64,000 bases of DNA from Chloroflexota bacterium (GTDB lineage: Bacteria > Chloroflexota > Anaerolineae > Anaerolineales > Villigracilaceae), in assembly GCA_016235425.1 (NCBI GenBank), contig JACRLC010000005.1, positions 42,272-106,271 of the forward strand. Reading direction: 5' to 3'. A program made the position numbers and the translations under genes. Below are positions 1 through 64,000 of the stretch, one piece after another; the stretch's first letter is position 1; each line of letters opens with the position of its first letter. Below the pieces are notes generated by a model. The model was not told the origin of the DNA. It ran no database searches and saw nothing but the letters and a program-made list of their open reading frames with translations.

Positions 1-35
1 GATGTATTTTACATGAGAGACTTTCATTTGTCCAG

Positions 36-827
36 TTAATTGATGGGCGTTAATGTCGCGGTGGGAAGCTGTGTGCCCGGTCCCGGTGTGAGGGGTGTGC
101 TTGTGGGCGGGCGCGTCGCGGTGGGAGTCACGATGTTTACGGGGATGACCAATTGCTGGCCCACGAAAATTGCATTCGGATCTTCCAATTCATTTTCCTT
201 GATGATCTCCTCCTCGGTGCTGTTGAATTTTGCGGCGATCAAAGCGAGCGTATCGCCCGATTCGACCGTATAGTCAATCTTTGTACCGCGTGGGAGATCG
301 GCTGGGATGGGCGTTGGTGTGGGAAGAGCCATGCCGGGATTGGGCAATGTGAGAACCATTCCGGGGACAATATTCTGTGTTGTTGGGTCAACGCCAATGG
401 GCAGGCCTGTTTGCTCGTTTACGCCGCCATACGGGTTAAGGTACATGATGAGCGCGACGCCATCATCGCCGAGATTGTACTTTTCAGCGATAAGCGCAAG
501 ATAATCACCCTCCTGAACGGTGTAACTAAAAGGTGACGAGAAGGTAGGTGTAAGCGTGACGGTCGCTGTCGGGGTGATGGTGGGAGTCTCCGTCGGTGTG
601 CTTGTACTGGTCGGCGAGGGTGTAATGGTCGGCGTGGGTGTCTCTGTGGCAAAGAGCGCGCCGATCGGTTTATCCGGCCCGCTGAGCCAGACGATCAACA
701 TGATCACACCGGCGAGCACCAGCACACCGGCAATGATGTAGATGATATTTGGGCCGCGTCGCTGCCGCCTCTTGCGATAAGAGCTGATCACACTCGAAGT
801 TGAAGATTGAGTCGGTGGTTTGTTCAT
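36..827 (-). CDS. Membrane-anchored protein with two LysM domains
   Basis: This 263-residue protein probably binds peptidoglycan at the cell surface. It has a basic N-terminus, one membrane segment at about residues 29-50, and a Thr/Pro-rich linker at about 60-98. Two LysM repeats follow, at about 101-163 (starting YTVQEGDYLALIAEKYN) and 185-230 (YTVESGDTLALIAAKFN), and then a second T/P-rich tail. The ATG at 825-827 follows an AGAGGAAAC ribosome site. The membrane segment places the LysM domains outside the cell, an inference from orientation by positive charges. No catalytic domain is visible, so it is a binding or scaffold protein rather than a hydrolase. It lies downstream of uvrA on the same strand, but a palindromic gap of about 190 bases suggests it is not in the same operon. 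Confidence 0.85.
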   Translation of the reverse strand: MNKPPTQSSTSSVISSYRKRRQRRGPNIIYIIAGVLVLAGVIMLIVWLSGPDKPIGALFATETPTPTITPSPTSTSTPTETPTITPTATVTLTPTFSSPFSYTVQEGDYLALIAEKYNLGDDGVALIMYLNPYGGVNEQTGLPIGVDPTTQNIVPGMVLTLPNPGMALPTPTPIPADLPRGTKIDYTVESGDTLALIAAKFNSTEEEIIKENELEDPNAIFVGQQLVIPVNIVTPTATRPPTSTPLTPGPGTQLPTATLTPIN

Positions 828-934
828 GATATGTTTCCTCTTTCAAGGCGCGCCCACACGAGACTTGTCCCTTCCGGCGCATATTGAAAATAATTCTACC
901 TGAAAAACGGGGATTGTGCCGCGGGAAATGTTTG

Positions 935-1012
935 CAAGTACACAGGTAAACAAGAGCACAGTATTTTGCTCATGAACTTGCCTGCCTGTTTACGTGTCCA
1001 CTTGTGTACTTG
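935..1012. repeat. Imperfect inverted repeat between uvrA and the LysM gene
   Basis: The left arm starts CAAGTACACAGGTAAACA and the right arm ends CACTTGTGTACTTG. The arms are complementary except for an extra nine bases on the right. It may act as a terminator for uvrA (minus strand) or be a copy of a dispersed palindromic repeat. No T-tract is evident. Confidence 0.5.
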
Positions 1013-1021
1013 TCTGCGTGC

Positions 1022-3937
1022 CTACCTGCCCAAATGCGCCTTCAGAAACTGCCCTGTATACGACCCCTTGACCTTCATGATCTGTTCCGGCGTTCCCTCC
1101 GCCACCAATTCACCGCCGCGGTCGCCGCCTTCGGGACCGAGATCGATCAACCAGTCCGCAATCTTGATGATGTCGAGATTGTGTTCGATGATGAGAACAG
1201 AGTTGCCCGCGTCCACGAGTCTCTGCAATACTTCGATCAGCTTGTGAACGTCCGCGGCGTGCAGACCCACAGACGGCTCATCCAGTACGTACAGCGTGCG
1301 TCCCGTTGCGCGGCGCGACAATTCCTTCGAGAGCTTTATGCGTTGCGCCTCACCGCCTGAAAGCGTGGTGGCAGGCTGGCCGACGCGCACGTAGCCAAGC
1401 CCCACTTCCTGCAACAACTTCAACTTGCTCATCATCGGCGGATAATTCTTGAACTCTTCCAAAGCGTGGTCAACGGTCATGTCCAGCACGTCGGCAATCG
1501 AAGATTTATCCCGGAACATCACCTGCAACGTCTCGCGGTTGAAGCGCCTGCCGTGGCATACGTCGCAGGGCACGTACACATCCGGCAGGAACTGCATCTC
1601 GATCCGCAGTTCGCCCTGTCCCTGGCAGGCTTCACAGCGCCCGCCGTGCACGTTGAACGAGAAACGTCCCGGCTTGTAGCCGCGCACTTTGCTTTCGGGC
1701 AGTTCCGCGTAAAGTTTTCTGATCTCGTCGAACAGGCCCGTATAAGTTCCGGGGTTCGAGCGCGGCGTGCGGCCAATCGGCGACTGGTCAATGTTGATGA
1801 TCTTGTCGAGATGCTCGATGCCCTCAATTTTTTCATGCTCACCCGCGGATGCGCGCGCCCCCATCAACTTTCCGGCGAGGGCGTTGTACAAAATATCGCT
1901 CATCAACGTGGACTTGCCAGACCCCGAAACGCCCGTGATACAAACCAACTTCCCAAGCGGGATCGAGACATTTATGCCCTTCAAATTATTCGCGGACGCG
2001 CCGATGATTCTCAGCGATTTGCCGTTTCCCTCCCGCCTCTTTTTCGGGATTTCAATCTGCTTGCGCCCCGAAAGATATTGACCTGTCAACGACTTTGGGT
2101 GCGCCAAAATCTGTTTCGGCGTTCCCTCCGCAATGACGCGCCCGCCATGCTCGCCAGCCGCCGGCCCCAGGTCAATGATCCAGTCTGCTTCGCGGATGGT
2201 CTCGTCATCGTGTTCAACGACCAAAACCGTGTTGCCCAAATCACGCAGACCTTTCAGCGTTTCGAGCAGGCGCGTATTATCGCGTGGATGCAATCCGATG
2301 GACGGCTCATCCAACACATACAACACACCAACGAGACGTGATCCAACCTGGGTCGCAAGCCGGATGCGTTGCGCTTCGCCGCCCGATAACGTTGTGGCGG
2401 AGCGATTCAAGGTCAGATAATCAAGGCCAACATTTACAAGGAATGTAAGTCTCTCGTGAATTTCCTTGATTACTCGTTCGGCAATCGTCTTCTGTTTTGA
2501 GGTGAGCGGGGAAGTCTTGCCGGAAATTCTCTTCACCCAATCCAGCGTTTTCAACACGGGCCAGGATGTGGCTGTGATGATGTTGACGTCATCCACAGTC
2601 ACAGCCAGCGCGGCAGGATTGAGACGCTTTCCCTGGCAGGTGGGGCAGGGCCGGTCGGACATGAACTCCGAAATCTTTTCGCGCATGAATTCGGAGTTTG
2701 TCTCGCGGTAGCGGCGTTCCAGGTTTGTGATCACGCCTTCGAACGCGCGTGTGAATTTGAACTCATTGCCGTTCGAGTTTTTGTACAGCATCTGGATTTG
2801 CTTTTCGCCGGTTCCGTACAGGACGATGTTGAGCTGTTCCTTCGACAAATCCTTGACCGGCTTATCCAGGTCAATCTTGAAATGCCGCGCCGCGGCTTCG
2901 AGACTTTGCCAGTAATAACCGCCTTCTTCCTTCGGCCCGCTCCACTCCATGCTGGCGATGGCCCCCTCGTTCAGTGACCGCTCCGTGTCCGGGATGATGC
3001 GGTCCGGGTCAATCTCCAGCTTCGAGCCGAGTCCCTGACAGTCCGGGCACGCGCCTTGCGGGGTGTTGAATGAGAACGTGCGCGGCTCCACTTCCGAGAT
3101 GCTGATGCCGTGTTCGGGGCAGGCGAGATGTTCGGAGAAGTGGATATCTTCACCCTCACCCTGAGTCCCTCTCCCAGCGGGAGAGGGGTTGGGGTGAGGG
3201 AGATTGATGGAGACATAACCTTCGCCGAACTTGAGCGCAGTTTCCACGGAATCGGTCAGGCGAGTACGCGCCGCCTTCTTTTCGTCTTTATCGCCCTCAT
3301 GCGAAATAACAAGACGATCCACCACCGCTTCGATGGTGTGTTGCTTGTAGCGATCCAGTTCAATTTCATCGTCGAGCGAGTGAACGTTTCCATCCACACG
3401 GGCGCGTGCGAATCCTGCCTTGCGAATCTCCTCGAAGACGGCCTGATACGTGCCTTTGCGTCCGCGCACCAGTGGAGATAGCACGAGAATGCGCGTGCCT
3501 TCGGGGAGCTTCTCGATCTTGTCCACGATCTCCTGTGCCGATTGCTTGACCACTTCACGTCCGCAAACGGGACAGTGCGGGATGCCCGCACGCGCGAACA
3601 AAAGCCTCATGTAGTCATAAATTTCGGTAACGGTTCCAACCGTCGAACGGGGATTATGCGAGGTGGATTTCTGGTCAATGGAAACGGCGGGGGAGAGGCC
3701 GTCAATGTAGTCCACATCGGGTTTGTTCATCTGCCCGATGAACTGGCGCGCGTATGCCGAAAGCGACTCAACGTAACGGCGTTGTCCCTCTGCGAAGATC
3801 GTATCGAACGCCAATGACGACTTGCCCGACCCCGACAAGCCTGTGATGACCACAAATTTGTCGCGCGGGATCTCAACGGTGATGTTCTTTAAATTATGGA
3901 CGCGTGCGCCTACAACACGGATGATATTGGATGACAT
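1022..3937 (-). CDS. uvrA: Excinuclease ABC subunit A
   Basis: UvrA is the damage-sensing ATPase of nucleotide excision repair, loading UvrB at lesions. The 971-residue product has both ABC ATPase halves: Walker [10 protein letters not shown] and GVSGSGKST, and signatures [12 protein letters not shown] and [12 protein letters not shown]. It also has zinc-binding Cys pairs (CPVCG, CPDCQG, CPTCQG, CEACQG and CDVCHG). I chose the ATG at 3935-3937 (MSSNIIRV) because family members start near this point and an AAAAGGG site precedes it. The open frame extends 13 codons further, but that first ATG overlaps the -10 box. An unusual 17-residue segment ([17 protein letters not shown]) just before the second zinc site is encoded by a palindromic repeat at 3153-3200 that is also found between genes elsewhere in the window. 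Confidence 0.97.
3153..3200. repeat. Palindromic repeat (family A) inside uvrA
   Basis: Arms CCCTCACC...CCCTCTCCC and GGGAGAGGG...GGGTGAGGG flank a short loop. The same element appears at 12807-12892, 16454-16525, 44475-44512, 44811-44844 and 57864-57913, all between genes. Here it is in frame and translated. Confidence 0.85.
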
Positions 3938-3974
3938 GGGTTGACCCTTTTGGAAAATGGGAAAAGCGAATCGC

Positions 3975-3980
3975 ATTATA
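3975..3980 (-). promoter_or_regulatory. Extended -10 promoter of uvrA
   Basis: On the minus strand the sequence reads TGTGCTATAATGCG: a perfect TATAAT preceded by the TGn extension. Transcription would start about 30 bases before the uvrA ATG. The same TGTGCTATAATG string drives the aspS leader. Confidence 0.6.
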
Positions 3981-4444
3981 GCACATTTGTTTCAATAATC
4001 ACGGCTGTTATTTGCCGTTCGCGATTCACAAGACCTTAAATTATACCAGCCGCAAATTTTTGCCCAAATTGAATCCACCCAGCACTTTATAGTTTTCTCA
4101 AAGTAACTCGACAATCGTCATGCTGAGCCCTTCGACAAGCTCACTTGTGCCTGCGCCAGGTGCAGGCAGGATAAACTCCGCGAAGCATCTTTACCATGGT
4201 GAAAGAGACCCTTCGGTCGCAACGCCTGCCATGAACCGTTGGGTTGAGCCTGTCGCCCGTCCTGATGTTCGGGCCAGGGAAACCTTGTCGAAGGGAACGC
4301 CCCCTCACCTGTACCTGCCCTGTCCCGTCCGGGCCAGGACGGGGTGGCAAGGTGCAGGCAGGGTGACACAGAATTGGATTTTGAGAAAGCTATACCCAGT
4401 ATTTAGTCTCACGTTTCGTCAAGCAGTGAAATTGAAATGTTGCG
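3981..4444. repeat. Non-coding gap with dispersed repeats (family B)
   Basis: No convincing gene is present. From about 4120 to 4370 there are several copies of the CCTTCGACAAGCTCA / TGAGCCTGTCGAAGG type repeat, together with GTGCAGGCAGG and CGAAGCATCTTT pieces, partly in inverted orientation. This kind of mosaic is a repeat cluster rather than protein-coding sequence. Short open frames across it (for example 4120-4512) are built from these repeats. Confidence 0.6.
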
Positions 4445-4502
4445 TGATATACTGCCTGCAACTTCTCAAATCCGGCGGGGTTATGTTTAGCAAACCCGCC
4501 GG
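4445..4502 (+). promoter_or_regulatory. Extended -10 and leader hairpin before the sigma factor gene
   Basis: TGATATACT (TATACT at 4448-4453 with a TGn extension) is followed by a strong hairpin of CCGGCGGG (4472-4479) and CCCGCCGG (4495-4502), 15 bases before the GTG start. There is no T-tract, so the hairpin is more likely a translation or mRNA-stability element than a terminator. Confidence 0.5.
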
Positions 4503-4517
4503 TAAGGTTTAACCAAC

Positions 4518-5090
4518 GTGCCTGAACCGGAATTCAAAGAAGATGAAGTGCTGACGCGTGCCTCGGAAGGCGATCGTGAGTCCTTTGGTCTGCTTTATGA
4601 GCGCTATGTAGACCGCATCTTCAACTACGTTTACTACCGAACGGGGAACCTGCACGACGCGGAAGACCTGACGGCGCGTGTCTTCCAGCGTGCGATGAAT
4701 CACATTAAAAACTATACGGACCGCGGTGTACCATTTTCGGCCTGGTTGTATCGCATCGCGCACAACCTCGTTGCCAACTGGCACCGCGACCGGAGCCGCA
4801 AGCAGGAGATTCCGCTCGATGATCTGCCGATCCTGCCCGCCAAAGGCGATCACCCTGAAAGGAACCTGGTCCGTTCGCAGGAACAGGATGCGCTTCTCCG
4901 TTTGATCCGCCGTTTGCCTCCCGAACGGCAAAGCCTTCTGATCCTGAAGTTTGTCGAGAACATGTCGAATTCGGAGATCGGTGAAATCATGGGACGTTCC
5001 GAAGGAGCCGTGAAGAGTCTTTATCATCGCACTCTTTTGGCGCTTCGCGATCAGCTGGGAGATCAAAACATTAACCTTGAAGGAGAGTAA
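4518..5090 (+). CDS. RNA polymerase sigma factor, sigma-70 (ECF-like)
   Basis: The 190-residue product has sigma region 2 at about residues 10-85 (ESFGLLYERYVDRIFNYVYY; AEDLTARVFQRA). Region 4 is at about 128-180 (LPPERQSLLILKFVENMSN; GRSEGAVKSLYHRTL, a helix-turn-helix). Regions 1 and 3 are absent, as in ECF sigma factors. The start is GTG at 4518-4520. The downstream degV gene follows after four bases with its ribosome site inside the sigma gene's end, so they are probably co-transcribed. No anti-sigma gene is recognisable. The small membrane protein at 5947 is the only candidate partner, and nothing in its sequence shows that role. Confidence 0.9.
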   Translation: MPEPEFKEDEVLTRASEGDRESFGLLYERYVDRIFNYVYYRTGNLHDAEDLTARVFQRAMNHIKNYTDRGVPFSAWLYRIAHNLVANWHRDRSRKQEIPLDDLPILPAKGDHPERNLVRSQEQDALLRLIRRLPPERQSLLILKFVENMSNSEIGEIMGRSEGAVKSLYHRTLLALRDQLGDQNINLEGE

Positions 5091-5094
5091 AACC

Positions 5095-5940
5095 ATGTTA
5101 CGAATCGTGACCGACGGAGCCGCCGATATCCCTCCTGAGTGGGAAAAAGAGTTCGATATCCACATCATTCCCATCAACATTCATTTCGGTGAAAAGACCT
5201 ATATCCAAAACGTGGATTTGGATTTTGACGGGTTTTACAAAATGGTGGATTCAAAATCCCACCCGTTCCCAAAGACCTCCCAGCCCTCGCCGCACCAATT
5301 CGTGGAGTTTTACAAAAAGAACTTCCAGCCTGGCGATACGATCCTTTCCATTCATATCACCAGCAAGCTTTCGGGCACGTACGCCTCCGCAGTTGCCGCG
5401 GCGGAGGAGTTGAAAGGGACGTACAACGTTGTCACAGTTGACACATTGGGCGGCTCGATGGGAACCGGCTTCATGTGCCGCACCGCGCGCCGCATGGAAC
5501 GCGCCGGAAAAAGCGTGGATGAAATCGTGCGCTATCTCGAATCCATTCGCAGCAAAACCCTCATCATCCTCACGCTCGATACGCTCGAATATGCCCGCCG
5601 AAGCGGCCGCGTGGGGACGCTTTCCGCCGCGCTGGCCTCCGTGCTGAACGTCAAGCCGATTGCCCGCCTGGAGGACGGCCTCGTCAACATGGTGGACAAG
5701 GTCCGCACACGCAAGGTTGCCATTGACCGCGTCATTGCGCTTGGCAGGGAAGCGGTCGGTAGTTCGCCGGTTTATCTTGGCGTTGTCCATGCCCGTGATC
5801 TCGAATCGGGCAAGGCATTAATGGAAGAAGCCAAAAGACATTTCAACATCAAAGACATGCAACTGACCGATCTCTCCATTTCGCTCGCCATCAACTTTGG
5901 CCCCGGTACGGTCGGATTGGTGTTGTATCCTGCAGAATAG
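5095..5940 (+). CDS. DegV family fatty-acid-binding protein
   Basis: The 281-residue protein has the DegV fold signature: an N-terminal TDGAADIPPEW motif, then SQPSPHQFVEFYKK, SGTYASAVAAAEEL and the TLEYARRSGRVG loop. DegV (FakB-type) proteins bind a fatty acid and present it to the kinase FakA for phosphorylation. No fakA is visible here. The ATG at 5095 follows AAGGAGAG, which is better than the upstream in-frame start at 5077. Expression is probably coupled to the sigma gene. Confidence 0.9.
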   Translation: MLRIVTDGAADIPPEWEKEFDIHIIPINIHFGEKTYIQNVDLDFDGFYKMVDSKSHPFPKTSQPSPHQFVEFYKKNFQPGDTILSIHITSKLSGTYASAVAAAEELKGTYNVVTVDTLGGSMGTGFMCRTARRMERAGKSVDEIVRYLESIRSKTLIILTLDTLEYARRSGRVGTLSAALASVLNVKPIARLEDGLVNMVDKVRTRKVAIDRVIALGREAVGSSPVYLGVVHARDLESGKALMEEAKRHFNIKDMQLTDLSISLAINFGPGTVGLVLYPAE

Positions 5941-5946
5941 GTAAGA

Positions 5947-6222
5947 ATGACAAAACGCAAGCAGACTCCCACCCCTGACGAAGAACTCAACGCTCTCGAA
6001 GCGCATCTGGCCGGGACCTTAAAGCCGGTCGCGCCTCCGAAGGACATTATCCAACGCCTGCGCGACAAGGTCCACGTGCCCGCGCGCGAGGAGATCGTCT
6101 TGCGCCTGCGCGACTGGCGTTCCCTGTTTTTCATTTTCGGCGGCGTGATGTCTGGGATGTTGGTGATCATTACCGTTGCCCGCGCTTTGTTTTATCTTTC
6201 GGGACGAAGGCATACGGGGTAG
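5947..6222 (+). CDS. Small membrane protein of unknown function
   Basis: This 91-residue protein has a charged N-terminal half (residues 1-60, predicted helical) and one membrane segment at about 61-84 (LFFIFGGVMSGMLVIITVAR). It has a short basic tail. It starts six bases after degV and ends at a good terminator, so it is the last gene of the sigma-degV transcript. I do not recognise the family. Co-transcription with a sigma factor makes a regulatory membrane role conceivable, but nothing in the sequence shows it. Confidence 0.65.
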   Translation: MTKRKQTPTPDEELNALEAHLAGTLKPVAPPKDIIQRLRDKVHVPAREEIVLRLRDWRSLFFIFGGVMSGMLVIITVARALFYLSGRRHTG

Positions 6223-6232
6223 ATGTTATTTT

Positions 6233-6267
6233 AGATCCTAAGGGTTTCAAAAACCCTTAGGGTCTTT
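6233..6267 (+). terminator. Rho-independent terminator after the sigma-degV operon
   Basis: The stem GATCCTAAGGGTTT / AAACCCTTAGGGTC with a short CAA loop is followed by TTTTT. It closes the plus-strand operon 4518-6222. Confidence 0.85.
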
Positions 6268-6345
6268 TTAATCACCGTCCCGAAGGTTTGCGAAATTCAG
6301 TCGAGTTATGCAGGAGAATCTTCGGGACGTTTATTGGGGGCTTTT

Positions 6346-6672
6346 TTATTTCAACAATTCGTCGCACAACATCCGCGCTTCGGCGACTAAATCTGCATCC
6401 ACGGGGAGCTTGAATTCCTCAGTGACGCGCAATGTCAAATGGTCGGCGGCCAGCTTTAGGTCCGGGGAAAGATGCGGATCGTCTTTGATCAGGTTAAGCA
6501 AATCGTACGCGCTTGTGCTTGGGGGGCGAGTCCCGCGGCGGGTCAGATATTCCCGTATCGCGATTCCTGCCGCGCGCCGGGCGCAGACGCGTGCCTGCCC
6601 TTCGTTGCCATTTGCGCGCGCTTGCGCGGCTTTTTCAAACTCTGCCTCTATTTGTTTTGTCCATTCTGTCAT
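6346..6672 (-). CDS. Small helical protein of unknown function
   Basis: The 108-residue product is rich in Ala, Glu and Arg and is predicted to be all-helical. Its middle reads RVCARRAAGIAIREYL and it ends DLVAEARMLCDELLK. The pattern resembles small HEPN-like helical bundles, but the RxxxxH motif is absent and I do not assign it. The minus-strand -10 box TATAAT (6679-6684) lies only six bases before the ATG, so the mRNA is probably leaderless. It stands alone between the sigma-degV operon and the hydrogenase promoter. Confidence 0.65.
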   Translation of the reverse strand: MTEWTKQIEAEFEKAAQARANGNEGQARVCARRAAGIAIREYLTRRGTRPPSTSAYDLLNLIKDDPHLSPDLKLAADHLTLRVTEEFKLPVDADLVAEARMLCDELLK

Positions 6673-6678
6673 GCCGCG

Positions 6679-6684
6679 ATTATA
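6679..6684 (-). promoter_or_regulatory. Perfect -10 box immediately before an ATG (leaderless gene)
   Basis: TATAAT, then CGCGGC, then ATG on the minus strand. Transcription starting 6-8 bases after the -10 would begin at the start codon. Confidence 0.6.
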
Positions 6685-6722
6685 CCCGTCACCAGGGAGG
6701 CGTGATTATCATCACGTTTAAT

Positions 6723-6751
6723 TTGACTTTTCAATTTAACTGACATACAAT
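6723..6751 (+). promoter_or_regulatory. Strong sigma-70-type promoter of the group 4 hydrogenase operon
   Basis: TTGACT (6723-6728), a 17-base spacer and TACAAT (6746-6751) match the consensus well. The start would be near 6758, about 185 bases before the first hydrogenase gene, leaving a long leader. Confidence 0.75.
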
Positions 6752-6762
6752 GATACTAGAAA

Positions 6763-6778
6763 TGTGAATTTTGTCACA
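6763..6778 (+). promoter_or_regulatory. CRP/FNR-type operator at the hydrogenase promoter
   Basis: TGTGA-ATTTTG-TCACA has the exact arms and six-base spacing of a CRP-family site. It starts about five bases after the predicted transcription start, a position more suited to repression than activation. A near-identical site, TGTGA-ATTTTA-TCACA, lies at 31943-31958 at the far end of the gene cluster. Confidence 0.65.
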
Positions 6779-6784
6779 ATTTAA

Positions 6785-6930
6785 TGGGGTTGAGAGTTAG
6801 CCGCATCCAAGCCAAAGGATTGAGGAGCGCTTTTCTGTTTGCCATTGGCAGAACGGAGGCACTCGTGGATGAAAGGCTCGTTGTAAGTTTCCATTCCTAC
6901 TGCAAAGCAGGTAAATTGGATATTGTCGAG
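6785..6930 (+). ncRNA. Structured leader, candidate molybdenum-cofactor (Moco) riboswitch
   Basis: Several helices can be drawn: AUCC/GGAU around an AAGCCAAA loop (6805-6820), CUGUUUGCC/GGCAGAACGG (about 6835-6856), and GUGGAUGAAA paired to UUUCCAUUCCUAC (about 6865-6900) enclosing GGCUCGUUGUAAG. The strings GCACUC, GGAUGAAAGGCUCG and UUUCCAUUCCUAC resemble what I remember of the MOCO RNA motif. A mutually exclusive hairpin, UACUGC-AAA-GCAGGUA, lies just before the ribosome site GGGGAGG. The downstream operon starts with a HycB-like gene, typical of formate dehydrogenase partners that use Mo or W. The assignment rests on recollection of the motif and needs a covariance search. Confidence 0.5.
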
Positions 6931-6944
6931 GGGAGGTGACGGCC

Positions 6945-7466
6945 ATGCCCAGGGTCATCTATTGTGACATCACGCGTTGCGATAATTGCCGCGAGTGTGT
7001 GACAGCCTGTGAGCGCGAGCATTATGGGTGTAACCACATGTTCGTGCAAAAAATTGACGAAAGTTACGTTCCCGTGAATTGCAGGCATTGCGATGAAAGC
7101 CCCTGCGTGGAAGTCTGTCCAACCGGTGCGATGGCGCGGATAAGCGAAGACGTGGTGGCGATTGCTTCGATGAAGTGCATCGGTTGCCAGCTCTGTACAA
7201 TTGCCTGCCCGTTTGGCGCGGTATGGTTCGACGCATTGAATAAGGTCTCGCGAAAATGCGACTTGTGCCAGAGCCGCCTCGAACACGGACTCATCCCTGC
7301 GTGTGTGACGGCTTGTTCACCCCAGCACGCGTTGCAGTTCGGTGAATTTGAAGAGATGTTGAGCACTGCGCACGAGCGCGGTTTGCAGACCGTGATCACG
7401 CGCGCCAGTGGGGACCATGGAACGATCTTGAGCATCCCTGTGAATTGGAACGGGAAAGGAGTGTGA
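6945..7466 (+). CDS. HycB/CooF-like ferredoxin subunit of hydrogenase
   Basis: This 173-residue polyferredoxin carries four [4Fe-4S] clusters: CDNCRECVTAC, CRHCDESPCVEVCPTG, CIGCQLCTIACPFG and CDLCQSRLEHGLIPACVTAC. In formate hydrogenlyase and CO-oxidising complexes this subunit moves electrons from the dehydrogenase to the membrane hydrogenase. I chose the ATG at 6945 because GGGGAGG lies seven bases upstream. The alternative GTG at 6936 overlaps that ribosome site. It is the first gene of a seven-gene plus-strand operon. The formate or CO dehydrogenase that would feed it is not in this window. Confidence 0.9.
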   Translation: MPRVIYCDITRCDNCRECVTACEREHYGCNHMFVQKIDESYVPVNCRHCDESPCVEVCPTGAMARISEDVVAIASMKCIGCQLCTIACPFGAVWFDALNKVSRKCDLCQSRLEHGLIPACVTACSPQHALQFGEFEEMLSTAHERGLQTVITRASGDHGTILSIPVNWNGKGV

Positions 7467-7467
7467 C

Positions 7468-9138
7468 ATGGCAGTTGCAACACAATCCCGCATCCCACCG
7501 GATTTGATGTTGAACCTGCAAAAAGGTGGAATCAAGCTCGAAACCGAGCGCGATGACATGCTGATTGCAAGCGTGCCAAAAGAGCAGTTGACGGAGGCAG
7601 TGCAACACATCCGTGACGAACTGGGCGGGAGATTTATCACGTCTGCAGGCATGGACATGCGTTCGCTGAATGGCCGCTTTCGGGTGAGCCAGTTGTTCGG
7701 TCTGGATGCCGATAAGACCTTCCTCATCCTGTTCAGCGATGTTGATCCTTTGGATGCGGCCATTCCCACGATTACCGGGTTGATCCCTGGTGCAAACTGG
7801 GCTGAAAGGGAGGTGAGAGACCTCATCGGCGTGACGCCGGTTGGGCATCCCGATCTGAGGCGTTTGGTTCTGCCAGATGACTGGCCGAATAACCTGTATC
7901 CGCTCCGCAAGGATTTCAAAGTGGATGAGCGTCCGCCTGCCGCGCCGGAGAACAAGGTTCGCATCAATATCCCGCCGAAGGATGCGAGTGTTCTGCCGAT
8001 TGGCCCGTTCTTCCCGACACTGGAAGAGCCGGTGTTCATCAATCTTTTCGTCCACGGGGAAGAAATTGTGGGCATGGATTATCGTGGTTTCTACGGCCAT
8101 CGCGGCGTGGAAAAACTCGGCGATTCGGATTTGACCTACCAACAGGTTCCGTATCTCGCGGAACGAATATGCGGAATATGAGGGTGCGTTCACAGTACGT
8201 GTTACTGTCAAGCAATCGAAAAAGCCGCTGGAATCGTAGTCCCTCATCGCGCGCGTTACATCCGCACAATACTGCTCGAATTGGAACGTATCCACAGCCA
8301 CCTGCTCTGGATCGGACTGGCCTGTCACTTCATCGGGTTCGATACGCTCTTCATGCAGGCCTGGCGCATTCGAGAACCCGTGATGTGGTTAACGGAATAC
8401 CTGACGGGGAATCGCAAGACGTATGGCATGAACAAGATCGGCGGCGTGGCGCGTGACCTGCCAGCCGACGCGATGGAACGCATCCTGCCAGTCATTGACA
8501 AGATCGAAGCCGAGGCCGTACGCGTGGTGGATGCGATCCTCGAAGATTCGTCTCTCCGCGCCAGGCTCGAAGGTGTGGGAATTCTCTCCACCGAGGACGC
8601 GCGGGCTTATTGTGTGATCGGTCCTACGGCACGCGGCTCAAGTCTCGACATTGACGCGCGCCGCGATCATCCCTTTGCCGCGTACGATGAACTGGACTTT
8701 GAAGTCTGCGTTGAGAAGGGTTGCGACATTTGGGCGCGCACGCTTGTGCGAATCCGCGAGCTGCTCGAATCCATCAAGATGACGCGGCAGGCTTTGAAGC
8801 AGATGCCTGATGGCCCGGTGATGGCGGACTTCGGCGAGATCAAACCGTACCAAATCGGCGTCAGTTCGGTGGAAGCGCCGCGCGGAGAAGTCCATCATTA
8901 TGCAGTGACCGGGCCGGGCAACCGTCCGTTTCGCTGGCGGGTGCGCGCGCCGTCCTACAATAACCTGCAATCCATCCCGGCCATGCTGCGCGGCGCAGTG
9001 ATCGCCGATGCGCCCATCAGCGTCGGCAGTCTTGACCCTTGTTTCTCGTGTACGGAGAGAATGTCTGTGATTGATGTGGATAGCGGTGAAGTGAAGGTTT
9101 ACAAACGGGAAGAGTTGCTCGCGAGGAAGAAGTTGTAG
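7468..9138 (+). CDS. Group 4 [NiFe] hydrogenase large subunit (HycE-like) with in-frame TGA, candidate selenocysteine
   Basis: The same reading frame runs from the ATG at 7468 to the TAG at 9138 (556 residues, close to HycE), broken only by TGA at 8179-8181. The N-terminal part (about residues 1-150) is the NuoC/30-kDa-like domain and the rest is the NuoD-like catalytic domain. The TGA falls in the L1 nickel ligand motif: ERICGI-[TGA]-GCVHSTCYC, where HycE has RVCGICGFAH. It therefore replaces the second (bridging) Cys of L1. The frame after it is fully conserved (GIVVPHRARYIRTILLELER). The L2 motif DPCFSCTERM near the C-terminus is intact, showing a real hydrogenase rather than NuoD. A hairpin directly after the TGA fits the bacterial SECIS rules. 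The alternatives are a TGC-to-TGA mutation or a sequencing error. Confidence 0.8.
8182..8214 (+). promoter_or_regulatory. SECIS-like hairpin directly downstream of the hydrogenase TGA
   Basis: The upper stem ACAGUA (8192-8197) pairs perfectly with UACUGU (8203-8208) around the loop CGUGU. A C-C mismatch, UU/AA pairs, a bulged G and UGC/GCA pairs extend the helix down to 8185-8214. The apical loop begins 16 bases after the TGA and has G at its second position. Both features satisfy the published bacterial SECIS pattern as I know it. Confidence 0.55.
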
Positions 9139-9222
9139 TGGAGTCCGAAGCGTTGCCCTGAGCTTGTCGAAGGGTCTCCCGGCTTCGGCGCGCCGACGAC
9201 AGGAGTCGCCGGACTCCAACTT
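9139..9222. repeat. Repeat-bearing spacer in the hydrogenase operon
   Basis: GGAGTCC (9140-9146) and GGACTCC form outer arms around a family B repeat, CCCTGAGCTTGTCGAAGGG. No gene is present. It separates the large-subunit gene from the HycF-like gene within one operon. Confidence 0.5.
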
Positions 9223-9239
9223 CAATTGGAGAGTGAACC

Positions 9240-9776
9240 ATGCTGAAACATACAATCTCCGAACTCAAGGAAGCGTTGATCTGCCTCGAAGCAGGGCAGG
9301 TGACGCTTCCATATCCTTTTGCGCCGCATCCGCCGGACGAGAATTTTCGCGGCAAGCCCGTCTTGAACACGCGCAAGTGCATGAGTTGCGGCGCGTGCGG
9401 CAACGCCTGTCCATCGCGGCTGATCACGATCTCGGACAAAGACGGCATTCGCACCCTGCACTTTGAACTGACTCGTTGCACCTATTGCGGCAACTGCCGC
9501 GATGCCTGTCCGCAGGAGGCGATTGAGTTGACGTCGCAGTTTGAGCTGTCCACGGCTGTGCCTGCCGATTTGGCGATCAACGCCGAATTCAAACTGGTGA
9601 CCTGCCGTGAGTGCGGCGCGGTCATCGGCACGGAGAGGCAGGTCGATCTCGTCCGCGAGAAATTGGGCGCGAGTCAATTGGAACTTCCCGACACCTCCTA
9701 TCTCGACCTCTGTATCGCCTGCAAGCGAAAAGCCTTCATTCACTCTCACGCGCTCATGCTGGAGGTGACCCCATGA
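9240..9776 (+). CDS. HycF/NuoI-like ferredoxin subunit
   Basis: The 178-residue protein has two [4Fe-4S] motifs, CMSCGACGNACPS (about residues 44-56) and CTYCGNCRDACPQ (about 80-92), as in HycF, EchF and NuoI. A C-terminal extension holds further Cys pairs, CREC and CIAC, possibly a zinc ribbon. This subunit would pass electrons from the polyferredoxin to the small subunit. The ATG follows GGAGAG, and its stop overlaps the next gene's start by four bases, indicating translational coupling. Confidence 0.9.
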   Translation: MLKHTISELKEALICLEAGQVTLPYPFAPHPPDENFRGKPVLNTRKCMSCGACGNACPSRLITISDKDGIRTLHFELTRCTYCGNCRDACPQEAIELTSQFELSTAVPADLAINAEFKLVTCRECGAVIGTERQVDLVREKLGASQLELPDTSYLDLCIACKRKAFIHSHALMLEVTP

Positions 9777-10225
9777 ACGCCCTCGATTGGTGCTTCAAGA
9801 AATCCATCTGGGTTTATCACGTCAACGCGGGTTCGTGCAACGGATGCGACATCGAGATCCTCGACGCGCTCACGCCTTATTACGATGTTGAACGCTTCGG
9901 GATTCGACTCGTCCACACGCCCCGTCATGCAGATGCTCTCCTCGTGACCGGACCAGTTACCCGTCAAGTGAGGGAGCGTTTGATCAGACTTTACGAATCA
10001 ACGCCGGACCCGAAGCTGGTCATCGCAGTTGGCAGTTGCCCCACTGGAGGAGGTATCTGGCACAACTCCTATGCGACTCTCGGTGGGCTGGGCAACGTTC
10101 TGCCTGTGAACATTTACATCCCTGGTTGTCCGCCGCGCCCTGAAGCGATTTTGTATGGCGTGGCGCAGGCGCTGGGACTCGTGCCACAGCAAGTCAAGGC
10201 GCAGGAGTTTGTGGAGGTGACATGA
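9773..10225 (+). CDS. HycG/NuoB-like hydrogenase small subunit
   Basis: This 150-residue subunit carries the proximal [4Fe-4S] cluster of a group 4 hydrogenase. Cys ligands appear in GSCNGCDIE (about residues 20-28), VGSCPTGGG and PGCPPRPEAI, the classic NuoB/HycG pattern. It pairs with the HycE-like large subunit, at the interface facing the membrane arm. The ATGA overlap with both neighbours indicates tight operon organisation. Confidence 0.93.
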   Translation: MNALDWCFKKSIWVYHVNAGSCNGCDIEILDALTPYYDVERFGIRLVHTPRHADALLVTGPVTRQVRERLIRLYESTPDPKLVIAVGSCPTGGGIWHNSYATLGGLGNVLPVNIYIPGCPPRPEAILYGVAQALGLVPQQVKAQEFVEVT

Positions 10226-11163
10226 ACATTGCCCAAGTTTCTCTCGCCATTCTTTACACCCTCATCTTCCCCGGCTTCCTGTTCACCGCGGTGGTGGGAC
10301 TTTTGCTTACGTGGGTTGACCGCAAAGTGGCGGCCATTGTGCAAAGCCGTATCGGGCCGCCGTGGTTCCAGCCGTTCGCGGACATTGGCAAACTGCTGGC
10401 AAAGCGGATGATGGTGCCGCGCGGCGCGCAGAGGGTGGGGTTCATTGCCGCGCCGTTGCTTTCCATCATCGGCGCGACGCTCGCTTCGGTGATTGTCTTT
10501 CGCGCACTGTTCAATCCGTTTACAGGTTTTATGGGTGACCTGATCGTGCTGATCTATCTCTCCACTTTGCCCGCCATTTCCTTGATCATCGGCGGCGCGT
10601 CGTCGCGCAGTCCGTTTGGCGCGATTGGGGCAAGCCGCGAAATGAGCATGGTGCTGGCGTATGAAGTGGGATTCCTGCTGGCGCTGATCACGGCTGTGGT
10701 GAAGGCCGGTTCGATCCGTTTTATGGAGATTCACATTTATCAAACCCTGAACGGTTCGATTGCCTGGAGCCTTTCGGGCATTCTCGCATTGGCCGTCTTC
10801 CTGCTGTGTATGCAGGCAAAACTCGGCTTCCTTCCATTTGACATCAGCGAAGCGGACACGGAGTTGATCGGCGGGCCGCTGGCTGAATATTCGGGCGTTG
10901 GGCTGGCGTTGTTCAAGCTCGCGCGCGCCATGATGTTCTTCTTCCTGCCCGTGATGGCCGTTTTGATCTTCCTCGGCCCCGTGAATGGGACGATTCTCTC
11001 GATACTTGCTTTTATCGTCAAATTGCTGGCGGTGCTCGTTTTGCTGATCCTCATCAAGACCACCCACGCGCGTCTGCGACTCGACCAGGCCCTGAATTTC
11101 TTCTGGGCCAAGGTCGCGGTGACAGGTTTGATCGGGCTTGGCCTGGCGCTGGTTGGACTTTAG
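10222..11163 (+). CDS. HycD/NuoH-like membrane subunit
   Basis: The 313-residue protein has about eight membrane segments and NuoH/HycD family motifs: VDRKVAAIVQSRIGPPWFQPFADIGKL near the N-terminus (given here as the region of residues 31-57), SREMSMVLAYEVG, and FDISEADTELIGG. It anchors the hydrogenase soluble arm and connects it to the ion-translocating antiporter subunits encoded next. Its start overlaps the previous stop by four bases. Confidence 0.92.
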   Translation: MNIAQVSLAILYTLIFPGFLFTAVVGLLLTWVDRKVAAIVQSRIGPPWFQPFADIGKLLAKRMMVPRGAQRVGFIAAPLLSIIGATLASVIVFRALFNPFTGFMGDLIVLIYLSTLPAISLIIGGASSRSPFGAIGASREMSMVLAYEVGFLLALITAVVKAGSIRFMEIHIYQTLNGSIAWSLSGILALAVFLLCMQAKLGFLPFDISEADTELIGGPLAEYSGVGLALFKLARAMMFFFLPVMAVLIFLGPVNGTILSILAFIVKLLAVLVLLILIKTTHARLRLDQALNFFWAKVAVTGLIGLGLALVGL

Positions 11164-11168
11164 TCTCA

Positions 11169-11371
11169 TGTCATTGCGAGGCGTTCTTCCCTGCACCGAA
11201 CGCCCCGCACCTTTCATCCCCGATCCAATGAAGGTGCGGGGACGCAGGACGGTGCGCCGAAGCAATCCCCAATTAAATGGCGAAGGCTTCTCAATGAGAT
11301 TGTTCCGTTTGACGGGAGATTGCTTCGCAAAGCTTGCCCTGAGCCTGTCGAAGGGTGCGCTCGCAATGACA
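11169..11371. repeat. Large inverted repeat element (family C) in the hydrogenase operon
   Basis: The outer arms TGTCATTGCGAGG and GCGCTCGCAATGACA and the inner arms CGAAGCAATC and GGAGATTGCTTCG flank a core with a family B copy. Related elements are at 26617-26698, 44895-44974 and 55689-55858. It sits between two genes of one operon, so it would be transcribed as a long hairpin. Confidence 0.8.
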
Positions 11372-11390
11372 TATCAAAAAGGACATGCCT

Positions 11391-12803
11391 ATGTTAGCCA
11401 TTGCAACTTTCGGCATTCCCATCCTCGGCTCGCTGTTGACCCTGTTAGCCGACCGCGTCAACAACTTCCTCCGCAATGCCGTGGCCGCATTGACGGTCGC
11501 GGCGACGCTGGCTTCTGCGTTTTTGCTCATTCCCATCGCGAAGGAAGCGCACACAATTATGCTGGGGCCATCCACCATTCCAGGCTTTGGCTTCAACTTC
11601 ATCATTGACGGGCTGGGTGTGTACGTGGCGATCATGGCCGCGTTCATCGGCCTGCTCATCGTCTTTTATTCGATGGGCTACATGCAGAATTACACCCATC
11701 TCGGCGAGTACTATTTCCTCGTCGTACTGTTCATCGGCGCGATGATGGGGCTTGTCCTTTCGGCCAACCTGCTGCTGATCTACATCTTCTGGGAAGTGAC
11801 GGCCATTTGCTCGTGGCGCCTGATCGGTTTCTTCCGCGACCCGCAGCACCTCAAGAGCGCCGACACTGCCCTGCTGATGACAGTCTTCGGTTCGTTCTGT
11901 ATGCTGGTTGGCATGGAGATGGTCTGGCATGAGACCGGCACATTGACCATTGCCGCGATCCGCGGGCGTAACGTCAGTGACATGGCAATGTTGTTGATGT
12001 TTATCGGCATCCTCGCTAAATCCGCCCAGGTTCCTTTGCAGATCTGGCTTCCCGCGGCGGGCGTCGCTCCTTCACCGGTGACGGCTTTGCTCCACGCGGC
12101 GGTGCTGGTTGTGATTGGCGTCTTTGCCTTCGCGCGCATTTTCATCGGCGCGTTCAGTCTGCCGCCGAACTGGCAGACCATCACCTCGGTCGTCGCGACG
12201 ATCACGATTTTTGTCGCAAGCGGAGCGGCGCTTGTGGAGAACAATGCCAAGCGTATTCTCGCGTATTCGACGTTTGGTCAACTGGCTTACGTTTATCTTG
12301 GCTTTGCCAGCATGACCACCGTCGGCATTGTCGGTGGATTGGTCTTCCTGCTCGCACACAGCCTCGCCAAAGCCGGACTCTTTTTGGCAGTGGGCATTGT
12401 CGAGCACAAGACGCACACGAAGGATATCCGCGAACTCGGCGGCATGATCCGCGTGATGCCTGTCACTGCGGTTGCGTTCATCCTCTGCGCGCTGACCATC
12501 ATCGGCTTCCCGCCGTCGGCTGGTTTTGTGGGCAAGTTCATGATCATCCTCGGCGCGGTGGAAGGCGGCAAGACCGTGTTCGCCGCACTGGCTGTCTTTG
12601 GTGCGTTGATGAGCATCGCTTACATGATCAGGCTTTTCAACGCGGTTTTTCTTGGCCCGAATCCTTCGCACAATGTTAAAGAAGGGACCACGGGCATGGT
12701 CGTGACAGTGACTCTTTTTGCCGTGCTTTCCCTGCTGGCAGGCATCATCGCCGCGCCGCTGCTGGATGTTGTCAACGCGCTGGTGAGTCAGATGTTTGGA
12801 TAA
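11391..12803 (+). CDS. Antiporter-like proton-translocating subunit (NuoL/M/N, HyfB/F family)
   Basis: The 470-residue protein has about 14 membrane segments and the Proton_antipo core: a Glu in FYSMGY...LIYIFWEVTAICSW, KSAQVPLQIWLPAA, LHAAVLVVIGVF, ENNAKRILAYSTFGQLAYV and HSLAKAGLFL. These are the Lys/His/Glu residues of the ion channel in complex I-like antiporters. I start it at the ATG at 11391, with AAAAAGG at a proper distance; the ATG at 11385 is too close to it. Membrane-bound group 4 hydrogenases use one or two such subunits to couple H2 production to ion pumping. Confidence 0.9.
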   Translation: MLAIATFGIPILGSLLTLLADRVNNFLRNAVAALTVAATLASAFLLIPIAKEAHTIMLGPSTIPGFGFNFIIDGLGVYVAIMAAFIGLLIVFYSMGYMQNYTHLGEYYFLVVLFIGAMMGLVLSANLLLIYIFWEVTAICSWRLIGFFRDPQHLKSADTALLMTVFGSFCMLVGMEMVWHETGTLTIAAIRGRNVSDMAMLLMFIGILAKSAQVPLQIWLPAAGVAPSPVTALLHAAVLVVIGVFAFARIFIGAFSLPPNWQTITSVVATITIFVASGAALVENNAKRILAYSTFGQLAYVYLGFASMTTVGIVGGLVFLLAHSLAKAGLFLAVGIVEHKTHTKDIRELGGMIRVMPVTAVAFILCALTIIGFPPSAGFVGKFMIILGAVEGGKTVFAALAVFGALMSIAYMIRLFNAVFLGPNPSHNVKEGTTGMVVTVTLFAVLSLLAGIIAAPLLDVVNALVSQMFG

Positions 12804-12806
12804 CGA

Positions 12807-12892
12807 CTCTCACCCCTAGCCCCTCTCCCTCCTTCGACTACGCCGCCAACGGACACGGCGGCTCCGCTCAGGACGAAGGGAGAGGGGGAGGA
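12807..12892. repeat. Compound palindromic repeat (family A with nested insert)
   Basis: The outer family A arms CCCCTCTCCCT and AGGGAGAGGGG enclose an inner hairpin around CGCCGCCAACGGACACGGCGG and TTCGACTACG / CGCTCAGGACGAA-type sequence. It lies between two antiporter genes. Confidence 0.7.
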
Positions 12893-12901
12893 AGTGGAAC
12901 C

Positions 12902-15295
12902 ATGAACACTCTCCTGCTTTACCCAATTGCCGTGCCCATCCTCGTCGGGTTTGTATGCTTGTTGACGCCGCGCCAGTTTCGAGGTCCGCGTGAAGCGTTG
13001 ACGGTGTTGACCGCGCTCGCCTCGCTCGCGATGTCCGTCTTCATTTTCATGCAACCGACTCTCTACATCCACATCCCGTGGCTGACGCTCACAGGGAATC
13101 TCACACTCGCGTTCGACTTTCAGTCTGCGGCGTATGCGCGGCTCACATTGCTGGTCGTTTCGAGTTTCGGTTTGCTGGCCGCGCTATTTTCGATTCCATT
13201 CCTCGCGAAGCATCCGCGCCACAACGAGTATTATGCCTATTTCCTGATGGCGCTTGGCGTCACTTCGGGTGCGGTACTTTCTGAAAATCTCTTGCTCCTG
13301 CTCTTCTTCTGGGAACTGCACGGATTCCTGCTCTTCCTGATGGCAGGCATCAATGGGGACTCAGCCATTCCCGCTTCCACGCGGACTCTCATCCTGGCCG
13401 GGTTCGGTGACCTGACCCTGCTCTTCGGCCTCGTTCTTCTCTGGACCCAGACCGGATCATTCTCAATTAACATTCTCTCCGCCCAGGCCATTTCCGTTAA
13501 CTCCTGGCTGATGGGTGTTGCCTTCGTTTTGATGGCCTTTGGATCTTTTGTGAAAATCGGCGTGATGCCTCTGCACAGTTGGATCACAGCGATTTCGACC
13601 GAAACGCCGATGACCGTGATGGGATATTTCACGTCGCTCGATAAGATGCTCGGCTTTTACCTGCTCACGGTGCTGGCGCTCAACATTTTCGACCTTTCCG
13701 GGTGGGGTGGCTGGTTCCTGATGACGATGGGTGTAATCACGTTGTTCGGCGGCGTGCTGATGGCGATGGTGCAAAGCGACTTCCGCAAGATGCTGGCGTT
13801 CCATTCGGTCTCGCAGATTGGGTACATGGTTTTGGGAATCGGCACAGGGACGCCGGTGGGAATCATCGGCGGGCTGTTCCATCTCGTGAATATGATCATC
13901 GTGAAGGGTGCATTGTATCTATGCGGCGGGTCGGTTCAACATGCCACGGGCAAAACTAAGTTCTCCGAAATGGGCGGACTCGCCAAAGCCATGCCGTGGA
14001 CGTTCGTTTCAACTTTGATTGCATCGCTCGCGATTGCGGGTGTGCCGCCGTTGAACGCCTTTGTTTCCAAGTGGCTGGTGTATCAGGGAATCATCGAACA
14101 CGGCGGCGCGGCATTCCCGATTTATCTGCTGGTTGCCATGTTCGGTTCCGCGTTGACGCTGGCGTCTTTCATGAAACTGCTCTATTCGATGTTCTGGGGC
14201 GACAGGCCGCAGGAACTCGCGGACGTCAAAGAATCCCCGTGGGCGATGACCCTGCCGATCTTTGTGCTGGGTTTGATCGCAGCGGGATTTGGCATCTTCT
14301 ATCGCTGGCCTGTGGAAACTTTGCTCGCGCCGATTCTCGATCAACCCATTCGGTCAATTGGTCTGTGGCAATCGGGTCTCGCCGCGATATTAATGATCGT
14401 CAGCCTGTTGATCGGGCTGGTCATTTACTGGGCGGGCCGCCCGCGCAGGAATGTCGAAACGGAAGTGTTCCTCGGCGGCGAAGCGCTCGATCCCGAAATC
14501 TATCGCGTGCCCGGAACGCATTTTTACGGTCCCGTCAAAGGCATGAACGGACTCAGGCAGGTCTATGCCGCGGCGGATCGCGGCGCGCTTGACCTTTACC
14601 TGCTGAGCTACCGCGTCATCAAGAGCGCTTCGGATTGGATCTATCGCTACATTGACCAGGCGCTGGCGGAGTTTTACCAGGAAGTGATCCCTGCGTTGTG
14701 GTCGTTGATCGGGCAAATCCTGCGGGTGCTGAATACAAAGATGGTGCTCACCCGTATCCTGTGGGCGCTCTACGCGGTCGGCTTGATCGGAATCTTCTTC
14801 ATGCCGAATCAATACGAAATCGTCACGTTGGCGCGCATCATCGCCTGCATCGGCATGATTGGCTGGGCGTTCCTCGCCTGGGTGGAGAGAAACCTCACGC
14901 GCATGTTGGTCCTGGCAACCACCAGCCAGCTTGGCTTCGTCGTGCTGGGCGCGTCACTCTCTTCCGATGTGGCGATCTCCTACCTGTTGACTGGCAGTGT
15001 CGCCATCGCCGTGCTGTTCCTCGTCGCATATCTTATTCGCCGGACACTGCACACCGACAAGATCGAGCAGATGGGCGGCGTGGCCGGACGAATGCCCTGG
15101 GCGTTCTTGTTGTTCGTCCTTGCGGCTTTGTGGCTTTCGGGCCTGCCGCCGTTTGGCAGTTTCTTCAGCAAATTCTTGCTCGGTGTGGCCGCCAGCGAGA
15201 TCAGTCCCTTGCTGACGATAGCCATCACCGGCACAGCCATCATGACGCTGAGTTATTTGCTCCGGCCAATCGGCAGGTTCCTGCGCGCGAAATAA
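12902..15295 (+). CDS. Large antiporter-like subunit, NuoL-type with a C-terminal partial second module
   Basis: The 797-residue protein begins with a full antiporter module (about residues 1-500). Its key regions are LLLLFFWELHGFLLF, KIGVMPLHSWI, QSDFRKMLAFHSVSQIGYM and HLVNMIIVKGALYLCGGSVQH. After a polar stretch (about 500-620), the membrane segments resume. Residues about 660-797 read like the middle of another antiporter: RMLVLATTSQLGFVV and LPPFGSFFSKFLL. This looks like a fusion of NuoL-like and truncated NuoN/M-like parts. It is the last gene of the operon, followed by a strong hairpin. The role inferred is ion translocation coupled to the hydrogenase. Confidence 0.88.
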   Translation: MNTLLLYPIAVPILVGFVCLLTPRQFRGPREALTVLTALASLAMSVFIFMQPTLYIHIPWLTLTGNLTLAFDFQSAAYARLTLLVVSSFGLLAALFSIPFLAKHPRHNEYYAYFLMALGVTSGAVLSENLLLLLFFWELHGFLLFLMAGINGDSAIPASTRTLILAGFGDLTLLFGLVLLWTQTGSFSINILSAQAISVNSWLMGVAFVLMAFGSFVKIGVMPLHSWITAISTETPMTVMGYFTSLDKMLGFYLLTVLALNIFDLSGWGGWFLMTMGVITLFGGVLMAMVQSDFRKMLAFHSVSQIGYMVLGIGTGTPVGIIGGLFHLVNMIIVKGALYLCGGSVQHATGKTKFSEMGGLAKAMPWTFVSTLIASLAIAGVPPLNAFVSKWLVYQGIIEHGGAAFPIYLLVAMFGSALTLASFMKLLYSMFWGDRPQELADVKESPWAMTLPIFVLGLIAAGFGIFYRWPVETLLAPILDQPIRSIGLWQSGLAAILMIVSLLIGLVIYWAGRPRRNVETEVFLGGEALDPEIYRVPGTHFYGPVKGMNGLRQVYAAADRGALDLYLLSYRVIKSASDWIYRYIDQALAEFYQEVIPALWSLIGQILRVLNTKMVLTRILWALYAVGLIGIFFMPNQYEIVTLARIIACIGMIGWAFLAWVERNLTRMLVLATTSQLGFVVLGASLSSDVAISYLLTGSVAIAVLFLVAYLIRRTLHTDKIEQMGGVAGRMPWAFLLFVLAALWLSGLPPFGSFFSKFLLGVAASEISPLLTIAITGTAIMTLSYLLRPIGRFLRAK

Positions 15296-15302
15296 GTTCT
15301 AA

Positions 15303-15342
15303 ACGCAAAGGTCACGAAGGAAGAAACCTTCGTGACCTTTGC
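15303..15342. terminator. Convergent terminator between the two hydrogenase operons
   Basis: A perfect 17-base-pair stem, CGCAAAGGTCACGAAGG / CCTTCGTGACCTTTGCG, has a six-base loop. It separates the plus-strand group 4 operon from the minus-strand Mvh/Hdr operon ending at 15373. T-tracts are weak on both sides. Confidence 0.75.
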
Positions 15343-15372
15343 GTATGTCGTCTTAAATTTTTGTGGGGATGT

Positions 15373-15840
15373 TTACGTCTTTGCCGCGACCAGTTGTATG
15401 CGCGTGTGTTGCAGTCTTTCCATGGCGGCCTTCGCCACTGCGCGGCTCAACCCAACGGACAATTTCATATCCACTTCGCACAACGCGCGCAAAGCGGACG
15501 CTTTGATGTCAATCACGCGTGAAACTTTGCCGGCCTTGAGCGTGGCAGTGTAAATATAAGGCTCGATCAATGCTGAAATGCCGAATATCTCGCCCGGGTT
15601 GATATCCGAGACGAAGTATTCCTTCTTGTAATACGGATCGTGTTCCGACGTGACCACCGCGTAATAGGCCGCGTCGCCATCCATCAGGAAGAAGAAGTTG
15701 TCGGCGGGCTTGCCCGCTACGACAATGACCTCATCCTTCTCGTAAGTCAATTCCTCCGCGATCATCGCGACGGCTTTGAGTTGCGTGTCGTCCATGAAAT
15801 TGAAGAAGGGAAATCTTCGCAGTAGTTCAGGGGAAATCAT
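15373..15840 (-). CDS. Stand-alone cyclic-nucleotide-binding domain protein (CRP N-domain only)
   Basis: The 155-residue protein has the CRP/FNR effector-domain pattern: FPFFNFMDDTQLKAVAMIAEEL, EVIVVAGKPADNFFFLMDGDA, and PGEIFGISALIEPY. It ends with a helix after the beta roll and has no helix-turn-helix, so it cannot itself bind the palindromes at either end of the cluster. Its start overlaps the stop of the protease gene by four bases. It is the last gene of the Mvh/Hdr operon. A role as a sensor or allosteric partner of the hydrogenase-Hdr enzymes is inference from position only. Confidence 0.85.
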   Translation of the reverse strand: MISPELLRRFPFFNFMDDTQLKAVAMIAEELTYEKDEVIVVAGKPADNFFFLMDGDAAYYAVVTSEHDPYYKKEYFVSDINPGEIFGISALIEPYIYTATLKAGKVSRVIDIKASALRALCEVDMKLSVGLSRAVAKAAMERLQHTRIQLVAAKT

Positions 15841-16418
15841 GGCTCCTCCTTGAGCAAATCCATTACGGCTTGTACAGCCAAAGGCACAGCTTCGGCTACG
15901 ACAGGTGAAAGTTCCTCAGAAAAATCGTACACGTTTTTTGCTTCGATTGCAACTATCTCCACAGACTTCGGGATGGGCATTCCCATTGCCTCGGCAGTCC
16001 TCAATGCAGTGATGAGCGACGTATCGTGTGCGGATGCAGAATGACCCGCGGATGGATTCGCCAGCTCGTCCAACTTAAACACCCTCACGCTTCCCGCGGG
16101 ACTTTGGCCCGTCTCCATTGAATCGACAATTACCACCCTTCGATATCCCAGCATCCGTTCCATGAGCGAGAGGCCGCCGAGGGAGACGCAATCCACCTCT
16201 ACAAACGAGTGACGGTGAATGACTTTCGAATCAACGGGGCGATAACAAATCTGATAGCGCGGATTGATTTCCACCTGTTGTTTGACTCTCTCCGCCACTG
16301 TCCATCCAACGCCATCATCTCCAAGGATCGGATTGCCCAATCCGATGACAAGAAGCGACGAAGGACGAGCGACAATTGTCGCTGTCATTATGTTGGTTGT
16401 CTGCTCGTCCTTCATCAT
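15837..16418 (-). CDS. [NiFe] hydrogenase maturation protease (HycI/HoxW family)
   Basis: This nickel-dependent endopeptidase removes the C-terminal extension of a hydrogenase large subunit after metal insertion. The 193-residue product has the family motif LVIGLGNPILGDDGVG near the N-terminus, with the nickel-binding Asp/Glu. It also has VVIVDSMETG and a later histidine region (GHSASAHDTS). I start it at the ATG pair at 16413-16418 behind GAGGAG. The open frame continues upstream only through a family A repeat and the end of mvhA. Its position directly after mvhA suggests MvhA as the substrate. A second protease is encoded at 32173. Confidence 0.88.
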   Translation of the reverse strand: MMKDEQTTNIMTATIVARPSSLLVIGLGNPILGDDGVGWTVAERVKQQVEINPRYQICYRPVDSKVIHRHSFVEVDCVSLGGLSLMERMLGYRRVVIVDSMETGQSPAGSVRVFKLDELANPSAGHSASAHDTSLITALRTAEAMGMPIPKSVEIVAIEAKNVYDFSEELSPVVAEAVPLAVQAVMDLLKEEP

Positions 16419-16453
16419 AAAACGGGGCTCCTCACTGCCCAGATAATCAATCT

Positions 16454-16525
16454 CCCTCACCCTATCCCTCTCCCGAAGGGAGAGGGGACTCCCTTCCCCT
16501 TTGGGGGAAGGGTTGGGGATGAGGG
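16454..16525. repeat. Double palindromic repeat (family A)
   Basis: CCCTCACCC...CCCTCTCCCGAAGGGAGAGGG is followed by a second hairpin, CCCTTCCCC/GGGGAAGGG, and a closing GGATGAGGG. It lies between mvhA and the protease gene. Confidence 0.8.
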
Positions 16526-16531
16526 CGTGAA

Positions 16532-18001
16532 TCAGCAAAACTGTTTCAACACATCCACCGTGTTTCCATCCGCGTCGCGGATGATGACTTCGAGCGGCAT
16601 CTTGCCTGGCAAGGAATGGGTGGCGCAGCCGAAGCACGGGTCGTAGGCGCGGAAGGCCATTTCAATCATGTTCAAGGTCGGCTCGGTGACTACCGTCCCT
16701 TTCTGGATGAGTCCGCGCGCGGCCTTGTTGATGGACATGCTGATGGGCGCGTAGTTGTTCGTGGTGCCGACGATGAGGTTGACCTTGGTCAGCACACCGC
16801 GCTCATCGGTGGTGTAGTGGTGGGTGAGTGTGCCGCGCGGCGCTTCGACGATGCCCACGCCTTCAGTTGGTGTTTCGGTGGGAATGGTGTGGAAATTCGG
16901 GGATGTGATTTCGGGGTCGGTGGCGAGTTCCACCCAGCGCTCGGCCGCGTAGAGCAGTTCAACGAGACGCGCCCAATGGGTGGCTAATCTTTGATGAACG
17001 GGCTTCCCGCCGAGGGTCGTAAAGAAGCGTTCGTATTCTTCCTGTGCGCGAGGCGTAGCCATTCCATCCGCCGCATTGACTCGTGACAGCGGCGTGGCGC
17101 AGTAAACGCCCGAATCTTTTCCATCGGCGAATCCCTTCCAGCCAACCTTCTTGAGATATGGGAATTTGAGATACGTCCACGGCTCCACGTGTTCAGCGAT
17201 GTGTTCGGCATAATCCTTCGGCGCGTATTTGACGAATTCCTTCCCGTCTGGGTCAACCACGCGGACTTTGCCATCGTAGAAGTTGATTTTGTTGTTTTCG
17301 TCCACCATGCCCATGTAATAGGTGTGGTGGGTGTAGATGTCGCCGAGGATCAGATCCACGTAGGCTTTGTTGCCGAGCACGATGTCGTTGAAGAGTTTGA
17401 GCGAGAATTGGCCGAACTCAACTGCCCAGTGTCCCATGTCTTCGATTTCTTTGCGCTGTTCCTCGGTGATGCCTTTGGTCAAGCCGCCAGGAATGGATGT
17501 GCATGGATGCACCTTCCGCCCGCCAATCATCTCAACGACAGTGTGTCCCGCTTTGCGCGCCTGAATGACCTTGCCCGCGATTTCGAGACCAACCTTGTGA
17601 ATAACGCCGAGGATGTTTCTCTCGGCGACGGGCGCGTCGGGGCCCATCACAAAATCGGGGCCGCCAAGCGCGTAAAAGTGGGTGGCATGGTCTGTGACGT
17701 AGAACGCCATGTAAAGCAGTTCGCGCAGGAGTTTGGCCGTGCGCGGCGGGTCCACGTGATAGACCATGTCCGCGGCTTTGGCGGCGGCCATGTGATGCGC
17801 TTCGGGGCACACGCCGCAGATGCGGTTGGTGAGAAGCGGCATTTCCTCGACGGGCCTGCCAACGCAGAATCGTTCGAAGCCGCGTAGTTCGGGGATTTGG
17901 AAATAGGTGTTGGCGACGCCGCCTTCCTTGTCGAGGAAAATTTCGATTTTGCCGTGACCTTCCAGGCGGGTAATTGGGTCTATGGTGATTCGTTGTGTCA
18001 T
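16532..18001 (-). CDS. mvhA: F420-non-reducing-type [NiFe] hydrogenase large subunit (group 3c)
   Basis: The 489-residue subunit holds the NiFe active site. L1 is RICGVCPEAHH (about residues 58-68) and L2 is DPCFGCATHSL near the C-terminus, with all four Cys present. The C-terminal tail after the L2 His is about 25 residues, the part a maturation protease would remove. In MvhADG-HdrABC complexes this enzyme splits H2 and feeds electrons through MvhD to HdrA for flavin-based bifurcation. Order and spacing with mvhG, mvhD and hdrABC match that complex. Both L1 Cys are encoded by TGC here, unlike the TGA in the group 4 large subunit of the same window. Confidence 0.93.
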   Translation of the reverse strand: MTQRITIDPITRLEGHGKIEIFLDKEGGVANTYFQIPELRGFERFCVGRPVEEMPLLTNRICGVCPEAHHMAAAKAADMVYHVDPPRTAKLLRELLYMAFYVTDHATHFYALGGPDFVMGPDAPVAERNILGVIHKVGLEIAGKVIQARKAGHTVVEMIGGRKVHPCTSIPGGLTKGITEEQRKEIEDMGHWAVEFGQFSLKLFNDIVLGNKAYVDLILGDIYTHHTYYMGMVDENNKINFYDGKVRVVDPDGKEFVKYAPKDYAEHIAEHVEPWTYLKFPYLKKVGWKGFADGKDSGVYCATPLSRVNAADGMATPRAQEEYERFFTTLGGKPVHQRLATHWARLVELLYAAERWVELATDPEITSPNFHTIPTETPTEGVGIVEAPRGTLTHHYTTDERGVLTKVNLIVGTTNNYAPISMSINKAARGLIQKGTVVTEPTLNMIEMAFRAYDPCFGCATHSLPGKMPLEVIIRDADGNTVDVLKQFC

Positions 18002-18035
18002 GGTTGTCTCCTGTAATGCAAATTGGCAATTTGCG

Positions 18036-19031
18036 CTACGCCTTCTCCCATGCGGGCTTGCCAGCCTTCAACAACGAGCCAGCAAGATTGAAACGATAGA
18101 ACTGTCCCGTTGGGTCAACGATTCCATCAAGGATGCGGTCAATCTCTTCGGGGTCGTTGCTGTCAATGACGGATGCAAAGGCTGAGATCAGCCGTGCGCC
18201 GTAATCAATGACTCCCTCGGCGGGGCCATAGCAACCGATGCACTGCGCGCCTGCCGTTGGACAACGAGCATTGCACCCGCTTCTCGTCGCGATGCCGTTG
18301 CATGGAATCCCTTGTTCGAGCAGGCACAGCTCTGGGTCAACTTCCACGCCCCAAATCCTCTTGAAGGATTTGACCATCTTGATGTTGCGCGCCCGTTTAC
18401 ATTCGTCGCACACGGTCGAATTGCCTGCGCCGATGACAGTTCCCTTCGGCGGCAGTTCGGCTTTGCCTTGAAGCACCTGCACAACCAAATCAATCACGGC
18501 CGCGATCTGGTGCGACTCGGGCGGACAGCCTGGCATGTAGTAGTCCACATCCACGACCTGGTCGAGGGTCTTGAGTACAGGCAAAATCTTCGGGATGTGG
18601 ATTTCGCCCTCAGGCACATCGTAGGATATCATCGGGTAGATTTGCTTCGGGTTGTCTGTGCTGATGGTGTTGAACGCCGTGGAGACAATCTCGCGCGAGT
18701 CGCTCAAGTTTGCCAGCCCAGGGATACATCCCTCGTTGGCGCACGAACCGAACGCGACGAGTATCTTGGATTTCCTGCGAAGGAGTTTGGCGATGTGCTC
18801 GTTCTCGTCGTTGCGGATGCCGCCGTTGAAGAGGGTGAGCAGGATCGAGCCATCCTCCATCGCTTCCACATCTTTGTATTTCGCGTCCATCGCGACGGGC
18901 CAGAAGACGACATCGAAGTTGGCGTCCACATCCAAAATCTTCTCGTGGATGTTCAACACGGCGATCTCACACCCGCCGCAGGAGGCCGCCCAATACATTG
19001 CGAATTTTGGCTTATTGCCGTTGACGGTCAT
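18036..19031 (-). CDS. mvhG: F420-non-reducing-type hydrogenase small subunit
   Basis: The 331-residue subunit carries three Fe-S clusters between the NiFe site and MvhD. The proximal cluster ligands are in YWAASCGGCEIAVLN (about residues 12-26), FGSCANEGCIPG and MPGCPPESH. Further Cys sets (CDECKRAR, CNARCPTAGAQCIGC) bind the medial and distal clusters. The start overlaps the end of mvhD by four bases. It lacks a twin-arginine signal, so the enzyme is cytoplasmic. Confidence 0.93.
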   Translation of the reverse strand: MTVNGNKPKFAMYWAASCGGCEIAVLNIHEKILDVDANFDVVFWPVAMDAKYKDVEAMEDGSILLTLFNGGIRNDENEHIAKLLRRKSKILVAFGSCANEGCIPGLANLSDSREIVSTAFNTISTDNPKQIYPMISYDVPEGEIHIPKILPVLKTLDQVVDVDYYMPGCPPESHQIAAVIDLVVQVLQGKAELPPKGTVIGAGNSTVCDECKRARNIKMVKSFKRIWGVEVDPELCLLEQGIPCNGIATRSGCNARCPTAGAQCIGCYGPAEGVIDYGARLISAFASVIDSNDPEEIDRILDGIVDPTGQFYRFNLAGSLLKAGKPAWEKA

Positions 19032-19522
19032 GCTGGCACCTCCTTAAGGTCCGGCGCAGGTTCATGGCTGGTTGGTCCGCTATCGTCAGGCGAGCGGCCG
19101 TTTGACCTGTACCAATTGAGTGGACCAAGCGCACGAATTTCTTCCACGAAGCTTCCGACCTCAGTGGCGAATTTCTTGCCTTCCGCCGCGCTAGCCCAAA
19201 CCAATTTCACGCGTTCGGGTTCCACGCCCAGGCCTTTAAGCGTGCGGCGGAGCAGATGGAAGCGCCGCAGGGCTTTGTAGTTCTGTTCCAGGTAGTGACA
19301 CTCGCCCGGATGACAGCCCGTAATCATCACCCCGTCCGCACCATTGGCCAGAGCCTTGAAGACGAAGGTGGGGTCGAGACGGCCCGAGCACATCAGGCGG
19401 ATCAGGCGGATATTGTGCGGATATTTCGTCCGGGATGTACCGGCCAGGTCGGCGGCGCGGTAGGAGCACCAGTTGCAGGTAAAGCCGATGATGACCGGGT
19501 CAAAGGTTTCGTTATTATTCAT
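19028..19522 (-). CDS. mvhD: Hydrogenase delta subunit, electron connector to HdrA
   Basis: This 164-residue protein carries the [2Fe-2S] cluster linking MvhAG to HdrA. The Cys residues lie in FTCNWCSYRAADLAG near the N-terminus, LMCSGRLDP, and GCHPGECHYLEQN. I start it at the ATG at 19520-19522 because GAGGAGG lies just upstream. The in-frame GTG at 19537 is inside that ribosome site. All Cys positions are encoded by Cys codons, so no selenocysteine is predicted here, in contrast to VhuD of some methanogens. Confidence 0.92.
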   Translation of the reverse strand: MNNNETFDPVIIGFTCNWCSYRAADLAGTSRTKYPHNIRLIRLMCSGRLDPTFVFKALANGADGVMITGCHPGECHYLEQNYKALRRFHLLRRTLKGLGVEPERVKLVWASAAEGKKFATEVGSFVEEIRALGPLNWYRSNGRSPDDSGPTSHEPAPDLKEVPA

Positions 19523-19533
19523 CTCATTCCTCC

Positions 19534-21534
19534 TCACGCGGGTACCGGCTCTTCGCCAACGTTCAGCAGCAGCAGGCCTTCGATCTGTGCGAAGATCTGC
19601 TCATTGCTGAAGCCTGTGCCGGTAATGGCGCCCGCTGGGCAGGCGGCTACGCAGGTTCCACAACCCTGGCACAAGGCCGCGTTAATCTCGGTGACCATAC
19701 GCTCCTCATGGAACGAAATGGCGTTAAATGGGCACAGTCCATTGCAAATGCGGCATCCGGAGCATTTTTCCTCGATCACGCTGGCGCGAACCGGCTCAAG
19801 GGCAATCTCCTTGGCGTGAATCTTGCCGAGCGCGCGCGCGGCTGCGGCCGCTCCTTGCGCGACGCTGGCCGGGATGTCCTTCGGGCCCTGGACGCAGCCG
19901 GCGATAAGGATGCCCTCTGTCATGGTAGCGACCGGATCCAGCTTGGGATGCTTCTCGATGAACCAGCCGTCCGCGCTGCACGAGAGGCCGAACCGCTTGG
20001 CGGTTTCTTTGGCATCGTGACGTGGTTCGAGCGCGACCGAGAGGATGACCATGTCCAGCGGGATACGCATTTGCACGCCGACAAGTGTGTCTTCAACCTG
20101 GGCGATGAGCTTGCCTTGTTCTTCGGGCGTTCTGGGTGCATCGTTTATTTCAGCGACTTTGCCCCGGATGAAGTGTGTACCTTCCTCCAGCACGCGCTGG
20201 TAGAACTCTTCATAACCCTTGAAGGGAGTTCGCATGTCGATGTAGAAGTTGTACACCTCGGCGCCAGTGCGCTCGTGGACCAGGTGGGCAAACTTCAGCC
20301 CCTGCATACAGCAGATTACCGAGCAATATTCATTGTAGTTCTTATCGCGGCTCCCAACACAGTGGACGATTCCGACTGCCTTCGGCTTGCTCTTGCCATC
20401 GCGGAGGAGAATCTCCCCGTTGGTAGGGCCGGACGCGTTGCACATGCGTTCGAACTCGATGCTGGTGAGTACGTTTGGCAGGCGTCCATAGCCGTATTGT
20501 GCCATTCGATGCGCGTCGAAGGTTTCATAGCCGGTTGCGAGGACGATGTTGCCGACGTTGACCGTGATAATCTCGTCTTCCTGGTTGAAGTCAATAGCAC
20601 TGGTAGGGCAGAACTTCTCGCAGGCCTTGCACGTTCCCTTGATGTAGTAGGTGCAGTTCGCGCGGTCAATGACCGGATACCTGGGTACGGCTTGAGCAAA
20701 GGGCGTGTAGATCGCTTTGCGCGTTCCCATGCCCGCCTCGAAGACATCATCCACAACTTTTTTCGGGCACTTCTCCCAGCAGATGCCACAGCCCGTGCAC
20801 AGATCAGTCTTGACGTAGCGGGACTTCTTGCGGATGGTCACTGAGAAGTTGCCAACGTAGCCATCCACCTTTTCGACCTCGCTCCAGGTCAACAACTCGA
20901 TATTGGGATGCGTTCCCGCCTGGACCATCTTCGGTGTCAGGATGCACGCCGCACAGTCCAGGGTGGGGAAGGTCTTGTCGAACTGTGCCATGTGTCCACC
21001 GATGGAGGGTTCGCGTTCCACCAGATACACCTTGTACCCGGCGTCCGCGATCTCCAACGCGGCCTGAATGCCCGCAATCCCTCCGCCGACAACCAGTGTG
21101 TCGGGATGGATGGAGACCTTCAGCGGTTCGAGGGCCTCATGGTGCAGTACACGCTCCACCCCGCCAGATACAACGGCCATGGCCTTGGCGGTTGCCATAT
21201 CCTTGTCGGTATGCACCCACGACACCTGCTCGCGGATGGAGACCAGTTCGCACAAGTAGGGATTGAGCCCAGCACGTTTACAGGCTGTGCGGAATGTGTT
21301 TTCGTGCAGATGCGGCGAGCAGGCCGCCACAACTACGCGTGTCAGTCCCAGTTCCTTGATGTCCTTCTCGATCAGTTCCTGACCGAGGCTGGAACACATG
21401 AACTTATACTCGCGGCCAACGACAACCCCACGGTGCTTGAGACGTGCTGCCGCCCATTCAGCCACCTCCTGGACGTCCACCGTACCCGCGATGTTCGTGC
21501 CGCAGTGACAGACATAGACTCCTATTTTTTCCAT
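19534..21534 (-). CDS. hdrA: Heterodisulfide reductase subunit A, bifurcating flavoprotein
   Basis: HdrA holds the FAD thought to bifurcate electrons between ferredoxin and a high-potential acceptor. The 666-residue product has an N-terminal Cys motif (YVCHCGTNIAG) and a Rossmann FAD fold at GGGIAGIQAALEIADAGYKV. The conserved GGHMAQFDKTFPTLDCAACI follows, with an inserted ferredoxin region (CTGCGICWEKCP, CKACEKFCP) and C-terminal clusters (CSGCRICNGLCPF, CQGCGTCVAACP). The ATG at 21532-21534 is preceded by AAAGGAG. Upstream in-frame codons lie in the hdrB end. It sits between mvhD and hdrB, as expected for an Mvh-Hdr complex. Confidence 0.95.
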   Translation of the reverse strand: MEKIGVYVCHCGTNIAGTVDVQEVAEWAAARLKHRGVVVGREYKFMCSSLGQELIEKDIKELGLTRVVVAACSPHLHENTFRTACKRAGLNPYLCELVSIREQVSWVHTDKDMATAKAMAVVSGGVERVLHHEALEPLKVSIHPDTLVVGGGIAGIQAALEIADAGYKVYLVEREPSIGGHMAQFDKTFPTLDCAACILTPKMVQAGTHPNIELLTWSEVEKVDGYVGNFSVTIRKKSRYVKTDLCTGCGICWEKCPKKVVDDVFEAGMGTRKAIYTPFAQAVPRYPVIDRANCTYYIKGTCKACEKFCPTSAIDFNQEDEIITVNVGNIVLATGYETFDAHRMAQYGYGRLPNVLTSIEFERMCNASGPTNGEILLRDGKSKPKAVGIVHCVGSRDKNYNEYCSVICCMQGLKFAHLVHERTGAEVYNFYIDMRTPFKGYEEFYQRVLEEGTHFIRGKVAEINDAPRTPEEQGKLIAQVEDTLVGVQMRIPLDMVILSVALEPRHDAKETAKRFGLSCSADGWFIEKHPKLDPVATMTEGILIAGCVQGPKDIPASVAQGAAAAARALGKIHAKEIALEPVRASVIEEKCSGCRICNGLCPFNAISFHEERMVTEINAALCQGCGTCVAACPAGAITGTGFSNEQIFAQIEGLLLLNVGEEPVPA

Positions 21535-21550
21535 AAGATTTCTCCTTTGA

Positions 21551-22417
21551 TTACGAGGTTGCAAGGACCGGCAGGGCGGAAACCAATTCCTTGCCAATCC
21601 CCAGTTTCTTGGGAGCAATGCCCAACGCCAGGCCAACCAGTTGTGTGAAGTACAGGACGGGTATCGAGTAATTCGTCCCAAACTCCTGGTTGACCGATTG
21701 CTGGTAGCATTCCAGATTGACCTGGCACATGGGGCAGGCTGTCGCGATCACGCTTGCTTGGCGGTCCACGGCGGATTGAAGAAGGTTCTTCACCATGGTC
21801 AGCGCGGCGGGCCGGCTCGAGATGATCAACGAGCCGCCGCAACACCGCGTCTTGAGGGGATAGTCAACGGGAGTCGCGCCGATGGCGGTCAGCAATTCCT
21901 CGAAGAAGAGAGGATGCTCAATGTCCATGTGATCTTTTTTCGGCCTGAGGATCTGACAGCCGTAATAGGGTGCGACGCGAACTCCTTCCAGCGGATGGGT
22001 CACGTTGTTCTTGATCTCCTCGGTGCCGATGTCCTCCATGTAGACTTCTATGAGGTGTCGCACGTTGATTTGCCCCGAAAAATGCAGGCCGTCTTCTTCC
22101 AAGGCATAGTTGATGTGCTCGGCCAGGTCGGGATCCTTTTTCATGTGGGCGACGGTAAAGTACATGTTCTTGTAACAGGCACTGCATGGCGCAACCAGAT
22201 CCAACCCCGTTTTTTCGGCGATGGCGAGGTTGCGGGCGGATAGTGTGTAGGCCAGCAGTTCGTCAATGTGGAAGTAGGTCGTCGAGCCGCAACAGTTCCA
22301 GTCCTCGATTTCGTGGAGTTTCATTCCGAGTTTCTTTGCGGTCTCGAGGGCGGAGACATGGTAGCCAATGGCCAGCTTTTCGAGCGAACAGCCGGGGAAG
22401 TAGGCAAACTCTTTCAT
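21551..22417 (-). CDS. hdrB: Heterodisulfide reductase subunit B
   Basis: The 288-residue subunit has two CCG domains: CSLEKL...WNCCGS...CSACYKN and YYGCQIL...TRCCGGS...CPMCQVN. These bind the two noncubane [4Fe-4S] clusters that reduce a disulfide in HdrB. The natural disulfide in a bacterium without coenzymes M and B is unknown. Its start overlaps hdrC by four bases. Confidence 0.95.
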   Translation of the reverse strand: MKEFAYFPGCSLEKLAIGYHVSALETAKKLGMKLHEIEDWNCCGSTTYFHIDELLAYTLSARNLAIAEKTGLDLVAPCSACYKNMYFTVAHMKKDPDLAEHINYALEEDGLHFSGQINVRHLIEVYMEDIGTEEIKNNVTHPLEGVRVAPYYGCQILRPKKDHMDIEHPLFFEELLTAIGATPVDYPLKTRCCGGSLIISSRPAALTMVKNLLQSAVDRQASVIATACPMCQVNLECYQQSVNQEFGTNYSIPVLYFTQLVGLALGIAPKKLGIGKELVSALPVLATS

Positions 22418-22992
22418 TCGACGCCTCCCATGGGAATGATCCTGCGGACCATGCGCTTGAAATTGTCGAGGCGCTTGATCTGGGCAGGAAGCAATGGAAG
22501 CCTGCCCTTTATCATCAGCTCGGTGGCGTTCTGTATCTCACGGAAGAACTCGCCCAATTTGAAACTGAAGATGTAGGAAGGCGCCAGGATCGGCTCGAAA
22601 GTCCGTCCGGTTCGAACGATCATCTTTGCAAAGGCTTCTGAAAAAGACGGTCCGATCAAGCCTTCCTTGTATTTGTTCTTCCAAATCGAATACCGTTGCA
22701 GCGCGTACATCAGTTCTGTGATGCTGATCCCCTGGGGACATCGCACGGTACACTGATAGCAGGAAGCGCAATACCAGAATGTATTACTTTCCATTACCTG
22801 GTCTTTTAGCCCTGCGTTGACCATGGCGATAATTTGGCGCGGGGTGTAATCCATGTAGGCTGCCACCGGGCAGGAGCCGGAGCAGGTCCCGCATTGGACG
22901 CACATCGGGAACGGGTTTCCGTCCGCCGCGTGCAAAAGGCCGGAAACTTCCCGCATGAAGGTGAAAGTGTAGGTTTCGGATGCTTCTGTCAT
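22414..22992 (-). CDS. hdrC: Heterodisulfide reductase subunit C
   Basis: The 192-residue iron-sulfur protein has two [4Fe-4S] motifs, CVQCGTCSGSCPV and CASCYQCTVRCPQG, and passes electrons between HdrA and HdrB. It is the first Hdr gene after the signalling cassette, with about 65 bases between it and the response regulator gene, and is probably in the same transcript. Confidence 0.94.
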   Translation of the reverse strand: MTEASETYTFTFMREVSGLLHAADGNPFPMCVQCGTCSGSCPVAAYMDYTPRQIIAMVNAGLKDQVMESNTFWYCASCYQCTVRCPQGISITELMYALQRYSIWKNKYKEGLIGPSFSEAFAKMIVRTGRTFEPILAPSYIFSFKLGEFFREIQNATELMIKGRLPLLPAQIKRLDNFKRMVRRIIPMGGVE

Positions 22993-23058
22993 AAGATTGG
23001 CCTTTCTGTTTTACCAGCGGCCGCAACGAACGCGTCGCTCTCGGCGGGTGGCGCCGTT

Positions 23059-23475
23059 CTAACTAACGCCAGCCTTTCTTTCCTCCGCGGCCTGGATCAG
23101 GCTGTTGACCTTTTCGAGCAGGAGGTTAGGCTCCACCGGTTTTTCGACCAGTTCATCCACCTCTACAAAGTGGGGATGAATCGGTTCACCTGGGAAGAGG
23201 AAAGCGATCTGCTCCCTCATGCCGGTGATGATCAATACCGGCATTTCCCGCAGTTTGGCGTCTTTGCGGAGTTTTCGAGCGATCATCACGCCTTCCGCCC
23301 CGCGTCCCATCATGATGTCGAGCAGAAGCAGGTCGTATGGCTGTCTCTGTAGCGCCTGCAGGCCTTCCTTGGGGTCATAGGCGACATCCACCTCGAACCC
23401 TGCTGTATCGAGGATTGCTTTGATGCCCGAGACAAAATCGGGGTCGTCATCGATTATCAGCAATCGTTTGGCCAT
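23059..23475 (-). CDS. Single-domain response regulator
   Basis: The 138-residue receiver domain has DDD near residue 9, a phosphoacceptor Asp in LLLLDIMMG at about residue 54, Thr in LIITG and Lys in VEKPVE. It has an insertion after beta 4 (MREQIAFLFPGEPIHPHF) and no output domain. It is likely a phosphorelay intermediate or acts by protein contact. It lies between two sensor kinase genes and hdrC in the same orientation, implying control of, or by, the Hdr/hydrogenase system. Confidence 0.9.
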   Translation of the reverse strand: MAKRLLIIDDDPDFVSGIKAILDTAGFEVDVAYDPKEGLQALQRQPYDLLLLDIMMGRGAEGVMIARKLRKDAKLREMPVLIITGMREQIAFLFPGEPIHPHFVEVDELVEKPVEPNLLLEKVNSLIQAAEERKAGVS

Positions 23476-23510
23476 CTCGTACCTCCATTCATGGTTTGCA
23501 TGATTAGCCC

Positions 23511-24614
23511 TTAGGGCTGATTAGACCATTTGGGCAGGCGGACAGTGAAAGTCGTGCCCTTGCCCAATTCACTTTCAACGACAATCGAGCCGTTATGCGC
23601 CTCGATGATTTGCCGGCTGACGGCGAGTCCGATGCCATGCCCAGTGGCCATAGCCTGCCCGGACTTTCCCCGGTAAAAACCGTCAAAGATATGAGGCAAA
23701 TCTTCCTCCGAAATTCCGACGCCATTATCCTGGATCGAGATCACGACATCGGTCCCATTTTCTTTGGCGTTCACTACAATCCTGCTTCCATCGTGCGAGT
23801 ATTTGATCGCGTTACCAATGATATTCACGAATGCTTCTGAAAGGCTGAGACCGTCTCCGATCACAGGATGCAATACATCGCCGATGGAAGTAACGATCTC
23901 TATATCCTTTCGCACCGCGTAAAGCTCCAGGTTATCGAGCGCTTTTGAAATTTCATCCTTTACAGAAATTTGTGTAAAGCCTTCCTTTAGCTTGTTGATG
24001 TCAACAGATATGACTCTCAGCCACGAATTAATGAGTTTGATCAGGTCATCTATCCTGATCTTGGCCCTTTCCAGTTTTTCCTTCTGGCTTTCACTGAGTG
24101 TTTTGGACAGTTCGAATTCAAGTGCAAACAATGATTGCTGAACCGCACTCAAAGGGGCCTTCAATTCGTGCGAAACGATGTGGGCAAAATGCTCCCTCAG
24201 CATTTCCTTTTCCTGCCGCAGGGCAATCGTCTCAAGCACCAGTTTTCGTTTCTCCAGACTTCGGCAGGTAATGAGGCGGAATTCCTCCGGCGTGAATGGC
24301 TTGGGGAGGAAATCGTACGCGCCCCTCTTCATCGCATCCACTGCTGAGCTGATGGTGGCAAAACCGGTGATCACGACCATGACGATTGTTGGATCCATTG
24401 TGTGGACTTTTTCCATCACATCGAAGCCGGAAATGCCCGGCATCTTGAGATCCACGAAGACTAGGTCGGGTTGGAACTCCTGAACGAGGCGCAGACCAGC
24501 CGTCCCGTCCGAGGCGGTTGCGACCTGATAGGGCCCGCCCGCCAGGATCTGCGTGCAGGAGTCGAGGACAACTTCCTCGTCATCAATAAGCAGGATCTTT
24601 GACTTTGCTTCCAT
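23511..24614 (-). CDS. Receiver-histidine kinase hybrid (REC-HisKA-HATPase)
   Basis: The 367-residue protein starts with a receiver domain (residues 5-120: LLIDDEEVVLDS, phosphoacceptor in LVFVDLKMPG, Lys in LPKPFTPEE). It then has a HisKA region with HIVSHELKAPLSAV (phospho-His) and a C-terminal ATPase domain (NIIGNAIKYS, DNGVGISEEDLPHIF, GHGIGLAV). No membrane segment is present, so it is cytoplasmic. It overlaps the upstream Cache-domain kinase by about 30 bases, suggesting that kinase phosphorylates its receiver. Confidence 0.92.
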   Translation of the reverse strand: MEAKSKILLIDDEEVVLDSCTQILAGGPYQVATASDGTAGLRLVQEFQPDLVFVDLKMPGISGFDVMEKVHTMDPTIVMVVITGFATISSAVDAMKRGAYDFLPKPFTPEEFRLITCRSLEKRKLVLETIALRQEKEMLREHFAHIVSHELKAPLSAVQQSLFALEFELSKTLSESQKEKLERAKIRIDDLIKLINSWLRVISVDINKLKEGFTQISVKDEISKALDNLELYAVRKDIEIVTSIGDVLHPVIGDGLSLSEAFVNIIGNAIKYSHDGSRIVVNAKENGTDVVISIQDNGVGISEEDLPHIFDGFYRGKSGQAMATGHGIGLAVSRQIIEAHNGSIVVESELGKGTTFTVRLPKWSNQP

Positions 24615-26583
24615 CTTCTTCACTGACTTTCACAATGGCCGGAAGACTCACGGTAAATGTTGCGCCTCTTCCATATTCGCTTTCGACGGTGATCTCACCG
24701 TTATGTTCTTTGACGATCCCGAAACTGATGGCCAGCCCCAGACCTACGCCATGTCCGACTTCCTTGGTGGTAAAGAAGGGGTTGAAGATCTTTTCCATGT
24801 TTTCAATGGAGATGCCATGGCCGCTGTCTTTCACCTCGATTTCGATGTTTTTCTCATTCAAACCGAAGCAGGTCGTGAGCGTTAGTGTGCCGCTTCCTTT
24901 CATTGCCTCCGCGGCGTTGATGATCAGGTTCAGGAACACCCTTTCGATTTGTGAGGGGTCAACGACAATCATTGGCAGGCTCTCGTCAAGGTTTTGCGCG
25001 ATGTTGATGTTGTGAAATTGCGCCTGGTTCTCCACCAGCGAGACGCAGCCGCGCAACAGGGCGTTGATGTTCGTGAGTGTTTTGATCGGTTTTTTCTGCC
25101 GCGAGAAATCCAGCAGACCTCGGATGATCTCTCTGCACCGATTGGCCTGCGTGGCAATTTTCTCGATGTTCTGCCGCGAAGGTTCGTCGCAAACCTCCTT
25201 TTCGAGGAGCAGGTTGGAGTAAGTGACGATGCCCTGAAGCGGGTTGTTCAGTTCGTGGGCCACGTTGGCGGCCAATTGCCCAATGATGGCAAGCCGCTCC
25301 GATTCCATGATCTTCCTTTTCGTAAATTCCTTCAGCCTCTCATCCCGCTGTCTCAGCGCGTCGGCCATCTGGTTGAAGCGGTACGAAAGTTTCCCAAGTT
25401 CGTCGCCGCTGACGGGTTCCACTTTGGCATCGAGATTTCCGTTTGCCAGTTGCTCGGAGGCCGCCACCAGGTTTCGGATCGGCCTGGAAATCTGGCGCGA
25501 GATCCACAAGGCGATGATCGCGCTTAGCGCCGCGCCCGCCAGCGTGATGCCGACAAAGACCCACACCGTCTGGTTTTGGATGTCGGCATACTTCTGTTCG
25601 AGAATACCGACGTACAGGATGCCGATGACTTCGTGGTTGATATTGCGGATGGGTTCGTAGGCCGTGATGTACCAGTCGGTGACAACGTAGGCCCGTCCGA
25701 TCCACGGCTTCTGCTCGATCATGACCTGGTTGTAGACATCCTCCTGGATGCGCGTCCCGATGGCGCGCTCGCCGCGGTTGTCCTTCACGTTGGTCGAGAC
25801 GCGCACGTCGTCCTGGAAAATGGTCGCCGTGCCGATGTCCTTGCCTTCGTAGACCACGTTCTGGAAGACGGTTTCCTTGATCTTGTCTACAATGTCGTAG
25901 TTTCGATTCAACATGATTTCGCCGTATACCACGCCGATGAAATTGCCCTGCGCGTCGAAGATGGGCGCGGCCGCTTTCAGCATCATCCCCGCCGCCTCTT
26001 CGGTCTCGGGGCGAATCCTTGCCATGGGCGTCTCGATGAATTCGAAATACGCCTGTTTCACCAGCGCCGGCGACTCACGTTCCAATTCCTCGGCGGGTAC
26101 CAGGATCGTGCCGGAGGCGGGCTTTCTTGTTGTCAGCACCACCCGGATGATCTCGTCCCGGCCCTGGTCGTCGCCGGTCGCGGCCGGATTATTGACGCGT
26201 AATACGACGATGCCTGAGGTGTCCGTGATGGTCAAAACATCAATGTTCTCGCTGTCTTTGAAGCGCGCCAGTTCATCCAGGTATTCCTGGCGAATGTCGC
26301 CGCGCAGAATGTCGCCCATGAAGAGCCTGACGCTTGTGAACTCGACCGAGTCTTCCACGTGCCGCAAGCGGGTCTGGTAGATTTCCCTGGCGGCGTTTAA
26401 ATCGTTGCGAACGCGTTCCTGGGCTTCTTCGATGATTCGGTTGTTAATGATCTGGATACCGGCAAGTGTGAAGATGAAACTGCTCAACAGAATGATGGAC
26501 AGAAAACTCAGGGTCAACTTTGTGGCAATTGACAACCTGGTTTTCCTGATCCAATCCGATGCGGCTTGCTTTACCGCGTTCAT
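24583..26583 (-). CDS. Membrane sensor histidine kinase with Cache, HAMP, HisKA and ATPase domains
   Basis: This 666-residue kinase has a membrane helix at about residues 21-46 and an extracytoplasmic Cache-type sensor at about 47-345. The sensor includes ARIRPETEEAAGMMLKAAAP and TDWYITAYEPI. A second membrane helix lies at about 352-375, then HAMP (RPIRNLVAASEQLANGNL), HisKA with VAHELNNPLQGIVTYSN, and HATPase (NLIINAAEAM, DSGHGIS, GVGLGLAISFG). Cache domains usually bind small organic acids or amino acids. The ligand here is unknown. It is followed by the REC-kinase and response regulator genes. Confidence 0.93.
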   Translation of the reverse strand: MNAVKQAASDWIRKTRLSIATKLTLSFLSIILLSSFIFTLAGIQIINNRIIEEAQERVRNDLNAAREIYQTRLRHVEDSVEFTSVRLFMGDILRGDIRQEYLDELARFKDSENIDVLTITDTSGIVVLRVNNPAATGDDQGRDEIIRVVLTTRKPASGTILVPAEELERESPALVKQAYFEFIETPMARIRPETEEAAGMMLKAAAPIFDAQGNFIGVVYGEIMLNRNYDIVDKIKETVFQNVVYEGKDIGTATIFQDDVRVSTNVKDNRGERAIGTRIQEDVYNQVMIEQKPWIGRAYVVTDWYITAYEPIRNINHEVIGILYVGILEQKYADIQNQTVWVFVGITLAGAALSAIIALWISRQISRPIRNLVAASEQLANGNLDAKVEPVSGDELGKLSYRFNQMADALRQRDERLKEFTKRKIMESERLAIIGQLAANVAHELNNPLQGIVTYSNLLLEKEVCDEPSRQNIEKIATQANRCREIIRGLLDFSRQKKPIKTLTNINALLRGCVSLVENQAQFHNINIAQNLDESLPMIVVDPSQIERVFLNLIINAAEAMKGSGTLTLTTCFGLNEKNIEIEVKDSGHGISIENMEKIFNPFFTTKEVGHGVGLGLAISFGIVKEHNGEITVESEYGRGATFTVSLPAIVKVSEEDGSKVKDPAY

Positions 26584-26616
26584 GTTGAGTCAATCTCCTT
26601 TATGTTGTTCTATTCC

Positions 26617-26698
26617 GTCATTGCGAGGAGGGCACACTTCCCGACGAAGCAATCTCCGCGCGGTGGAGGGGATTGCCTCGCTTCGCTCGCAATGACGA
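26617..26698. repeat. Inverted repeat element (family C)
   Basis: GTCATTGCGAGGAGGG...CGAAGCAATCTCC and GGGGATTGCCTCG...CGCTCGCAATGAC. It separates the HdrD-like gene from the sensor kinase gene. Confidence 0.85.
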
Positions 26699-26710
26699 CA
26701 TCAATGCAGT

Positions 26711-28693
26711 TCATAACGCCTCGTGAACCAACTCGATCAAATCCTTGACCTGCAGCCTGCTCTCGTTGCCCGTGGTTTTTACCGCGTCCCGGAACATCGT
26801 GACATCCTTCGGGCAGGCGACGACGAAGGCCTGAACGCCTTCGAGCGCGGCGGCCTCACGGACGCGTATCTCGCTGGGGCGTTCCCGCCCCGGCTTCTCC
26901 TCCATCCAGATGCGCCCGCCGCCCGCGCCGCAGCAGAAGGCGCGCTCGCCGTGGCGCGGCATTTCGGCCAGTTCGCAGCCCGTCGCGCGGATCAGACGAC
27001 GCGGCGCGTCGTAGACGCCGTTGTAACGTCCGAGATAACACGGGTCGTGATAGGTGACTTTGTAGTCCAGTTTCTTGCTGAACTTGAGTTGCCCGGAAAC
27101 AATCAGTTTGTCGAGCAGTTCGGTGTAATGCAAAATTCGCGGACGGCCATTGCCGTTCCATGAATATTCATTCTTCAACGTGTTGTAGGTGTGCGGGTCG
27201 GTGGTGACGATGGTCTCGAACTTGCACTTGCCCAGCGCCTGCATGTTCTTCCCGGCCAGCATCTCAAAGATGCCCTCTTCGCCCACGCGGCGCACGTCGT
27301 TGCCAGCGTTGCGCTCCGCGTCGAACAGGATGCCAAAATTCAAACCGGCCTTGTGAAACACATCCGCGGCCTTGCGCGTGACCTCGGTCAGGGTCGGGCT
27401 GTAGGAGGCGTAATCCCCAACGAACCACAGATATTCCACTGGCTCATGGCGCGCATCTTTGACTGCCGGTTGCAGGCTCGCCGTCCATTTGGCGCGCATT
27501 CGCTCCGACTGCCCGAATGAGTTGCCGTAGCGTCCCAGGTTCATGAGCGCAGTTTGAAGCGTGGCATCCATCTGTCCTTGATCTACAAGATGGCGGCGCA
27601 TGTCTACAATCGAAGCAAGGTGTTCAATGAATGCTGGGCAAACCTGCGCACAGGCGCGACAGGTTGTACAGGCCCAGATTTCTTCGGGCGCGATAATGTC
27701 GCCGTGCAGAGCGCGCCCATCTTTCTCCCACAGATGGGCATCCAGTTTGATCATCATATTCCGCGGTGAGAGAAGCTGTGAACTGAGGTATGCCGGGCAA
27801 ACATCTTGGCAACGCCCACAGCGCGTGCATGATTCGAAGTCCAGCAGTTGCTTCCATGTAAACTGCTTCCATTCCTTCACCCCCATTCCGCCTTCCGTGC
27901 GCGCCGCGGGAAGCGCCCCGGCCGGTTGAAGCGAGCGGAAGTAGATATTGAGCGGTACAGAGAAGATATGGAATAGTTTGGTGAAGGGTAGACTGCCAAG
28001 GATGATGAAGGCGCTCGCAATGTGAAGCCCCCAAACGATCAGATGGAGCGTCTGATTGTTCGGGTCCCCTAGAGCCAGGAATGCTGCCGCGATAACGCCG
28101 CCGATGGGAGACCATACACCCCAGTCCGGCTGGGTCACTGCGAGGCGCAGGCCCTCGGTCAGATAGCCGCTGATGGCGATGAAGGCCAGCATAGCGAGGA
28201 CGTAAACGTCATCGCGCGGGAGAGTTTTCAGTGGGAAATTTTGCAGTCGCGCCGGGCGTATGACGTAACGGCGGTAGATCGCCATTCCAAGCCCTGTGAT
28301 GACCAACAGACCGAGAATATCCAGAGTCAGTTCAAAGATGATGTATACCCAGCCAGTCAGAAATTGGAAACCAAAAAACAGAAGGGTGATGTCCCAATCC
28401 ACGGTGGCGAGCGCGGTGCCAATGGCGAGAACAAGCATGCCCCAGAAGATGGTGAAGTGCATCAGGCCTGGGTACAACTCGCCGAGCGTGCGCTTCTGTC
28501 CGAGAACCTGGACGACCAGCGACCAGATACGCGCCCAAAAATGTCCCGTGCGTTTTTCTGATTGTCCCTGTCTCACGCGCAGGATGCGCCGGGTCACTCC
28601 ATAAACGAAGACGACGGCTGTCAACAGCGCGAGAATGTACTGGGCAATTTCCGCCCAGTGAGGGATGTTCCAGAAGGTTTCGCGGACAGGCAT
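26711..28693 (-). CDS. Membrane-bound HdrD-like Fe-S oxidoreductase (ETF:quinone oxidoreductase type)
   Basis: The 660-residue protein starts with about six membrane segments of nitrate-reductase-gamma (NarI) type (residues 10-230), which normally bind heme b and exchange electrons with quinone. Two [4Fe-4S] motifs follow (CTRCGRCQDVCPA, CTTCRACAQVCPA), and then an Hdr-type CCG domain (HDPCYLGR...RAFCCGAGGG). The first CCG region is present in outline (WFVGDYASY) but lacks its Cys residues. Proteins of this architecture next to etfAB are proposed to pass electrons from ETF to menaquinone. Its position directly after etfA agrees. Confidence 0.88.
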   Translation of the reverse strand: MPVRETFWNIPHWAEIAQYILALLTAVVFVYGVTRRILRVRQGQSEKRTGHFWARIWSLVVQVLGQKRTLGELYPGLMHFTIFWGMLVLAIGTALATVDWDITLLFFGFQFLTGWVYIIFELTLDILGLLVITGLGMAIYRRYVIRPARLQNFPLKTLPRDDVYVLAMLAFIAISGYLTEGLRLAVTQPDWGVWSPIGGVIAAAFLALGDPNNQTLHLIVWGLHIASAFIILGSLPFTKLFHIFSVPLNIYFRSLQPAGALPAARTEGGMGVKEWKQFTWKQLLDFESCTRCGRCQDVCPAYLSSQLLSPRNMMIKLDAHLWEKDGRALHGDIIAPEEIWACTTCRACAQVCPAFIEHLASIVDMRRHLVDQGQMDATLQTALMNLGRYGNSFGQSERMRAKWTASLQPAVKDARHEPVEYLWFVGDYASYSPTLTEVTRKAADVFHKAGLNFGILFDAERNAGNDVRRVGEEGIFEMLAGKNMQALGKCKFETIVTTDPHTYNTLKNEYSWNGNGRPRILHYTELLDKLIVSGQLKFSKKLDYKVTYHDPCYLGRYNGVYDAPRRLIRATGCELAEMPRHGERAFCCGAGGGRIWMEEKPGRERPSEIRVREAAALEGVQAFVVACPKDVTMFRDAVKTTGNESRLQVKDLIELVHEAL

Positions 28694-28707
28694 ATCTTTC
28701 TCTCCTG

Positions 28708-29676
28708 TTACGACACACCTGCGGCCTGTTTGACCTTTTCAGTGAGAGCGGGGACGAGGTCGAAAATATCGGCCGTCGTTCCATATTTCGCCACATTGAA
28801 GATTGGCGCATTGGGATCGGTATTGATGGCGATGATCGTATCGCTCTCGTTCATGCCCTCCACATGCTCCGGCGCGCCGCTGATGCCCAGTGCCAGATAC
28901 ACTTTGGGTCTGACGTGCTTGCCCGATTTGCCAACGAGGCATGAGGCCGGCAGCCAGCCCTGGTCCACGATTGGGCGCGAGGCGCTGACCTGTCCGCCGA
29001 GCGCGGTGGCGAGTTCCCTGGCGATCTCGATATTGTCCTTGGTCTGGATGCCGCGCCCAACGGAGATCAGGAGCGGCTCTTTGGCGATGTCCACATCCCC
29101 GGCCTCTGGTTCGATGTAATGCTTGAGCGTAACGCGCAGATCGTCCAAGGATGGAATGGCGGTGGTTTCAATGGCAGGCGCTTGATCACTTTGTCCCTCT
29201 TCCAACTTATAGCCGCCGGGAGCCATCGTTACCAAAGCAGTAGGGGAGGGTAGGTCTCCTTCTGCCATGATCTTCCCGCCGCAGATCTGGCATACAAATT
29301 TTCCATTGCTGTTCAGTGTGCGGCATGAACTTACCAATGGCAGGGACAGTTTTACGGAAAGTCCGCCCGCGATGTCCGCGCCGATGGTAGTATGACCGAA
29401 CAAGACCGCGCGCGGCGATTGTTCGCGGATGAGGCTGGCAAGCGTGACTTGATACGCCTCTGAAGTAAATTCAGCCAGCGCGGGATGGTCTGCATACAAT
29501 ACGCGATTGGCAGAGAAATTCCCTGCCAGTTCCTGAGCGTTGTGGCCGAGCAGTATGGCAACAACTTTGCCGCCGGTTCCTTGAGCTAAGGCCCGTGCCG
29601 CGGCCAGCATCACATACGAAATATCCGCGACCTGTCCGCGCAAGTGCTCGATGACGACGAAGATATCCTGACTCAT
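28708..29676 (-). CDS. etfA: Electron transfer flavoprotein alpha subunit
   Basis: The 322-residue subunit has an N-terminal ETF domain and the C-terminal FAD-binding domain: SRPIVDQGWLPASCLVG, KSGKHVRPKVYLALGISGAP and AINTDPNAPIFNVAKYG. I start it at the ATG at 29674-29676 (MSQDIFVV), which follows GAGGAGG. Upstream in-frame sequence overlaps etfB. With EtfB it forms an FAD/AMP or bifurcating FAD/FAD heterodimer. Which type cannot be decided from the sequence by eye. Confidence 0.94.
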   Translation of the reverse strand: MSQDIFVVIEHLRGQVADISYVMLAAARALAQGTGGKVVAILLGHNAQELAGNFSANRVLYADHPALAEFTSEAYQVTLASLIREQSPRAVLFGHTTIGADIAGGLSVKLSLPLVSSCRTLNSNGKFVCQICGGKIMAEGDLPSPTALVTMAPGGYKLEEGQSDQAPAIETTAIPSLDDLRVTLKHYIEPEAGDVDIAKEPLLISVGRGIQTKDNIEIARELATALGGQVSASRPIVDQGWLPASCLVGKSGKHVRPKVYLALGISGAPEHVEGMNESDTIIAINTDPNAPIFNVAKYGTTADIFDLVPALTEKVKQAAGVS

Positions 29677-29686
29677 ATCCGCCTCC

Positions 29687-30451
29687 TCATAGCATGCCGA
29701 GTTCCTTAAGGATGCCAACCATCTGATCGGCAACTTCCTCCGGGCTACCCTCGAGAATCGTTGCCCTCTGGCTGGACTCGGGCTGGAACATGCGGCTGGC
29801 CGTCACGCCGCCGCTGAGATCCAATGCGGTGATCGTGCGCTCTTCGATCTTTGACGTGCCCATCACCTGGCGGATCCGATTGTAAGCGACGTAACGCGGC
29901 GGTTGCTCGGCGGCCTGGATTCCCAAGACGGCAGGCAACTTGATTTCCATTTCTGCGATGATCCCGCCGGGATATTCCTTGCGCGCAATGGCTTTGTCAT
30001 TTGTGCTCGAAACCCCGGCCACATAACCAACGTAAGGCATGTCGAGAAGTTCGGCCAGAAGCGGGCCAACCGCTCCATCCAGATCATTGTGCGCCTGTAC
30101 ACCGGTAAGGATCAGGTCCGGCTTGGAATCTTTCAATAGGTCGGCGAGCGCGCGTGCCGCGGCATGGCTGTTCATACCGCTTCCAAAGTCACCAGTGAGT
30201 TTGATGAGGTGGTCGGCGCCCTTCGCTGCGGCAGTGTAGAGAAAATCGTCCACACCCTCTGCCTCGGCGGCGACAACGGTGACTTCTCCACCGCCGCGTT
30301 CCTTGAGCAGGATCGCCTGCTCGACGGCGTGGTCGTCGAACTCATTGATGATGAGACGTAACCATGAGGTGTCGAGCGCGGTACCGTTGGGATCAATGGT
30401 GAGCTCTTCCACCAGATCGGGGACGAACTTGATTGGGACCGCGATCTTCAT
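29687..30451 (-). CDS. etfB: Electron transfer flavoprotein beta subunit
   Basis: The 254-residue subunit shows the EtfB pattern: MKIAVPIKFVPDLVEEL at the N-terminus, INEFDDHAVEQAILLKE and VQAHNDLDGAVGPLLAELL. The start at 30449-30451 follows TAGGAGATGG. It lies between the HdrD-like soluble protein gene and etfA, as one part of an electron-transfer operon. Acyl-CoA dehydrogenase genes, common partners of ETF, are absent from the window. Confidence 0.94.
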   Translation of the reverse strand: MKIAVPIKFVPDLVEELTIDPNGTALDTSWLRLIINEFDDHAVEQAILLKERGGGEVTVVAAEAEGVDDFLYTAAAKGADHLIKLTGDFGSGMNSHAAARALADLLKDSKPDLILTGVQAHNDLDGAVGPLLAELLDMPYVGYVAGVSSTNDKAIARKEYPGGIIAEMEIKLPAVLGIQAAEQPPRYVAYNRIRQVMGTSKIEERTITALDLSGGVTASRMFQPESSQRATILEGSPEEVADQMVGILKELGML

Positions 30452-30461
30452 GTTCCATCTC

Positions 30462-31667
30462 CTAAAGGCCCATGGATTCGACAAGCAATTCGGAAATCTC
30501 TCTTACCTTCAAGTGGCTTGCGCTGGAAATAGTTTTGGTGGCGTCCTCGAAGCGTGGCGGTTCGTAGGGGCAGGCGACTGCCAGGATATTGGCATTGGCG
30601 GAGATTGCTTCTTTCACGCGCCACTCGGAGAGTCGCACGTGAGCTTTTTCCCATTGAAAACCGTCCAGCCACATCCCGCCTCCGCCTCCGCCACAGCACA
30701 GACTGTTGGCGCGCTGATGCGACATCTCGGTTAGTTCCACGCCAGGGATGCTTCTCAACAGTTCGCGCGGTTCATCATAGACACCGTTGACGCGGCCGAG
30801 ATAACATGGGTCGTGGTAGGCAATTTTGGCGCTAATTTCGTTTTTCAACAGTGGCTTGATCTGAGCCAGCCGCTCGGCCAGGAATTCTGTGAAGTGCTGT
30901 ACCGGGTACGAGATCCCGAGCGCCGGATATTCATTCTTGAGTGCGTTGAATGCGTGTGGGTCGGTCGTGACGATCTTATTGAATTTGTACTTACGGAAGG
31001 TCTGGCCGTTTTTCTTGGCCAGCATCTCGAAAATGCCGCGCTCCCCGGCCAGCCGCTGCGAATCGCCATCGCTGTTCTCCTCCGGGCCCAGAATACCGAA
31101 GTTGACGCCCAGCGTATTCAGGATCTTTGCGAGCGCCCTGGTGGCTGACTGCACGCGCGGATGATAGGAGGCATAATCCCCAACGAACCACAAGACATCC
31201 ACGGGTTGTCTCGTTTTGCCGAGGATATTGATTTCGGGCTGAATGCCTGTCGTCCAGTCTGCTCTTTTCCGCGGCGACTCTCCCATCGGGTTTCCATATT
31301 GCTGACTATTTCTGAGCGCGGTTTGCAACTCAGCGGGAACATTTCCAGCCAGGATCATTTCCTCTTTGACGCGAGTCATCAAAGCCGCGGTAATGGGAAT
31401 CTGGGTTGGACAGAATGCGGAACAGGCGGAGCAGGAAACGCACATCCACATGCTATCGGTTTTCATCACCAGATCGAAAACCTCGGAGCGCAGAGTCCCT
31501 ATTATTTTTCCGGGTGGATATTTCATGTAGTACCCGAACGGGCACACGCCACTGCACGTGCCGCATTGCAGACATTTCCGGATTCGTTCGCCGTCCAGCA
31601 TTTCATGAATGCTGGCATAAAAGGTCTTGCTGACCGATGGGCTGAGAGGGGATAACGTAATTTCCAC
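30462..31667 (-). CDS. Soluble HdrC-HdrB fusion-like Fe-S protein
   Basis: The 401-residue protein has two [4Fe-4S] motifs near the N-terminus (CLQCGTCSGVCPF, CVSCSACSAFCPT) and one CCG domain (HDPCYLGRVNGVYDEPRELL...SLCCGGGGGG). It has no membrane part. It is paralogous to the soluble half of the protein at 26711. Both share WFVGDYASY and GIFEMLA, and both have lost the Cys residues of the first CCG domain. The start is GTG at 31665-31667 behind CAGGAG. It probably docks with EtfAB or supplies electrons to it. Confidence 0.88.
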   Translation of the reverse strand: MEITLSPLSPSVSKTFYASIHEMLDGERIRKCLQCGTCSGVCPFGYYMKYPPGKIIGTLRSEVFDLVMKTDSMWMCVSCSACSAFCPTQIPITAALMTRVKEEMILAGNVPAELQTALRNSQQYGNPMGESPRKRADWTTGIQPEINILGKTRQPVDVLWFVGDYASYHPRVQSATRALAKILNTLGVNFGILGPEENSDGDSQRLAGERGIFEMLAKKNGQTFRKYKFNKIVTTDPHAFNALKNEYPALGISYPVQHFTEFLAERLAQIKPLLKNEISAKIAYHDPCYLGRVNGVYDEPRELLRSIPGVELTEMSHQRANSLCCGGGGGGMWLDGFQWEKAHVRLSEWRVKEAISANANILAVACPYEPPRFEDATKTISSASHLKVREISELLVESMGL

Positions 31668-31740
31668 GGCACACTCCTGTTCTCTGATGGCTTGCAGATT
31701 ACCTGTCTATTACAGTGGAGCTGGAGCATCCACATACCGT

Positions 31741-31869
31741 TTACTGATGGCACATTTCCAGCCGCGAAACGCCCGCAGTCCGCTCGACGACTTCATCGAG
31801 AAGAGTCAAATCCTCGATTTGTTTGGGAATTACTTTGGGAGGAGGGTCAATTGTCCGAATGTCAATCAT
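31741..31869 (-). CDS. 42-residue leader ORF of the Hdr/Etf operon
   Basis: ATG at 31867-31869, preceded by AAGAGGATTCC, opens a frame of 42 codons ending TAA at 31741. It starts MIDIRTIDPPPKVIPKQ and ends SRLEMCHQ. It lies between the CRP/FNR-type palindrome (about 75 bases upstream) and the first large gene. The good ribosome site and position favour translation. No family is recognised. It may be a small subunit or a regulatory leader peptide. Confidence 0.5.
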   Translation of the reverse strand: MIDIRTIDPPPKVIPKQIEDLTLLDEVVERTAGVSRLEMCHQ

Positions 31870-31918
31870 GGAATCCTCTTATTAAAACAATAGCCCGACC
31901 AGCGCTGGCCGGGATGTA

Positions 31919-31958
31919 AATGTAATGAGCGCACCTCTAGTATGTGAATTTTATCACA
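31919..31958 (-). promoter_or_regulatory. CRP/FNR-type operator and candidate promoter of the Hdr/Etf/Mvh operon
   Basis: TGTGA-ATTTTA-TCACA (31943-31958) matches the CRP-family site exactly and is nearly identical to that at 6763. On the minus strand, TACATT (31919-31924) would serve as a -10 box, placing the operator centre close to -40, the classical activator position. No good -35 box is visible, which fits activator dependence. The promoter call is inference. The palindrome is directly visible. Confidence 0.6.
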
Positions 31959-32172
31959 AAAATAAAAGTGTTTGATGTCATCGAACGGCTATGACTAAAA
32001 TCACGAGAGGGAATTCAAACTTGTCTAAATCAGATTGAATATGAAATAACGTTTGTATGAACAATTTGATTATAGACCTTACTTCAAACTATTGGATTTA
32101 CAGCTTTGCAAACAACGCCTCTGGCTTTGATGACATCTAAAGGGATTGGAGTACAATTTGTTTGGAGAATCC

Positions 32173-32634
32173 ATGTTTGACGAATTGCAGACACACATCG
32201 CAGACAAAAAAGTGCTTCTCCTCGGTGTAGGCAACCGCCTGCGCGGGGATGACGGTATTGGGTCATACCTGGTCAAGCGCCTGAAAAAAAAGGTTAATAT
32301 TCCCCTGATCGACGCGGGCGATGTGCCGGAAAATTACATTGGACCGATAGAAACTTCGGGGGCGAACCTGGTACTCATCGTGGACGCGGCGGATTTCGGT
32401 GCGAATCCCGGCGAGATTACATTGGTCGAACTGAACCAGCTGAAGGATTTTGGAGTTTCCACCCATTCAGCCAATTTGGCCCTCTTGTTCAAGGTTATCC
32501 CAAAGGAGAAGAGGCCGGATGCACTTCTGGTGGCGGTCCAACCCAAGTCAACGGAGACAGGCCGCGGGTTGTCTGAAGCGGTTCGTGAGTCTCTGGATGG
32601 GTTGGAGCATTTATTTCTTCAATTGTTCACATAA
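32173..32634 (+). CDS. Second [NiFe] hydrogenase maturation protease (HycI-like)
   Basis: This 153-residue peptidase has LLLGVGNRLRGDDGIGSYL at the N-terminus and LIVDAADFGANPGEI, with the Asp residues that bind nickel in the family. STHSANLAL carries the His region. Closest in pattern to HycI, it probably processes the group 4 HycE-like subunit, since the other protease is next to mvhA. The ATG at 32173 follows TTTGGAG. A TACAAT box lies at 32152-32157. It is a monocistronic gene closed by a strong terminator. Confidence 0.88.
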   Translation: MFDELQTHIADKKVLLLGVGNRLRGDDGIGSYLVKRLKKKVNIPLIDAGDVPENYIGPIETSGANLVLIVDAADFGANPGEITLVELNQLKDFGVSTHSANLALLFKVIPKEKRPDALLVAVQPKSTETGRGLSEAVRESLDGLEHLFLQLFT

Positions 32635-32690
32635 AGATGAGACGGCAGTTCAATCGCGAAGCATCCCCGTGGGACTGCCGTCTCATCTTT
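32633..32690. terminator. Bidirectional terminator
   Basis: AAAGATGAGACGGCAGTTC and GGGACTGCCGTCTCATCTTT form a stem of about 17 pairs with A- and T-runs at the ends. It separates the plus-strand protease from the minus-strand glycosyltransferase gene. Confidence 0.85.
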
Positions 32691-33375
32691 AATCTACGAA
32701 GCGGTATTTTATGAGTGCCCAGACTGCTTCAAAAGCGTCGTGCAGTTTGATCTTTTTACCCTGCGAGTAATCACGGGGATTAAATGTGATCGGCACCTCG
32801 AAAATTCGATAGCGGCGTTTGAGGATCTTGGCCGTAAATTCAGGCTCGAAATTGAAGCTGTTGGCGTGTATGACCATGCCGTCAATGACTTCGCGGCGAA
32901 AGACCTTGTAGCCGGTTTCCATGTCGGTCAGGATGTTATCGTACAGGATGTTGGTCATGAAGGTCAGCATTTTGTTGGCAACCATATGCCAGTACATGGT
33001 TGCGCGCCGCGGGCCGCCAAGAAAACGTGAGCCGTAGACCACATCGGCTATGCCTTCTTCGATGGGTTGCAGCAAGTGCGGGTAATCGCGCGGATCGTAT
33101 TCGAGATCGGCATCCTGGATGAGGAGCACGTCTCCTTTGGCTGTCGACATCCCGGTGCGGACCGCCGCTCCCTTGCCCTTGTTTTGCTCGTGAAGGATCA
33201 CGTGTACCCCGCCTTTGCCGTCCAATTTTTTTAAGATATCGCGTGTGCCGTCTTTTGAACCGTCATCAACTACGATGATCTCTTTTGCCAGTTTTGTATG
33301 TTGGACACGTTTCAGGATTTCCTGGATGCTTTCAGCTTCATTGTAAACAGGGATGATTACGGATAGTTTTTGCAT
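32689..33375 (-). CDS. Family 2 glycosyltransferase (dolichol/polyprenyl-phosphate sugar transferase-like)
   Basis: The 228-residue GT-A enzyme begins KLSVIIPVYNEAESIQEIL and has VVDDGSKDGTRDIL and DADLEYDPRDYPHLL (DxD metal site). GSRFLGGPRR and FEPEFTAKILKR follow. This pattern is that of DPM1-like transferases that load a sugar onto a polyprenyl phosphate. There is no C-terminal membrane segment. The -10 box TATAAT lies six bases before the ATG, suggesting a leaderless mRNA. Confidence 0.92.
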   Translation of the reverse strand: MQKLSVIIPVYNEAESIQEILKRVQHTKLAKEIIVVDDGSKDGTRDILKKLDGKGGVHVILHEQNKGKGAAVRTGMSTAKGDVLLIQDADLEYDPRDYPHLLQPIEEGIADVVYGSRFLGGPRRATMYWHMVANKMLTFMTNILYDNILTDMETGYKVFRREVIDGMVIHANSFNFEPEFTAKILKRRYRIFEVPITFNPRDYSQGKKIKLHDAFEAVWALIKYRFVD

Positions 33376-33381
33376 GGCGGC

Positions 33382-33387
33382 ATTATA
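33382..33387 (-). promoter_or_regulatory. Perfect -10 box directly before the glycosyltransferase ATG
   Basis: TATAAT-GCCGCC-ATG on the minus strand, the same arrangement as at 6679. Confidence 0.6.
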
Positions 33388-33481
33388 AACGAAAACGAGA
33401 TTGCTTCATCAATCGGCAGTATAATCGGGTTGGTCGAAAAAATTATTTATTATTCTCCTCAGTTCAAGGGATGTCAGCTAC

Positions 33482-34810
33482 ATGACAAAGCCAACCGGAC
33501 AAATCTCAACTTCCTCGAGCGGTTTTTCACCGCCGCAGATCACTTCGCTGGATGACACCGGACTTTCACCGCTTTGGTTGCAGGATCTGGTGCTCAAGGT
33601 TCTCTATTTTCGCGGCTACCTGACCGGTTTCAAAATTGCGGAAGAGATCGCCCTGCCGTTTGCCGGCGTTACGGATCAACTTCTGTTTGTGCTGAAACAG
33701 GAAAAGCTGATCGAAGTGAAATCCTCACAGGGCGGCCTGGGTGAGGGCGCCTATACCTATGGCATTACAGGGCAGGGTGTTTTGCGTGCCCGCGAGGCGC
33801 TGGACCGCAGTCAATATGCCGGGGCCGCGCCGGTTCCATTTGAAGTTTATAACGAGGCCATTCGCCGCCAGAAGAGCAGCCGCCTCACGGTGACCACGCG
33901 CACGATGCGGCAAATCCTGTCGCAACTGGTTATCTCTGAAGCCTCGTTCCAGCGATTGGGTCCCGCATTGAATTCCGGCACGTCCATTTTTATGTACGGC
34001 CCTCCAGGCAACGGCAAGACCAGCATAGCGCGCGCGTTTGGCAACCTGGTGTTGAGCCAAAACATGTACATTCCCTATGCCCTTTATCTCGATGGGCAGG
34101 TGATCAAAGTGTACGACGCGGTCAGCCACAGCCTCGCGCCGGCATCCGAACCGGGCGGTGGATCGAGCACGGGGAACCTGCGCGCCAACACACGCCGCGA
34201 CCCGCGCTGGGTGAAGATCCGCCGGCCGTTCATCGTCGTTGGCGGCGAACTCACGCTCGAAGGCCTCGACCTGGTCTTCGACGATACGCGCAAATATTAC
34301 GAAGCGCCGTTCCAGGTGAAGGCCAACGGCGGCATTCTTTTGATCGATGATTTTGGACGACAACAGGTGCGCCCGCGCGACCTGCTCAACCGCTGGATCG
34401 TCCCGCTCGAAAACCGCGTGGATTACCTTCGCCTCCACACCGGACGTAAAGTTGAGGTGCCTTTCGACGTATTGATCGTCTTCTCGACGAATCTCCCGCC
34501 AAAGGACCTCGTGGACGAAGCCTTCCTGCGCCGCCTGCGGCATAAAATCGAGATCGGCGATCCTTCGTATGAGGAGTATCGCGAAATCTTTCGCCGCGTC
34601 GCGGCGGATAAGAAGATCGAATATAACGATCAGGGGCTGGCGTATCTTTTACAGGAATGGTACATCAAACGCAACCGCAAACTGCGCGCTTCGCATCCAC
34701 GCGACCTGTGTGACCAGATCAACGACATCGCCAGCTATCTCTCCGTTCAGCCGAGCATGTCGCGCGAAATGTTGGACCGCGCCGCCCTCGCTTATTTTGT
34801 AGATATTTAG
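33482..34810 (+). CDS. AAA-type ATPase with N-terminal winged-helix-like region
   Basis: The 442-residue protein has an N-terminal region (about 30-110) like a winged helix (LQDLVLKVLYFRGYLTGFK). An ATPase core follows: Walker A MYGPPGNGKTSIA at about 177, Walker B ILLIDDFGRQQ at about 288, and sensor 1 VLIVFSTNL. The C-terminal helical part ends FLRRLRHKIEIGD...HPRDLCDQI. It resembles predicted ATPases with chaperone-like annotation, and its substrate is unknown. It is monocistronic. Confidence 0.85.
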   Translation: MTKPTGQISTSSSGFSPPQITSLDDTGLSPLWLQDLVLKVLYFRGYLTGFKIAEEIALPFAGVTDQLLFVLKQEKLIEVKSSQGGLGEGAYTYGITGQGVLRAREALDRSQYAGAAPVPFEVYNEAIRRQKSSRLTVTTRTMRQILSQLVISEASFQRLGPALNSGTSIFMYGPPGNGKTSIARAFGNLVLSQNMYIPYALYLDGQVIKVYDAVSHSLAPASEPGGGSSTGNLRANTRRDPRWVKIRRPFIVVGGELTLEGLDLVFDDTRKYYEAPFQVKANGGILLIDDFGRQQVRPRDLLNRWIVPLENRVDYLRLHTGRKVEVPFDVLIVFSTNLPPKDLVDEAFLRRLRHKIEIGDPSYEEYREIFRRVAADKKIEYNDQGLAYLLQEWYIKRNRKLRASHPRDLCDQINDIASYLSVQPSMSREMLDRAALAYFVDI

Positions 34811-34835
34811 ATTTAGACATCAAGATGACACATTT

Positions 34836-34881
34836 ACGCATCACGGATTACGCGGCAGGTGTAACGTATTCCGTGATGCGT
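34836..34881. terminator. Hairpin after the AAA ATPase gene
   Basis: ACGCATCACGGA and TCCGTGATGCGT pair perfectly around a 22-base loop. There is no clear T-tract. It may be a terminator or a copy of a short palindromic repeat. Confidence 0.5.
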
Positions 34882-34899
34882 AATCCGTAACAGCCGCCC

Positions 34900-35652
34900 A
34901 TGTTAAATTCATTTCCCCGCCCCATCCTCTTTGCCCACCGCGGCGCATGTGCCCATGCCCCTGAGAACACTCTGGAGTCATTTCAACTTGCCTTCGAGCA
35001 AGGCACGGACGCGGTCGAACTCGACGCCAAATTAAGCGCGGACGGTGAGGTCGTCGTCATTCACGATGCCACAGTAGACCGCACCACAAACGGACAAGGG
35101 CGCGTATCCAATTTGAAGCTCGCCGATTTGCGCCAACTGGATGCGGGCAGTTTTTTCTCCGGGAAATATCGAGGGGCGAAAATTCCCACGCTGGACGAGG
35201 TCTTTGAAGCCGTCGGCAAAAAAGGCATGATCAACGTGGAGCTGACGAACTACTATGCCGGCCGCGATGATTTGGCTGAAAAGGTCTGCGCGCTGGTAAA
35301 GAAACACCGCCTGCAGGACCGCATCATCTTTTCATCCTTCTTTGGTTATAACTTGAAAAAGACAGCGCAGTTGCTTCCCGAGGTGCCGCGCGGGTTGCTG
35401 GCATTGGACGGCTGGAAGGGAACGTGGGCGCGTTCATTCGGGTTCATGTTTGGGGATTACCAGGCCCTGCATCCCTACATCAGAGATGTCAACCCGCAAC
35501 AGGTGCAACGCGCGCATCGTTTGAAGCGACGCGTGCACGTTTGGACGGCGAACGCCGTGGAGGATATCGTCCGTTTGAGGGATTGGGGCGTGGATGGTAT
35601 TTTTACCGATGATCCGCAAACCGCCGTCCGCGCGCTGGGGAGGGGCGCGTGA
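34900..35652 (+). CDS. Glycerophosphodiester phosphodiesterase
   Basis: The 250-residue enzyme hydrolyses glycerophosphodiesters to glycerol-3-phosphate and an alcohol. GDPD motifs are clear: FAHRGACAHAPENTL (catalytic His, then Glu/Asn), VELDAKLSADGEVVVIHD, RTTNGQGRV and the C-terminal VWTANAVEDIVRLRDWGVDG. There is no signal peptide, so it is cytoplasmic. The stop overlaps a small ORF at 35649. Confidence 0.93.
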   Translation: MLNSFPRPILFAHRGACAHAPENTLESFQLAFEQGTDAVELDAKLSADGEVVVIHDATVDRTTNGQGRVSNLKLADLRQLDAGSFFSGKYRGAKIPTLDEVFEAVGKKGMINVELTNYYAGRDDLAEKVCALVKKHRLQDRIIFSSFFGYNLKKTAQLLPEVPRGLLALDGWKGTWARSFGFMFGDYQALHPYIRDVNPQQVQRAHRLKRRVHVWTANAVEDIVRLRDWGVDGIFTDDPQTAVRALGRGA

Positions 35653-35780
35653 ATTTGTCAGTATCGCTGAATCAGGCCAAGGGTCCGTTTGATGTGTTTG
35701 TTTGTGAGGCGGGATCGATTTTCGGTGTGCCTTGTTCTGTCAAATCGGTAAAATGCAAAACGGTGGAATTCGATCAATGA
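35649..35780 (+). CDS. Possible 43-residue coupled small ORF
   Basis: The frame opens with GTG at 35649, which overlaps the GDPD stop (GTGA). It ends with TGA overlapping the ATG of the GH3-like gene (ATGA). The peptide starts MNLSVSLNQAKGPFDVFVCE and has three Cys. Four-base overlaps at both ends suggest translational coupling, but no family is recognised and a TAAAAT promoter-like string lies inside it. Confidence 0.35.
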   Translation: MNLSVSLNQAKGPFDVFVCEAGSIFGVPCSVKSVKCKTVEFDQ

Positions 35781-38521
35781 AGCGCCTCGCCATCATATTT
35801 CTCGCGCTGACGATCATGGGGAGTTCCGTTGGTTTTGCCGCGTCCGCGCACGCGCAGACTCCTACGCCGCCCCCGGGGATTGACTTTGTATTGAATTCGA
35901 TGACGCCGGAGGAGCGGGTGGGGCAGTTGTTCCTGGTGACGTTTACCGGCTCGGACACGGGTGATCAATCTGCCATTTATGACTTGATCGTGAATCACCA
36001 CGTAGGCGGTGTGATCCTGCGCGCGCCAAATGATAATTTTGCCGCTGCGCCGGACACCATTCCGGGACTCTTCGCGTTGACTACGCGTCTCCAAGAGTTG
36101 GAATATCAGACCTCACTTGTCCTTGGCCCCGATCCGGTGACAGGGGTACGGATTGATTCAACGTACATTCCTCTGTTCATCGGGCTTACACAGGAGGATG
36201 ACGGTTCCCCAGCCGATCAGATCCTGACCGGACTCACGCCATTGCCCAGCCCGATGGCAATTGGCGCTTCGTGGAATACGGACTATGCCACGCAGGTGGG
36301 CGCGGTGCAGGGACGTGAGTTGAGCGCCCTCGGTTTCAATTTGTACATGGGGCCCTCGCTTGATGTGCTTGATGACCCAAACCCGACAGCTACAGGCGAT
36401 CTGGGCAAACTGGCCTTTGGAGGCGATCCATTCTGGGTGGGCGAAATGGGGCGCGCTTATATCAGCGGCTTGCACATTGGGAGCGCAGGGCGGATGCTCG
36501 TTGTGGCGGATCACTTCCCCGGCAGTGGCGGGTCGGATCGTTTGCCCGAGGATGAGGTGGCTACCGTCCGCAAATCATTGGAGCAGTTGAAGCAGATCGA
36601 ACTAGCGCCCTTTTTTGCGGTAACGGGAAACGCGCTCAAACCAGAAGCGATGGTAGACGGCCTGCTGGTTTCGCACATCCGCTATCAGGGTTTTCAGGGA
36701 AATATTCGTGCCACCACACGCCCGGTCAGTTTTGACGCGCAGGCGCTGACCGACATCCTTGCCCTGCCGCAATTCAACACCTGGCATTCGGACGGCGGAT
36801 TGATGGTGAGCGACGATCTGGGCACGCGCGCGGTGCGCGATTTTTACATGCAGGGGGAGGATACGTTTTCCGCGCGCTTTGTCGCGCGTGATGCGTTCCT
36901 GGCTGGGAACGATTTGTTGTATTTGGGCAATATCATATCCAGCGATGCAGAGGATACGTATTCCAGCACGGTAAAAATCCTTGCATTTTTCGCCCAAAAA
37001 TATCGCGAAGACCCTGCCTTCGCACAACGTGTTGATGCCGCCGTGAGGCGCATTCTTGCCAAGAAATATTCCATTTACGGTTCGTTCGCGTACAATACCG
37101 TGGGATTATCCTCCGAGGGGTTGGATATCCTCGGAAAGTCATCCGATATTACGTTCGATGTGGCGCGCAGTGCGGCGACGCTCGTTGACCCCACGCTTCA
37201 GGATCTGACCACGGTATTTCCCACGCCTCCGCAACCTCGCGCCCGCATGATCTTTATCACGGATACTGCGCCGGTAAAACAATGCAGTTCCTGCCTGGAG
37301 CAACCGTCCCTCGCGGTGGATGCGTTACAGGAAACCATCCTTCGTTTATATGGCCCGGATAGCGGCAACCAGACTTCCGATTTCTGGCTCTCGTCGCATT
37401 CATTCACGAATTTGCAGGAAATGCTCAATGGTCTCCAGCCGCCTTTCATCGAAAATGATATTACCCGCGCGGTCTGGGTTGTTATTTCGATCACCGGTTC
37501 CAGCAGTGGACAACCTGCGCTGGTCAGTCGTTTTCTGCGGGAACGACAGGACCTGCTGCGCGATAAACGCGTGATCCTGTTCACTTTTGGCGCGCCCTAC
37601 TATTTCGACTCAACCGACATTTCCAACCTCACGGCTTATTTTGCGTTGTACAGCAGTCAGCCCCCGTTTGTGGATGTGGCCGCCCGCCTGCTCTACAAGG
37701 AACTGACCCCGCTGGGGGCATCACCGGTCTCGATTTCGGGCATCGGCTATGACTTGATCTCCATGATGACGGCCGACCCGAATCAAATCATCTCGCTCTC
37801 GCTGGACCTGCCGCCTGTTCCCGTTTCAACAGGAATACCGTCCACCCCTGAGCCGACCCCGATTCCCCTCTTCCAGATTGGCGATACGATTGCCATTCGA
37901 ACCGGTGCGATTCGCGACCATAACGGGCACTCCGTTCCCGATGGGACCGTGGTGCGTTTCTCGATGGTTCTGACAGGCGAGGGCGAGGGCATTCTCCAAC
38001 AAGTCGACGCAACGACTACACAGGGAGTGGCGCGCGCTTCCTTTGGGCTGGATAAACCCGGCCTGCTGGAAATTCGCGCGGCGAGTGAGCCTGCTACAAT
38101 CTCGGAGGCCCTGCAATTGGATGTCTCCCAATCCGGCGCGGTGGCTGTGACGGTCATTGTGCCCGAATTGACGCAGTCCGTTGAGCCGGTTCTGCCCACG
38201 CCTGTGCCTCCTCAAGACAATGAATTCATCACCGCCGAAGGTTTTCCGCGATTCAGCGCATGGTTCCTGTCCATGTTCCTGATCATATTCAGCGTGTGGG
38301 TGGGGTACTGGTTCAGCAAACGTTTCATCCCGCGGCAGGGAGCCGTCCGTGTGTCGCTTGGGATGTTGGTCGGCGGGCTGGCCGCGTACAATTACCTCGT
38401 CCTTGGCCTGCCCGGCGGACCGGAGTTGCTCACTTCGAATGGCTTGACCAGTGTGCTGGTCCTCGTGTTGTTTGGGGAATTGATCGGCCTGGGCGCAGGC
38501 TGGTTATGGTCGCGGCGGTAA
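35777..38521 (+). CDS. Secreted GH3-like (beta-N-acetylhexosaminidase family) protein with C-terminal membrane region
   Basis: The 914-residue product has a signal peptide (residues 1-27, ending AHAQ) and a GH3 N-domain at about 35-440 (EERVGQLFLVTFTG; nucleophile region MVSDDLGTR). A middle domain follows, then an Ig-like domain at about 700-800 (GTVVRFSMVLTGEGEG). The C-terminal part has about three membrane helices. The usual KHFPGHGD loop reads ADHFPGSGGSD, so the catalytic His of NagZ-type enzymes seems missing while the Asp nucleophile remains. It may therefore be weakly active or a binding protein acting on peptidoglycan or other glycans. The ATG at 35777 was chosen because the signal peptide starts there. 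Confidence 0.82.
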   Translation: MKRLAIIFLALTIMGSSVGFAASAHAQTPTPPPGIDFVLNSMTPEERVGQLFLVTFTGSDTGDQSAIYDLIVNHHVGGVILRAPNDNFAAAPDTIPGLFALTTRLQELEYQTSLVLGPDPVTGVRIDSTYIPLFIGLTQEDDGSPADQILTGLTPLPSPMAIGASWNTDYATQVGAVQGRELSALGFNLYMGPSLDVLDDPNPTATGDLGKLAFGGDPFWVGEMGRAYISGLHIGSAGRMLVVADHFPGSGGSDRLPEDEVATVRKSLEQLKQIELAPFFAVTGNALKPEAMVDGLLVSHIRYQGFQGNIRATTRPVSFDAQALTDILALPQFNTWHSDGGLMVSDDLGTRAVRDFYMQGEDTFSARFVARDAFLAGNDLLYLGNIISSDAEDTYSSTVKILAFFAQKYREDPAFAQRVDAAVRRILAKKYSIYGSFAYNTVGLSSEGLDILGKSSDITFDVARSAATLVDPTLQDLTTVFPTPPQPRARMIFITDTAPVKQCSSCLEQPSLAVDALQETILRLYGPDSGNQTSDFWLSSHSFTNLQEMLNGLQPPFIENDITRAVWVVISITGSSSGQPALVSRFLRERQDLLRDKRVILFTFGAPYYFDSTDISNLTAYFALYSSQPPFVDVAARLLYKELTPLGASPVSISGIGYDLISMMTADPNQIISLSLDLPPVPVSTGIPSTPEPTPIPLFQIGDTIAIRTGAIRDHNGHSVPDGTVVRFSMVLTGEGEGILQQVDATTTQGVARASFGLDKPGLLEIRAASEPATISEALQLDVSQSGAVAVTVIVPELTQSVEPVLPTPVPPQDNEFITAEGFPRFSAWFLSMFLIIFSVWVGYWFSKRFIPRQGAVRVSLGMLVGGLAAYNYLVLGLPGGPELLTSNGLTSVLVLVLFGELIGLGAGWLWSRR

Positions 38522-38813
38522 GCGTCCTATTTGTGCGACGCACAGCCTGAGCTGTTACGATCACGACCAAGACATGTTATCATTTCACCTTACGCAGAAC
38601 AAGCATGTTCCGCACCATGTCCTTCGACTTCGCTCACACGTGCCTGCCTGTCCTGGCGGCCAGGCCAGGGCGCACGGTGCAGGCAGGACGAAGTTCGCGC
38701 TCCCGAAAGTACGTCGGGACGATGTGAGCGGAGAGCGGGTGTTGTTTCCCGCTCGCAGCGATGCACTGAGCCTGTCGAAGTGTCGAAGCGTAGTGCGTCA
38801 GGCAGGAGAAAAA
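38522..38813. repeat. Repeat-rich spacer (family B)
   Basis: It contains CCTTCGACTTCGCTCACA, GTGCCTGCCTGTCC...GTGCAGGCAGGAC and TGAGCCTGTCGAAG pieces with inverted arrangement, similar to 4120-4370. No gene is seen. The open frame of the following gene extends through it only by chance. Confidence 0.55.
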
Positions 38814-39818
38814 ATGACGGATAAAAACGGAAAAGTCAAATTACCTCCCATTCTTTTTGATAAGACCCAGGCCATCATCAAACAGTTGAACGGCCTGCTG
38901 GGAGGCACGCTCGTAACGTATTTCAACAACCCGCGCGGCAGTATCTGTCACGATGACGTGGTGGCTCTTTATGAATTGCTTGAAAAATTGGGCCGGAGTG
39001 AGACGCTTTATTTGTTCATCAAATCCAGCGGCGGGAATGGACAGTCTTCCCTGCGGCTGGTGAATCTTCTGCGCCAGTATTGTGACCGCGTGGTGGCGCT
39101 TGTGCCGCTCGAATGCGCCTCCGCCGCGACGATGATCGCCCTCGGTGCGAACGAGATCAAGATGGGGCCGATGGCTTATCTCACGCCCGTGGATACGTCC
39201 CTCACGCACGCGCTCTCCCCGATTGACCGCGACAATGACCGCGTGAGCGTCAGTTTGGATGAACTGAATCGCGTCGTGAAACTGTGGCAGGCCCAACGGT
39301 CCGATTCGAACGAGAATCCCTACCAGCAGTTGTTCCAGCACGTACACCCGCTCGTCATCGGCGCAGTTGACCGCGCCGAGTCGTTGTCCATCATGCTGTG
39401 CAAGGAATTGCTCGCCTACCACATCGCCGACGAGAAGGAAGCGGACCGCATCGCCGGCGCCTTGAACGCGAAGTATCCGTCGCACGGGTACCCGATCCTG
39501 TTCCGGGAAGCGCAGAGGATTGGTTTGAAGGCGAACCTGCTCGCCTCTGAGATCAACACGCTCCTGCTGGAATTGAACGAGTTGTACAGCGAGATGGGCC
39601 AGCGCGCCACCACCGACTTTGACGATACGCACGCCCACAGCAATGAGATTCTCAACATCTGGGAGTCGACGGGTGTGCAGGTCTTCTACCAGCAGGATAA
39701 GGACTGGTTCTACCGCACCGAGGAACGCCGCTGGATCACGTTGAACGATAACAGCAGTTGGCGGCGCTTCGAGCAGGTGGGGAACAAAGTGGAGAAATCA
39801 ACTTTGCACATTGCGTAA
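38814..39818 (+). CDS. ClpP-like serine protease of the SDH (serine dehydrogenase proteinase) family
   Basis: The 334-residue product has the Clp/crotonase protease fold pattern: LYLFIKSSGGNGQSSLRL (oxyanion loop), VPLECASAATMIALGAN with the likely catalytic Ser in ECASAATM, and MGPMAYLTPVD. The family members are membrane-associated or cytoplasmic serine proteases of unclear substrate. The ATG at 38814 follows GCAGGAG. It stands alone between a repeat cluster and convergent lipoprotein genes. Confidence 0.8.
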   Translation: MTDKNGKVKLPPILFDKTQAIIKQLNGLLGGTLVTYFNNPRGSICHDDVVALYELLEKLGRSETLYLFIKSSGGNGQSSLRLVNLLRQYCDRVVALVPLECASAATMIALGANEIKMGPMAYLTPVDTSLTHALSPIDRDNDRVSVSLDELNRVVKLWQAQRSDSNENPYQQLFQHVHPLVIGAVDRAESLSIMLCKELLAYHIADEKEADRIAGALNAKYPSHGYPILFREAQRIGLKANLLASEINTLLLELNELYSEMGQRATTDFDDTHAHSNEILNIWESTGVQVFYQQDKDWFYRTEERRWITLNDNSSWRRFEQVGNKVEKSTLHIA

Positions 39819-39867
39819 AAATAGTTTGCTCCGCAGTTGTACAATCCTTTTCGCGTCGAGCGGAGGC

Positions 39868-40404
39868 CTATTGGTGAAAAAACTCATCCAGCACGGGCGC
39901 GAAATTTTCGGGGATATCTTCGTTCCATGCGCCGCCGTCAACCACGTCGCTGGTGGGTTGGCCGTTTTCGTCCAGTTTGTAGTAAACCGGGATGGCTTCA
40001 AAATTGAATGCGCTTCCAATCTTCCAGCCCCATTCGTCCACGTCGGCGCGGATGAGGTAGACATCTTTGAAGGCGTTCATGGTCAATGAATCCTGAGCCT
40101 TGATGCTGGCGTCAATGGCCTGGCATGGCGGGCACCAGGTTGCGTCGAATTCGATGAAGGGCTGTTGTCCCAGTGACTTTGCCTTCTGCGCTTCCGCGGC
40201 GAGTTGGGTCAGGAGGCCGCCGTTTTGAGTGTGGACTCTGACAATGGTCAGGTTGGCGGCAGGATAAACTTGGGGAGTGGAGGAGGCCGATTCAGCGGAA
40301 TCAGCCTCGGGCGGAGTCTGAAGCGGTGCGTCGCCTGGTCGAAAAAGAAAATTACAGGAAAGCACGATCAACGGCGCGAGCACGTACAAAATTCTCTTCG
40401 ACAT
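39868..40404 (-). CDS. Thioredoxin-like lipoprotein
   Basis: The 178-residue protein has a lipoprotein signal (LAPLIVLSC, with Cys-17 as the lipidated residue). A Ser/Ala-rich spacer follows, then a thioredoxin domain with FDATWCPPCQAID (redox CPPC) and cis-Pro in EAIPVYYKL. It would reduce or oxidise disulfides outside the membrane. It follows a DsbD-N-like lipoprotein gene by 12 bases and is likely its partner. The DsbD/CcdA membrane reductant is not nearby. Confidence 0.88.
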   Translation of the reverse strand: MSKRILYVLAPLIVLSCNFLFRPGDAPLQTPPEADSAESASSTPQVYPAANLTIVRVHTQNGGLLTQLAAEAQKAKSLGQQPFIEFDATWCPPCQAIDASIKAQDSLTMNAFKDVYLIRADVDEWGWKIGSAFNFEAIPVYYKLDENGQPTSDVVDGGAWNEDIPENFAPVLDEFFHQ

Positions 40405-40416
40405 ATTTTCCTCCTG

Positions 40417-40965
40417 CTATGGGCGGATGATCTCATTTCCAGGGAGTTGGATGGCGATCAATTTGTTTTCGACCGGGGCGCGGCATCCCTTTTCGTCACA
40501 TGCCATGTAGGTGACGCTGACTTGATCGCGGAGCCATTGGTTTCCATCCGGCAGTATGATGGGGATGCGGAGCGTGACCGGGCCTGTTGGATAGGTCTCC
40601 AATTCCTGCGGACCGGAAGCGGGACATTGCGGGGTGACGTTTTCCATCGCTTCGCCGATTGCCTGAATAGCCGAGCTGGGCGGGATTTCGAATAACGTCG
40701 GCCTGCCCAAACCATCCACGCCTTTGCGCGGGATGTCTTTGCTGTAAATATGGAGGCCGGGTTCGAGCGGGGTGAATGTCGCGGCGAGCGTGAATTGATC
40801 GCTCTCCCCGCGTTCCAGGGCAATGATCACTTCCACATCGTTTTGCGCTGACGATGCGAGTTGAAGCGAATCGCCGGGCGCAAGCGATGGGGCGGGCTGG
40901 CAGGATGCGAGCGCGAGGGCGAGTGAAACGAAGAGTATGCCGGCAGGTTGTGGGAAGCGTTTCAT
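40417..40965 (-). CDS. Lipoprotein with DsbD N-terminal (alpha)-like domain
   Basis: The 182-residue protein has a lipobox (ALALASC) followed by a domain like the periplasmic N-domain of DsbD: FTPLEPGLHIYSKDIP, PSSAIQ, and the C-terminal VTYMACDEKGCRAPVENKL. It keeps the two redox Cys of the family. In DsbD this domain passes electrons from the membrane to target proteins. Here it is separate and paired with the thioredoxin lipoprotein. TATACT lies seven bases before the ATG, another leaderless arrangement. Confidence 0.78.
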   Translation of the reverse strand: MKRFPQPAGILFVSLALALASCQPAPSLAPGDSLQLASSAQNDVEVIIALERGESDQFTLAATFTPLEPGLHIYSKDIPRKGVDGLGRPTLFEIPPSSAIQAIGEAMENVTPQCPASGPQELETYPTGPVTLRIPIILPDGNQWLRDQVSVTYMACDEKGCRAPVENKLIAIQLPGNEIIRP

Positions 40966-41030
40966 GGCCGAAAGTATACTGCGCTTTGCGGTGAAAAATT
41001 TCCCCTCGTCAATCCTCTCTCACTTAAAGT

Positions 41031-41068
41031 AAAACGGCTCCCGTTGCGATGAGCTTTGGGAGCCGTTT
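41031..41068 (-). terminator. Terminator of glnA
   Basis: AAACGGCTCCC and GGGAGCCGTTT pair, and on the minus strand the stem is followed by TTTTAC. It lies about 35 bases after the glnA stop. Confidence 0.8.
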
Positions 41069-41103
41069 CCTGATTACTGAAAACCGCTTACTGGGTACTG
41101 GAA

Positions 41104-42444
41104 CTACGCCGTTTCCAAATAGCGTTCGATCTCGTAATCGGTCACGCGCAGGCGGAACTCGTCCCATTCCTCCCATTTCGCGCGCTGGAAGGCATCATAA
41201 GTCACTTCACCGAGGGCGGCCTTTACCACTTCATCCTTCGCCAGTTCGTTCAGGGCTTCGGCCAGCGAGCCGGGCAATTCCTTCACGCCCAGCTTCTCGC
41301 GCTCTTCGCGTTCGAGGTGATACAGGTTGATATTGTTAAGTCCCTTGGGCGCTGCCATTTTGTTGTCAATGCCATCGAGCGCCGCGCCGAGCATGGCGGC
41401 AAATGCCAGGTACGGATTCGCCGAAGGATCGGGGAAGCGCAATTCGGCGCGCACAGCCTTGTCGCGGCCTTCGGTGTAGCGCGGAATGCGGATCAAAGCC
41501 GAGCGGTTTTGCTGTGCCCAGCCGATGTATACCGGTGCTTCATAACCCGGCACGAGCCGCTTGTACGAGTTCACGGTCGGAGCCACCACAGCCGCGAGCG
41601 CGCGCGCATGTGCCAACTGTCCCGCGATGAACGAGTACGCAAGTTTCGAGAGGTGCGCGTCATCCTTCGCATCGAAGAACAGGTTGTCCCCGGTCTTCTT
41701 ATCGAAGAGGGACTGGTGGCAGTGCATGCCGGAGCCGTTGATGCCAAAGACAGGCTTGGGCATGAACGAGGCGACCAGTCCGTGCTGGGCGGCAATTGCC
41801 TTCACGGTGTATTTCAACGTCAGCACATTGTCAGCAGTCTTGAGCGCGTCCGCAAAGCGGAAGTCAATTTCGTGCTGGCCGAGTGCAACTTCGTGGTGTC
41901 CCACTTCCACGTCGAGTCCCATCGCATCGAGCGCGTCCATCAGCGCGGTGCGGACCACCACAGCTTCATCAAAGGATGAAAAATCGAAATACCCGCCGGT
42001 ATCGTGCGGCACAGGATGAACGCCATTGCCATTCGGTCCCTTGAACAGGAAGAATTCGGGTTCCGGGCCGACGTTGAGCATCCAGCCGCGTTCGTCAATC
42101 TTCTTCAACATGCGCTTCAATGTGCCGCGCGGGTCGCCTTCGAAGGGGTCGCCGTTCGGCATGAAAATATCGCAGAACACGCGCGCGCGGCGTGATTCAG
42201 CGGCTGACCACGGCAGTACAGCATAGGTATCTGGGTCGAGGATCAGGCGCATGTCGCTTTCCTGAATGCGGGCGAACCCTTCCACCGACGAACCGTCGAA
42301 CCATACGCCATCCTTCAGCGCGTCCTCAAGGTGACGCACCGGCATGTCCACGCTCTTCACAGCCCCGGTCACATCCGAGAACTGCAACGCGATGAACTTG
42401 ACATTGTCTTCCTTGACACGTTTGATCAATTCCTTGCCATCCAT
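41104..42444 (-). CDS. glnA: Glutamine synthetase, type I
   Basis: This enzyme makes glutamine from glutamate, ammonia and ATP. The 446-residue length and pattern fit GSI-alpha: DGSSVEGFARIQESDM, GPEPEFFLF, EVGHHEVALGQHEIDFRF, the metal site NGSGMHCHQSL, and RLVPGYEAPVYIGWAQQNRSALIRIP (cited as residues about 305-330). FPDPSANPYL follows. The ATG follows AAAGGAGAG. It is monocistronic with its own terminator. The region upstream (42445-42528) shows no clear riboswitch. Confidence 0.96.
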   Translation of the reverse strand: MDGKELIKRVKEDNVKFIALQFSDVTGAVKSVDMPVRHLEDALKDGVWFDGSSVEGFARIQESDMRLILDPDTYAVLPWSAAESRRARVFCDIFMPNGDPFEGDPRGTLKRMLKKIDERGWMLNVGPEPEFFLFKGPNGNGVHPVPHDTGGYFDFSSFDEAVVVRTALMDALDAMGLDVEVGHHEVALGQHEIDFRFADALKTADNVLTLKYTVKAIAAQHGLVASFMPKPVFGINGSGMHCHQSLFDKKTGDNLFFDAKDDAHLSKLAYSFIAGQLAHARALAAVVAPTVNSYKRLVPGYEAPVYIGWAQQNRSALIRIPRYTEGRDKAVRAELRFPDPSANPYLAFAAMLGAALDGIDNKMAAPKGLNNINLYHLEREEREKLGVKELPGSLAEALNELAKDEVVKAALGEVTYDAFQRAKWEEWDEFRLRVTDYEIERYLETA

Positions 42445-42528
42445 TGTTTACTCTCCTTTTGATATGGATTATTCCAACTGCTTTCGCAGAATGTGGACAT
42501 GAGGGTATTAGCAAAACAATCTCCTCTT

Positions 42529-43458
42529 TTACGACTCACTCTCGGCGACGAGTTGCACCGCCTCTTTCCCGACCTTTGGCTGGCGCGCGCTATTGATAAA
42601 GACGACTGATCCGATAATGATCCCGGCGGCTATTAAAGTCCAGAGTGTGAGCGGTTCCCGCAGGAATAAATATCCCAGAAAAACAGCCACCACCGGATTC
42701 ACGTAGGCATAAGTGGCGACAAGCGAAATGGGCGCATTTTGCAGGAGCCAGGCGTATGATACAAAGCCGATCATCGAGCCGAACGTGATCAGGTAGGCCA
42801 GTCCCAGCCATGAGCTTGAGGAGACCTGCGCAAAACTAAAACCTTTCAACTCGCCGGTCACGATGCTCACAACCATCAACGAGAGACTGCCCATCAGCAT
42901 CTCCGCGCCCGTCATCATCAACGCGGACTTTGGGAGATCGGCGCTTTTGCTGTAGATCGAGCCAATTGCCCAAAGCAGGCAGGCGATGAGCAACGCGGTC
43001 ACGCCAAGCGGATTCAAATTCATGTTGCCCGAAAACTCCGACGGGCCGACCAGCAAATAGATTCCACTGAAACCGATGAGCAAGCCGACGATCACGCGCC
43101 ACGTTGGTTTGACTCCGTTTGGCCGAAGCGCCTCAGCGACCACCAAAAACATTGGCACCGCGCCGATGATCAGCGCCGCCACGCCTGAAGGGATGGTCTG
43201 CTCAGCCCAGGAGACAAGTCCATTTCCGCCGAGCAGTAACAATGTGCCGATGATCGCAACCGATTTCCATTGATTGCGGGTAGGCATTGCGTCGCCCGCC
43301 ATACGCCGCCAGATCAACAAGACCGCACCCGAAACCAGGAAGCGAAGTCCAGCCGACATAAAGGGTGGAATGGTTTCCACCGCGAAGCGAATCGCAAGAT
43401 ACGTCGAACCCCAAACGATATAAAGTGCCAGTAAAGCAATCCAGATTTTTGTTTTCAT
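42529..43458 (-). CDS. EamA-family (drug/metabolite) transporter, YedA-like
   Basis: The 309-residue protein has ten membrane segments in two EamA repeats. The first has ALYIVWGSTYLAIRFAVETI and FMSAGLRFLVSG. The second runs from LLIACLLWAIGSIYSK to YAYVNPVVAVFLGYLFLREP. It probably exports amino acids or other small metabolites. The start is uncertain among three close ATG codons. The one at 43458 begins just before the first membrane helix. Confidence 0.88.
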   Translation of the reverse strand: MKTKIWIALLALYIVWGSTYLAIRFAVETIPPFMSAGLRFLVSGAVLLIWRRMAGDAMPTRNQWKSVAIIGTLLLLGGNGLVSWAEQTIPSGVAALIIGAVPMFLVVAEALRPNGVKPTWRVIVGLLIGFSGIYLLVGPSEFSGNMNLNPLGVTALLIACLLWAIGSIYSKSADLPKSALMMTGAEMLMGSLSLMVVSIVTGELKGFSFAQVSSSSWLGLAYLITFGSMIGFVSYAWLLQNAPISLVATYAYVNPVVAVFLGYLFLREPLTLWTLIAAGIIIGSVVFINSARQPKVGKEAVQLVAESES

Positions 43459-43476
43459 TTTTTCCATTCTATTTCG

Positions 43477-43506
43477 GTTCATCCCGCAGTTCAACTGCGG
43501 GATGAA
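43477..43506. terminator. Perfect palindrome after the AraC-Ogt gene
   Basis: GTTCATCCCGCAGTT and its complement pair perfectly around no more than two loop bases. There is no T-tract. It lies between two minus-strand genes. Confidence 0.55.
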
Positions 43507-43546
43507 CAAAGTCAAAGCGCATCTTTGGCTTTGTCCTTCGACTGCG

Positions 43547-44401
43547 CTATGCTCCGCTCAGGACGGATTCCATTGCCAGCAACGCCTTCTTGCGCGGCAC
43601 GCCATAGCGGTAATTTCCAAACTCACCTACTTTTCGGATCACGCGATGACACGGGATCAGCACGGCTATCGGGTTGTGTCCAACGGCTGTGCCAACGGCA
43701 CGCAAAGCTCGCGGAGTTCCAATGCTCGAGGCGATGCCTTCGTAAGTGGTTACAGCGCCTGCGGGAATGTTGAGCAACGCTTCCCACACTTTGATCTGGA
43801 AGTTGGTACCGCGCAGGTGCAATCTCAATTCCGATTTTCCGCGCTGGCTCAGGTCAAAGATCGGCTCGACGAGCGGGGCCGTGGCTTTGTGGTCTTCGAT
43901 CATCTTCGCCTGTTTCCAGTCTTCAACGAGCTTGTCAATTGCATTGCCTTCGCTCGTCTGCACGAAACTCAGGTGGCAAATGCCGCGCTCGGTCACGCCG
44001 ATGAGACAATTGCCGAAGGGGGTGGGATGCAGGCCGTAGCAGATGGTCAGGCCAAGTCCACGCGATTTGTATTCGCCGGGGGAAACTGCCTCAGCGCTGA
44101 CAAATAAATCGTGAAGCCGGCCCAGACTCGAAAGTCCGATTTGATGCGTTGTGTCCAGCAGATTCTCCGACCGGTCAAGCAGGTCCTTCGCGCCTTCCTT
44201 GGTCAGAAATTGCAGAAAGCGTTTTGGGCTGACTCCTGCCCAGCGGGTGAATAGCCGCTGAAAGTGGAATTCGCTCAACCCTACATTTGCAGCTACCTCT
44301 TCGAGGCTCGGTTGCTTCGTATAGTGATTGTCAAGGTACAGGATTGCCTGCTCGATGCGCAGGTAATCATCCGAGAGTTGTTTGTAGTTTGACGGGTTCA
44401 T
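43547..44401 (-). CDS. AraC-Ogt fusion: methylated-DNA-protein cysteine methyltransferase with regulator domain
   Basis: The 284-residue protein has an N-terminal AraC helix-turn-helix pair (about residues 10-110: LEEVAANVGLSEFHFQRLF, GVSPKRFLQFLT). A C-terminal O6-methylguanine-DNA methyltransferase domain carries active-site PCHRVIRKVGEFGNY. The zinc-binding Ada N-domain (CxxC...CxxC) is absent, so it is a short Ada variant. It repairs alkylated DNA and may control its own synthesis. Its upstream region carries a hairpin-terminator (44527-44552) and a structured RNA candidate. Confidence 0.92.
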   Translation of the reverse strand: MNPSNYKQLSDDYLRIEQAILYLDNHYTKQPSLEEVAANVGLSEFHFQRLFTRWAGVSPKRFLQFLTKEGAKDLLDRSENLLDTTHQIGLSSLGRLHDLFVSAEAVSPGEYKSRGLGLTICYGLHPTPFGNCLIGVTERGICHLSFVQTSEGNAIDKLVEDWKQAKMIEDHKATAPLVEPIFDLSQRGKSELRLHLRGTNFQIKVWEALLNIPAGAVTTYEGIASSIGTPRALRAVGTAVGHNPIAVLIPCHRVIRKVGEFGNYRYGVPRKKALLAMESVLSGA

Positions 44402-44474
44402 AGTTTTATCCTTTCTGAGTCTATTCTATGGAACTCTCATCAAACAAGCGACCCGATTCTTGCTTACTTCTGTA

Positions 44475-44512
44475 TCCCCTCTCCCACTTTAAGGGGAGGG
44501 CCGGGGTGAGGG
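44475..44512. repeat. Palindromic repeat (family A)
   Basis: TCCCCTCTCCCACTTTAAGGGGAGGGCCGGGG-type hairpin ending GGTGAGGG (arms quoted only in part: CCCCTCTCCC and GGGGAGGG). It lies between the RNA-like region and the AraC-Ogt gene. Confidence 0.75.
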
Positions 44513-44526
44513 TCGGCACAGGTAAC

Positions 44527-44552
44527 AAAAAAGGCATGCGCGGGCATGCCTT
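44527..44552 (-). terminator. Rho-independent terminator ending a possible RNA gene
   Basis: On the minus strand, AAGGCATGC-CCGC-GCATGCCTT is followed by TTTTTT. No protein gene ends here. It terminates either an independent RNA or the leader of the AraC-Ogt gene. Confidence 0.75.
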
Positions 44553-44800
44553 AAGCAATAGCAAATATGCCATTAAATAAAACATCCCTTCCATAACGCA
44601 AACAGACAACAGGTGGAATTGTGCCTGTATCACCACGCCCGCCTTGTCCCAGTCGTTGCCGCCTGGTTTTCGGCGTGAGTAACAGCGTTTAAACTTGTTA
44701 CTTCGTGTGCCGGAAAGGATTCCGGTACTTGCGCTTTCTTCGGAAGGGAGAAAGAAGTCAGTGATTGACTTCAGAGGCATCCGCTGATCTATCCGATGTT
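44553..44800 (-). ncRNA. Unidentified structured RNA candidate
   Basis: On the minus strand a row of hairpins can be read in order: GAAGUCA/UGACUUC, CUUUCU/AGAAAG, ACCGGAA/UUUCCGG, GUAACA/UGUUAC, CGCC/GGCG and ACAGG/CCUGU, then the terminator at 44527. The density of perfect local helices is unlike coding sequence. I could not match it to a known riboswitch, T-box, tmRNA or RNase P. It may be a leader of the AraC-Ogt gene or an independent RNA. Confidence 0.4.
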
Positions 44801-44810
44801 CTCGCCTTTT

Positions 44811-44844
44811 CCCTCTCCCCTCGGGAGAGGGGTAGGGGTGAGGG
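44811..44844. repeat. Palindromic repeat (family A)
   Basis: CCCTCTCCCCTCGGGAGAGGGG hairpin arms (CCCTCTCCC and GGGAGAGGG) with a trailing GGGGTGAGGG. Confidence 0.8.
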
Positions 44845-44894
44845 CGATTAGCATATCTCTCGCGAGACAGAACCTCCACCTCGTGACCTCTTTA

Positions 44895-44974
44895 TGTCAT
44901 TGCGAGGGCGTTTTTACCCGAAGCAATCTCCTGTCCAAGTGGAGACTGCTTCGCAATGTACGCTCGCAGTGACA
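44895..44974. repeat. Inverted repeat element (family C)
   Basis: GTCATTGCGAGGGCG...CGAAGCAATCTCC and GGAGACTGCTTCGC...GCTCGCAGTGACA. It is a short version of the element at 11169. Confidence 0.8.
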
Positions 44975-45074
44975 TCAAAGGGCCCAGCCGCTAAATCTCC
45001 GTCTATTCAATTGTTAATTGTGGCTTCACCACATTGGCCGCGATTTTACCCGCGCTAATGATTCGCGTCAAGGA

Positions 45075-45310
45075 AAAATTGCAGAGGACCTTTTGAAACC
45101 TGTTTTGACTTCCGAAGACCTTTAAAAAAGGACACCCCGCACGTGCCGTGTACTGCAAAGTTTTGAACCTGCTTTCGCAGGTTGGGTCCCGACCCAGAAA
45201 CGCCGCCTTGGCTCAGGCCTATCGCGTTATTTCTGTTGAGATAAGGACCCTTTTTTTAGGTGTTGGCTCAAAACGTAGGAGCAATATCACGAACACAGCA
45301 GGGCTGTGAT
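45075..45310 (+). ncRNA. ssrS: Candidate 6S RNA
   Basis: The sequence AAGUUUUGAACC (45158-45169), followed by the hairpin CCUGC-UUUC-GCAGG and then GGGUCC-CGACCC, recalls the central part of 6S RNAs of Gram-positive type. Long-range closing pairs support a rod: CCUGUUUUGA (45099-45108) with UCAAAAC-GU-AGG (45268-45279), GACACC (45131) with GGUGUU (45259), and AUUGC with GCAAU outside. UUAUUUC/GAGAUAA makes another hairpin. 6S RNA binds RNA polymerase holoenzyme. The ends are approximate, and the assignment is by recollection of the family. Confidence 0.55.
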
Positions 45311-45559
45311 TCTTATACCATAATCAATGGTGCAATGGTAGAGAAAGATTAATCAGCGCCTAATAGTTATGTAATTTTCCAAAGCGTCGTTGTAGTTGCG
45401 GGGTACACGGATTAGCGCGGATTTTTTCCTCCAATCCGTGAAATCTGCGGCTGGGAATCCGTGTGCTCGAATCAATGAAGCTTGGATTCAAAGATTGATT
45501 TTACGAACGATTTATGCTAATCTGGACTTATCCGAACCAACACCACAAAGGAGAGAAAT

Positions 45560-46567
45560 ATGGCAACTGTTCCCGGCATTGACGTTTCATATTGGGACTC
45601 CGGAATTGACTGGCCGAAGGTGCGTGCGACCGGACAGCGTTTCGTTTTTACCAAAGCGACGGAAGGTGACTTTTACGCCGATCCCACCTTCGACGATAAC
45701 TGGGCCGGCGCGAAATCGGCAGGACTCTTGCGAGGGGCATATCACTTCTTCCGCTGTAACGTGGACCCGAAAAAGCAGGCGGATAAATTCATCAATTATG
45801 TCAATTCGATGAACGATAAAGGGGAACTGCCGCCTGTGCTGGATCTTGAGTCCAACGACGGCCAGGCAAAAGATAAGGTCATTGCCAGGGCGAAAACCTG
45901 GCTCGATCTCGTGGAAGCCGAGTTTGGCAGGAAACCGATCATTTACTCGGGCCAGTACTTTTTGCAGGATTACTTCTCTATGCCGGGCGGCGGACCGCCT
46001 GCATGGGCGAAGGATTATCCACTGTGGGTGGCGCAATACCCGAACGTGTACACTCCTGGCATGACGCCCTATTTGCCGAAAGGCTGGTTCGCGTGGACGT
46101 TCTGGCAATACTCGGATAAGGGGCAGGTCAATGGCATCAACGCCGCGGTGGATATGAATCTGTTCAACGGCACGCTGGAGGAGTTGTATAAATTTGCAGG
46201 CGCAGAGATCATCGAGGACAAACCGAAGACGCATAAAGTTGCCAGGGACGATACTTTTGAATCGATTGCGATCAAATACGGCGTGACCGTACGTGAACTC
46301 GCCAGCGCGAACTTGCAGTTGTTGAAAGTGGGGGAGACGCTGAACATCCCTGTCGCCGTGGCGATTCCTCAGGAAAGCGAATCAGGTTCAGGGTCCGGGG
46401 GTGGAGGCGGTTCTTCATCCCCAAAGAAAACCCATAAGGTGAAACCTGGCGAAACCCTTTCCGCGATTGCGATCAAGTATGGGACGACGGTCGCCGCGAT
46501 TGCTTCTGAAAACAATATCAAGAACATCAACAGGATTTCCGTCGGCCAGGTTTTAGTGATACCTTAG
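45560..46567 (+). CDS. GH25 lysozyme with two C-terminal LysM domains
   Basis: The 335-residue protein starts with a GH25 muramidase domain (residues 3-205): PGIDVSYWDSGIDWPKV, PPVLDLESNDGQ with the catalytic Asp/Glu pair, KPIIYSGQYFL and FWQYSDKG. LysM repeats at about 222-268 (HKVARDDTFESIAIKYG) and 291-335 (HKVKPGETLSAIAIKYG) bind peptidoglycan. No signal peptide is seen, so export would need another route or the protein acts on lysis. AAAGGAGAG precedes the ATG. A paralogue follows directly. Confidence 0.92.
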   Translation: MATVPGIDVSYWDSGIDWPKVRATGQRFVFTKATEGDFYADPTFDDNWAGAKSAGLLRGAYHFFRCNVDPKKQADKFINYVNSMNDKGELPPVLDLESNDGQAKDKVIARAKTWLDLVEAEFGRKPIIYSGQYFLQDYFSMPGGGPPAWAKDYPLWVAQYPNVYTPGMTPYLPKGWFAWTFWQYSDKGQVNGINAAVDMNLFNGTLEELYKFAGAEIIEDKPKTHKVARDDTFESIAIKYGVTVRELASANLQLLKVGETLNIPVAVAIPQESESGSGSGGGGGSSSPKKTHKVKPGETLSAIAIKYGTTVAAIASENNIKNINRISVGQVLVIP

Positions 46568-46575
46568 GTGAGCAA

Positions 46576-46603
46576 AATATCCCCGTCTGTTGGCGGGGAT
46601 ATT
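46576..46603 (+). terminator. Hairpin between the two lysozyme genes
   Basis: AATATCCCCG and CGGGGATATT pair around TCTGTTGG. It lies just before the ribosome site AAGGAGG of the second gene, so it may reduce rather than end transcription. Confidence 0.6.
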
Positions 46604-46622
46604 GCGTTATAAGGAGGCTGTG

Positions 46623-47699
46623 ATGGACTTCGTTTTTGGCGTGGACGTGTACGCCTATAATAAACCGCTCGATTGGGCGGCGGCGCGCGATGCGGGGATG
46701 AAGTTCGCTTTTGTGAAGGCATCTGAAAATAATTTTACCGATACCGGGTTTGCCGATAACTGGCGGAGGGCGCGCGATGCCGGGGTTCTGCGCGGCGCAT
46801 ATCATTTTTTTCACCCGGAAGTGAATAACGCGGCTCAACAGGCGAATGTGTTCATTCAAGCCGTCGGCGCGGACCTGGGCGAACTGCCGCCGGTGCTCGA
46901 TCTTGAAACGATCTATGAGCGGCGCAGTAATGGTGAGGTGCGGCCGATCGGTCTGCCCATTCCGAGTGTGATTCTCAACCGCGTCAAGACGTGGCTGGAT
47001 ACTGTGGAGGCCGCCTTTGGACGCAAGCCGATAATCTATTCGCGCGAGGAGTTTTTGCGCAGCAACGGCATCACCGCCGCATGGACGCGCGATTATCCGC
47101 TTTGGCTGGCGCAATATCCGTTGTTTCTGGGGCCGAATAACAAGTGGGTACAGATCAGTGACCCGAACTTTACGCCCGTTCCAACCCAGAATATGCCGAA
47201 ACAACCGGCAGGATTCCAGCCGTGGAAGTTTTGGCAGTATTCGGACCGCGGGCGTTTGAACGGTTATCCTCCCAACGAAAACGTGGATTTCAATTACTTC
47301 AATGGCACGCTCGATGATTTGTTCCACTTCGCGGGCATGACAGCCCCGGCACCCATCGAATACACAGTGAAGGCAGGGGATTCCCTGCCGCTCATCGCCA
47401 AAAAACATAACGTGGATTTGAGCGAACTGCTCACGTTGAACAACGATAAGTTGATCCAGCCCGGAAAAAAATTAATCATTCCCGCCAAGATTACCCTGCC
47501 GCCCCCAACCACGCCTCCCCCTCCGCCTCCTCCACCGACAAATACCCCCATCCGTTATGCGGTGCAGCCGGGAGATACGTTGAGCGGCATCGCCACGCGT
47601 TTTCGCACAACCATCGCGGCGATCATGGCTTTGAACCCACAGATTACCAACCCGAATATCATCGTTGCCGGAGATACGTTATTGATCCCGCGTGTTTAG
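46623..47699 (+). CDS. Second GH25 lysozyme with two LysM domains
   Basis: The 358-residue paralogue has FGVDVYAYNKPLDWAAARD, PPVLDLETIYE, KPIIYSREEFL and FWQYSDRG in the GH25 domain (residues 3-238). LysM repeats lie at about 246-290 (YTVKAGDSLPLIAKKHN) and 311-355 (YAVQPGDTLSGIATRFR), joined by a proline-rich linker. The ATG at 46623 follows AAGGAGG. It again lacks a signal peptide. It arose with the previous gene by tandem duplication. Confidence 0.92.
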   Translation: MDFVFGVDVYAYNKPLDWAAARDAGMKFAFVKASENNFTDTGFADNWRRARDAGVLRGAYHFFHPEVNNAAQQANVFIQAVGADLGELPPVLDLETIYERRSNGEVRPIGLPIPSVILNRVKTWLDTVEAAFGRKPIIYSREEFLRSNGITAAWTRDYPLWLAQYPLFLGPNNKWVQISDPNFTPVPTQNMPKQPAGFQPWKFWQYSDRGRLNGYPPNENVDFNYFNGTLDDLFHFAGMTAPAPIEYTVKAGDSLPLIAKKHNVDLSELLTLNNDKLIQPGKKLIIPAKITLPPPTTPPPPPPPPTNTPIRYAVQPGDTLSGIATRFRTTIAAIMALNPQITNPNIIVAGDTLLIPRV

Positions 47700-47728
47700 C
47701 CACGGTATCACAGAACGCCTTGAGAAAT

Positions 47729-47765
47729 AAAAGGGACTGACTTCATTGTAGGTCAATCCCTTTTT
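47729..47765. terminator. Terminator after the lysozyme pair
   Basis: AAAAGGGACTGAC and GGTCAATCCCTTTTT pair with one bulge and end in a T-run. It also faces the 3' end of asnS on the other strand. Confidence 0.75.
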
Positions 47766-47809
47766 CTGCATTTTTATCTGCGAAATCTGTGTAGTCTGCG
47801 GATGCACTT

Positions 47810-49153
47810 TTACGGATACACGCGTTTGATCGTCCTCGGGAACGGTATCGCCTCGCGGATATGTTCGATACCGCAAATCCATGCTGTGACGCGTTCCACG
47901 CCCATGCCGAAACCAGAGTGGGGGACTGAGCCGTATTTGCGTAACTCCAAATACCACTTGAACGCTTCTTCGGGCAGGCCTTCCTTGTGTATGCGCGCCA
48001 GCAGTGCATCGTGGTCGCTCATGCGCTCGGAGCCGCCGCAAATTTCGCCGTAGCCCTCAGGCGCCAGCAGATCCACGGACTTGCAGACTTCAGGCCGCCC
48101 CGGCCACGGTTCCATGTAAAAGGCTTTGACCGCGCTCGGATAGCCATAGACAAACACGGGCTTATCGTAGCGGTTGGTGATTTCCGTTTCGTGCGGCGCG
48201 CCGAAGTCCATGCCCCATTCGAACTTAAGCAATTCCTTGCGCTCAGGGTCAGTCTCTTTTTCGAACAGATCAATCAGCAGTTTTGCGGCGTCATCATAAG
48301 AGATGCGCGGAAACGGCCCTTTGATATTCTCCAGCTTGGACAAATCGCGGCCCAGTGACTTTAACTCCGCCTGACAGTCCCGCCTCACTTTCTCGACGAT
48401 GAAGCTGATGAGGCCTTCTTCGACTTCCATCAACCCGTCGAGATCGCAAAAGGCAATCTCGGGTTCGAGCATCCAGAACTCGGTCAGGTGACGGCGCGTC
48501 TTCGATTTTTCCGCGCGGAAGGTTGGCCCAAAGCAATAGACTTTGCCAAACGAGAAAATGTTGGCTTCGTTGTAAAGCTGGCCTGTCTGCGCGAGATACG
48601 CAAAGCCCTCATCGAAGTAAGGCGTCTCGAAGAGAGTTGTCGTCCCTTCGGCGGCGGCGGGGGTCAGGATGGGCGTATCAAGGTTGAAGAAGCCGTTGTT
48701 ATCCAGATACTCGCGCACCGCAGACATGACCTTCACGCGGATTTTGAGAATCGCCCACTGACTCGGCATCCGAATCCACAAGTGACGGTGGTCGAGTGCG
48801 AAGTCCACGCCGTGGTCTTTGAGCGACATCGGATAATCAATGTCCGCAGCCTGGACGATCTTCAAATCCTTGATTCCCACTTCGTACCCGCCGGGGATGC
48901 CAGGCGCGCGCTTATCCTCATGCACCGCGCCTGTGATGATGACTGACGATTCCTGTGGGATGCGCATGATTTGCTCAAAGAGTTCCGGGGCAAGGTCGCC
49001 TTTGAAGGCCACACACTGCGCGAAGCCCGTCCCATCACGGATGAGCAGAAAGCACAGCTTCCCCTTATCCGTGCGGTTGTAGACCCAGCCCTGGAGAGTG
49101 ACATCCTGACCGACAAACTTTGAAAGTGTATCAATACGAGTGTTTGTAGCCAT
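47810..49153 (-). CDS. asnS: Asparaginyl-tRNA synthetase
   Basis: The 447-residue class II enzyme attaches Asn to tRNA-Asn. It has an N-terminal OB-fold anticodon domain (VTLQGWVYNRTDKGKLCFLLIRDG, residues about 15-38). Class II motif 2 is FRAEKSKTRRHLTEFWMLEPEI and motif 3 is GFGMGVERVTAWICG. I chose MATNTRIDTL at 49153, which is preceded by AAGGAAG. An ATG 14 codons upstream is less likely. Having both asnS and aspS suggests direct Asn-tRNA synthesis. A hairpin, CAATCCCCTC/GAGGGGATTG, lies at 49199-49223 in its leader. Confidence 0.95.
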   Translation of the reverse strand: MATNTRIDTLSKFVGQDVTLQGWVYNRTDKGKLCFLLIRDGTGFAQCVAFKGDLAPELFEQIMRIPQESSVIITGAVHEDKRAPGIPGGYEVGIKDLKIVQAADIDYPMSLKDHGVDFALDHRHLWIRMPSQWAILKIRVKVMSAVREYLDNNGFFNLDTPILTPAAAEGTTTLFETPYFDEGFAYLAQTGQLYNEANIFSFGKVYCFGPTFRAEKSKTRRHLTEFWMLEPEIAFCDLDGLMEVEEGLISFIVEKVRRDCQAELKSLGRDLSKLENIKGPFPRISYDDAAKLLIDLFEKETDPERKELLKFEWGMDFGAPHETEITNRYDKPVFVYGYPSAVKAFYMEPWPGRPEVCKSVDLLAPEGYGEICGGSERMSDHDALLARIHKEGLPEEAFKWYLELRKYGSVPHSGFGMGVERVTAWICGIEHIREAIPFPRTIKRVYP

Positions 49154-49289
49154 CAAATCTTCCTTGAACATGAGAATGAGTGTAGTTGTTTCCATGAGCA
49201 ATCCCCTCGTTGGGAGGGGATTGCACAAAATCTCAAGCAAATCCTAGCGCTCTGCGCCTGATTTTAACCTAACTTTGTGTTACCTGCCG

Positions 49290-49730
49290 TCACGGGTTCC
49301 CGGCCTCTTTCTCGGCCTCCGCTTTCGCTTTTTCCGCGATCTTTTTCACAGCCAACCCAATCCCGGCGGCGGGATTGCCGAGACTTGCGATGATCACATC
49401 CAGGATGTCTGGCGCTATTTTGGCAATGTTGCGAAATCGCTCTGCCAGAAAGCCCTTGTCGGCTTTTTTCTTCGCAAGTTCCGTCTCGATCTCTTTTACC
49501 TCCTTCTCGATATCGGTCTTTCGGGCGCGCGTAGTCTTGGGCCGCTTCCTGGTTTTCTCCAGCGCCTCGGCGAGAGCTTTAGCGACAATCCCTGCGTTCG
49601 CGTCATGGTGGATGGAAATCGACTCATGGGTGGTGATATCACCGCCAGCGATATTCATAGTACCAGGCACATGTTGGACATTGCTGACGTTTATTGACTG
49701 CGAAGGCACATTACGATTTTTGGGACTCAT
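49290..49730 (-). CDS. Small protein with beta-motif N-terminus and coiled coil, island gene 3
   Basis: The 146-residue protein has an N-terminal stretch VPGTMNIAGGDITTHESISI, predicted beta-rich. It resembles the N-terminus of the STAND protein at 51033 (ISGEVNIASGNIIRNIRTI). A basic coiled coil (about 55-95) and a C-terminal Ala/Gly helix follow (APDILDVIIASLGNPAAGIG), possibly membrane-active. No known family is recognised. The shared N-terminal motif and position suggest that it belongs with the two upstream genes as an effector or adaptor. Confidence 0.6.
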   Translation of the reverse strand: MSPKNRNVPSQSINVSNVQHVPGTMNIAGGDITTHESISIHHDANAGIVAKALAEALEKTRKRPKTTRARKTDIEKEVKEIETELAKKKADKGFLAERFRNIAKIAPDILDVIIASLGNPAAGIGLAVKKIAEKAKAEAEKEAGNP

Positions 49731-49748
49731 AAGGAATACCATTTTCTG

Positions 49749-51005
49749 TCAGGCGGGAGAGATGGCGAAAAGGATAAATGCTCCACAGTTTTGACACCAC
49801 AGGTAAATGCTGTCGTTTGTTGCTCCACAATTTGCACATGTCCAGCCTGCGCCTCCTTCCACGATTTGGGGTCTAAGCAATATTCTTGCAAATTCGATGG
49901 GGGAATAACTTGGATGATCGTTTACAATAAAATTCACCAATTCATCCAGCGCTGAATAACCGCTGAACCAGCTTTCAAACCGTACATTGGTTAGTTTTGG
50001 GCCGATTTTATTGACGAAGCTTTTGATTGCAGAAAGCAGGTTCTCAATTTTTAACAGGTAAGCTTTGGTTTTGTTGTCAAGCAACTGGGTGAATGGAAGA
50101 CTGCCGAATCGCTGTTCCCATGTCGGCTGGGAAATCAAAAATTGTTCGCCGAATACGCAGGCCCTGATATAGGGAAGAAAAAATGGACTGGGATGTTTTC
50201 CGTCGCTTTTAAATAAGTCTTCCCCGGTTTCAACTTCACGCGAAACTTTTTTCCAGGCGGCAGTCACGAATTCAGGACCGACTATCTTGGCCCCAACAAC
50301 ATCGGCAAAAATTTCCTCCGTCCAGGAAGAAAGGATCCTGCGGATTTTCTCTTTTTCATCCTCGACAGCTGTTAGGGTTGCCACCGCGTCGTCAATTTCC
50401 TGCTTGAAAAAGTTGGGCTGTCTTCCCTGGTAGTAACTTTGATTCTCAAAATTAATTCGCGAATTCCAATAAAGGTGATGTCCAAGTTCGTGCCACATTG
50501 CCATCCAATCATCATTGTATGCGTCCATGAGGGGAATTCCAATCAGGTATATATTCCCGAAGGGATAGCGTTTGTAAACACCGGTCTTTTCCAGGTATAA
50601 GACTACAGGTTTGTCCAGTCCCATCTGATGACGTCCCATTCTGAAATTTTCCAATTGGACATAGCCGCGATCCAACAGGTCCTTATAGTATCCAATCTGG
50701 TATTGTTCCGCTGCTCGCCGGATCGGTTCCCAATATCCAAGCAGAACCTTCTCAATGGTACTGCCTAACCAATCCGGTGGGAAAGTGGCTGCTTCTGGTT
50801 TTATGGCCGTATCGTAAAATCTGTTGATGTAATCTTTGCAGAATTGCTCGAACGAGTTGATCATCTCGAGGATGTTCTGCTCATGTTCGGCGCTTTCTTC
50901 AAGTTCGGCTTTCCTTTTAACCAGATCATTGTATGCGGATTGCCAATTTTCAATATCCTTAAAAATGCTCGAACGATGTTCGGGTGGAGGGTTCATGGGT
51001 TGCAT
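49749..51005 (-). CDS. Zinc metallopeptidase-like protein with HELGH motif and C-terminal zinc ribbons, island gene 2
   Basis: The 418-residue protein has MWHELGHHLYW (HExxH) at about residue 170, with a downstream TEEIFADVVG (likely third zinc ligand Glu). This gives a gluzincin-like active site. A coiled coil occupies about 25-55, and the C-terminus has paired Cys (CANCGATN, CQNCGAF), a zinc-ribbon pattern. There is no signal peptide. AAAAGGAG precedes the ATG at 51003-51005. It lies between a STAND NTPase gene and the small beta-motif protein gene, which makes a protease effector of a conflict system plausible. That role is inference. Confidence 0.7.
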   Translation of the reverse strand: MQPMNPPPEHRSSIFKDIENWQSAYNDLVKRKAELEESAEHEQNILEMINSFEQFCKDYINRFYDTAIKPEAATFPPDWLGSTIEKVLLGYWEPIRRAAEQYQIGYYKDLLDRGYVQLENFRMGRHQMGLDKPVVLYLEKTGVYKRYPFGNIYLIGIPLMDAYNDDWMAMWHELGHHLYWNSRINFENQSYYQGRQPNFFKQEIDDAVATLTAVEDEKEKIRRILSSWTEEIFADVVGAKIVGPEFVTAAWKKVSREVETGEDLFKSDGKHPSPFFLPYIRACVFGEQFLISQPTWEQRFGSLPFTQLLDNKTKAYLLKIENLLSAIKSFVNKIGPKLTNVRFESWFSGYSALDELVNFIVNDHPSYSPIEFARILLRPQIVEGGAGWTCANCGATNDSIYLWCQNCGAFILFAISPA

Positions 51006-51032
51006 TTTGAACTCCTTTTACAGACGACTTGT

Positions 51033-53663
51033 TTATTGACAGGGTTTGTTATCACAAAATTTATATTTCCACCATTCCACCTCCAACATGATCCAGGTTT
51101 GTTTGCAAAGTATGCTGGTCGCATTGACTGCGAAATTAGAGTTTTGGTTTACAGCCAGGGACAAGCTATCCGGTGTTGGATTGAGACTGAATGGAGTGGG
51201 GAGCGATTCCAATCCGCGCTTCTCAGTAAGGTAGGCCGAATAAAGTTCACCGGTATCAGTGAGCGCAAGAAGACGGTCGCTGTCTCTCCAGTCGATAATA
51301 TTGCCGGCCCAGCTTGGGATGTGTCGGTACATTGCAACGGAAACGATGGTTATTTCCCGGTTTAGATGGTTATCGAATTTCTTCCAGTTGCCATTCCCGT
51401 TTATGTTTTGATACCAAATCCCTTCGGTTGTACTAACAGCAAGATACCCATAGTTCACGGCCATGTCTGTGATTTCACCAGTGACACCCTCGAGATGGAT
51501 TTTGTTCCATCGCTGTTGGTTGGTGTCGTATGCATAAAGCGGGCCATGAAGGCCAATCACGAAAATTGATGCTCGATTGGTGGAAATGGCAATCTCCTGG
51601 AGAGGAAATTGCGCTTCACTTGGAAGCGCAATTGTCTCCCAGGTCGAATTTTCGGTTTGGCGGACGATTTCCTGGTCCGTGAGAATGTAGGCGTGTTCGT
51701 TCGCAGTGATGGACTTGACCATTGTTTCAGTTGATAAATTCGTCTCAATAGACTGCCACCAAACTCCAGTATCTTTGGTCTCGCACAATTTCCCCGAGCC
51801 GCGGTCAAATACAAATATGTGCGATCCATCCAATGCGTCGATTGCCGCCAACGGACGGGATGTTTGGTTGCCGTCTAGGCATTGCCCGCCAAGCTTGCTG
51901 ATCTCTGTCCAGTTCACGAATTGAGGTGTGCTATAGATCAATGCAAAGATAAGGAGAACTCCCAACGCGCTCACCAGCAATATAAGGATTAATCTCCAAA
52001 AGTATGTTAGCAGACCCAAACCAAACCGAATTGCCAAAACTCTGACACGAAGCCATGGGGTAAGATAACGGCGTAATCCCCAGAGGCCGGCCCTTGAATT
52101 TTTCCCGTCATCTTCCTCTAAAAAGGAAGTAATTAGCGCCTCCAGTTCTTTGGCAGATATCAGGTCAGCCCAACCATCTGCAGGCCTTCTGTGCTCAATC
52201 GCACTCAAGAAAAGCACCTTGGCCGCTTCGGAGGAGATAATTAGATTTTCTTTTTGCTCTTCGACCACTTTTTGCACATCTGGTGCGATGAGGAGTTGAT
52301 GCTTCCGCCAGTTCGAAAGCCCCTGTTCCAATAATTCCTCCGCCTGCTTTATCTTGATCATCTCCGGGTCTAACTTAATCTCGTCCAGCAGGTAATCATG
52401 CGCCAGTTCGTAAACCGGACCGTCATCGCTTTCCTCGACGCGAAGCAGGCGACTTTCCACCAGTTGGTCGATCGTGCTCTGCAGGTCGGACGCATCCATG
52501 CCGCGCGCCAAAAGCGAATGGATCAACTCCGTACGCGGGCGCAGTGCGCGTTGTTGAACGGATGTGATCAATGCCTCCAACACCTGATGGGCAGTGACTC
52601 TTCCATTCGGGGTGAGTCGTTTTAAGACGCGTTCCAGATGACCGCGCAGGATGCCGTTCGTACCGCCCTCACGAACTTCGTACATTTCTTTCGTGAACAG
52701 GTTTTCACCGAGGGCCAACGCTTCATAAAGGGCGGAACAAACCAGTTGTAATTGCGGCGGGACGATCTGATTCGTGCCGAGATCGTCCAGGATCTTGTCC
52801 ACCAACCCCGGCTCAAATTTGATTTTATGTTTTTGGACGGGGGCTACGATGGCCTCGCGCGCTTCCTCGCGGGTGAGACGGTTGAGCAGAAAGTCATTTT
52901 CGTAAGGATTTTGGATGCGCGGCCGGAAATTTGCCAGACGGCCAAAATATTCGGAGCGCAGGGAAATCAACCAGCAGACATTCAAGGCTTTGTCATCCAA
53001 GCATTCACCCAATTCGTTGATGAAGGCAGCTTGTTCCTTCTCGTCGACGCGGAGGAAGAACTCTTCGAACTGGTCGAGCATGATGAACAACGCTGAATTT
53101 TTGCCGAGAATTTTAGCCACCCTTGCGAGAAAGTCGCGCAAGGGAGACTGGGCAAGGATGGGGGATTGGCCCAGATCAGGTAGAAAGGCCTTTTTGATCG
53201 CAAGGGATGGGGATTTGTCGTAGGGGCGCAGGTAGAGCGGCAGGTGCCCATGAGCGAGAATACGTGGAGCAATCCCCGCTTGCAGGAGCGATGTTTTCCC
53301 CGCACCGGATTCGGCGTGCAAAATCGCGAGGGGACCGCGTGCCATCGTTTCCAACAGGGATTTTCTGGCCTGTTTCCGCCCATGGAAGGATTCGGCTTCC
53401 GCAAGACGATATTCCAAGAGTCCTTTGTATGGAGTGCCTGTCCCCCTTTCGTTTTTTGCCTGTGTTTGCAGTCGTTGAATATAAGAACTTACCCCTTCGG
53501 CCAGTAATTTCCCTTCCAGTGAGCGCGCCTTTGACAATTCCTCCGCGGCCGTTAGGGAACGTTCGTAAATTGTGCGGATATTCCTAATAATGTTGCCGGA
53601 TGCAATGTTGACTTCCCCGCTGATGCCAAAAATACCACTTACGCGAATATTACTTTGCGCCAT
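51033..53663 (-). CDS. nSTAND-type NTPase with membrane segment and propeller-like C-terminus, island gene 1
   Basis: The 876-residue protein begins with a short beta motif (GISGEVNIASGNIIRN) and a helical stretch. A linker (GTPYKGLLEYRLAEAESFHGR) leads into a STAND NTPase: Walker A HAESGAGKTSLL at about 116-127, Walker B FIMLDQFEEFFLR at about 193-205, and SLRSEYFGRL. A winged-helix region follows, then one membrane helix at about 575-610. The C-terminal 250 residues have repeated Trp-rich blades (GVWWQSIETN, RWNKIHLEGVTGEI, GNWKKFDNHL), propeller-like. STAND proteins are oligomerising sensors in immunity and conflict. The ATG at 53663 follows GGGAG. The region is richer in A and T than its neighbours. 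Confidence 0.82.
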   Translation of the reverse strand: MAQSNIRVSGIFGISGEVNIASGNIIRNIRTIYERSLTAAEELSKARSLEGKLLAEGVSSYIQRLQTQAKNERGTGTPYKGLLEYRLAEAESFHGRKQARKSLLETMARGPLAILHAESGAGKTSLLQAGIAPRILAHGHLPLYLRPYDKSPSLAIKKAFLPDLGQSPILAQSPLRDFLARVAKILGKNSALFIMLDQFEEFFLRVDEKEQAAFINELGECLDDKALNVCWLISLRSEYFGRLANFRPRIQNPYENDFLLNRLTREEAREAIVAPVQKHKIKFEPGLVDKILDDLGTNQIVPPQLQLVCSALYEALALGENLFTKEMYEVREGGTNGILRGHLERVLKRLTPNGRVTAHQVLEALITSVQQRALRPRTELIHSLLARGMDASDLQSTIDQLVESRLLRVEESDDGPVYELAHDYLLDEIKLDPEMIKIKQAEELLEQGLSNWRKHQLLIAPDVQKVVEEQKENLIISSEAAKVLFLSAIEHRRPADGWADLISAKELEALITSFLEEDDGKNSRAGLWGLRRYLTPWLRVRVLAIRFGLGLLTYFWRLILILLVSALGVLLIFALIYSTPQFVNWTEISKLGGQCLDGNQTSRPLAAIDALDGSHIFVFDRGSGKLCETKDTGVWWQSIETNLSTETMVKSITANEHAYILTDQEIVRQTENSTWETIALPSEAQFPLQEIAISTNRASIFVIGLHGPLYAYDTNQQRWNKIHLEGVTGEITDMAVNYGYLAVSTTEGIWYQNINGNGNWKKFDNHLNREITIVSVAMYRHIPSWAGNIIDWRDSDRLLALTDTGELYSAYLTEKRGLESLPTPFSLNPTPDSLSLAVNQNSNFAVNATSILCKQTWIMLEVEWWKYKFCDNKPCQ

Positions 53664-53853
53664 GTGGGTCTCCCACAATATTAGGCTGAAATATTCTGTT
53701 TTGCTTCTCCAATAATGTTCAGAAAATACCCCGCTAAAGATCAAGAGGAGAAACACAAAACAAGTTTAAATCTTCACGACGGCACTCTGTTGAATTTGAA
53801 TGGGGTTGTGAGCCACCATCAGTATACGTCTATTTCTGGGGTGTTACAAGCAA

Positions 53854-53881
53854 CAAAAATGCCCAGCAAATTTGCTGGGCA
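53854..53881 (-). terminator. Terminator of aspS
   Basis: TGCCCAGCA-AATT-TGCTGGGCA is followed on the minus strand by TTTTTGTTG. It separates aspS from the STAND island. Confidence 0.85.
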
Positions 53882-53900
53882 ATCTGGTTTGCCATTTTTT

Positions 53901-55667
53901 TTATTCCACAATTCTGATATGCAACTCTTTCAACTGCTTCTCTTCCACCGCAGACGGCGCATCGGCCATCACATCGCGGCCGGCTTGATTCTTCGGGAAG
54001 GCGATTACTTCGCGGATGTTCGGTTCGTCTGCCAACAGCATGACGAGACGGTCAATACCGGGGGCCATGCCGCCATGCGGCGGCGCGCCGTATTCAAATG
54101 CCTCGAGCATATGACCAAACTTTGCCTGAATGTCTTCATCCGTCAACCCGAGCATCTGGAACATCTTGAGTTGAATGTCGCGCCGATGAATACGGATCGA
54201 ACCCGAAGCCATCTCGTAACCGTTGCAGACCATGTCGTACGCATCCGAAAGCACTTCGCCAGGATTGGTATCAAACTTCGGCAGGTCTTCCATCTTCGGC
54301 ATCGTGAACGGATGATGTTCCGATTCCCATTTTTGTTCTTCCTCATTCCACGCAAAGAATGGGAAATCCACAATCCAGGCGAACGCCATCATGTTCGGGT
54401 CGGCAAGCTCAAGTTTATCGCGGAAAATGAGCCGCAGGCCGCCGAGAACTTTGTTGACCACCGTGCGCTGGTCTGCCGCGATCAGGATGAGATCACCTTC
54501 CTTCGCGCCCGTCAACTTTTTGACTTCCTCCACCTCTTCCGCTTTGACGAATTTTGCGGCGGTTCCTTTCAAGCCGTCAGTTGTTACCGCTAAAGTGGCA
54601 AGTCCCTTCGCCCCAAACCCTTTCGCGGACTCGGTCAACTCGTCCACCTCGCGGCGCGTCATGTTTGCGCTGTCGGGGGCGACAATGCACTTGATAACGC
54701 CGCCAGCTTCCAGGGCGGACTGAAAGACGCGGAAGTCCGTCTGCTTGAAAATCTCGGTCAGGTCGTGGAGTTCCATTCCGAAGCGCAAGTCCGGTTTGTC
54801 GGAGCCGTATTTGTTTATGACTTCTGTGTAAGAAAGCTTCGGCCACGGATTGGACAGTAACTTTTTGTGCGGCGCGACCGCGGGAATCATTTCGTTGTAC
54901 AAGCCTTCGACCATTGCCAGCACGTCATCGCGATGGACAAAGGACATCTCGAGGTCGAGTTGCGTGAATTCGGGCTGGCGGTCGCCGCGCAGGTCTTCGT
55001 CGCGGAAACAGCGCGCAATTTGGAAATATCTATCCATACCTGCAACCATCAGCAACTGCTTGAGCTGCTGAGGTGACTGGGGCAGGGCATAGAAGTAGCC
55101 GGGATAGAGACGGGATGGCACGAGGTAATCGCGCGCGCCTTCGGGCGTGGCCTTGAATAGGATGGGCGTTTCGATTTCGATGAAACCGTTTTTGTCCATG
55201 TAGTCGCGCATGAACTTGATCACGCGATGGCGCAGGATCATGTTTTGCGTCATCTTCTCGCGGCGCAGGTCGAGATAGCGATATTTCAGGCGCACGTTTT
55301 CATCGGGCAGGTCGGTATCGTCGCTGACCATCATCGGGAGGGTCTTGGCCGGATTGAGGATCTTCACTTCCTTCGCGATGATCTCCACCTCGCCCGTTGC
55401 CATCTTCGGGTTTTCCATCCCTTCGGGCCGCTTGTGAACGAGGCCTGTGATTTGCAGAACCCACTCGAAGCGGATACTGGCCAGTTCATCGAGGGTCTCT
55501 TTCGGCAAATCGGGATTGAAGACAACCTGGATCAGTCCGTAGCGGTCACGCAGATCCATGAAGATGACCCCGCCGTGGTCGCGGCGGCGATGAACCCAGC
55601 CAGCCACAGTGATAGTTTGTCCCACATGGCTGGTGCGCAATTCGCCGCAAGAATGAGTTTTGTACAT
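53901..55667 (-). CDS. aspS: Aspartyl-tRNA synthetase
   Basis: The 588-residue bacterial-type enzyme has the N-terminal OB domain ([19 protein letters not shown]), class II motif 2 ([22 protein letters not shown] region, about residues 213-234), the GAD insert, and motif 3 ([17 protein letters not shown]). The C-terminal [11 protein letters not shown] is typical. It charges tRNA-Asp. Its leader (55861-56030) encodes an Asn/Asp-rich peptide and an attenuator hairpin, and a 170-base family C repeat lies between attenuator and gene. Confidence 0.96.
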
Positions 55668-55688
55668 GATGCGCCTCCGTTTATGTTA

Positions 55689-55858
55689 TGTCGTTGCGAG
55701 CGCTCTTCCCTGGCACCGCCCGCCAGGGAAGGTGTGCGAAGCAATCTCCCGCTAGACGGGAAATCATCATCTAGCGGTATTTGCCGTTTAACCGGGGGTT
55801 GCTTCGTCGGGACCCCGAAAGAACGTCGGGGCAGGCGAGCGCCCTCCTCGCAACGACA
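55689..55858. repeat. Inverted repeat element (family C) in the aspS leader
   Basis: The outer arms TGTCGTTGCGAGCGC and GCGCCCTCCTCGCAACGACA and the inner arms GCGAAGCAATCTCC and GGGGTTGCTTCG enclose several small hairpins. It lies between the attenuator and the aspS start, so it is part of the aspS mRNA. Confidence 0.82.
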
Positions 55859-55876
55859 TTAAGTACTGACAAAATA

Positions 55877-55907
55877 AATCGCCCTTCGCGGATGCGTTGG
55901 GCGATTT
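55877..55907 (-). terminator. Attenuator terminator of aspS
   Basis: On the minus strand, AAATCGCCC and GGGCGATTT pair and are followed by ATTTTGT. The 5' arm region TCGCCCAACG is also perfectly complementary to CGTTGGGCGA (55944-55953) inside the leader ORF, giving a ten-pair antiterminator. A third hairpin, GGTTGAC/GTCAAACC (55908-55935), is the alternative partner. Confidence 0.75.
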
Positions 55908-55928
55908 GGTTTGACCTTCGTTACTTCG

Positions 55929-56015
55929 TCAACCAGCAAAGCTTCGCCCAACGACCCTGGGGTCATTATCATTATTGTTATTATTGTCGTTGGCAAAGCG
56001 GATTTGATACTGCAT
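55929..56015 (-). CDS. Leader peptide of aspS with an Asn/Asp codon run
   Basis: ATG at 56013-56015 opens 28 codons ending TGA at 55929. The peptide begins MQYQIRFA, then NDNNNNNDND (seven Asn and three Asp in a row), then PRVVGRSFAG. Codons AAC/AAT and GAC/GAT are mixed, so it is not a simple DNA repeat. Stalling at uncharged tRNA-Asn or tRNA-Asp would affect the downstream antiterminator/terminator choice. The -10 box ends ten bases before the ATG, so the mRNA is probably leaderless. Confidence 0.75.
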   Translation of the reverse strand: MQYQIRFANDNNNNNDNDPRVVGRSFAG

Positions 56016-56024
56016 GGTAGCGGC

Positions 56025-56034
56025 ATTATAGCAC
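56025..56034 (-). promoter_or_regulatory. Extended -10 promoter of the aspS leader
   Basis: TGTGCTATAAT on the minus strand: TATAAT (56025-56030) with a TGn extension. It is identical in sequence to the uvrA promoter core and lies directly after the HEPN gene. Confidence 0.65.
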
Positions 56035-56044
56035 AGGATTAAGT

Positions 56045-56443
56045 TCATTTACCAATTTCTTTCTCTGCCCAGAAAACCACCTTTGCGGCCAGAGCCAATG
56101 CCTCAACGAATTCTTCTTTTGTCACAGGCTCAACCCAACTGGGATAACGCGTTTGTACGGCATATTGTGTGAGAACATCAGCCTCTTTGACTGATTCAGG
56201 AATTGTAATTCCCGCCGCTTCCAGAATATCCAGAAGCCGAACAATGGAATGAGTTTTTGGAAAATCAAGATTGTTATATACGCAAACGGCTTTCAATGCT
56301 TTTTCAGCGGCCTGCTGGGCATTGAAACACAAATCTTCGAACAATACGTTTTTGATGCGCGCTCCTCGTTCGGCAAGTTTTAGATTGCTCTTTGCGCGTA
56401 GGAGCCATTCCTGAGCGTTGTTGGGTTCATTTCCCTGAGTCAT
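56045..56443 (-). CDS. HEPN-domain protein (toxin-like partner of MNT)
   Basis: The 132-residue helical protein has the HEPN pattern: AQEWLLRAKSNLKLAERG, FNAQQAAEKALKAVCVY and KTHSIVRLLDIL. It ends with TRYPSWVEPV near residue 101. In HEPN-MNT pairs the HEPN protein is an RNase toxin, and MNT adenylylates and silences it. The canonical RxxxxH is not exact here. Its start overlaps the MNT gene by 17 bases. Confidence 0.85.
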   Translation of the reverse strand: MTQGNEPNNAQEWLLRAKSNLKLAERGARIKNVLFEDLCFNAQQAAEKALKAVCVYNNLDFPKTHSIVRLLDILEAAGITIPESVKEADVLTQYAVQTRYPSWVEPVTKEEFVEALALAAKVVFWAEKEIGK

Positions 56444-56762
56444 AGACTACTTTCCCCTCTTTCAAGGCAGGCCGTAAAATTGTTCCCGGCTGGTTGCCGT
56501 GTGCCTCAATATCGGCTTCGGTAGCAACGATAATATCTACTGACATGCCAACGCCATGCAGGTTTCGGTAAATCTTTTGCGCTAGTTGTCTGCGGTGGAC
56601 AGGCCCGCGCACAATTACCAGTAAATCAAGGTCGCTGTCCTTTGTCCGTTTTCTGCGCGCAGATGACCCAAACAAGATGATCCGTTTAGGTCTTGCAGTA
56701 TGGATAATCCTTTGAGTCACATCTTGAAGGATACTGGCATAGGAAATTGCTGACGTTGCCAT
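56427..56762 (-). CDS. MNT-type nucleotidyltransferase (antitoxin-like)
   Basis: The 111-residue protein has the minimal nucleotidyltransferase motif FGSSARRKRTKDSDLDLLVIV (GSx10DxD, residues about 33-52) and a further Asp in VDIIVATEAD. It forms a typical toxin-antitoxin pair with the overlapping HEPN gene. It is probably transcribed first from the upstream side. Confidence 0.88.
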   Translation of the reverse strand: MATSAISYASILQDVTQRIIHTARPKRIILFGSSARRKRTKDSDLDLLVIVRGPVHRRQLAQKIYRNLHGVGMSVDIIVATEADIEAHGNQPGTILRPALKEGKVVYDSGK

Positions 56763-56825
56763 GTGGTTATTTTACATCATTTCCCTTTCGCCGCGCTAAA
56801 TACGACATGAATGTCGCAGTACGGC

Positions 56826-57758
56826 TTACTTGTGGATCACATCCGTCATCTCATCCAGTTTCGCCACTTCTTCCTCGGTCAACTTCCAGCCCGCGCCGCC
56901 TGCATTTTCCATCGCTTGTTTTGCATTCTTTGCACCAGGGATGGGAAGCGCGCCTTTGCAGATGAGCCAGTTCAAGGCCACCTGCGCGTGGGTCTTGCCG
57001 CCGTGATCCTGGCCGATTTCCGTCATCAGCTTGATCAACGGCGGGATTTTGGGAAGCAGGCTTGCGTAAGTCCCGCCGCGCACGCCAGATGGAGGATGCG
57101 CCGATGAGTATTTTCCTGTGAGCAATCCCTTTTCGAGCGGGGAGTAGGCAATCAGACGGATGCCCAATTCCTTGCAACGCGCCAGTGTGCCGTTCTTTTC
57201 CACTTCACGGTCCAAAAGACTGTAATGCGCCTGGTTGGATGCAAGCGGGATTCCATGCTGCGCCAGCGTGGAATAAGCGCGTAACATTTTCGTTTGTCCA
57301 AAATTGGAGATGCCCACCGTGCGCGTCAGTCCCTGTTTTATGCACTCGACCATGCCTTCCATCATGTTCTCAGGGCTTAGGAGCGGACTCGGCCAATGGA
57401 TCTGGTACAGGTCAACGGCCTCGACGCCGATGCGGTCAAGACTGCCTTTCAACGCGCGCAGGATAAAGCCCTTGTTGAATCTCCAGGGCCACGGGAAAAA
57501 TTTTGTGGCAATGTTTACGGGCTGGTCGGTCTCTTTCAAAAATTGCCCCAACAGTCTTTCGGAACGACCTGAGCCGTATACCTCCGCGGTATCTATGAAC
57601 CGCAGCCCCTGGCTCAGCGAAATGTCGAAGGCTTCACGAATATCCTTGTCGGTATGCGTCTCACCGTAGCTCCACATCACCCTGTCTCCCCACTGCCAAG
57701 CGCCCAGGCCGATTTCGATGGCGTGCAAGAACCTGGTTTCATTGCTGATGTCGGTCAT
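56826..57758 (-). CDS. Aldo/keto reductase
   Basis: The 310-residue TIM-barrel oxidoreductase uses NADPH to reduce aldehydes or ketones. The family motifs are IDTAEVYGSGRSERLLG (catalytic Asp and Tyr), IATKFFPWPW (Lys), YQIHWP (His), VGISNFGQTKM and GALPIPGAKNAKQ for the cofactor. I start it at the ATG at 57756-57758, behind GGAGG. The longer frame opens with TTG inside that site. It is monocistronic, and its substrate is unknown. Confidence 0.93.
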   Translation of the reverse strand: MTDISNETRFLHAIEIGLGAWQWGDRVMWSYGETHTDKDIREAFDISLSQGLRFIDTAEVYGSGRSERLLGQFLKETDQPVNIATKFFPWPWRFNKGFILRALKGSLDRIGVEAVDLYQIHWPSPLLSPENMMEGMVECIKQGLTRTVGISNFGQTKMLRAYSTLAQHGIPLASNQAHYSLLDREVEKNGTLARCKELGIRLIAYSPLEKGLLTGKYSSAHPPSGVRGGTYASLLPKIPPLIKLMTEIGQDHGGKTHAQVALNWLICKGALPIPGAKNAKQAMENAGGAGWKLTEEEVAKLDEMTDVIHK

Positions 57759-57797
57759 GGCGGCCTCCAAAAATTTCCCTGATTGTATCTTAAAAGT

Positions 57798-57826
57798 TTG
57801 TCTACGTTTTATTTTCAGGTTACAAT
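57798..57826 (+). promoter_or_regulatory. Promoter of rnc
   Basis: TTGTCT (57798-57803), a 17-base spacer and TACAAT (57821-57826) lie about 125 bases before the rnc start. A family A repeat lies between. Confidence 0.6.
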
Positions 57827-57863
57827 CGGCTTCGCAAATTATTCAGAACTAATGGAACGCAAG

Positions 57864-57913
57864 TCCCTCACCCCCATCCCTCTCCCGAAGGGAGAGGGGG
57901 CCAAAGGTGAAGG
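57864..57913. repeat. Palindromic repeat (family A) in the rnc leader
   Basis: CCCTCACCC...CCCTCTCCC-GAA-GGGAGAGGG, followed by AAAGGTGAAGG. It would form a hairpin in the rnc mRNA, a possible RNase III target as in other bacteria. Confidence 0.8.
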
Positions 57914-57949
57914 GGGGATTGGCGCTCCCTGAGTTCTGGGGAGGTTCCC

Positions 57950-58660
57950 GTGGTTACCAATCTCAATTCGCGGGACGTAGAACCCGCATCCGACCTGGCC
58001 CGCAGGCTGGGTCTGTCCTTTTCAAATCTATCCCTGCTGACGCGCTCGCTCACGCACCGTTCCTACGTTAACGAGCATCCTGATGCGCTCGAAGATAACG
58101 AACGCCTTGAATTCCTCGGCGACGCGGTGCTCGATTTCATCGTCGGCGCGTGGGTGTATCATCGTTTCCCCGAAATGCCCGAAGGCGACCTGACCAAGAT
58201 GCGTTCGGCGCTCGTCCGCAATGACCAGTTGGCGGTCTTCGCGCGTCACCTGGATTTGGGACGCGCAATCCGTTTGGGACGAGGAGAATCATCTTCGGGC
58301 GGTCATCTTCGGGACACTTTGCTGGGTTCCGTTTTCGAGGCGCTGATCGGCGCCTTGTATTTGGAATCAGGCCTCGGGGCGGTTGAAGCGTTTGTCGATC
58401 CGATGTTGGAGGATGCGCGCGAATCCATCCTCGATGAAATCCACGACCCGAAGAGTCAGTTTCAGGAATGGGCGCAGGCGCAGAAGCTGGGCACGCCGCG
58501 TTACAAGATGGTCTCTTCGAGCGGCCCCGACCATGCCAAGCAGTTTATAGTGGAAGTGGAACTGGTCGGTGAAACGAGGGGACGCGGCACAGGCCCCAGC
58601 AAAGCCGCCGCGGAACACGCCGCCGCGCAGGCCGCTCTGAATAATTTGGGAGTCAATTAG
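57950..58660 (+). CDS. rnc: Ribonuclease III
   Basis: RNase III cuts double-stranded RNA in rRNA and mRNA processing. The 236-residue product has the catalytic signature ERLEFLGDAVLDFIVG (residues about 48-63), with later Glu in LGSVFEALIGALYLE. The C-terminal double-stranded RNA-binding domain runs from DPKSQFQEWAQ to KAAAEHAAAQAAL. The start is GTG at 57950 behind GGGGAGG. It lies upstream of smc, a common bacterial order. Confidence 0.95.
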   Translation: MVTNLNSRDVEPASDLARRLGLSFSNLSLLTRSLTHRSYVNEHPDALEDNERLEFLGDAVLDFIVGAWVYHRFPEMPEGDLTKMRSALVRNDQLAVFARHLDLGRAIRLGRGESSSGGHLRDTLLGSVFEALIGALYLESGLGAVEAFVDPMLEDARESILDEIHDPKSQFQEWAQAQKLGTPRYKMVSSSGPDHAKQFIVEVELVGETRGRGTGPSKAAAEHAAAQAALNNLGVN

Positions 58661-58930
58661 AACCAGTAATCAGTGAGCAGTTGTCAGTCATCAGTAAAAC
58701 CGTTTGTCGAGCAGGGCGAGTGCTTTTCTCGCTTGTATCGGGACCAACAAGGTTCATGTAAATAAAAAGCGGCTTGAAAACAGGTGGTCTCCCCCTTCGG
58801 GGACTTCGCGATACGCCCTTCGCAACGAACCGCTTCGACAAGCTCAGCGCGTCGGTTCAGGGCTGCTCGACCACCGAGTACTTTGCGGAACTCGCACCAA
58901 AAATCGTAAATCGTAAATCGAAAATCGTAA
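58661..58930. other. Non-coding gap with short repeats between rnc and smc
   Basis: It holds a CAGTAATCAGT / CAGTCATCAGT string near 58663-58700, family B repeat pieces (CGCTTCGACAAGCTCAGCG near 58830) and a short AATCGTAAATC direct repeat just before the smc start. No gene is seen. Confidence 0.5.
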
Positions 58931-61900
58931 ATGCCATTAAGACTCAAATCTCTCGAACTACAAGGATATAAAACTTTCGCCTCGCGAACTGTGTTTGAAT
59001 TCGCGAGCGGAATTACCGCCATTGTCGGGCCGAACGGCTCGGGCAAATCGAACGTTGCCGATTCGCTGCGCTGGGTTTTGGGCGAGCAGTCCTACGGCCT
59101 CTTGCGCGGCAAGAAGACCGAGGACATGATTTTCGCCGGCTCGGAACATCGCGCCCGTTCGGGCATGGCGCAGGCAATCATCACCTTCGATAACGCCGAC
59201 CAATGGCTTCCCGTGGACTTCTCCGAAGTCGCGCTGGCGCGTCATGCCCACCGTGACGGGCACAATGAATATTTGTTGAACGGACAGCAGGTGCGCCTGC
59301 GTGAAATCAACGAGTTGCTGGCGCAGGCTGGCTTGAGCGAGCGGACGTACACGATTCTCGGACAGGGCATGGTGGACGCCTCGCTGGCGCTCAAGGCCGA
59401 AGACCGCCGCCGCCTGTTCGAGGAAGCCGCGGGCGTGGGACTTTACCGTTCGCGCCGCGAAGACGCGCTGAAACGACTCGACAACACCGCGCGCAACCTC
59501 GAACGCGTACTCGACATCATGGCCGAGTTGGAGCCGCGCCTGCGAAGTCTGGAACGTCAGGCCAGGCGCGCAATCGAGCATGGCCGCGCTCAGGAAGATT
59601 TGAAAATCATTCTGCGCGAGTGGTACGGCTATCACTGGCACCGCGCCCAACGCGATCTGTCCGATGTCCGCGAGACTGTCCGCGCGCAGGAAGCCCGCGT
59701 AATGGCTGCGCGTCACCAGCAGGAGGAAGCGCAGGAGAAGTACGTTACCTTCCGCGAGAGGCTCTCGGGTTTGCGCGCCGAGTTGAACGCGTGGCATCGC
59801 CAGGCGGCGGAACTGCACAACCAGCGCGAATCCATTTCGCGCGAACTGGCTGTGCTCGAGGAACGCCGCCGCTCGTTGACCGCTTCGCAAGCCTCGGTGC
59901 TTTCCGACCAGGAACACGCGATGGACGAACTCCATCTTGCCTCGGAACGATTCGCCGAAGCGGAGCAGGAAATTGCACGTGTGCAGGCCGAACTCGACGA
60001 GGCCAAAGGCCAGCTCGCAAACGCGCAAAGTTCGCTGCAGGCGCGTCAGGCCGAGCGTGTGGGTCTCGAAGAACAACTCGCTCTCACGCGGGGTGAAATT
60101 GACTTGTTCAGCCAGCACCGCGCAGAATCACAGGCGCGGCTGGATGAATTGAAGTCGCGCATGGAAGCGCAGGCGCAAAAACTCGAACAGACCAAAGGGG
60201 CGATTGCTTCAGGCGAAGCGGCCGCGAAGAAGGCGCAGAACCAATATGAATCGGCGCGCAGGCAACGCGAGGAAATTGACGCCGCGCTCAAGCAAGCGGA
60301 GGCCAATCTCGAAGCGAAACGCAAGGAAGTGGAACGGCTGGAGGGGGAGCGACGCGCCGCGATGGAAATCCGCACCAGGCAGGAATCCGAACATTCGCGC
60401 TTGAAGGCGCAGCTCGAAGTGCTCGAACAGGCTGAGCAATCGCTCGCCGGCTATGCCGAGGGCGCGCGCTACCTGCTGGATGCTTCACGCAAGAATCAAC
60501 TCAACGCGCGCGGCGCGCTCAGCGCGGCGCTCGATGTCCCTGCCGAACTCGAGACCGCGATTGCCGCGGCGCTCGGCGATACGCTCGATGCGGTTTTGCT
60601 CGACGCGGGTCAACTCGAAGAGGCGATGCGTTTGCTCGAGTCGGATGAGGCGGGACGCGCGGTGTTGCTGCCGATTATTCAAACCCCCGAGGTCTTTAAG
60701 ACCTCGGAGGTTTCCGGCGATTCCCTCGGCATTGCCTCCGAACTCGTCAACGCGCCCGATGATTTGCGCGCGGCTGTGCGACTGGTGCTCGGGCAGACTC
60801 TCATTGTCCGTGACCGCGAAACTGCGCGCAGGCTTCTCCAGGATTTGCCGACTCACGCGCCCGTGGTGACTCTGCGAGGGGAAGTCTTCCGCGGCGACGG
60901 GTTGGTCATCGCTGGAAAAACCGCTTCGTCCTCGACCTTGAGCAGGCCGCGCCAAAAACGGGAATTGGACTCCGCTTTGAGCGGACTCGCCGCGCGCTTG
61001 AACGAGTCAAATGAATCCGTGGAGCGGCTGTCGAATCAACTGGCGGAGGCGAAACGCGAACTGATGCAAGTTGACTCGGACGTGCGTGAATCCCGCGTCA
61101 GATTGGGAGAGGCCCAGGAAACCGAACAGCAGGCCGGGCTGGAGTCTGAGTCGACGCGGCGACAGCTGGAGTGGCAGAAAAATCAATATGATCAGTTGGA
61201 GGCCGAGGCGCGGGAGTCTGCTTCGATCCGCCAAACATTGATCGAGACTCTGGCCGAAGTGGAAAATAAGTCTGCCGAGGCGCAAACCCAGTTGAAGGCC
61301 ATGACCGCGAAGCTGGCCGAGATTTCAGCGGATGAATTGCAGGAGCAGGTTTCGTATTGGTCAACCAGGGTGGCGGTTGCGGAACAAAGCGTGGGCAGTG
61401 TGCTTGCCAAGCGCGATGAACGAAGCAAAGAGATTACGCGGCTCGACGCGCGCCGCGCGGAATTGACGTCGCGCCTGCACGAGATTTCCGCCGCGCTGAG
61501 CGGACTCGACGCCGACAAAAATAACCTGCACGAGCGCGAAGGCGCGCTGCACGGCGAGATCGATAAGTTGCGCGTGCAGATCGAACCCGCCGAAAAGGAT
61601 TTGGAAACCGCCGAGGCGCAGGAAGCGCGCTTGCAGGAAGTGGAAGCCAACGCCCAGCGCGGGCTGGCGAACGCGGAACGCACGCTCGGACAGGTGCAGC
61701 TCGACCAGATGCGCAGGCAGGAAGCGCTCGATAACCTGCGCGAAAAAATCAGTGACGACTTTGGGCTGGTGATGTTCAACTACGCGGAGGATGTCTCCGG
61801 CCCTGTGCCGCTTCCGATTGAAGGCATGGTGGAGCAGTTACCGGTCGTGACCGAACTCGACCCGAAGCTCGAAGAACAACTGACGCAAATGCGCGCCCAG

Positions 61901-62533
61901 CTGCGCCGCATGGGTGCGATCAATCCCGATGCGAAAAATGAGTTCGACAAGGAATCCGAACGCTACGAGTTCATGAAGACCCAGGTGGAGGATTTACGCA
62001 AGGCCGAGGAGGATTTGAAGAAGGTCATTGCCGAGTTGGACGAATTGACCAAGCAGGAATTCTCGCGCACGTTCGACGCGGTGGACAAGGAATTCCGCCA
62101 GACGTTCGTGCGATTGTTCGGCGGCGGCTCGGCGCGGCTGGCGTTGACCGACCCCGAAAACCTGGTCGAGACGGGCATCGAGATCGAAGCGAAGCTGCCA
62201 GGCCGCCGCGAGCAGGGGCTGGCGCTGCTCTCCGGCGGTGAACGAAGCCTGACCGCGATCGCGCTGGTGTTCGCGCTGCTGAAAGTTTCGCCCACACCGG
62301 TCTGCGTGATGGACGAGGTGGACGCGATGCTCGACGAAGCCAATGTGGGCCGCTTCCGTGATTTGCTCGTTGATTTGAGCAAGGATACGCAGTTCATCAT
62401 CATCACGCACAACCGCAACACGGTGCAGGCGGCGGACGTGATCTACGGCATCACGATGGGGCGCGATTCGGCGAGTCAGATGATCAGTTTGAGGCTGGAT
62501 CAGGTGACGGATGAGATGCTGCAGAGGGCGTAG
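58931..62533 (+). CDS. smc: Chromosome segregation protein SMC
   Basis: The 1200-residue SMC protein compacts and segregates chromosomes as a dimer with ScpAB. Walker A is GPNGSGKSN (about residue 33), followed by Q-loop sequence. Long coiled coils (about 170-500 and 680-1030) flank a hinge (about 510-670). The C-terminal head has LLSGGERSLTAIALVFALL and Walker B VCVMDEVDAMLDEAN. A short segment in the hinge (TPEVFKTSEVSG, residues about 585-596) is encoded by a 33-base palindromic repeat. The ATG at 58931 gives the canonical RLKSLELQGYKTF N-terminus. Confidence 0.97.
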   Translation: MPLRLKSLELQGYKTFASRTVFEFASGITAIVGPNGSGKSNVADSLRWVLGEQSYGLLRGKKTEDMIFAGSEHRARSGMAQAIITFDNADQWLPVDFSEVALARHAHRDGHNEYLLNGQQVRLREINELLAQAGLSERTYTILGQGMVDASLALKAEDRRRLFEEAAGVGLYRSRREDALKRLDNTARNLERVLDIMAELEPRLRSLERQARRAIEHGRAQEDLKIILREWYGYHWHRAQRDLSDVRETVRAQEARVMAARHQQEEAQEKYVTFRERLSGLRAELNAWHRQAAELHNQRESISRELAVLEERRRSLTASQASVLSDQEHAMDELHLASERFAEAEQEIARVQAELDEAKGQLANAQSSLQARQAERVGLEEQLALTRGEIDLFSQHRAESQARLDELKSRMEAQAQKLEQTKGAIASGEAAAKKAQNQYESARRQREEIDAALKQAEANLEAKRKEVERLEGERRAAMEIRTRQESEHSRLKAQLEVLEQAEQSLAGYAEGARYLLDASRKNQLNARGALSAALDVPAELETAIAAALGDTLDAVLLDAGQLEEAMRLLESDEAGRAVLLPIIQTPEVFKTSEVSGDSLGIASELVNAPDDLRAAVRLVLGQTLIVRDRETARRLLQDLPTHAPVVTLRGEVFRGDGLVIAGKTASSSTLSRPRQKRELDSALSGLAARLNESNESVERLSNQLAEAKRELMQVDSDVRESRVRLGEAQETEQQAGLESESTRRQLEWQKNQYDQLEAEARESASIRQTLIETLAEVENKSAEAQTQLKAMTAKLAEISADELQEQVSYWSTRVAVAEQSVGSVLAKRDERSKEITRLDARRAELTSRLHEISAALSGLDADKNNLHEREGALHGEIDKLRVQIEPAEKDLETAEAQEARLQEVEANAQRGLANAERTLGQVQLDQMRRQEALDNLREKISDDFGLVMFNYAEDVSGPVPLPIEGMVEQLPVVTELDPKLEEQLTQMRAQLRRMGAINPDAKNEFDKESERYEFMKTQVEDLRKAEEDLKKVIAELDELTKQEFSRTFDAVDKEFRQTFVRLFGGGSARLALTDPENLVETGIEIEAKLPGRREQGLALLSGGERSLTAIALVFALLKVSPTPVCVMDEVDAMLDEANVGRFRDLLVDLSKDTQFIIITHNRNTVQAADVIYGITMGRDSASQMISLRLDQVTDEMLQRA
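60681..60713. repeat. 33-base palindromic repeat inside the smc hinge
   Basis: AAACC-C-CCGAGGTCTT and AAGACCTCGG-A-GGTTT make a near-perfect palindrome. It is in frame and encodes PEVFKTSEV within the hinge. Confidence 0.75.
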
Positions 62534-62682
62534 GCAGTAACCAGTAATCAGTATCCAGTGGTGTCAAGGTGTCGGGTGTTGTGCGGCTGGGTGGTGGGGG
62601 GTGTGGTGTCGGGGTGAGGGCAGGAAAAGGATGAAGGATGAGATGCTTCAAAGAGTGTAATCAGTGATCAGTAAACAGTGGT
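62508..62682. repeat. Duplicated 3' tail of smc
   Basis: The last smc codons and flank (GGATGAGATGCTGCAGAGGG, 62508 onward) recur in diverged form at 62636 (GGATGAGATGCTTCAAAGAG). Each copy is followed by AATCAGT-type strings and CAGTGGT. The intervening sequence is G-rich and shows no gene. Confidence 0.6.
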
Positions 62683-62688
62683 CAGTGA

Positions 62689-63714
62689 TCAGGTGTCAAG
62701 GGGGGATTTGACGGCGAGGCCGCCGCGCTGGAGGACGTGAGTGTAGATCATGGTGGTCTTGACATCCTTGTGGCCGAGAAGTTCCTGAACGGTGCGGATG
62801 TCATAGCCGTTCTGGAGCAGGTGGGTGGCGAAGCTGTGGCGGAAGGTGTGAGGGGTGACAGGTTTATCTATGCCTGCAAGCTTTGCGGCTTCGCGGATGG
62901 CTTTTTGCGGGACGGTTTCATCGAGGTGGTGGCGGCGGATGACTCCTGTGAGCGGGTCAACGGAACGCTGCGAGGCTGGGAAGATGAATTGCCAGGCCCA
63001 TTCTTTGGATGCGGCGGTGTATTTGGCATCCAGCGCGTTGGGGAGGATGGTTTCTCCGTAGCCTTCGGCGATATCTTTTTGGTGCAGGGCTTTACCATCC
63101 AGAAGCATTTGTTTGATTTCGGGGATGATCGAGTCGGGCAGGATGGTGAGGCGGTCGTTGTCGCCTTTGCCGCCGCGGACGATGATCTGATGGTTGTCGA
63201 AGTCAATGTCTTTGACGCGCAGGCGCATACATTCCATGACGCGGAGGCCGCTGCCATACATGATCTTTGCCATGAGGCGGGGCATGCCGCGCATACGGCT
63301 GATGATCTTGATGGCTTCGGCGTGGGTGAGGACGGTGGGGAGGCGTTTGGGGCGGGAGGCGTTGGATAGGTCGGGCGGGAGCGTCATTTCGATTTGGAGG
63401 ACGGTGCGGTAGAGGAAGAGGATGGCGCTTAAGGCCTGGTTGGATGTGGATGTGGCGACTTTGCGTTCGGAGGTGAGGTGGGCGATGAAGGCGCGGATTT
63501 CAGTTTCGCCCATGTCTTTTGGGTGGCGTTTGTGGTGGAAGAGGATGTAGCGTTTGATCCAGTCTGTGTAGGTTTGTTCAGTGCGGTAGGAGTAGTGTTT
63601 GGCGCGGAGGGCGTCGCTGACCTGTTCCATGAGTTTTTTGCCTTGCTGGGGTTGCGAGGGGGGTGCGTTTTTTGGGCTGTTTATGTGTGGTGTGGAGGTT
63701 GTTTTTTGAGTCAT
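62689..63714 (-). CDS. intI: Integron integrase
   Basis: The 341-residue tyrosine recombinase has the R-H-R-Y set: R in [28 protein letters not shown], and Tyr in [13 protein letters not shown]. The IntI-specific insertion is present between the central motifs ([18 protein letters not shown], then [19 protein letters not shown]). It also has [20 protein letters not shown] and the SPLD ending. This distinguishes it from XerC/D. It integrates attC cassettes at attI. The start follows GGAGAACTCGCA, and the first 28 residues are low-complexity. attI should lie on its 5' side (after 63715). Confidence 0.92.
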
Positions 63715-63838
63715 TGCGAGTTCTCCGTTGGGGTGCTAAAATTGGCGAAGTTGGCTTATGGAATTTTAACCTATCACCGCCTAAAATCCTAAATTAATGT
63801 AGGCATTAGAATCCAAGAGGTAGATAAGCTATTCGGCG

Positions 63839-63881
63839 GTCTAATGGCGTCCGATACAATAGTTGGACGAACCCGTAAGAT
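63839..63881 (+). other. Possible attC/attI-like site near the integron integrase
   Basis: GTCTAAT, then CGTCC...GGACG inverted arms (63848-63852 and 63865-63869), then GTAAGAT loosely match the R''-L''-L'-R' layout of an attC site. The R' box deviates from GTTRRRY, so this is a weak match. Confidence 0.25.
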
Positions 63882-63921
63882 GTAGTCATGAAGAGAAAGC
63901 CAAAGCATAACTCGATCATCA

Positions 63922-64000
63922 ATGACCACTTGGAACAAAGAAACTGATAAAATTTTTCTAGAGCTATGGGGTCGCAGTAGCCCTGTCGAAATTGCAGCCG
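63922..64000 (+). CDS. N-terminus of a possible first cassette gene (partial)
   Basis: ATG at 63922 opens a frame to the window end, starting MTTWNKETDKIFLELWGRSS and continuing PVEIAA. It resembles small helix-turn-helix proteins such as GcrA or SANT-like regulators. The gene is cut by the window end and lacks a clear ribosome site. An overlapping 19-codon ORF at 63888 is less convincing. Confidence 0.4.
   Translation, partial: MTTWNKETDKIFLELWGRSSPVEIAA

What the first reader, a model, noticed from the sequence alone, without database searches (positions are those of the whole stretch)
8161..8214. Candidate selenocysteine at the N-terminal nickel-binding motif of a group 4 hydrogenase
A single in-frame TGA (8179-8181) splits an otherwise continuous 556-codon HycE-like frame exactly at the second Cys of the L1 motif: RICGI-TGA-GCVH, where HycE has RVCGICGFAH. 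The frame after it is conserved through the L2 motif DPCFSC. A hairpin (ACAGUA-CGUGU-UACUGU with lower extension) begins so that its apical loop lies 16 bases after the TGA, with a loop G at position 2, as bacterial SECIS rules ask. Known [NiFeSe] hydrogenases have selenocysteine in the C-terminal L2 motif as a terminal ligand. A bridging L1 selenocysteine would be a new active-site type. The other hydrogenase in the window has TGC here. Alternatives are a nonsense mutation or a sequencing error.
Basis: partly seen in the sequence, partly recalled or inferred. Interest (0 to 1): 0.93.

Follow-up and report, generated by a model that had tools for sequence, protein, structure and literature searches.

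The report
Selenocysteine bridging nickel in FHL-type hydrogenase
An uncultured bacterium, likely of the Anaerolineales (Chloroflexota), has a formate-hydrogenlyase-type hydrogenase gene with a TGA codon, kept in three related species, exactly where its relatives encode a nickel-site cysteine; it is likely read as selenocysteine, which would put selenium between nickel and iron, a position absent from a 2026 inventory of prokaryotic selenoproteins.

Summary
One in-frame TGA (8179-8181) replaces the second L1 cysteine of a HycE-like large subunit (RICGI-U-GCVH). Three other species (77-81% identity) have TGA at the same codon, low dN/dS on both sides, and their strongest DNA conservation over the TGA and hairpin. 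The hairpin fits the published bacterial SECIS rules; all five Sec genes read have the full stem (one, in Armatimonadota, with a compensatory change), against 1 of 51 Cys contexts. The genome has selA, selB, tRNA-Sec and a Sec-type selD; TGA is an ordinary stop in 10 of 25 window genes checked. Of 223 database proteins listed by two searches, 125 end exactly before L1 Cys2 and 87 before L1 Cys1 (stop codon not seen). One Armatimonadota gene has TGA at both L1 cysteines (UxxU). A May 2026 table of 119 selenoprotein families has no HycE-type entry; its hydrogenase large subunits are UxxC only. Verdict: likely a real selenoprotein family of formate-hydrogenlyase-type hydrogenases, with Sec as predicted Ni-Fe bridging ligand (CxxU) or at both L1 ligands (UxxU). 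Selenium insertion and coordination are inferred; no protein data exist, and the window's hairpin alone is not unusually stable.

The parts
7468..9138 (+). HycE-like hydrogenase large subunit, read through TGA as Sec: 556 residues, U238
   Evidence: Complex1_30kDa + Complex1_49kDa + NiFeSe_Hases; E. coli HycE 7z0s_E, E 8e-138, query 28-550
8179..8181 (+). In-frame TGA at L1 Cys2, predicted selenocysteine
   Evidence: aligns with second Cys of HycE RVCGICGFAH
8164..8181 (+). L1 motif RICGIU
8192..8208 (+). Candidate bacterial SECIS hairpin: 6-bp stem, 5-base loop CGUGU, 16 bases after TGA
   Evidence: criteria from PMC13188914
9034..9051 (+). L2 motif DPCFSC, both Cys
6936..7466 (+). HycB-like 4Fe-4S protein
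   Evidence: Fer4_11
9240..9776 (+). HycF-like 4Fe-4S protein
   Evidence: best NCBIfam NF009053, formate hydrogenlyase complex iron-sulfur subunit, below its cut-off
9773..10225 (+). HycG-like small subunit (Oxidored_q6 / NuoB family)
   Evidence: (as 9611-10225)
10222..11163 (+). HycD-like membrane subunit (NADHdh)
11385..12803 (+). Antiporter-like membrane subunit (best NCBIfam: hydrogenase 4 subunit D, below cut-off)
12902..15295 (+). Antiporter-like membrane subunit (Proton_antipo_M)

Best explanation
The TGA at 8179-8181, which aligns with the second L1 cysteine of E. coli HycE, is likely translated as selenocysteine, so that selenium would bridge nickel and iron in this formate-hydrogenlyase-type hydrogenase. 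Proposed steps: SelB with Sec-tRNA(Sec) would bind the hairpin at 8192-8208 and insert Sec at the UGA (inferred; the machinery genes and the hairpin are shown). The 556-residue subunit would then be matured like HycE, giving Ni ligated by Cys235 (L1, terminal), Sec238 (L1, bridging), Cys525 (L2, terminal) and Cys528 (L2, bridging) (by homology; which ligand bridges is recalled). The terminal L2 cysteine, described as a proton acceptor in FHL, stays Cys, so the selenium would act on the Ni-Fe core (electron donation, easier recovery from oxidation) and not as the proton relay of classical [NiFeSe] enzymes; this last step is conjecture. The gene is one of a family with CxxU or UxxU in L1; Sec and Cys forms appear to have been exchanged several times.
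For: TGA in 4 of the 5 closest orthologues, the own included: G000, G001, G031, G024; same codon. Among the four, dN/dS is 0.07-0.15 before and 0.06-0.12 after the TGA, with dS near or over 1 in most pairs. Of 1,500 bases compared, the best 36-base windows start at -3 to -1 from the TGA (0.97 identity against mean 0.64). Six-pair stem in 4 of 4 distinct Sec contexts (L024, merged with L023, has it too) and in 1 of 51 Cys contexts. The Armatimonadota gene L131 keeps stem and spacing with a U-A to C-G change, fold z -4.1. Own genome: selA 547 bits, selB 333, tRNA-Sec 70, selD 353 with an in-frame TGA, each over its cut-off; in 14 control genomes these cut-offs are passed by 1, 2, 5 and 2; ARAGORN calls the tRNA Sec, anticodon TCA. 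selA over cut-off in the three sister TGA genomes; selB in G001, G020 (Cys form), G024, G031, G555, 5 of 5. Of 223 listed database proteins, the own included, 125 end at RICGI and 87 at ERI. Cys orthologue L022, without the stem, lies in a supported set of 8 CxxU rows and itself (100/96).
Against: No protein-level or read-level evidence. The window's hairpin alone is not more stable than shuffles (z -0.71), nor are those of two sisters (0.72, 0.16); one sister's 44-mer has -6.6 kcal/mol, above the -7.5 limit, and another's minimum-energy fold differs. No Rfam match. The peptide HSTCYC gives such a stem in 32 of 384 synonymous codings. Sec forms are rare among held genomes: 4 of 152 in the family, only the own genome in draws of 400 of the phylum and 396 of the class, 1 of 291 Armatimonadota, 0 of 396 of the Acidobacteriota phylum for the Cys1 pattern. 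The stop codon behind the database proteins was not seen. The Cys orthologue's genome G020 has selB too, so Sec is not needed for this enzyme. A review states that Sec put at any active-site position of a [NiFe] hydrogenase lowered H2 oxidation and gave no H2 production (Evans 2021, seen only through passages of PMC9961374).
Confidence: 0.92

Rival explanations
1. The gene is a pseudogene: a recent nonsense mutation or an assembly error turned TGC into TGA.
For: A single base separates TGC/TGT from TGA; the closest Cys orthologue has TGC.
Against: Four species carry the TGA at the same codon, dN/dS stays at 0.06-0.12 after it, and synonymous positions of the hairpin are frozen. 125 of 223 listed database proteins end at the same residue.
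Confidence: 0.02
2. TGA is a true stop and two separate polypeptides are made, the second starting downstream.
For: The ORF list cuts the gene into 7468-8181 and 8281-9138; a TTG at 8281 is in frame.
Against: The break falls inside the L1 motif; the first in-frame start codon after it is 8281, yet the residues between (GCVHSTCYCQAIEKAAGI...) are conserved and shared with full-length Cys homologues.
Confidence: 0.02
3. UGA is read as Trp or Cys by a changed genetic code or a suppressor tRNA.
For: A frame open under another code would look alike.
Against: TGA ends 10 of 25 window genes checked, and none of the other 24 has an inner stop; a tRNA-Sec with TCA anticodon is present.
Confidence: 0.01
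4. Sec is inserted, but its main role is not bridging Ni and Fe, for example the side chain is displaced or serves as a redox switch.
For: Ligand exchange is known: in H. thermoluteolus hydrogenase a terminal cysteine is displaced by Glu32 and moves to a bridging place (start of the abstract of PMC10214449 in the listing).
Against: The aligned HycE cysteine belongs to the [NiFe]-binding set (recalled; alignment), and the other three ligands are kept.
Confidence: 0.05

Closest known systems
Classical [NiFeSe] hydrogenases (HysA of sulfate reducers; VhuA/VhuU and FrhA of methanogens)
   Same: Sec, coded by UGA, replaces one of the four Ni-binding cysteines of a [NiFe] hydrogenase large subunit
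   Different: Their Sec motif is UxxC (FrhA, MvhA/VhuU in the table of PMC13188914), which lies in L2 as a terminal ligand (recalled). Here L2 is DPCFSC and Sec is in L1 as CxxU
E. coli formate hydrogenlyase large subunit HycE (7z0s/7z0t), group 4 [NiFe] hydrogenase
   Same: Fused 30-kDa/49-kDa architecture, L1 and L2, HycB/F/G/D-like neighbours; in two sister loci an fdhF with its own TGA (L-TGA-HSP) lies upstream
   Different: HycE has Cys at all four ligand positions (alignment); here the second is TGA
E. coli Hyd-1 with engineered Cys-to-Sec changes (Evans 2021)
   Same: Sec tested by engineering at several active-site positions of one [NiFe] hydrogenase (passage in PMC9961374; that all four ligands of Hyd-1 were changed is recalled)
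   Different: Artificial; here the L1 Sec is natural and conserved. The paper itself was not held

Membership tests
Bacterial selenoprotein | In-frame TGA aligned with a conserved Cys of homologues, TGA conserved in other species | tested here: met
Bacterial selenoprotein | bSECIS: 3-9 nt loop, 4-16 bp stem, G in loop base 1 or 2, 16-37 nt spacing | tested here: met
   5 nt, 6 bp, G2, 16 nt; rules from passages of PMC13188914
Bacterial selenoprotein | bSECIS minimum free energy -7.5 kcal/mol or lower | tested here: inconclusive
   Window -8.5, L131 -16, L070 -7.6 (with another fold), L069 -6.6
Bacterial selenoprotein | selA, selB, selC, selD in the genome | tested here: met
Bacterial selenoprotein | Selenium in the purified protein | not testable with these tools
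   Needs mass spectrometry
Classical [NiFeSe] hydrogenase | Sec at the first cysteine position of L2 (UxxC) | tested here: not met
   L2 is DPCFSC with TGT and TGT
Group 4 formate-hydrogenlyase-type [NiFe] hydrogenase | HycE-like fused large subunit with L1 and L2 | tested here: met
   L1 met with TGA for the second Cys
Group 4 formate-hydrogenlyase-type [NiFe] hydrogenase | HycB/F/G/D and antiporter-like subunits in the operon | tested here: met
Formate hydrogenlyase | Formate dehydrogenase partner (fdhF) | tested here: inconclusive
   Sec-type fdhF upstream in L023 and L024; no match (E 1e-5) in the window or in the 9 other loci given to the search, L021 and L022 among them; the rest of the own genome was not searched

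The most novel reading that the evidence does not exclude
A widespread, unreported class of selenium hydrogenases puts selenium into the N-terminal L1 motif of formate-hydrogenlyase-type enzymes: as the Ni-Fe bridging ligand (CxxU) in Anaerolineales and, by protein records cut at the same residue, KSB1 and others; and at both L1 ligands at once (UxxU, a Ni site with two selenolates, one terminal and one bridging) in Armatimonadota and probably Desulfobacterota and Acidobacteriota, with repeated Cys/Sec exchange.
Probability: 0.83. Interest if true: 0.96.

Novelty: new variant of a known kind. Interest (0 to 1): 0.93.

Why it matters
Natural [NiFeSe] hydrogenases are described with selenium in L2 only. 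A bridging or doubled L1 selenium would be a new active-site make-up found by evolution, in the enzyme type that evolves H2 from formate. Cys/Sec pairs of orthologues would let one test what selenium does in H2 catalysis apart from the known L2 position. It would also mean that gene finders cut these hydrogenases in two, so that they are easily missed in genomes and metagenomes.

Tried and rejected
Pattern hits that look like L1 Sec but are chance: L099, L110, L115, L129 from G734 and the viral-collection contig L142 have no hydrogenase context. The UxxU pattern gave nothing in viral contigs. Rfam gave no match at the hairpin. NCBIfam: 27 models match P0001, 25 shown, none over its cut-off; the HysA selenium-hydrogenase model (NF045518) matches only residues 225-281 at 36.7 bits against a cut-off of 780. 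Plasmid collection: 250 records with a match, all under 60% identity; 8 rows viewed, enterobacterial HycE type. The Acidobacteriota phylum was searched because one Cys1-type database protein is named so; 0 of 396. For Desulfobacterota and KSB1 I had no genome handle, so their DNA was not seen. Paper searches; in the titles and abstract starts listed (not every hit was listed) I saw no hydrogenase with L1 Sec. This is no proof that none exists, as most subscription papers are not held. Structure prediction was not run; HycE is a close relative of known structure.

Full report
What is in the sequence. The frame 7468-9138 (+) codes for a 556-residue HycE-like large subunit if one TGA at 8179-8181 is read as a residue. 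Pfam gives Complex1_30kDa, Complex1_49kDa and the L1 part of NiFeSe_Hases. The best solved relative is E. coli HycE of formate hydrogenlyase, E 8e-138, and residue 238 aligns with the second cysteine of RVCGICGFAH. L2 is DPCFSC with TGT at both cysteines. Around it lie genes for HycB-, HycF-, HycG- and HycD-like subunits and two antiporter-like subunits, 6936-15295. The second hydrogenase of the window (16532-18001, minus) is MvhA/VhuA-like with TGC at all four cysteines.

Is it a real selenocysteine codon? In 61 genomes (60 relatives and the own), the five closest orthologues are in G000 (own), G001 (81%), G031 (77%) and G024 (77%), each with one inner TGA, and in G020 (75%), with none. The DNA shows the TGA at the same codon in all four and TGC in G020. 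In the 47 loci the motif could be read in 43: 3 have TGA (L021, L023, L024) and 40 have TGC or TGT; 4 loci (L053, L061, L062, L064) did not show the motif. L021, L023, L024 and L022 are the same genes as L069, L072, L070 and L071, fetched by two routes (a 400-base stretch is identical). In the gap-free alignment of the four TGA genes dN/dS is 0.07-0.15 in the 200 codons before the TGA and 0.06-0.12 in the 299 after it; synonymous sites are near saturation in most pairs, so these are rough, but the part behind the TGA is under the same purifying selection.

The hairpin. Of 349 conserved degenerate codons, 103 are identical in all four genes; in codons +1 to +12 it is 9 of 11, against 94 of 338 outside (Fisher p 0.0004). 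The run +2 to +10 is the longest of the 500 codons compared, and the most conserved 36-base windows start at -3 to -1 (0.97 against a mean of 0.64). The stem 8192-8197/8203-8208, loop CGUGU and 16-base spacing fit the bSECIS rules quoted in PMC13188914 (passages). Scoring the same six pairs (G-U allowed) in 55 distinct contexts: 4 of 4 Sec contexts have all six, and 1 of 51 Cys contexts (L034) (contexts with equal residues were merged, so L024 counts with L023 and L131 with L108; one search shows the stem in L024). Against this: alone, the window's and two sisters' hairpins are no more stable than shuffles, and 32 of 384 synonymous codings of HSTCYC would pair fully, so one hairpin by itself is weak evidence; its conservation is what counts.

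The machinery. The own genome has selA (547 bits), selB (333), tRNA-Sec (70 bits; ARAGORN reads anticodon TCA) and selD (353 bits) with its own in-frame TGA (CAG-U-ASK), each over the family's cut-off. Among 14 control genomes the cut-offs are passed by 1, 2, 5 and 2. selA is over its cut-off in the three sister TGA genomes and in 26 of the 47 genomes; selB in G001, G020, G024, G031 and G555, 5 of 5. TGA ends 10 of 25 window genes checked (all between 36 and 34,810), and none of the other 24 has an inner stop.

How far it reaches. I searched 5.8 billion proteins with the 237 residues before the TGA; full-length Cys forms are too long to be candidates, so this search selects cut proteins. Of 1,959 hits 120 were listed: 104 end exactly in RICGI (one is the window's own), 6 in ERI, 10 otherwise. 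A profile of the six ERI proteins gave 1,039 hits, 120 listed, 103 of them new: 81 end in ERI, 21 in RICGI, 1 otherwise. In all, of 223: 125 RICGI, 87 ERI, 11 other. Length selection cannot make proteins end at one residue. Names given by sources include KSB1 (P0108, P0220; RICGI) and Armatimonadetes (P0111), Acidobacteriota (P0161), Desulfobacterota (P0189), Deltaproteobacteria (P0223) (all ERI). These records do not show which stop codon follows.

Two selenocysteines. To see DNA of the ERI type I scanned the 291 held genomes of the phylum of G466 (locus L041, titled Armatimonadetes) for RI-TGN-GI-TG; 63 had matches. Four matches had TGA at the first position; one, G555, is a hydrogenase gene with TGA at both L1 cysteines, AERI-U-GI-U-GFIHST, and DPCFSC in L2. 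The other three are chance. Its hairpin ACAGCA-CGGTG-TGCTGT lies 16 bases after the second TGA and 25 after the first, has a U-A to C-G exchange against the window although the peptide differs (HSTVCC for HSTCYC), and folds with z -4.1. G555 has selB. Two antiporter genes and, further off, a HycI maturation-protease gene lie in the same 8 kb. Whether the other ERI proteins are UxxU or UxxC is unknown.

Evolution. The tree has 90 N-terminal sequences without the motif; left out were two long-branch rows and 174 of 211 database proteins that were at least 80% like a kept one. Sec against Cys needs 8 changes on this tree (bootstrap 7-9; supported branches alone force 4) and the three states 12; 0 of 500 shuffles come as low for any group, 0 of 200 for all three. 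The Cys orthologue L022, without the stem, lies with 8 CxxU rows in a supported set (100/96) and beside the window's clade (99/90). L034, the one Cys gene with a complete stem, pairs with a CxxU protein (96/88) in a set of 6 CxxU rows and itself (99/95), and its genome has selA: this is what a recent Sec-to-Cys reversal with a relic SECIS would look like. The tree is unrooted, so the direction is inference.

Function. In the sister loci L023 and L024 a formate dehydrogenase gene with its own TGA (HCARL-U-HSPTV) lies upstream of hycE, in L023 with a hycB-like gene between; no fdhF match was found in the window, L021, L022 or seven other loci. So at least two members look like formate hydrogenlyases with selenium at both ends of the electron path. 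In E. coli FHL the L2 Cys531 is named as a terminal, proton-accepting ligand (passages of PMC9474812); the corresponding residue here is Cys. That L1 Cys1 is terminal and Cys2 bridging is recalled knowledge of [NiFe] hydrogenase structures. The role of the bridging selenium is conjecture: softer donor, easier recovery from oxidation.

Novelty. Table 1 of PMC13188914 (May 2026, 119 families or subfamilies; section 7, parts 1 and 2 of 3 read; further passages) lists for hydrogenases FrhA and MvhA/VhuU with UxxC, and FrhD/VhuD; [quoted passage not shown] No HycE-type entry is there. Other papers were seen as search listings or passages. I found no report of Sec in L1; the library lacks most subscription papers.

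Prevalence in held genomes is low: 4 of 152 in the own family; only the own genome in draws of 400 (phylum) and 396 (class), which did not include the three sister genomes; 1 of 291 Armatimonadota; 0 of 396 in the Acidobacteriota phylum for the Cys1 pattern.

Noticed in passing
L131 (G555:C148:1-8000), minus strand, motif at base 7005 of the reverse complement: Armatimonadota HycE-type hydrogenase with TGA at both L1 cysteines (UxxU) and a SECIS-like hairpin 16 bases after the second.
   Followed up: yes
L034:6665: A Cys homologue that keeps the complete hairpin and groups with CxxU proteins: possible relic SECIS after Sec-to-Cys reversal.
   Followed up: partly
L023:3413-5485 and L024:3413-5479: Formate dehydrogenase gene with in-frame TGA (HCARL-U-HSPTV) upstream of hycE: two likely selenoproteins in one formate-hydrogenlyase operon.
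   Followed up: partly
window 16532-22992 (-): Mvh-Hdr type cluster: hydrogenase large subunit (four TGC ligands) and small subunit, MvhD-like, HdrA-, HdrB- and HdrC-like genes.
   Followed up: partly
window 26711-31667 (-): Two electron-transfer-flavoprotein genes flanked by two HdrD-like (CCG, 4Fe-4S) genes, one with a nitrate-reductase-gamma-like membrane domain.
   Followed up: no
window 45131-45307 (-): 6S RNA, Rfam RF00013, 65.9 bits.
   Followed up: no
G000:C20:23311-24243 (L018): SelD of the own genome has an in-frame TGA (CAG-U-ASK).
   Followed up: yes
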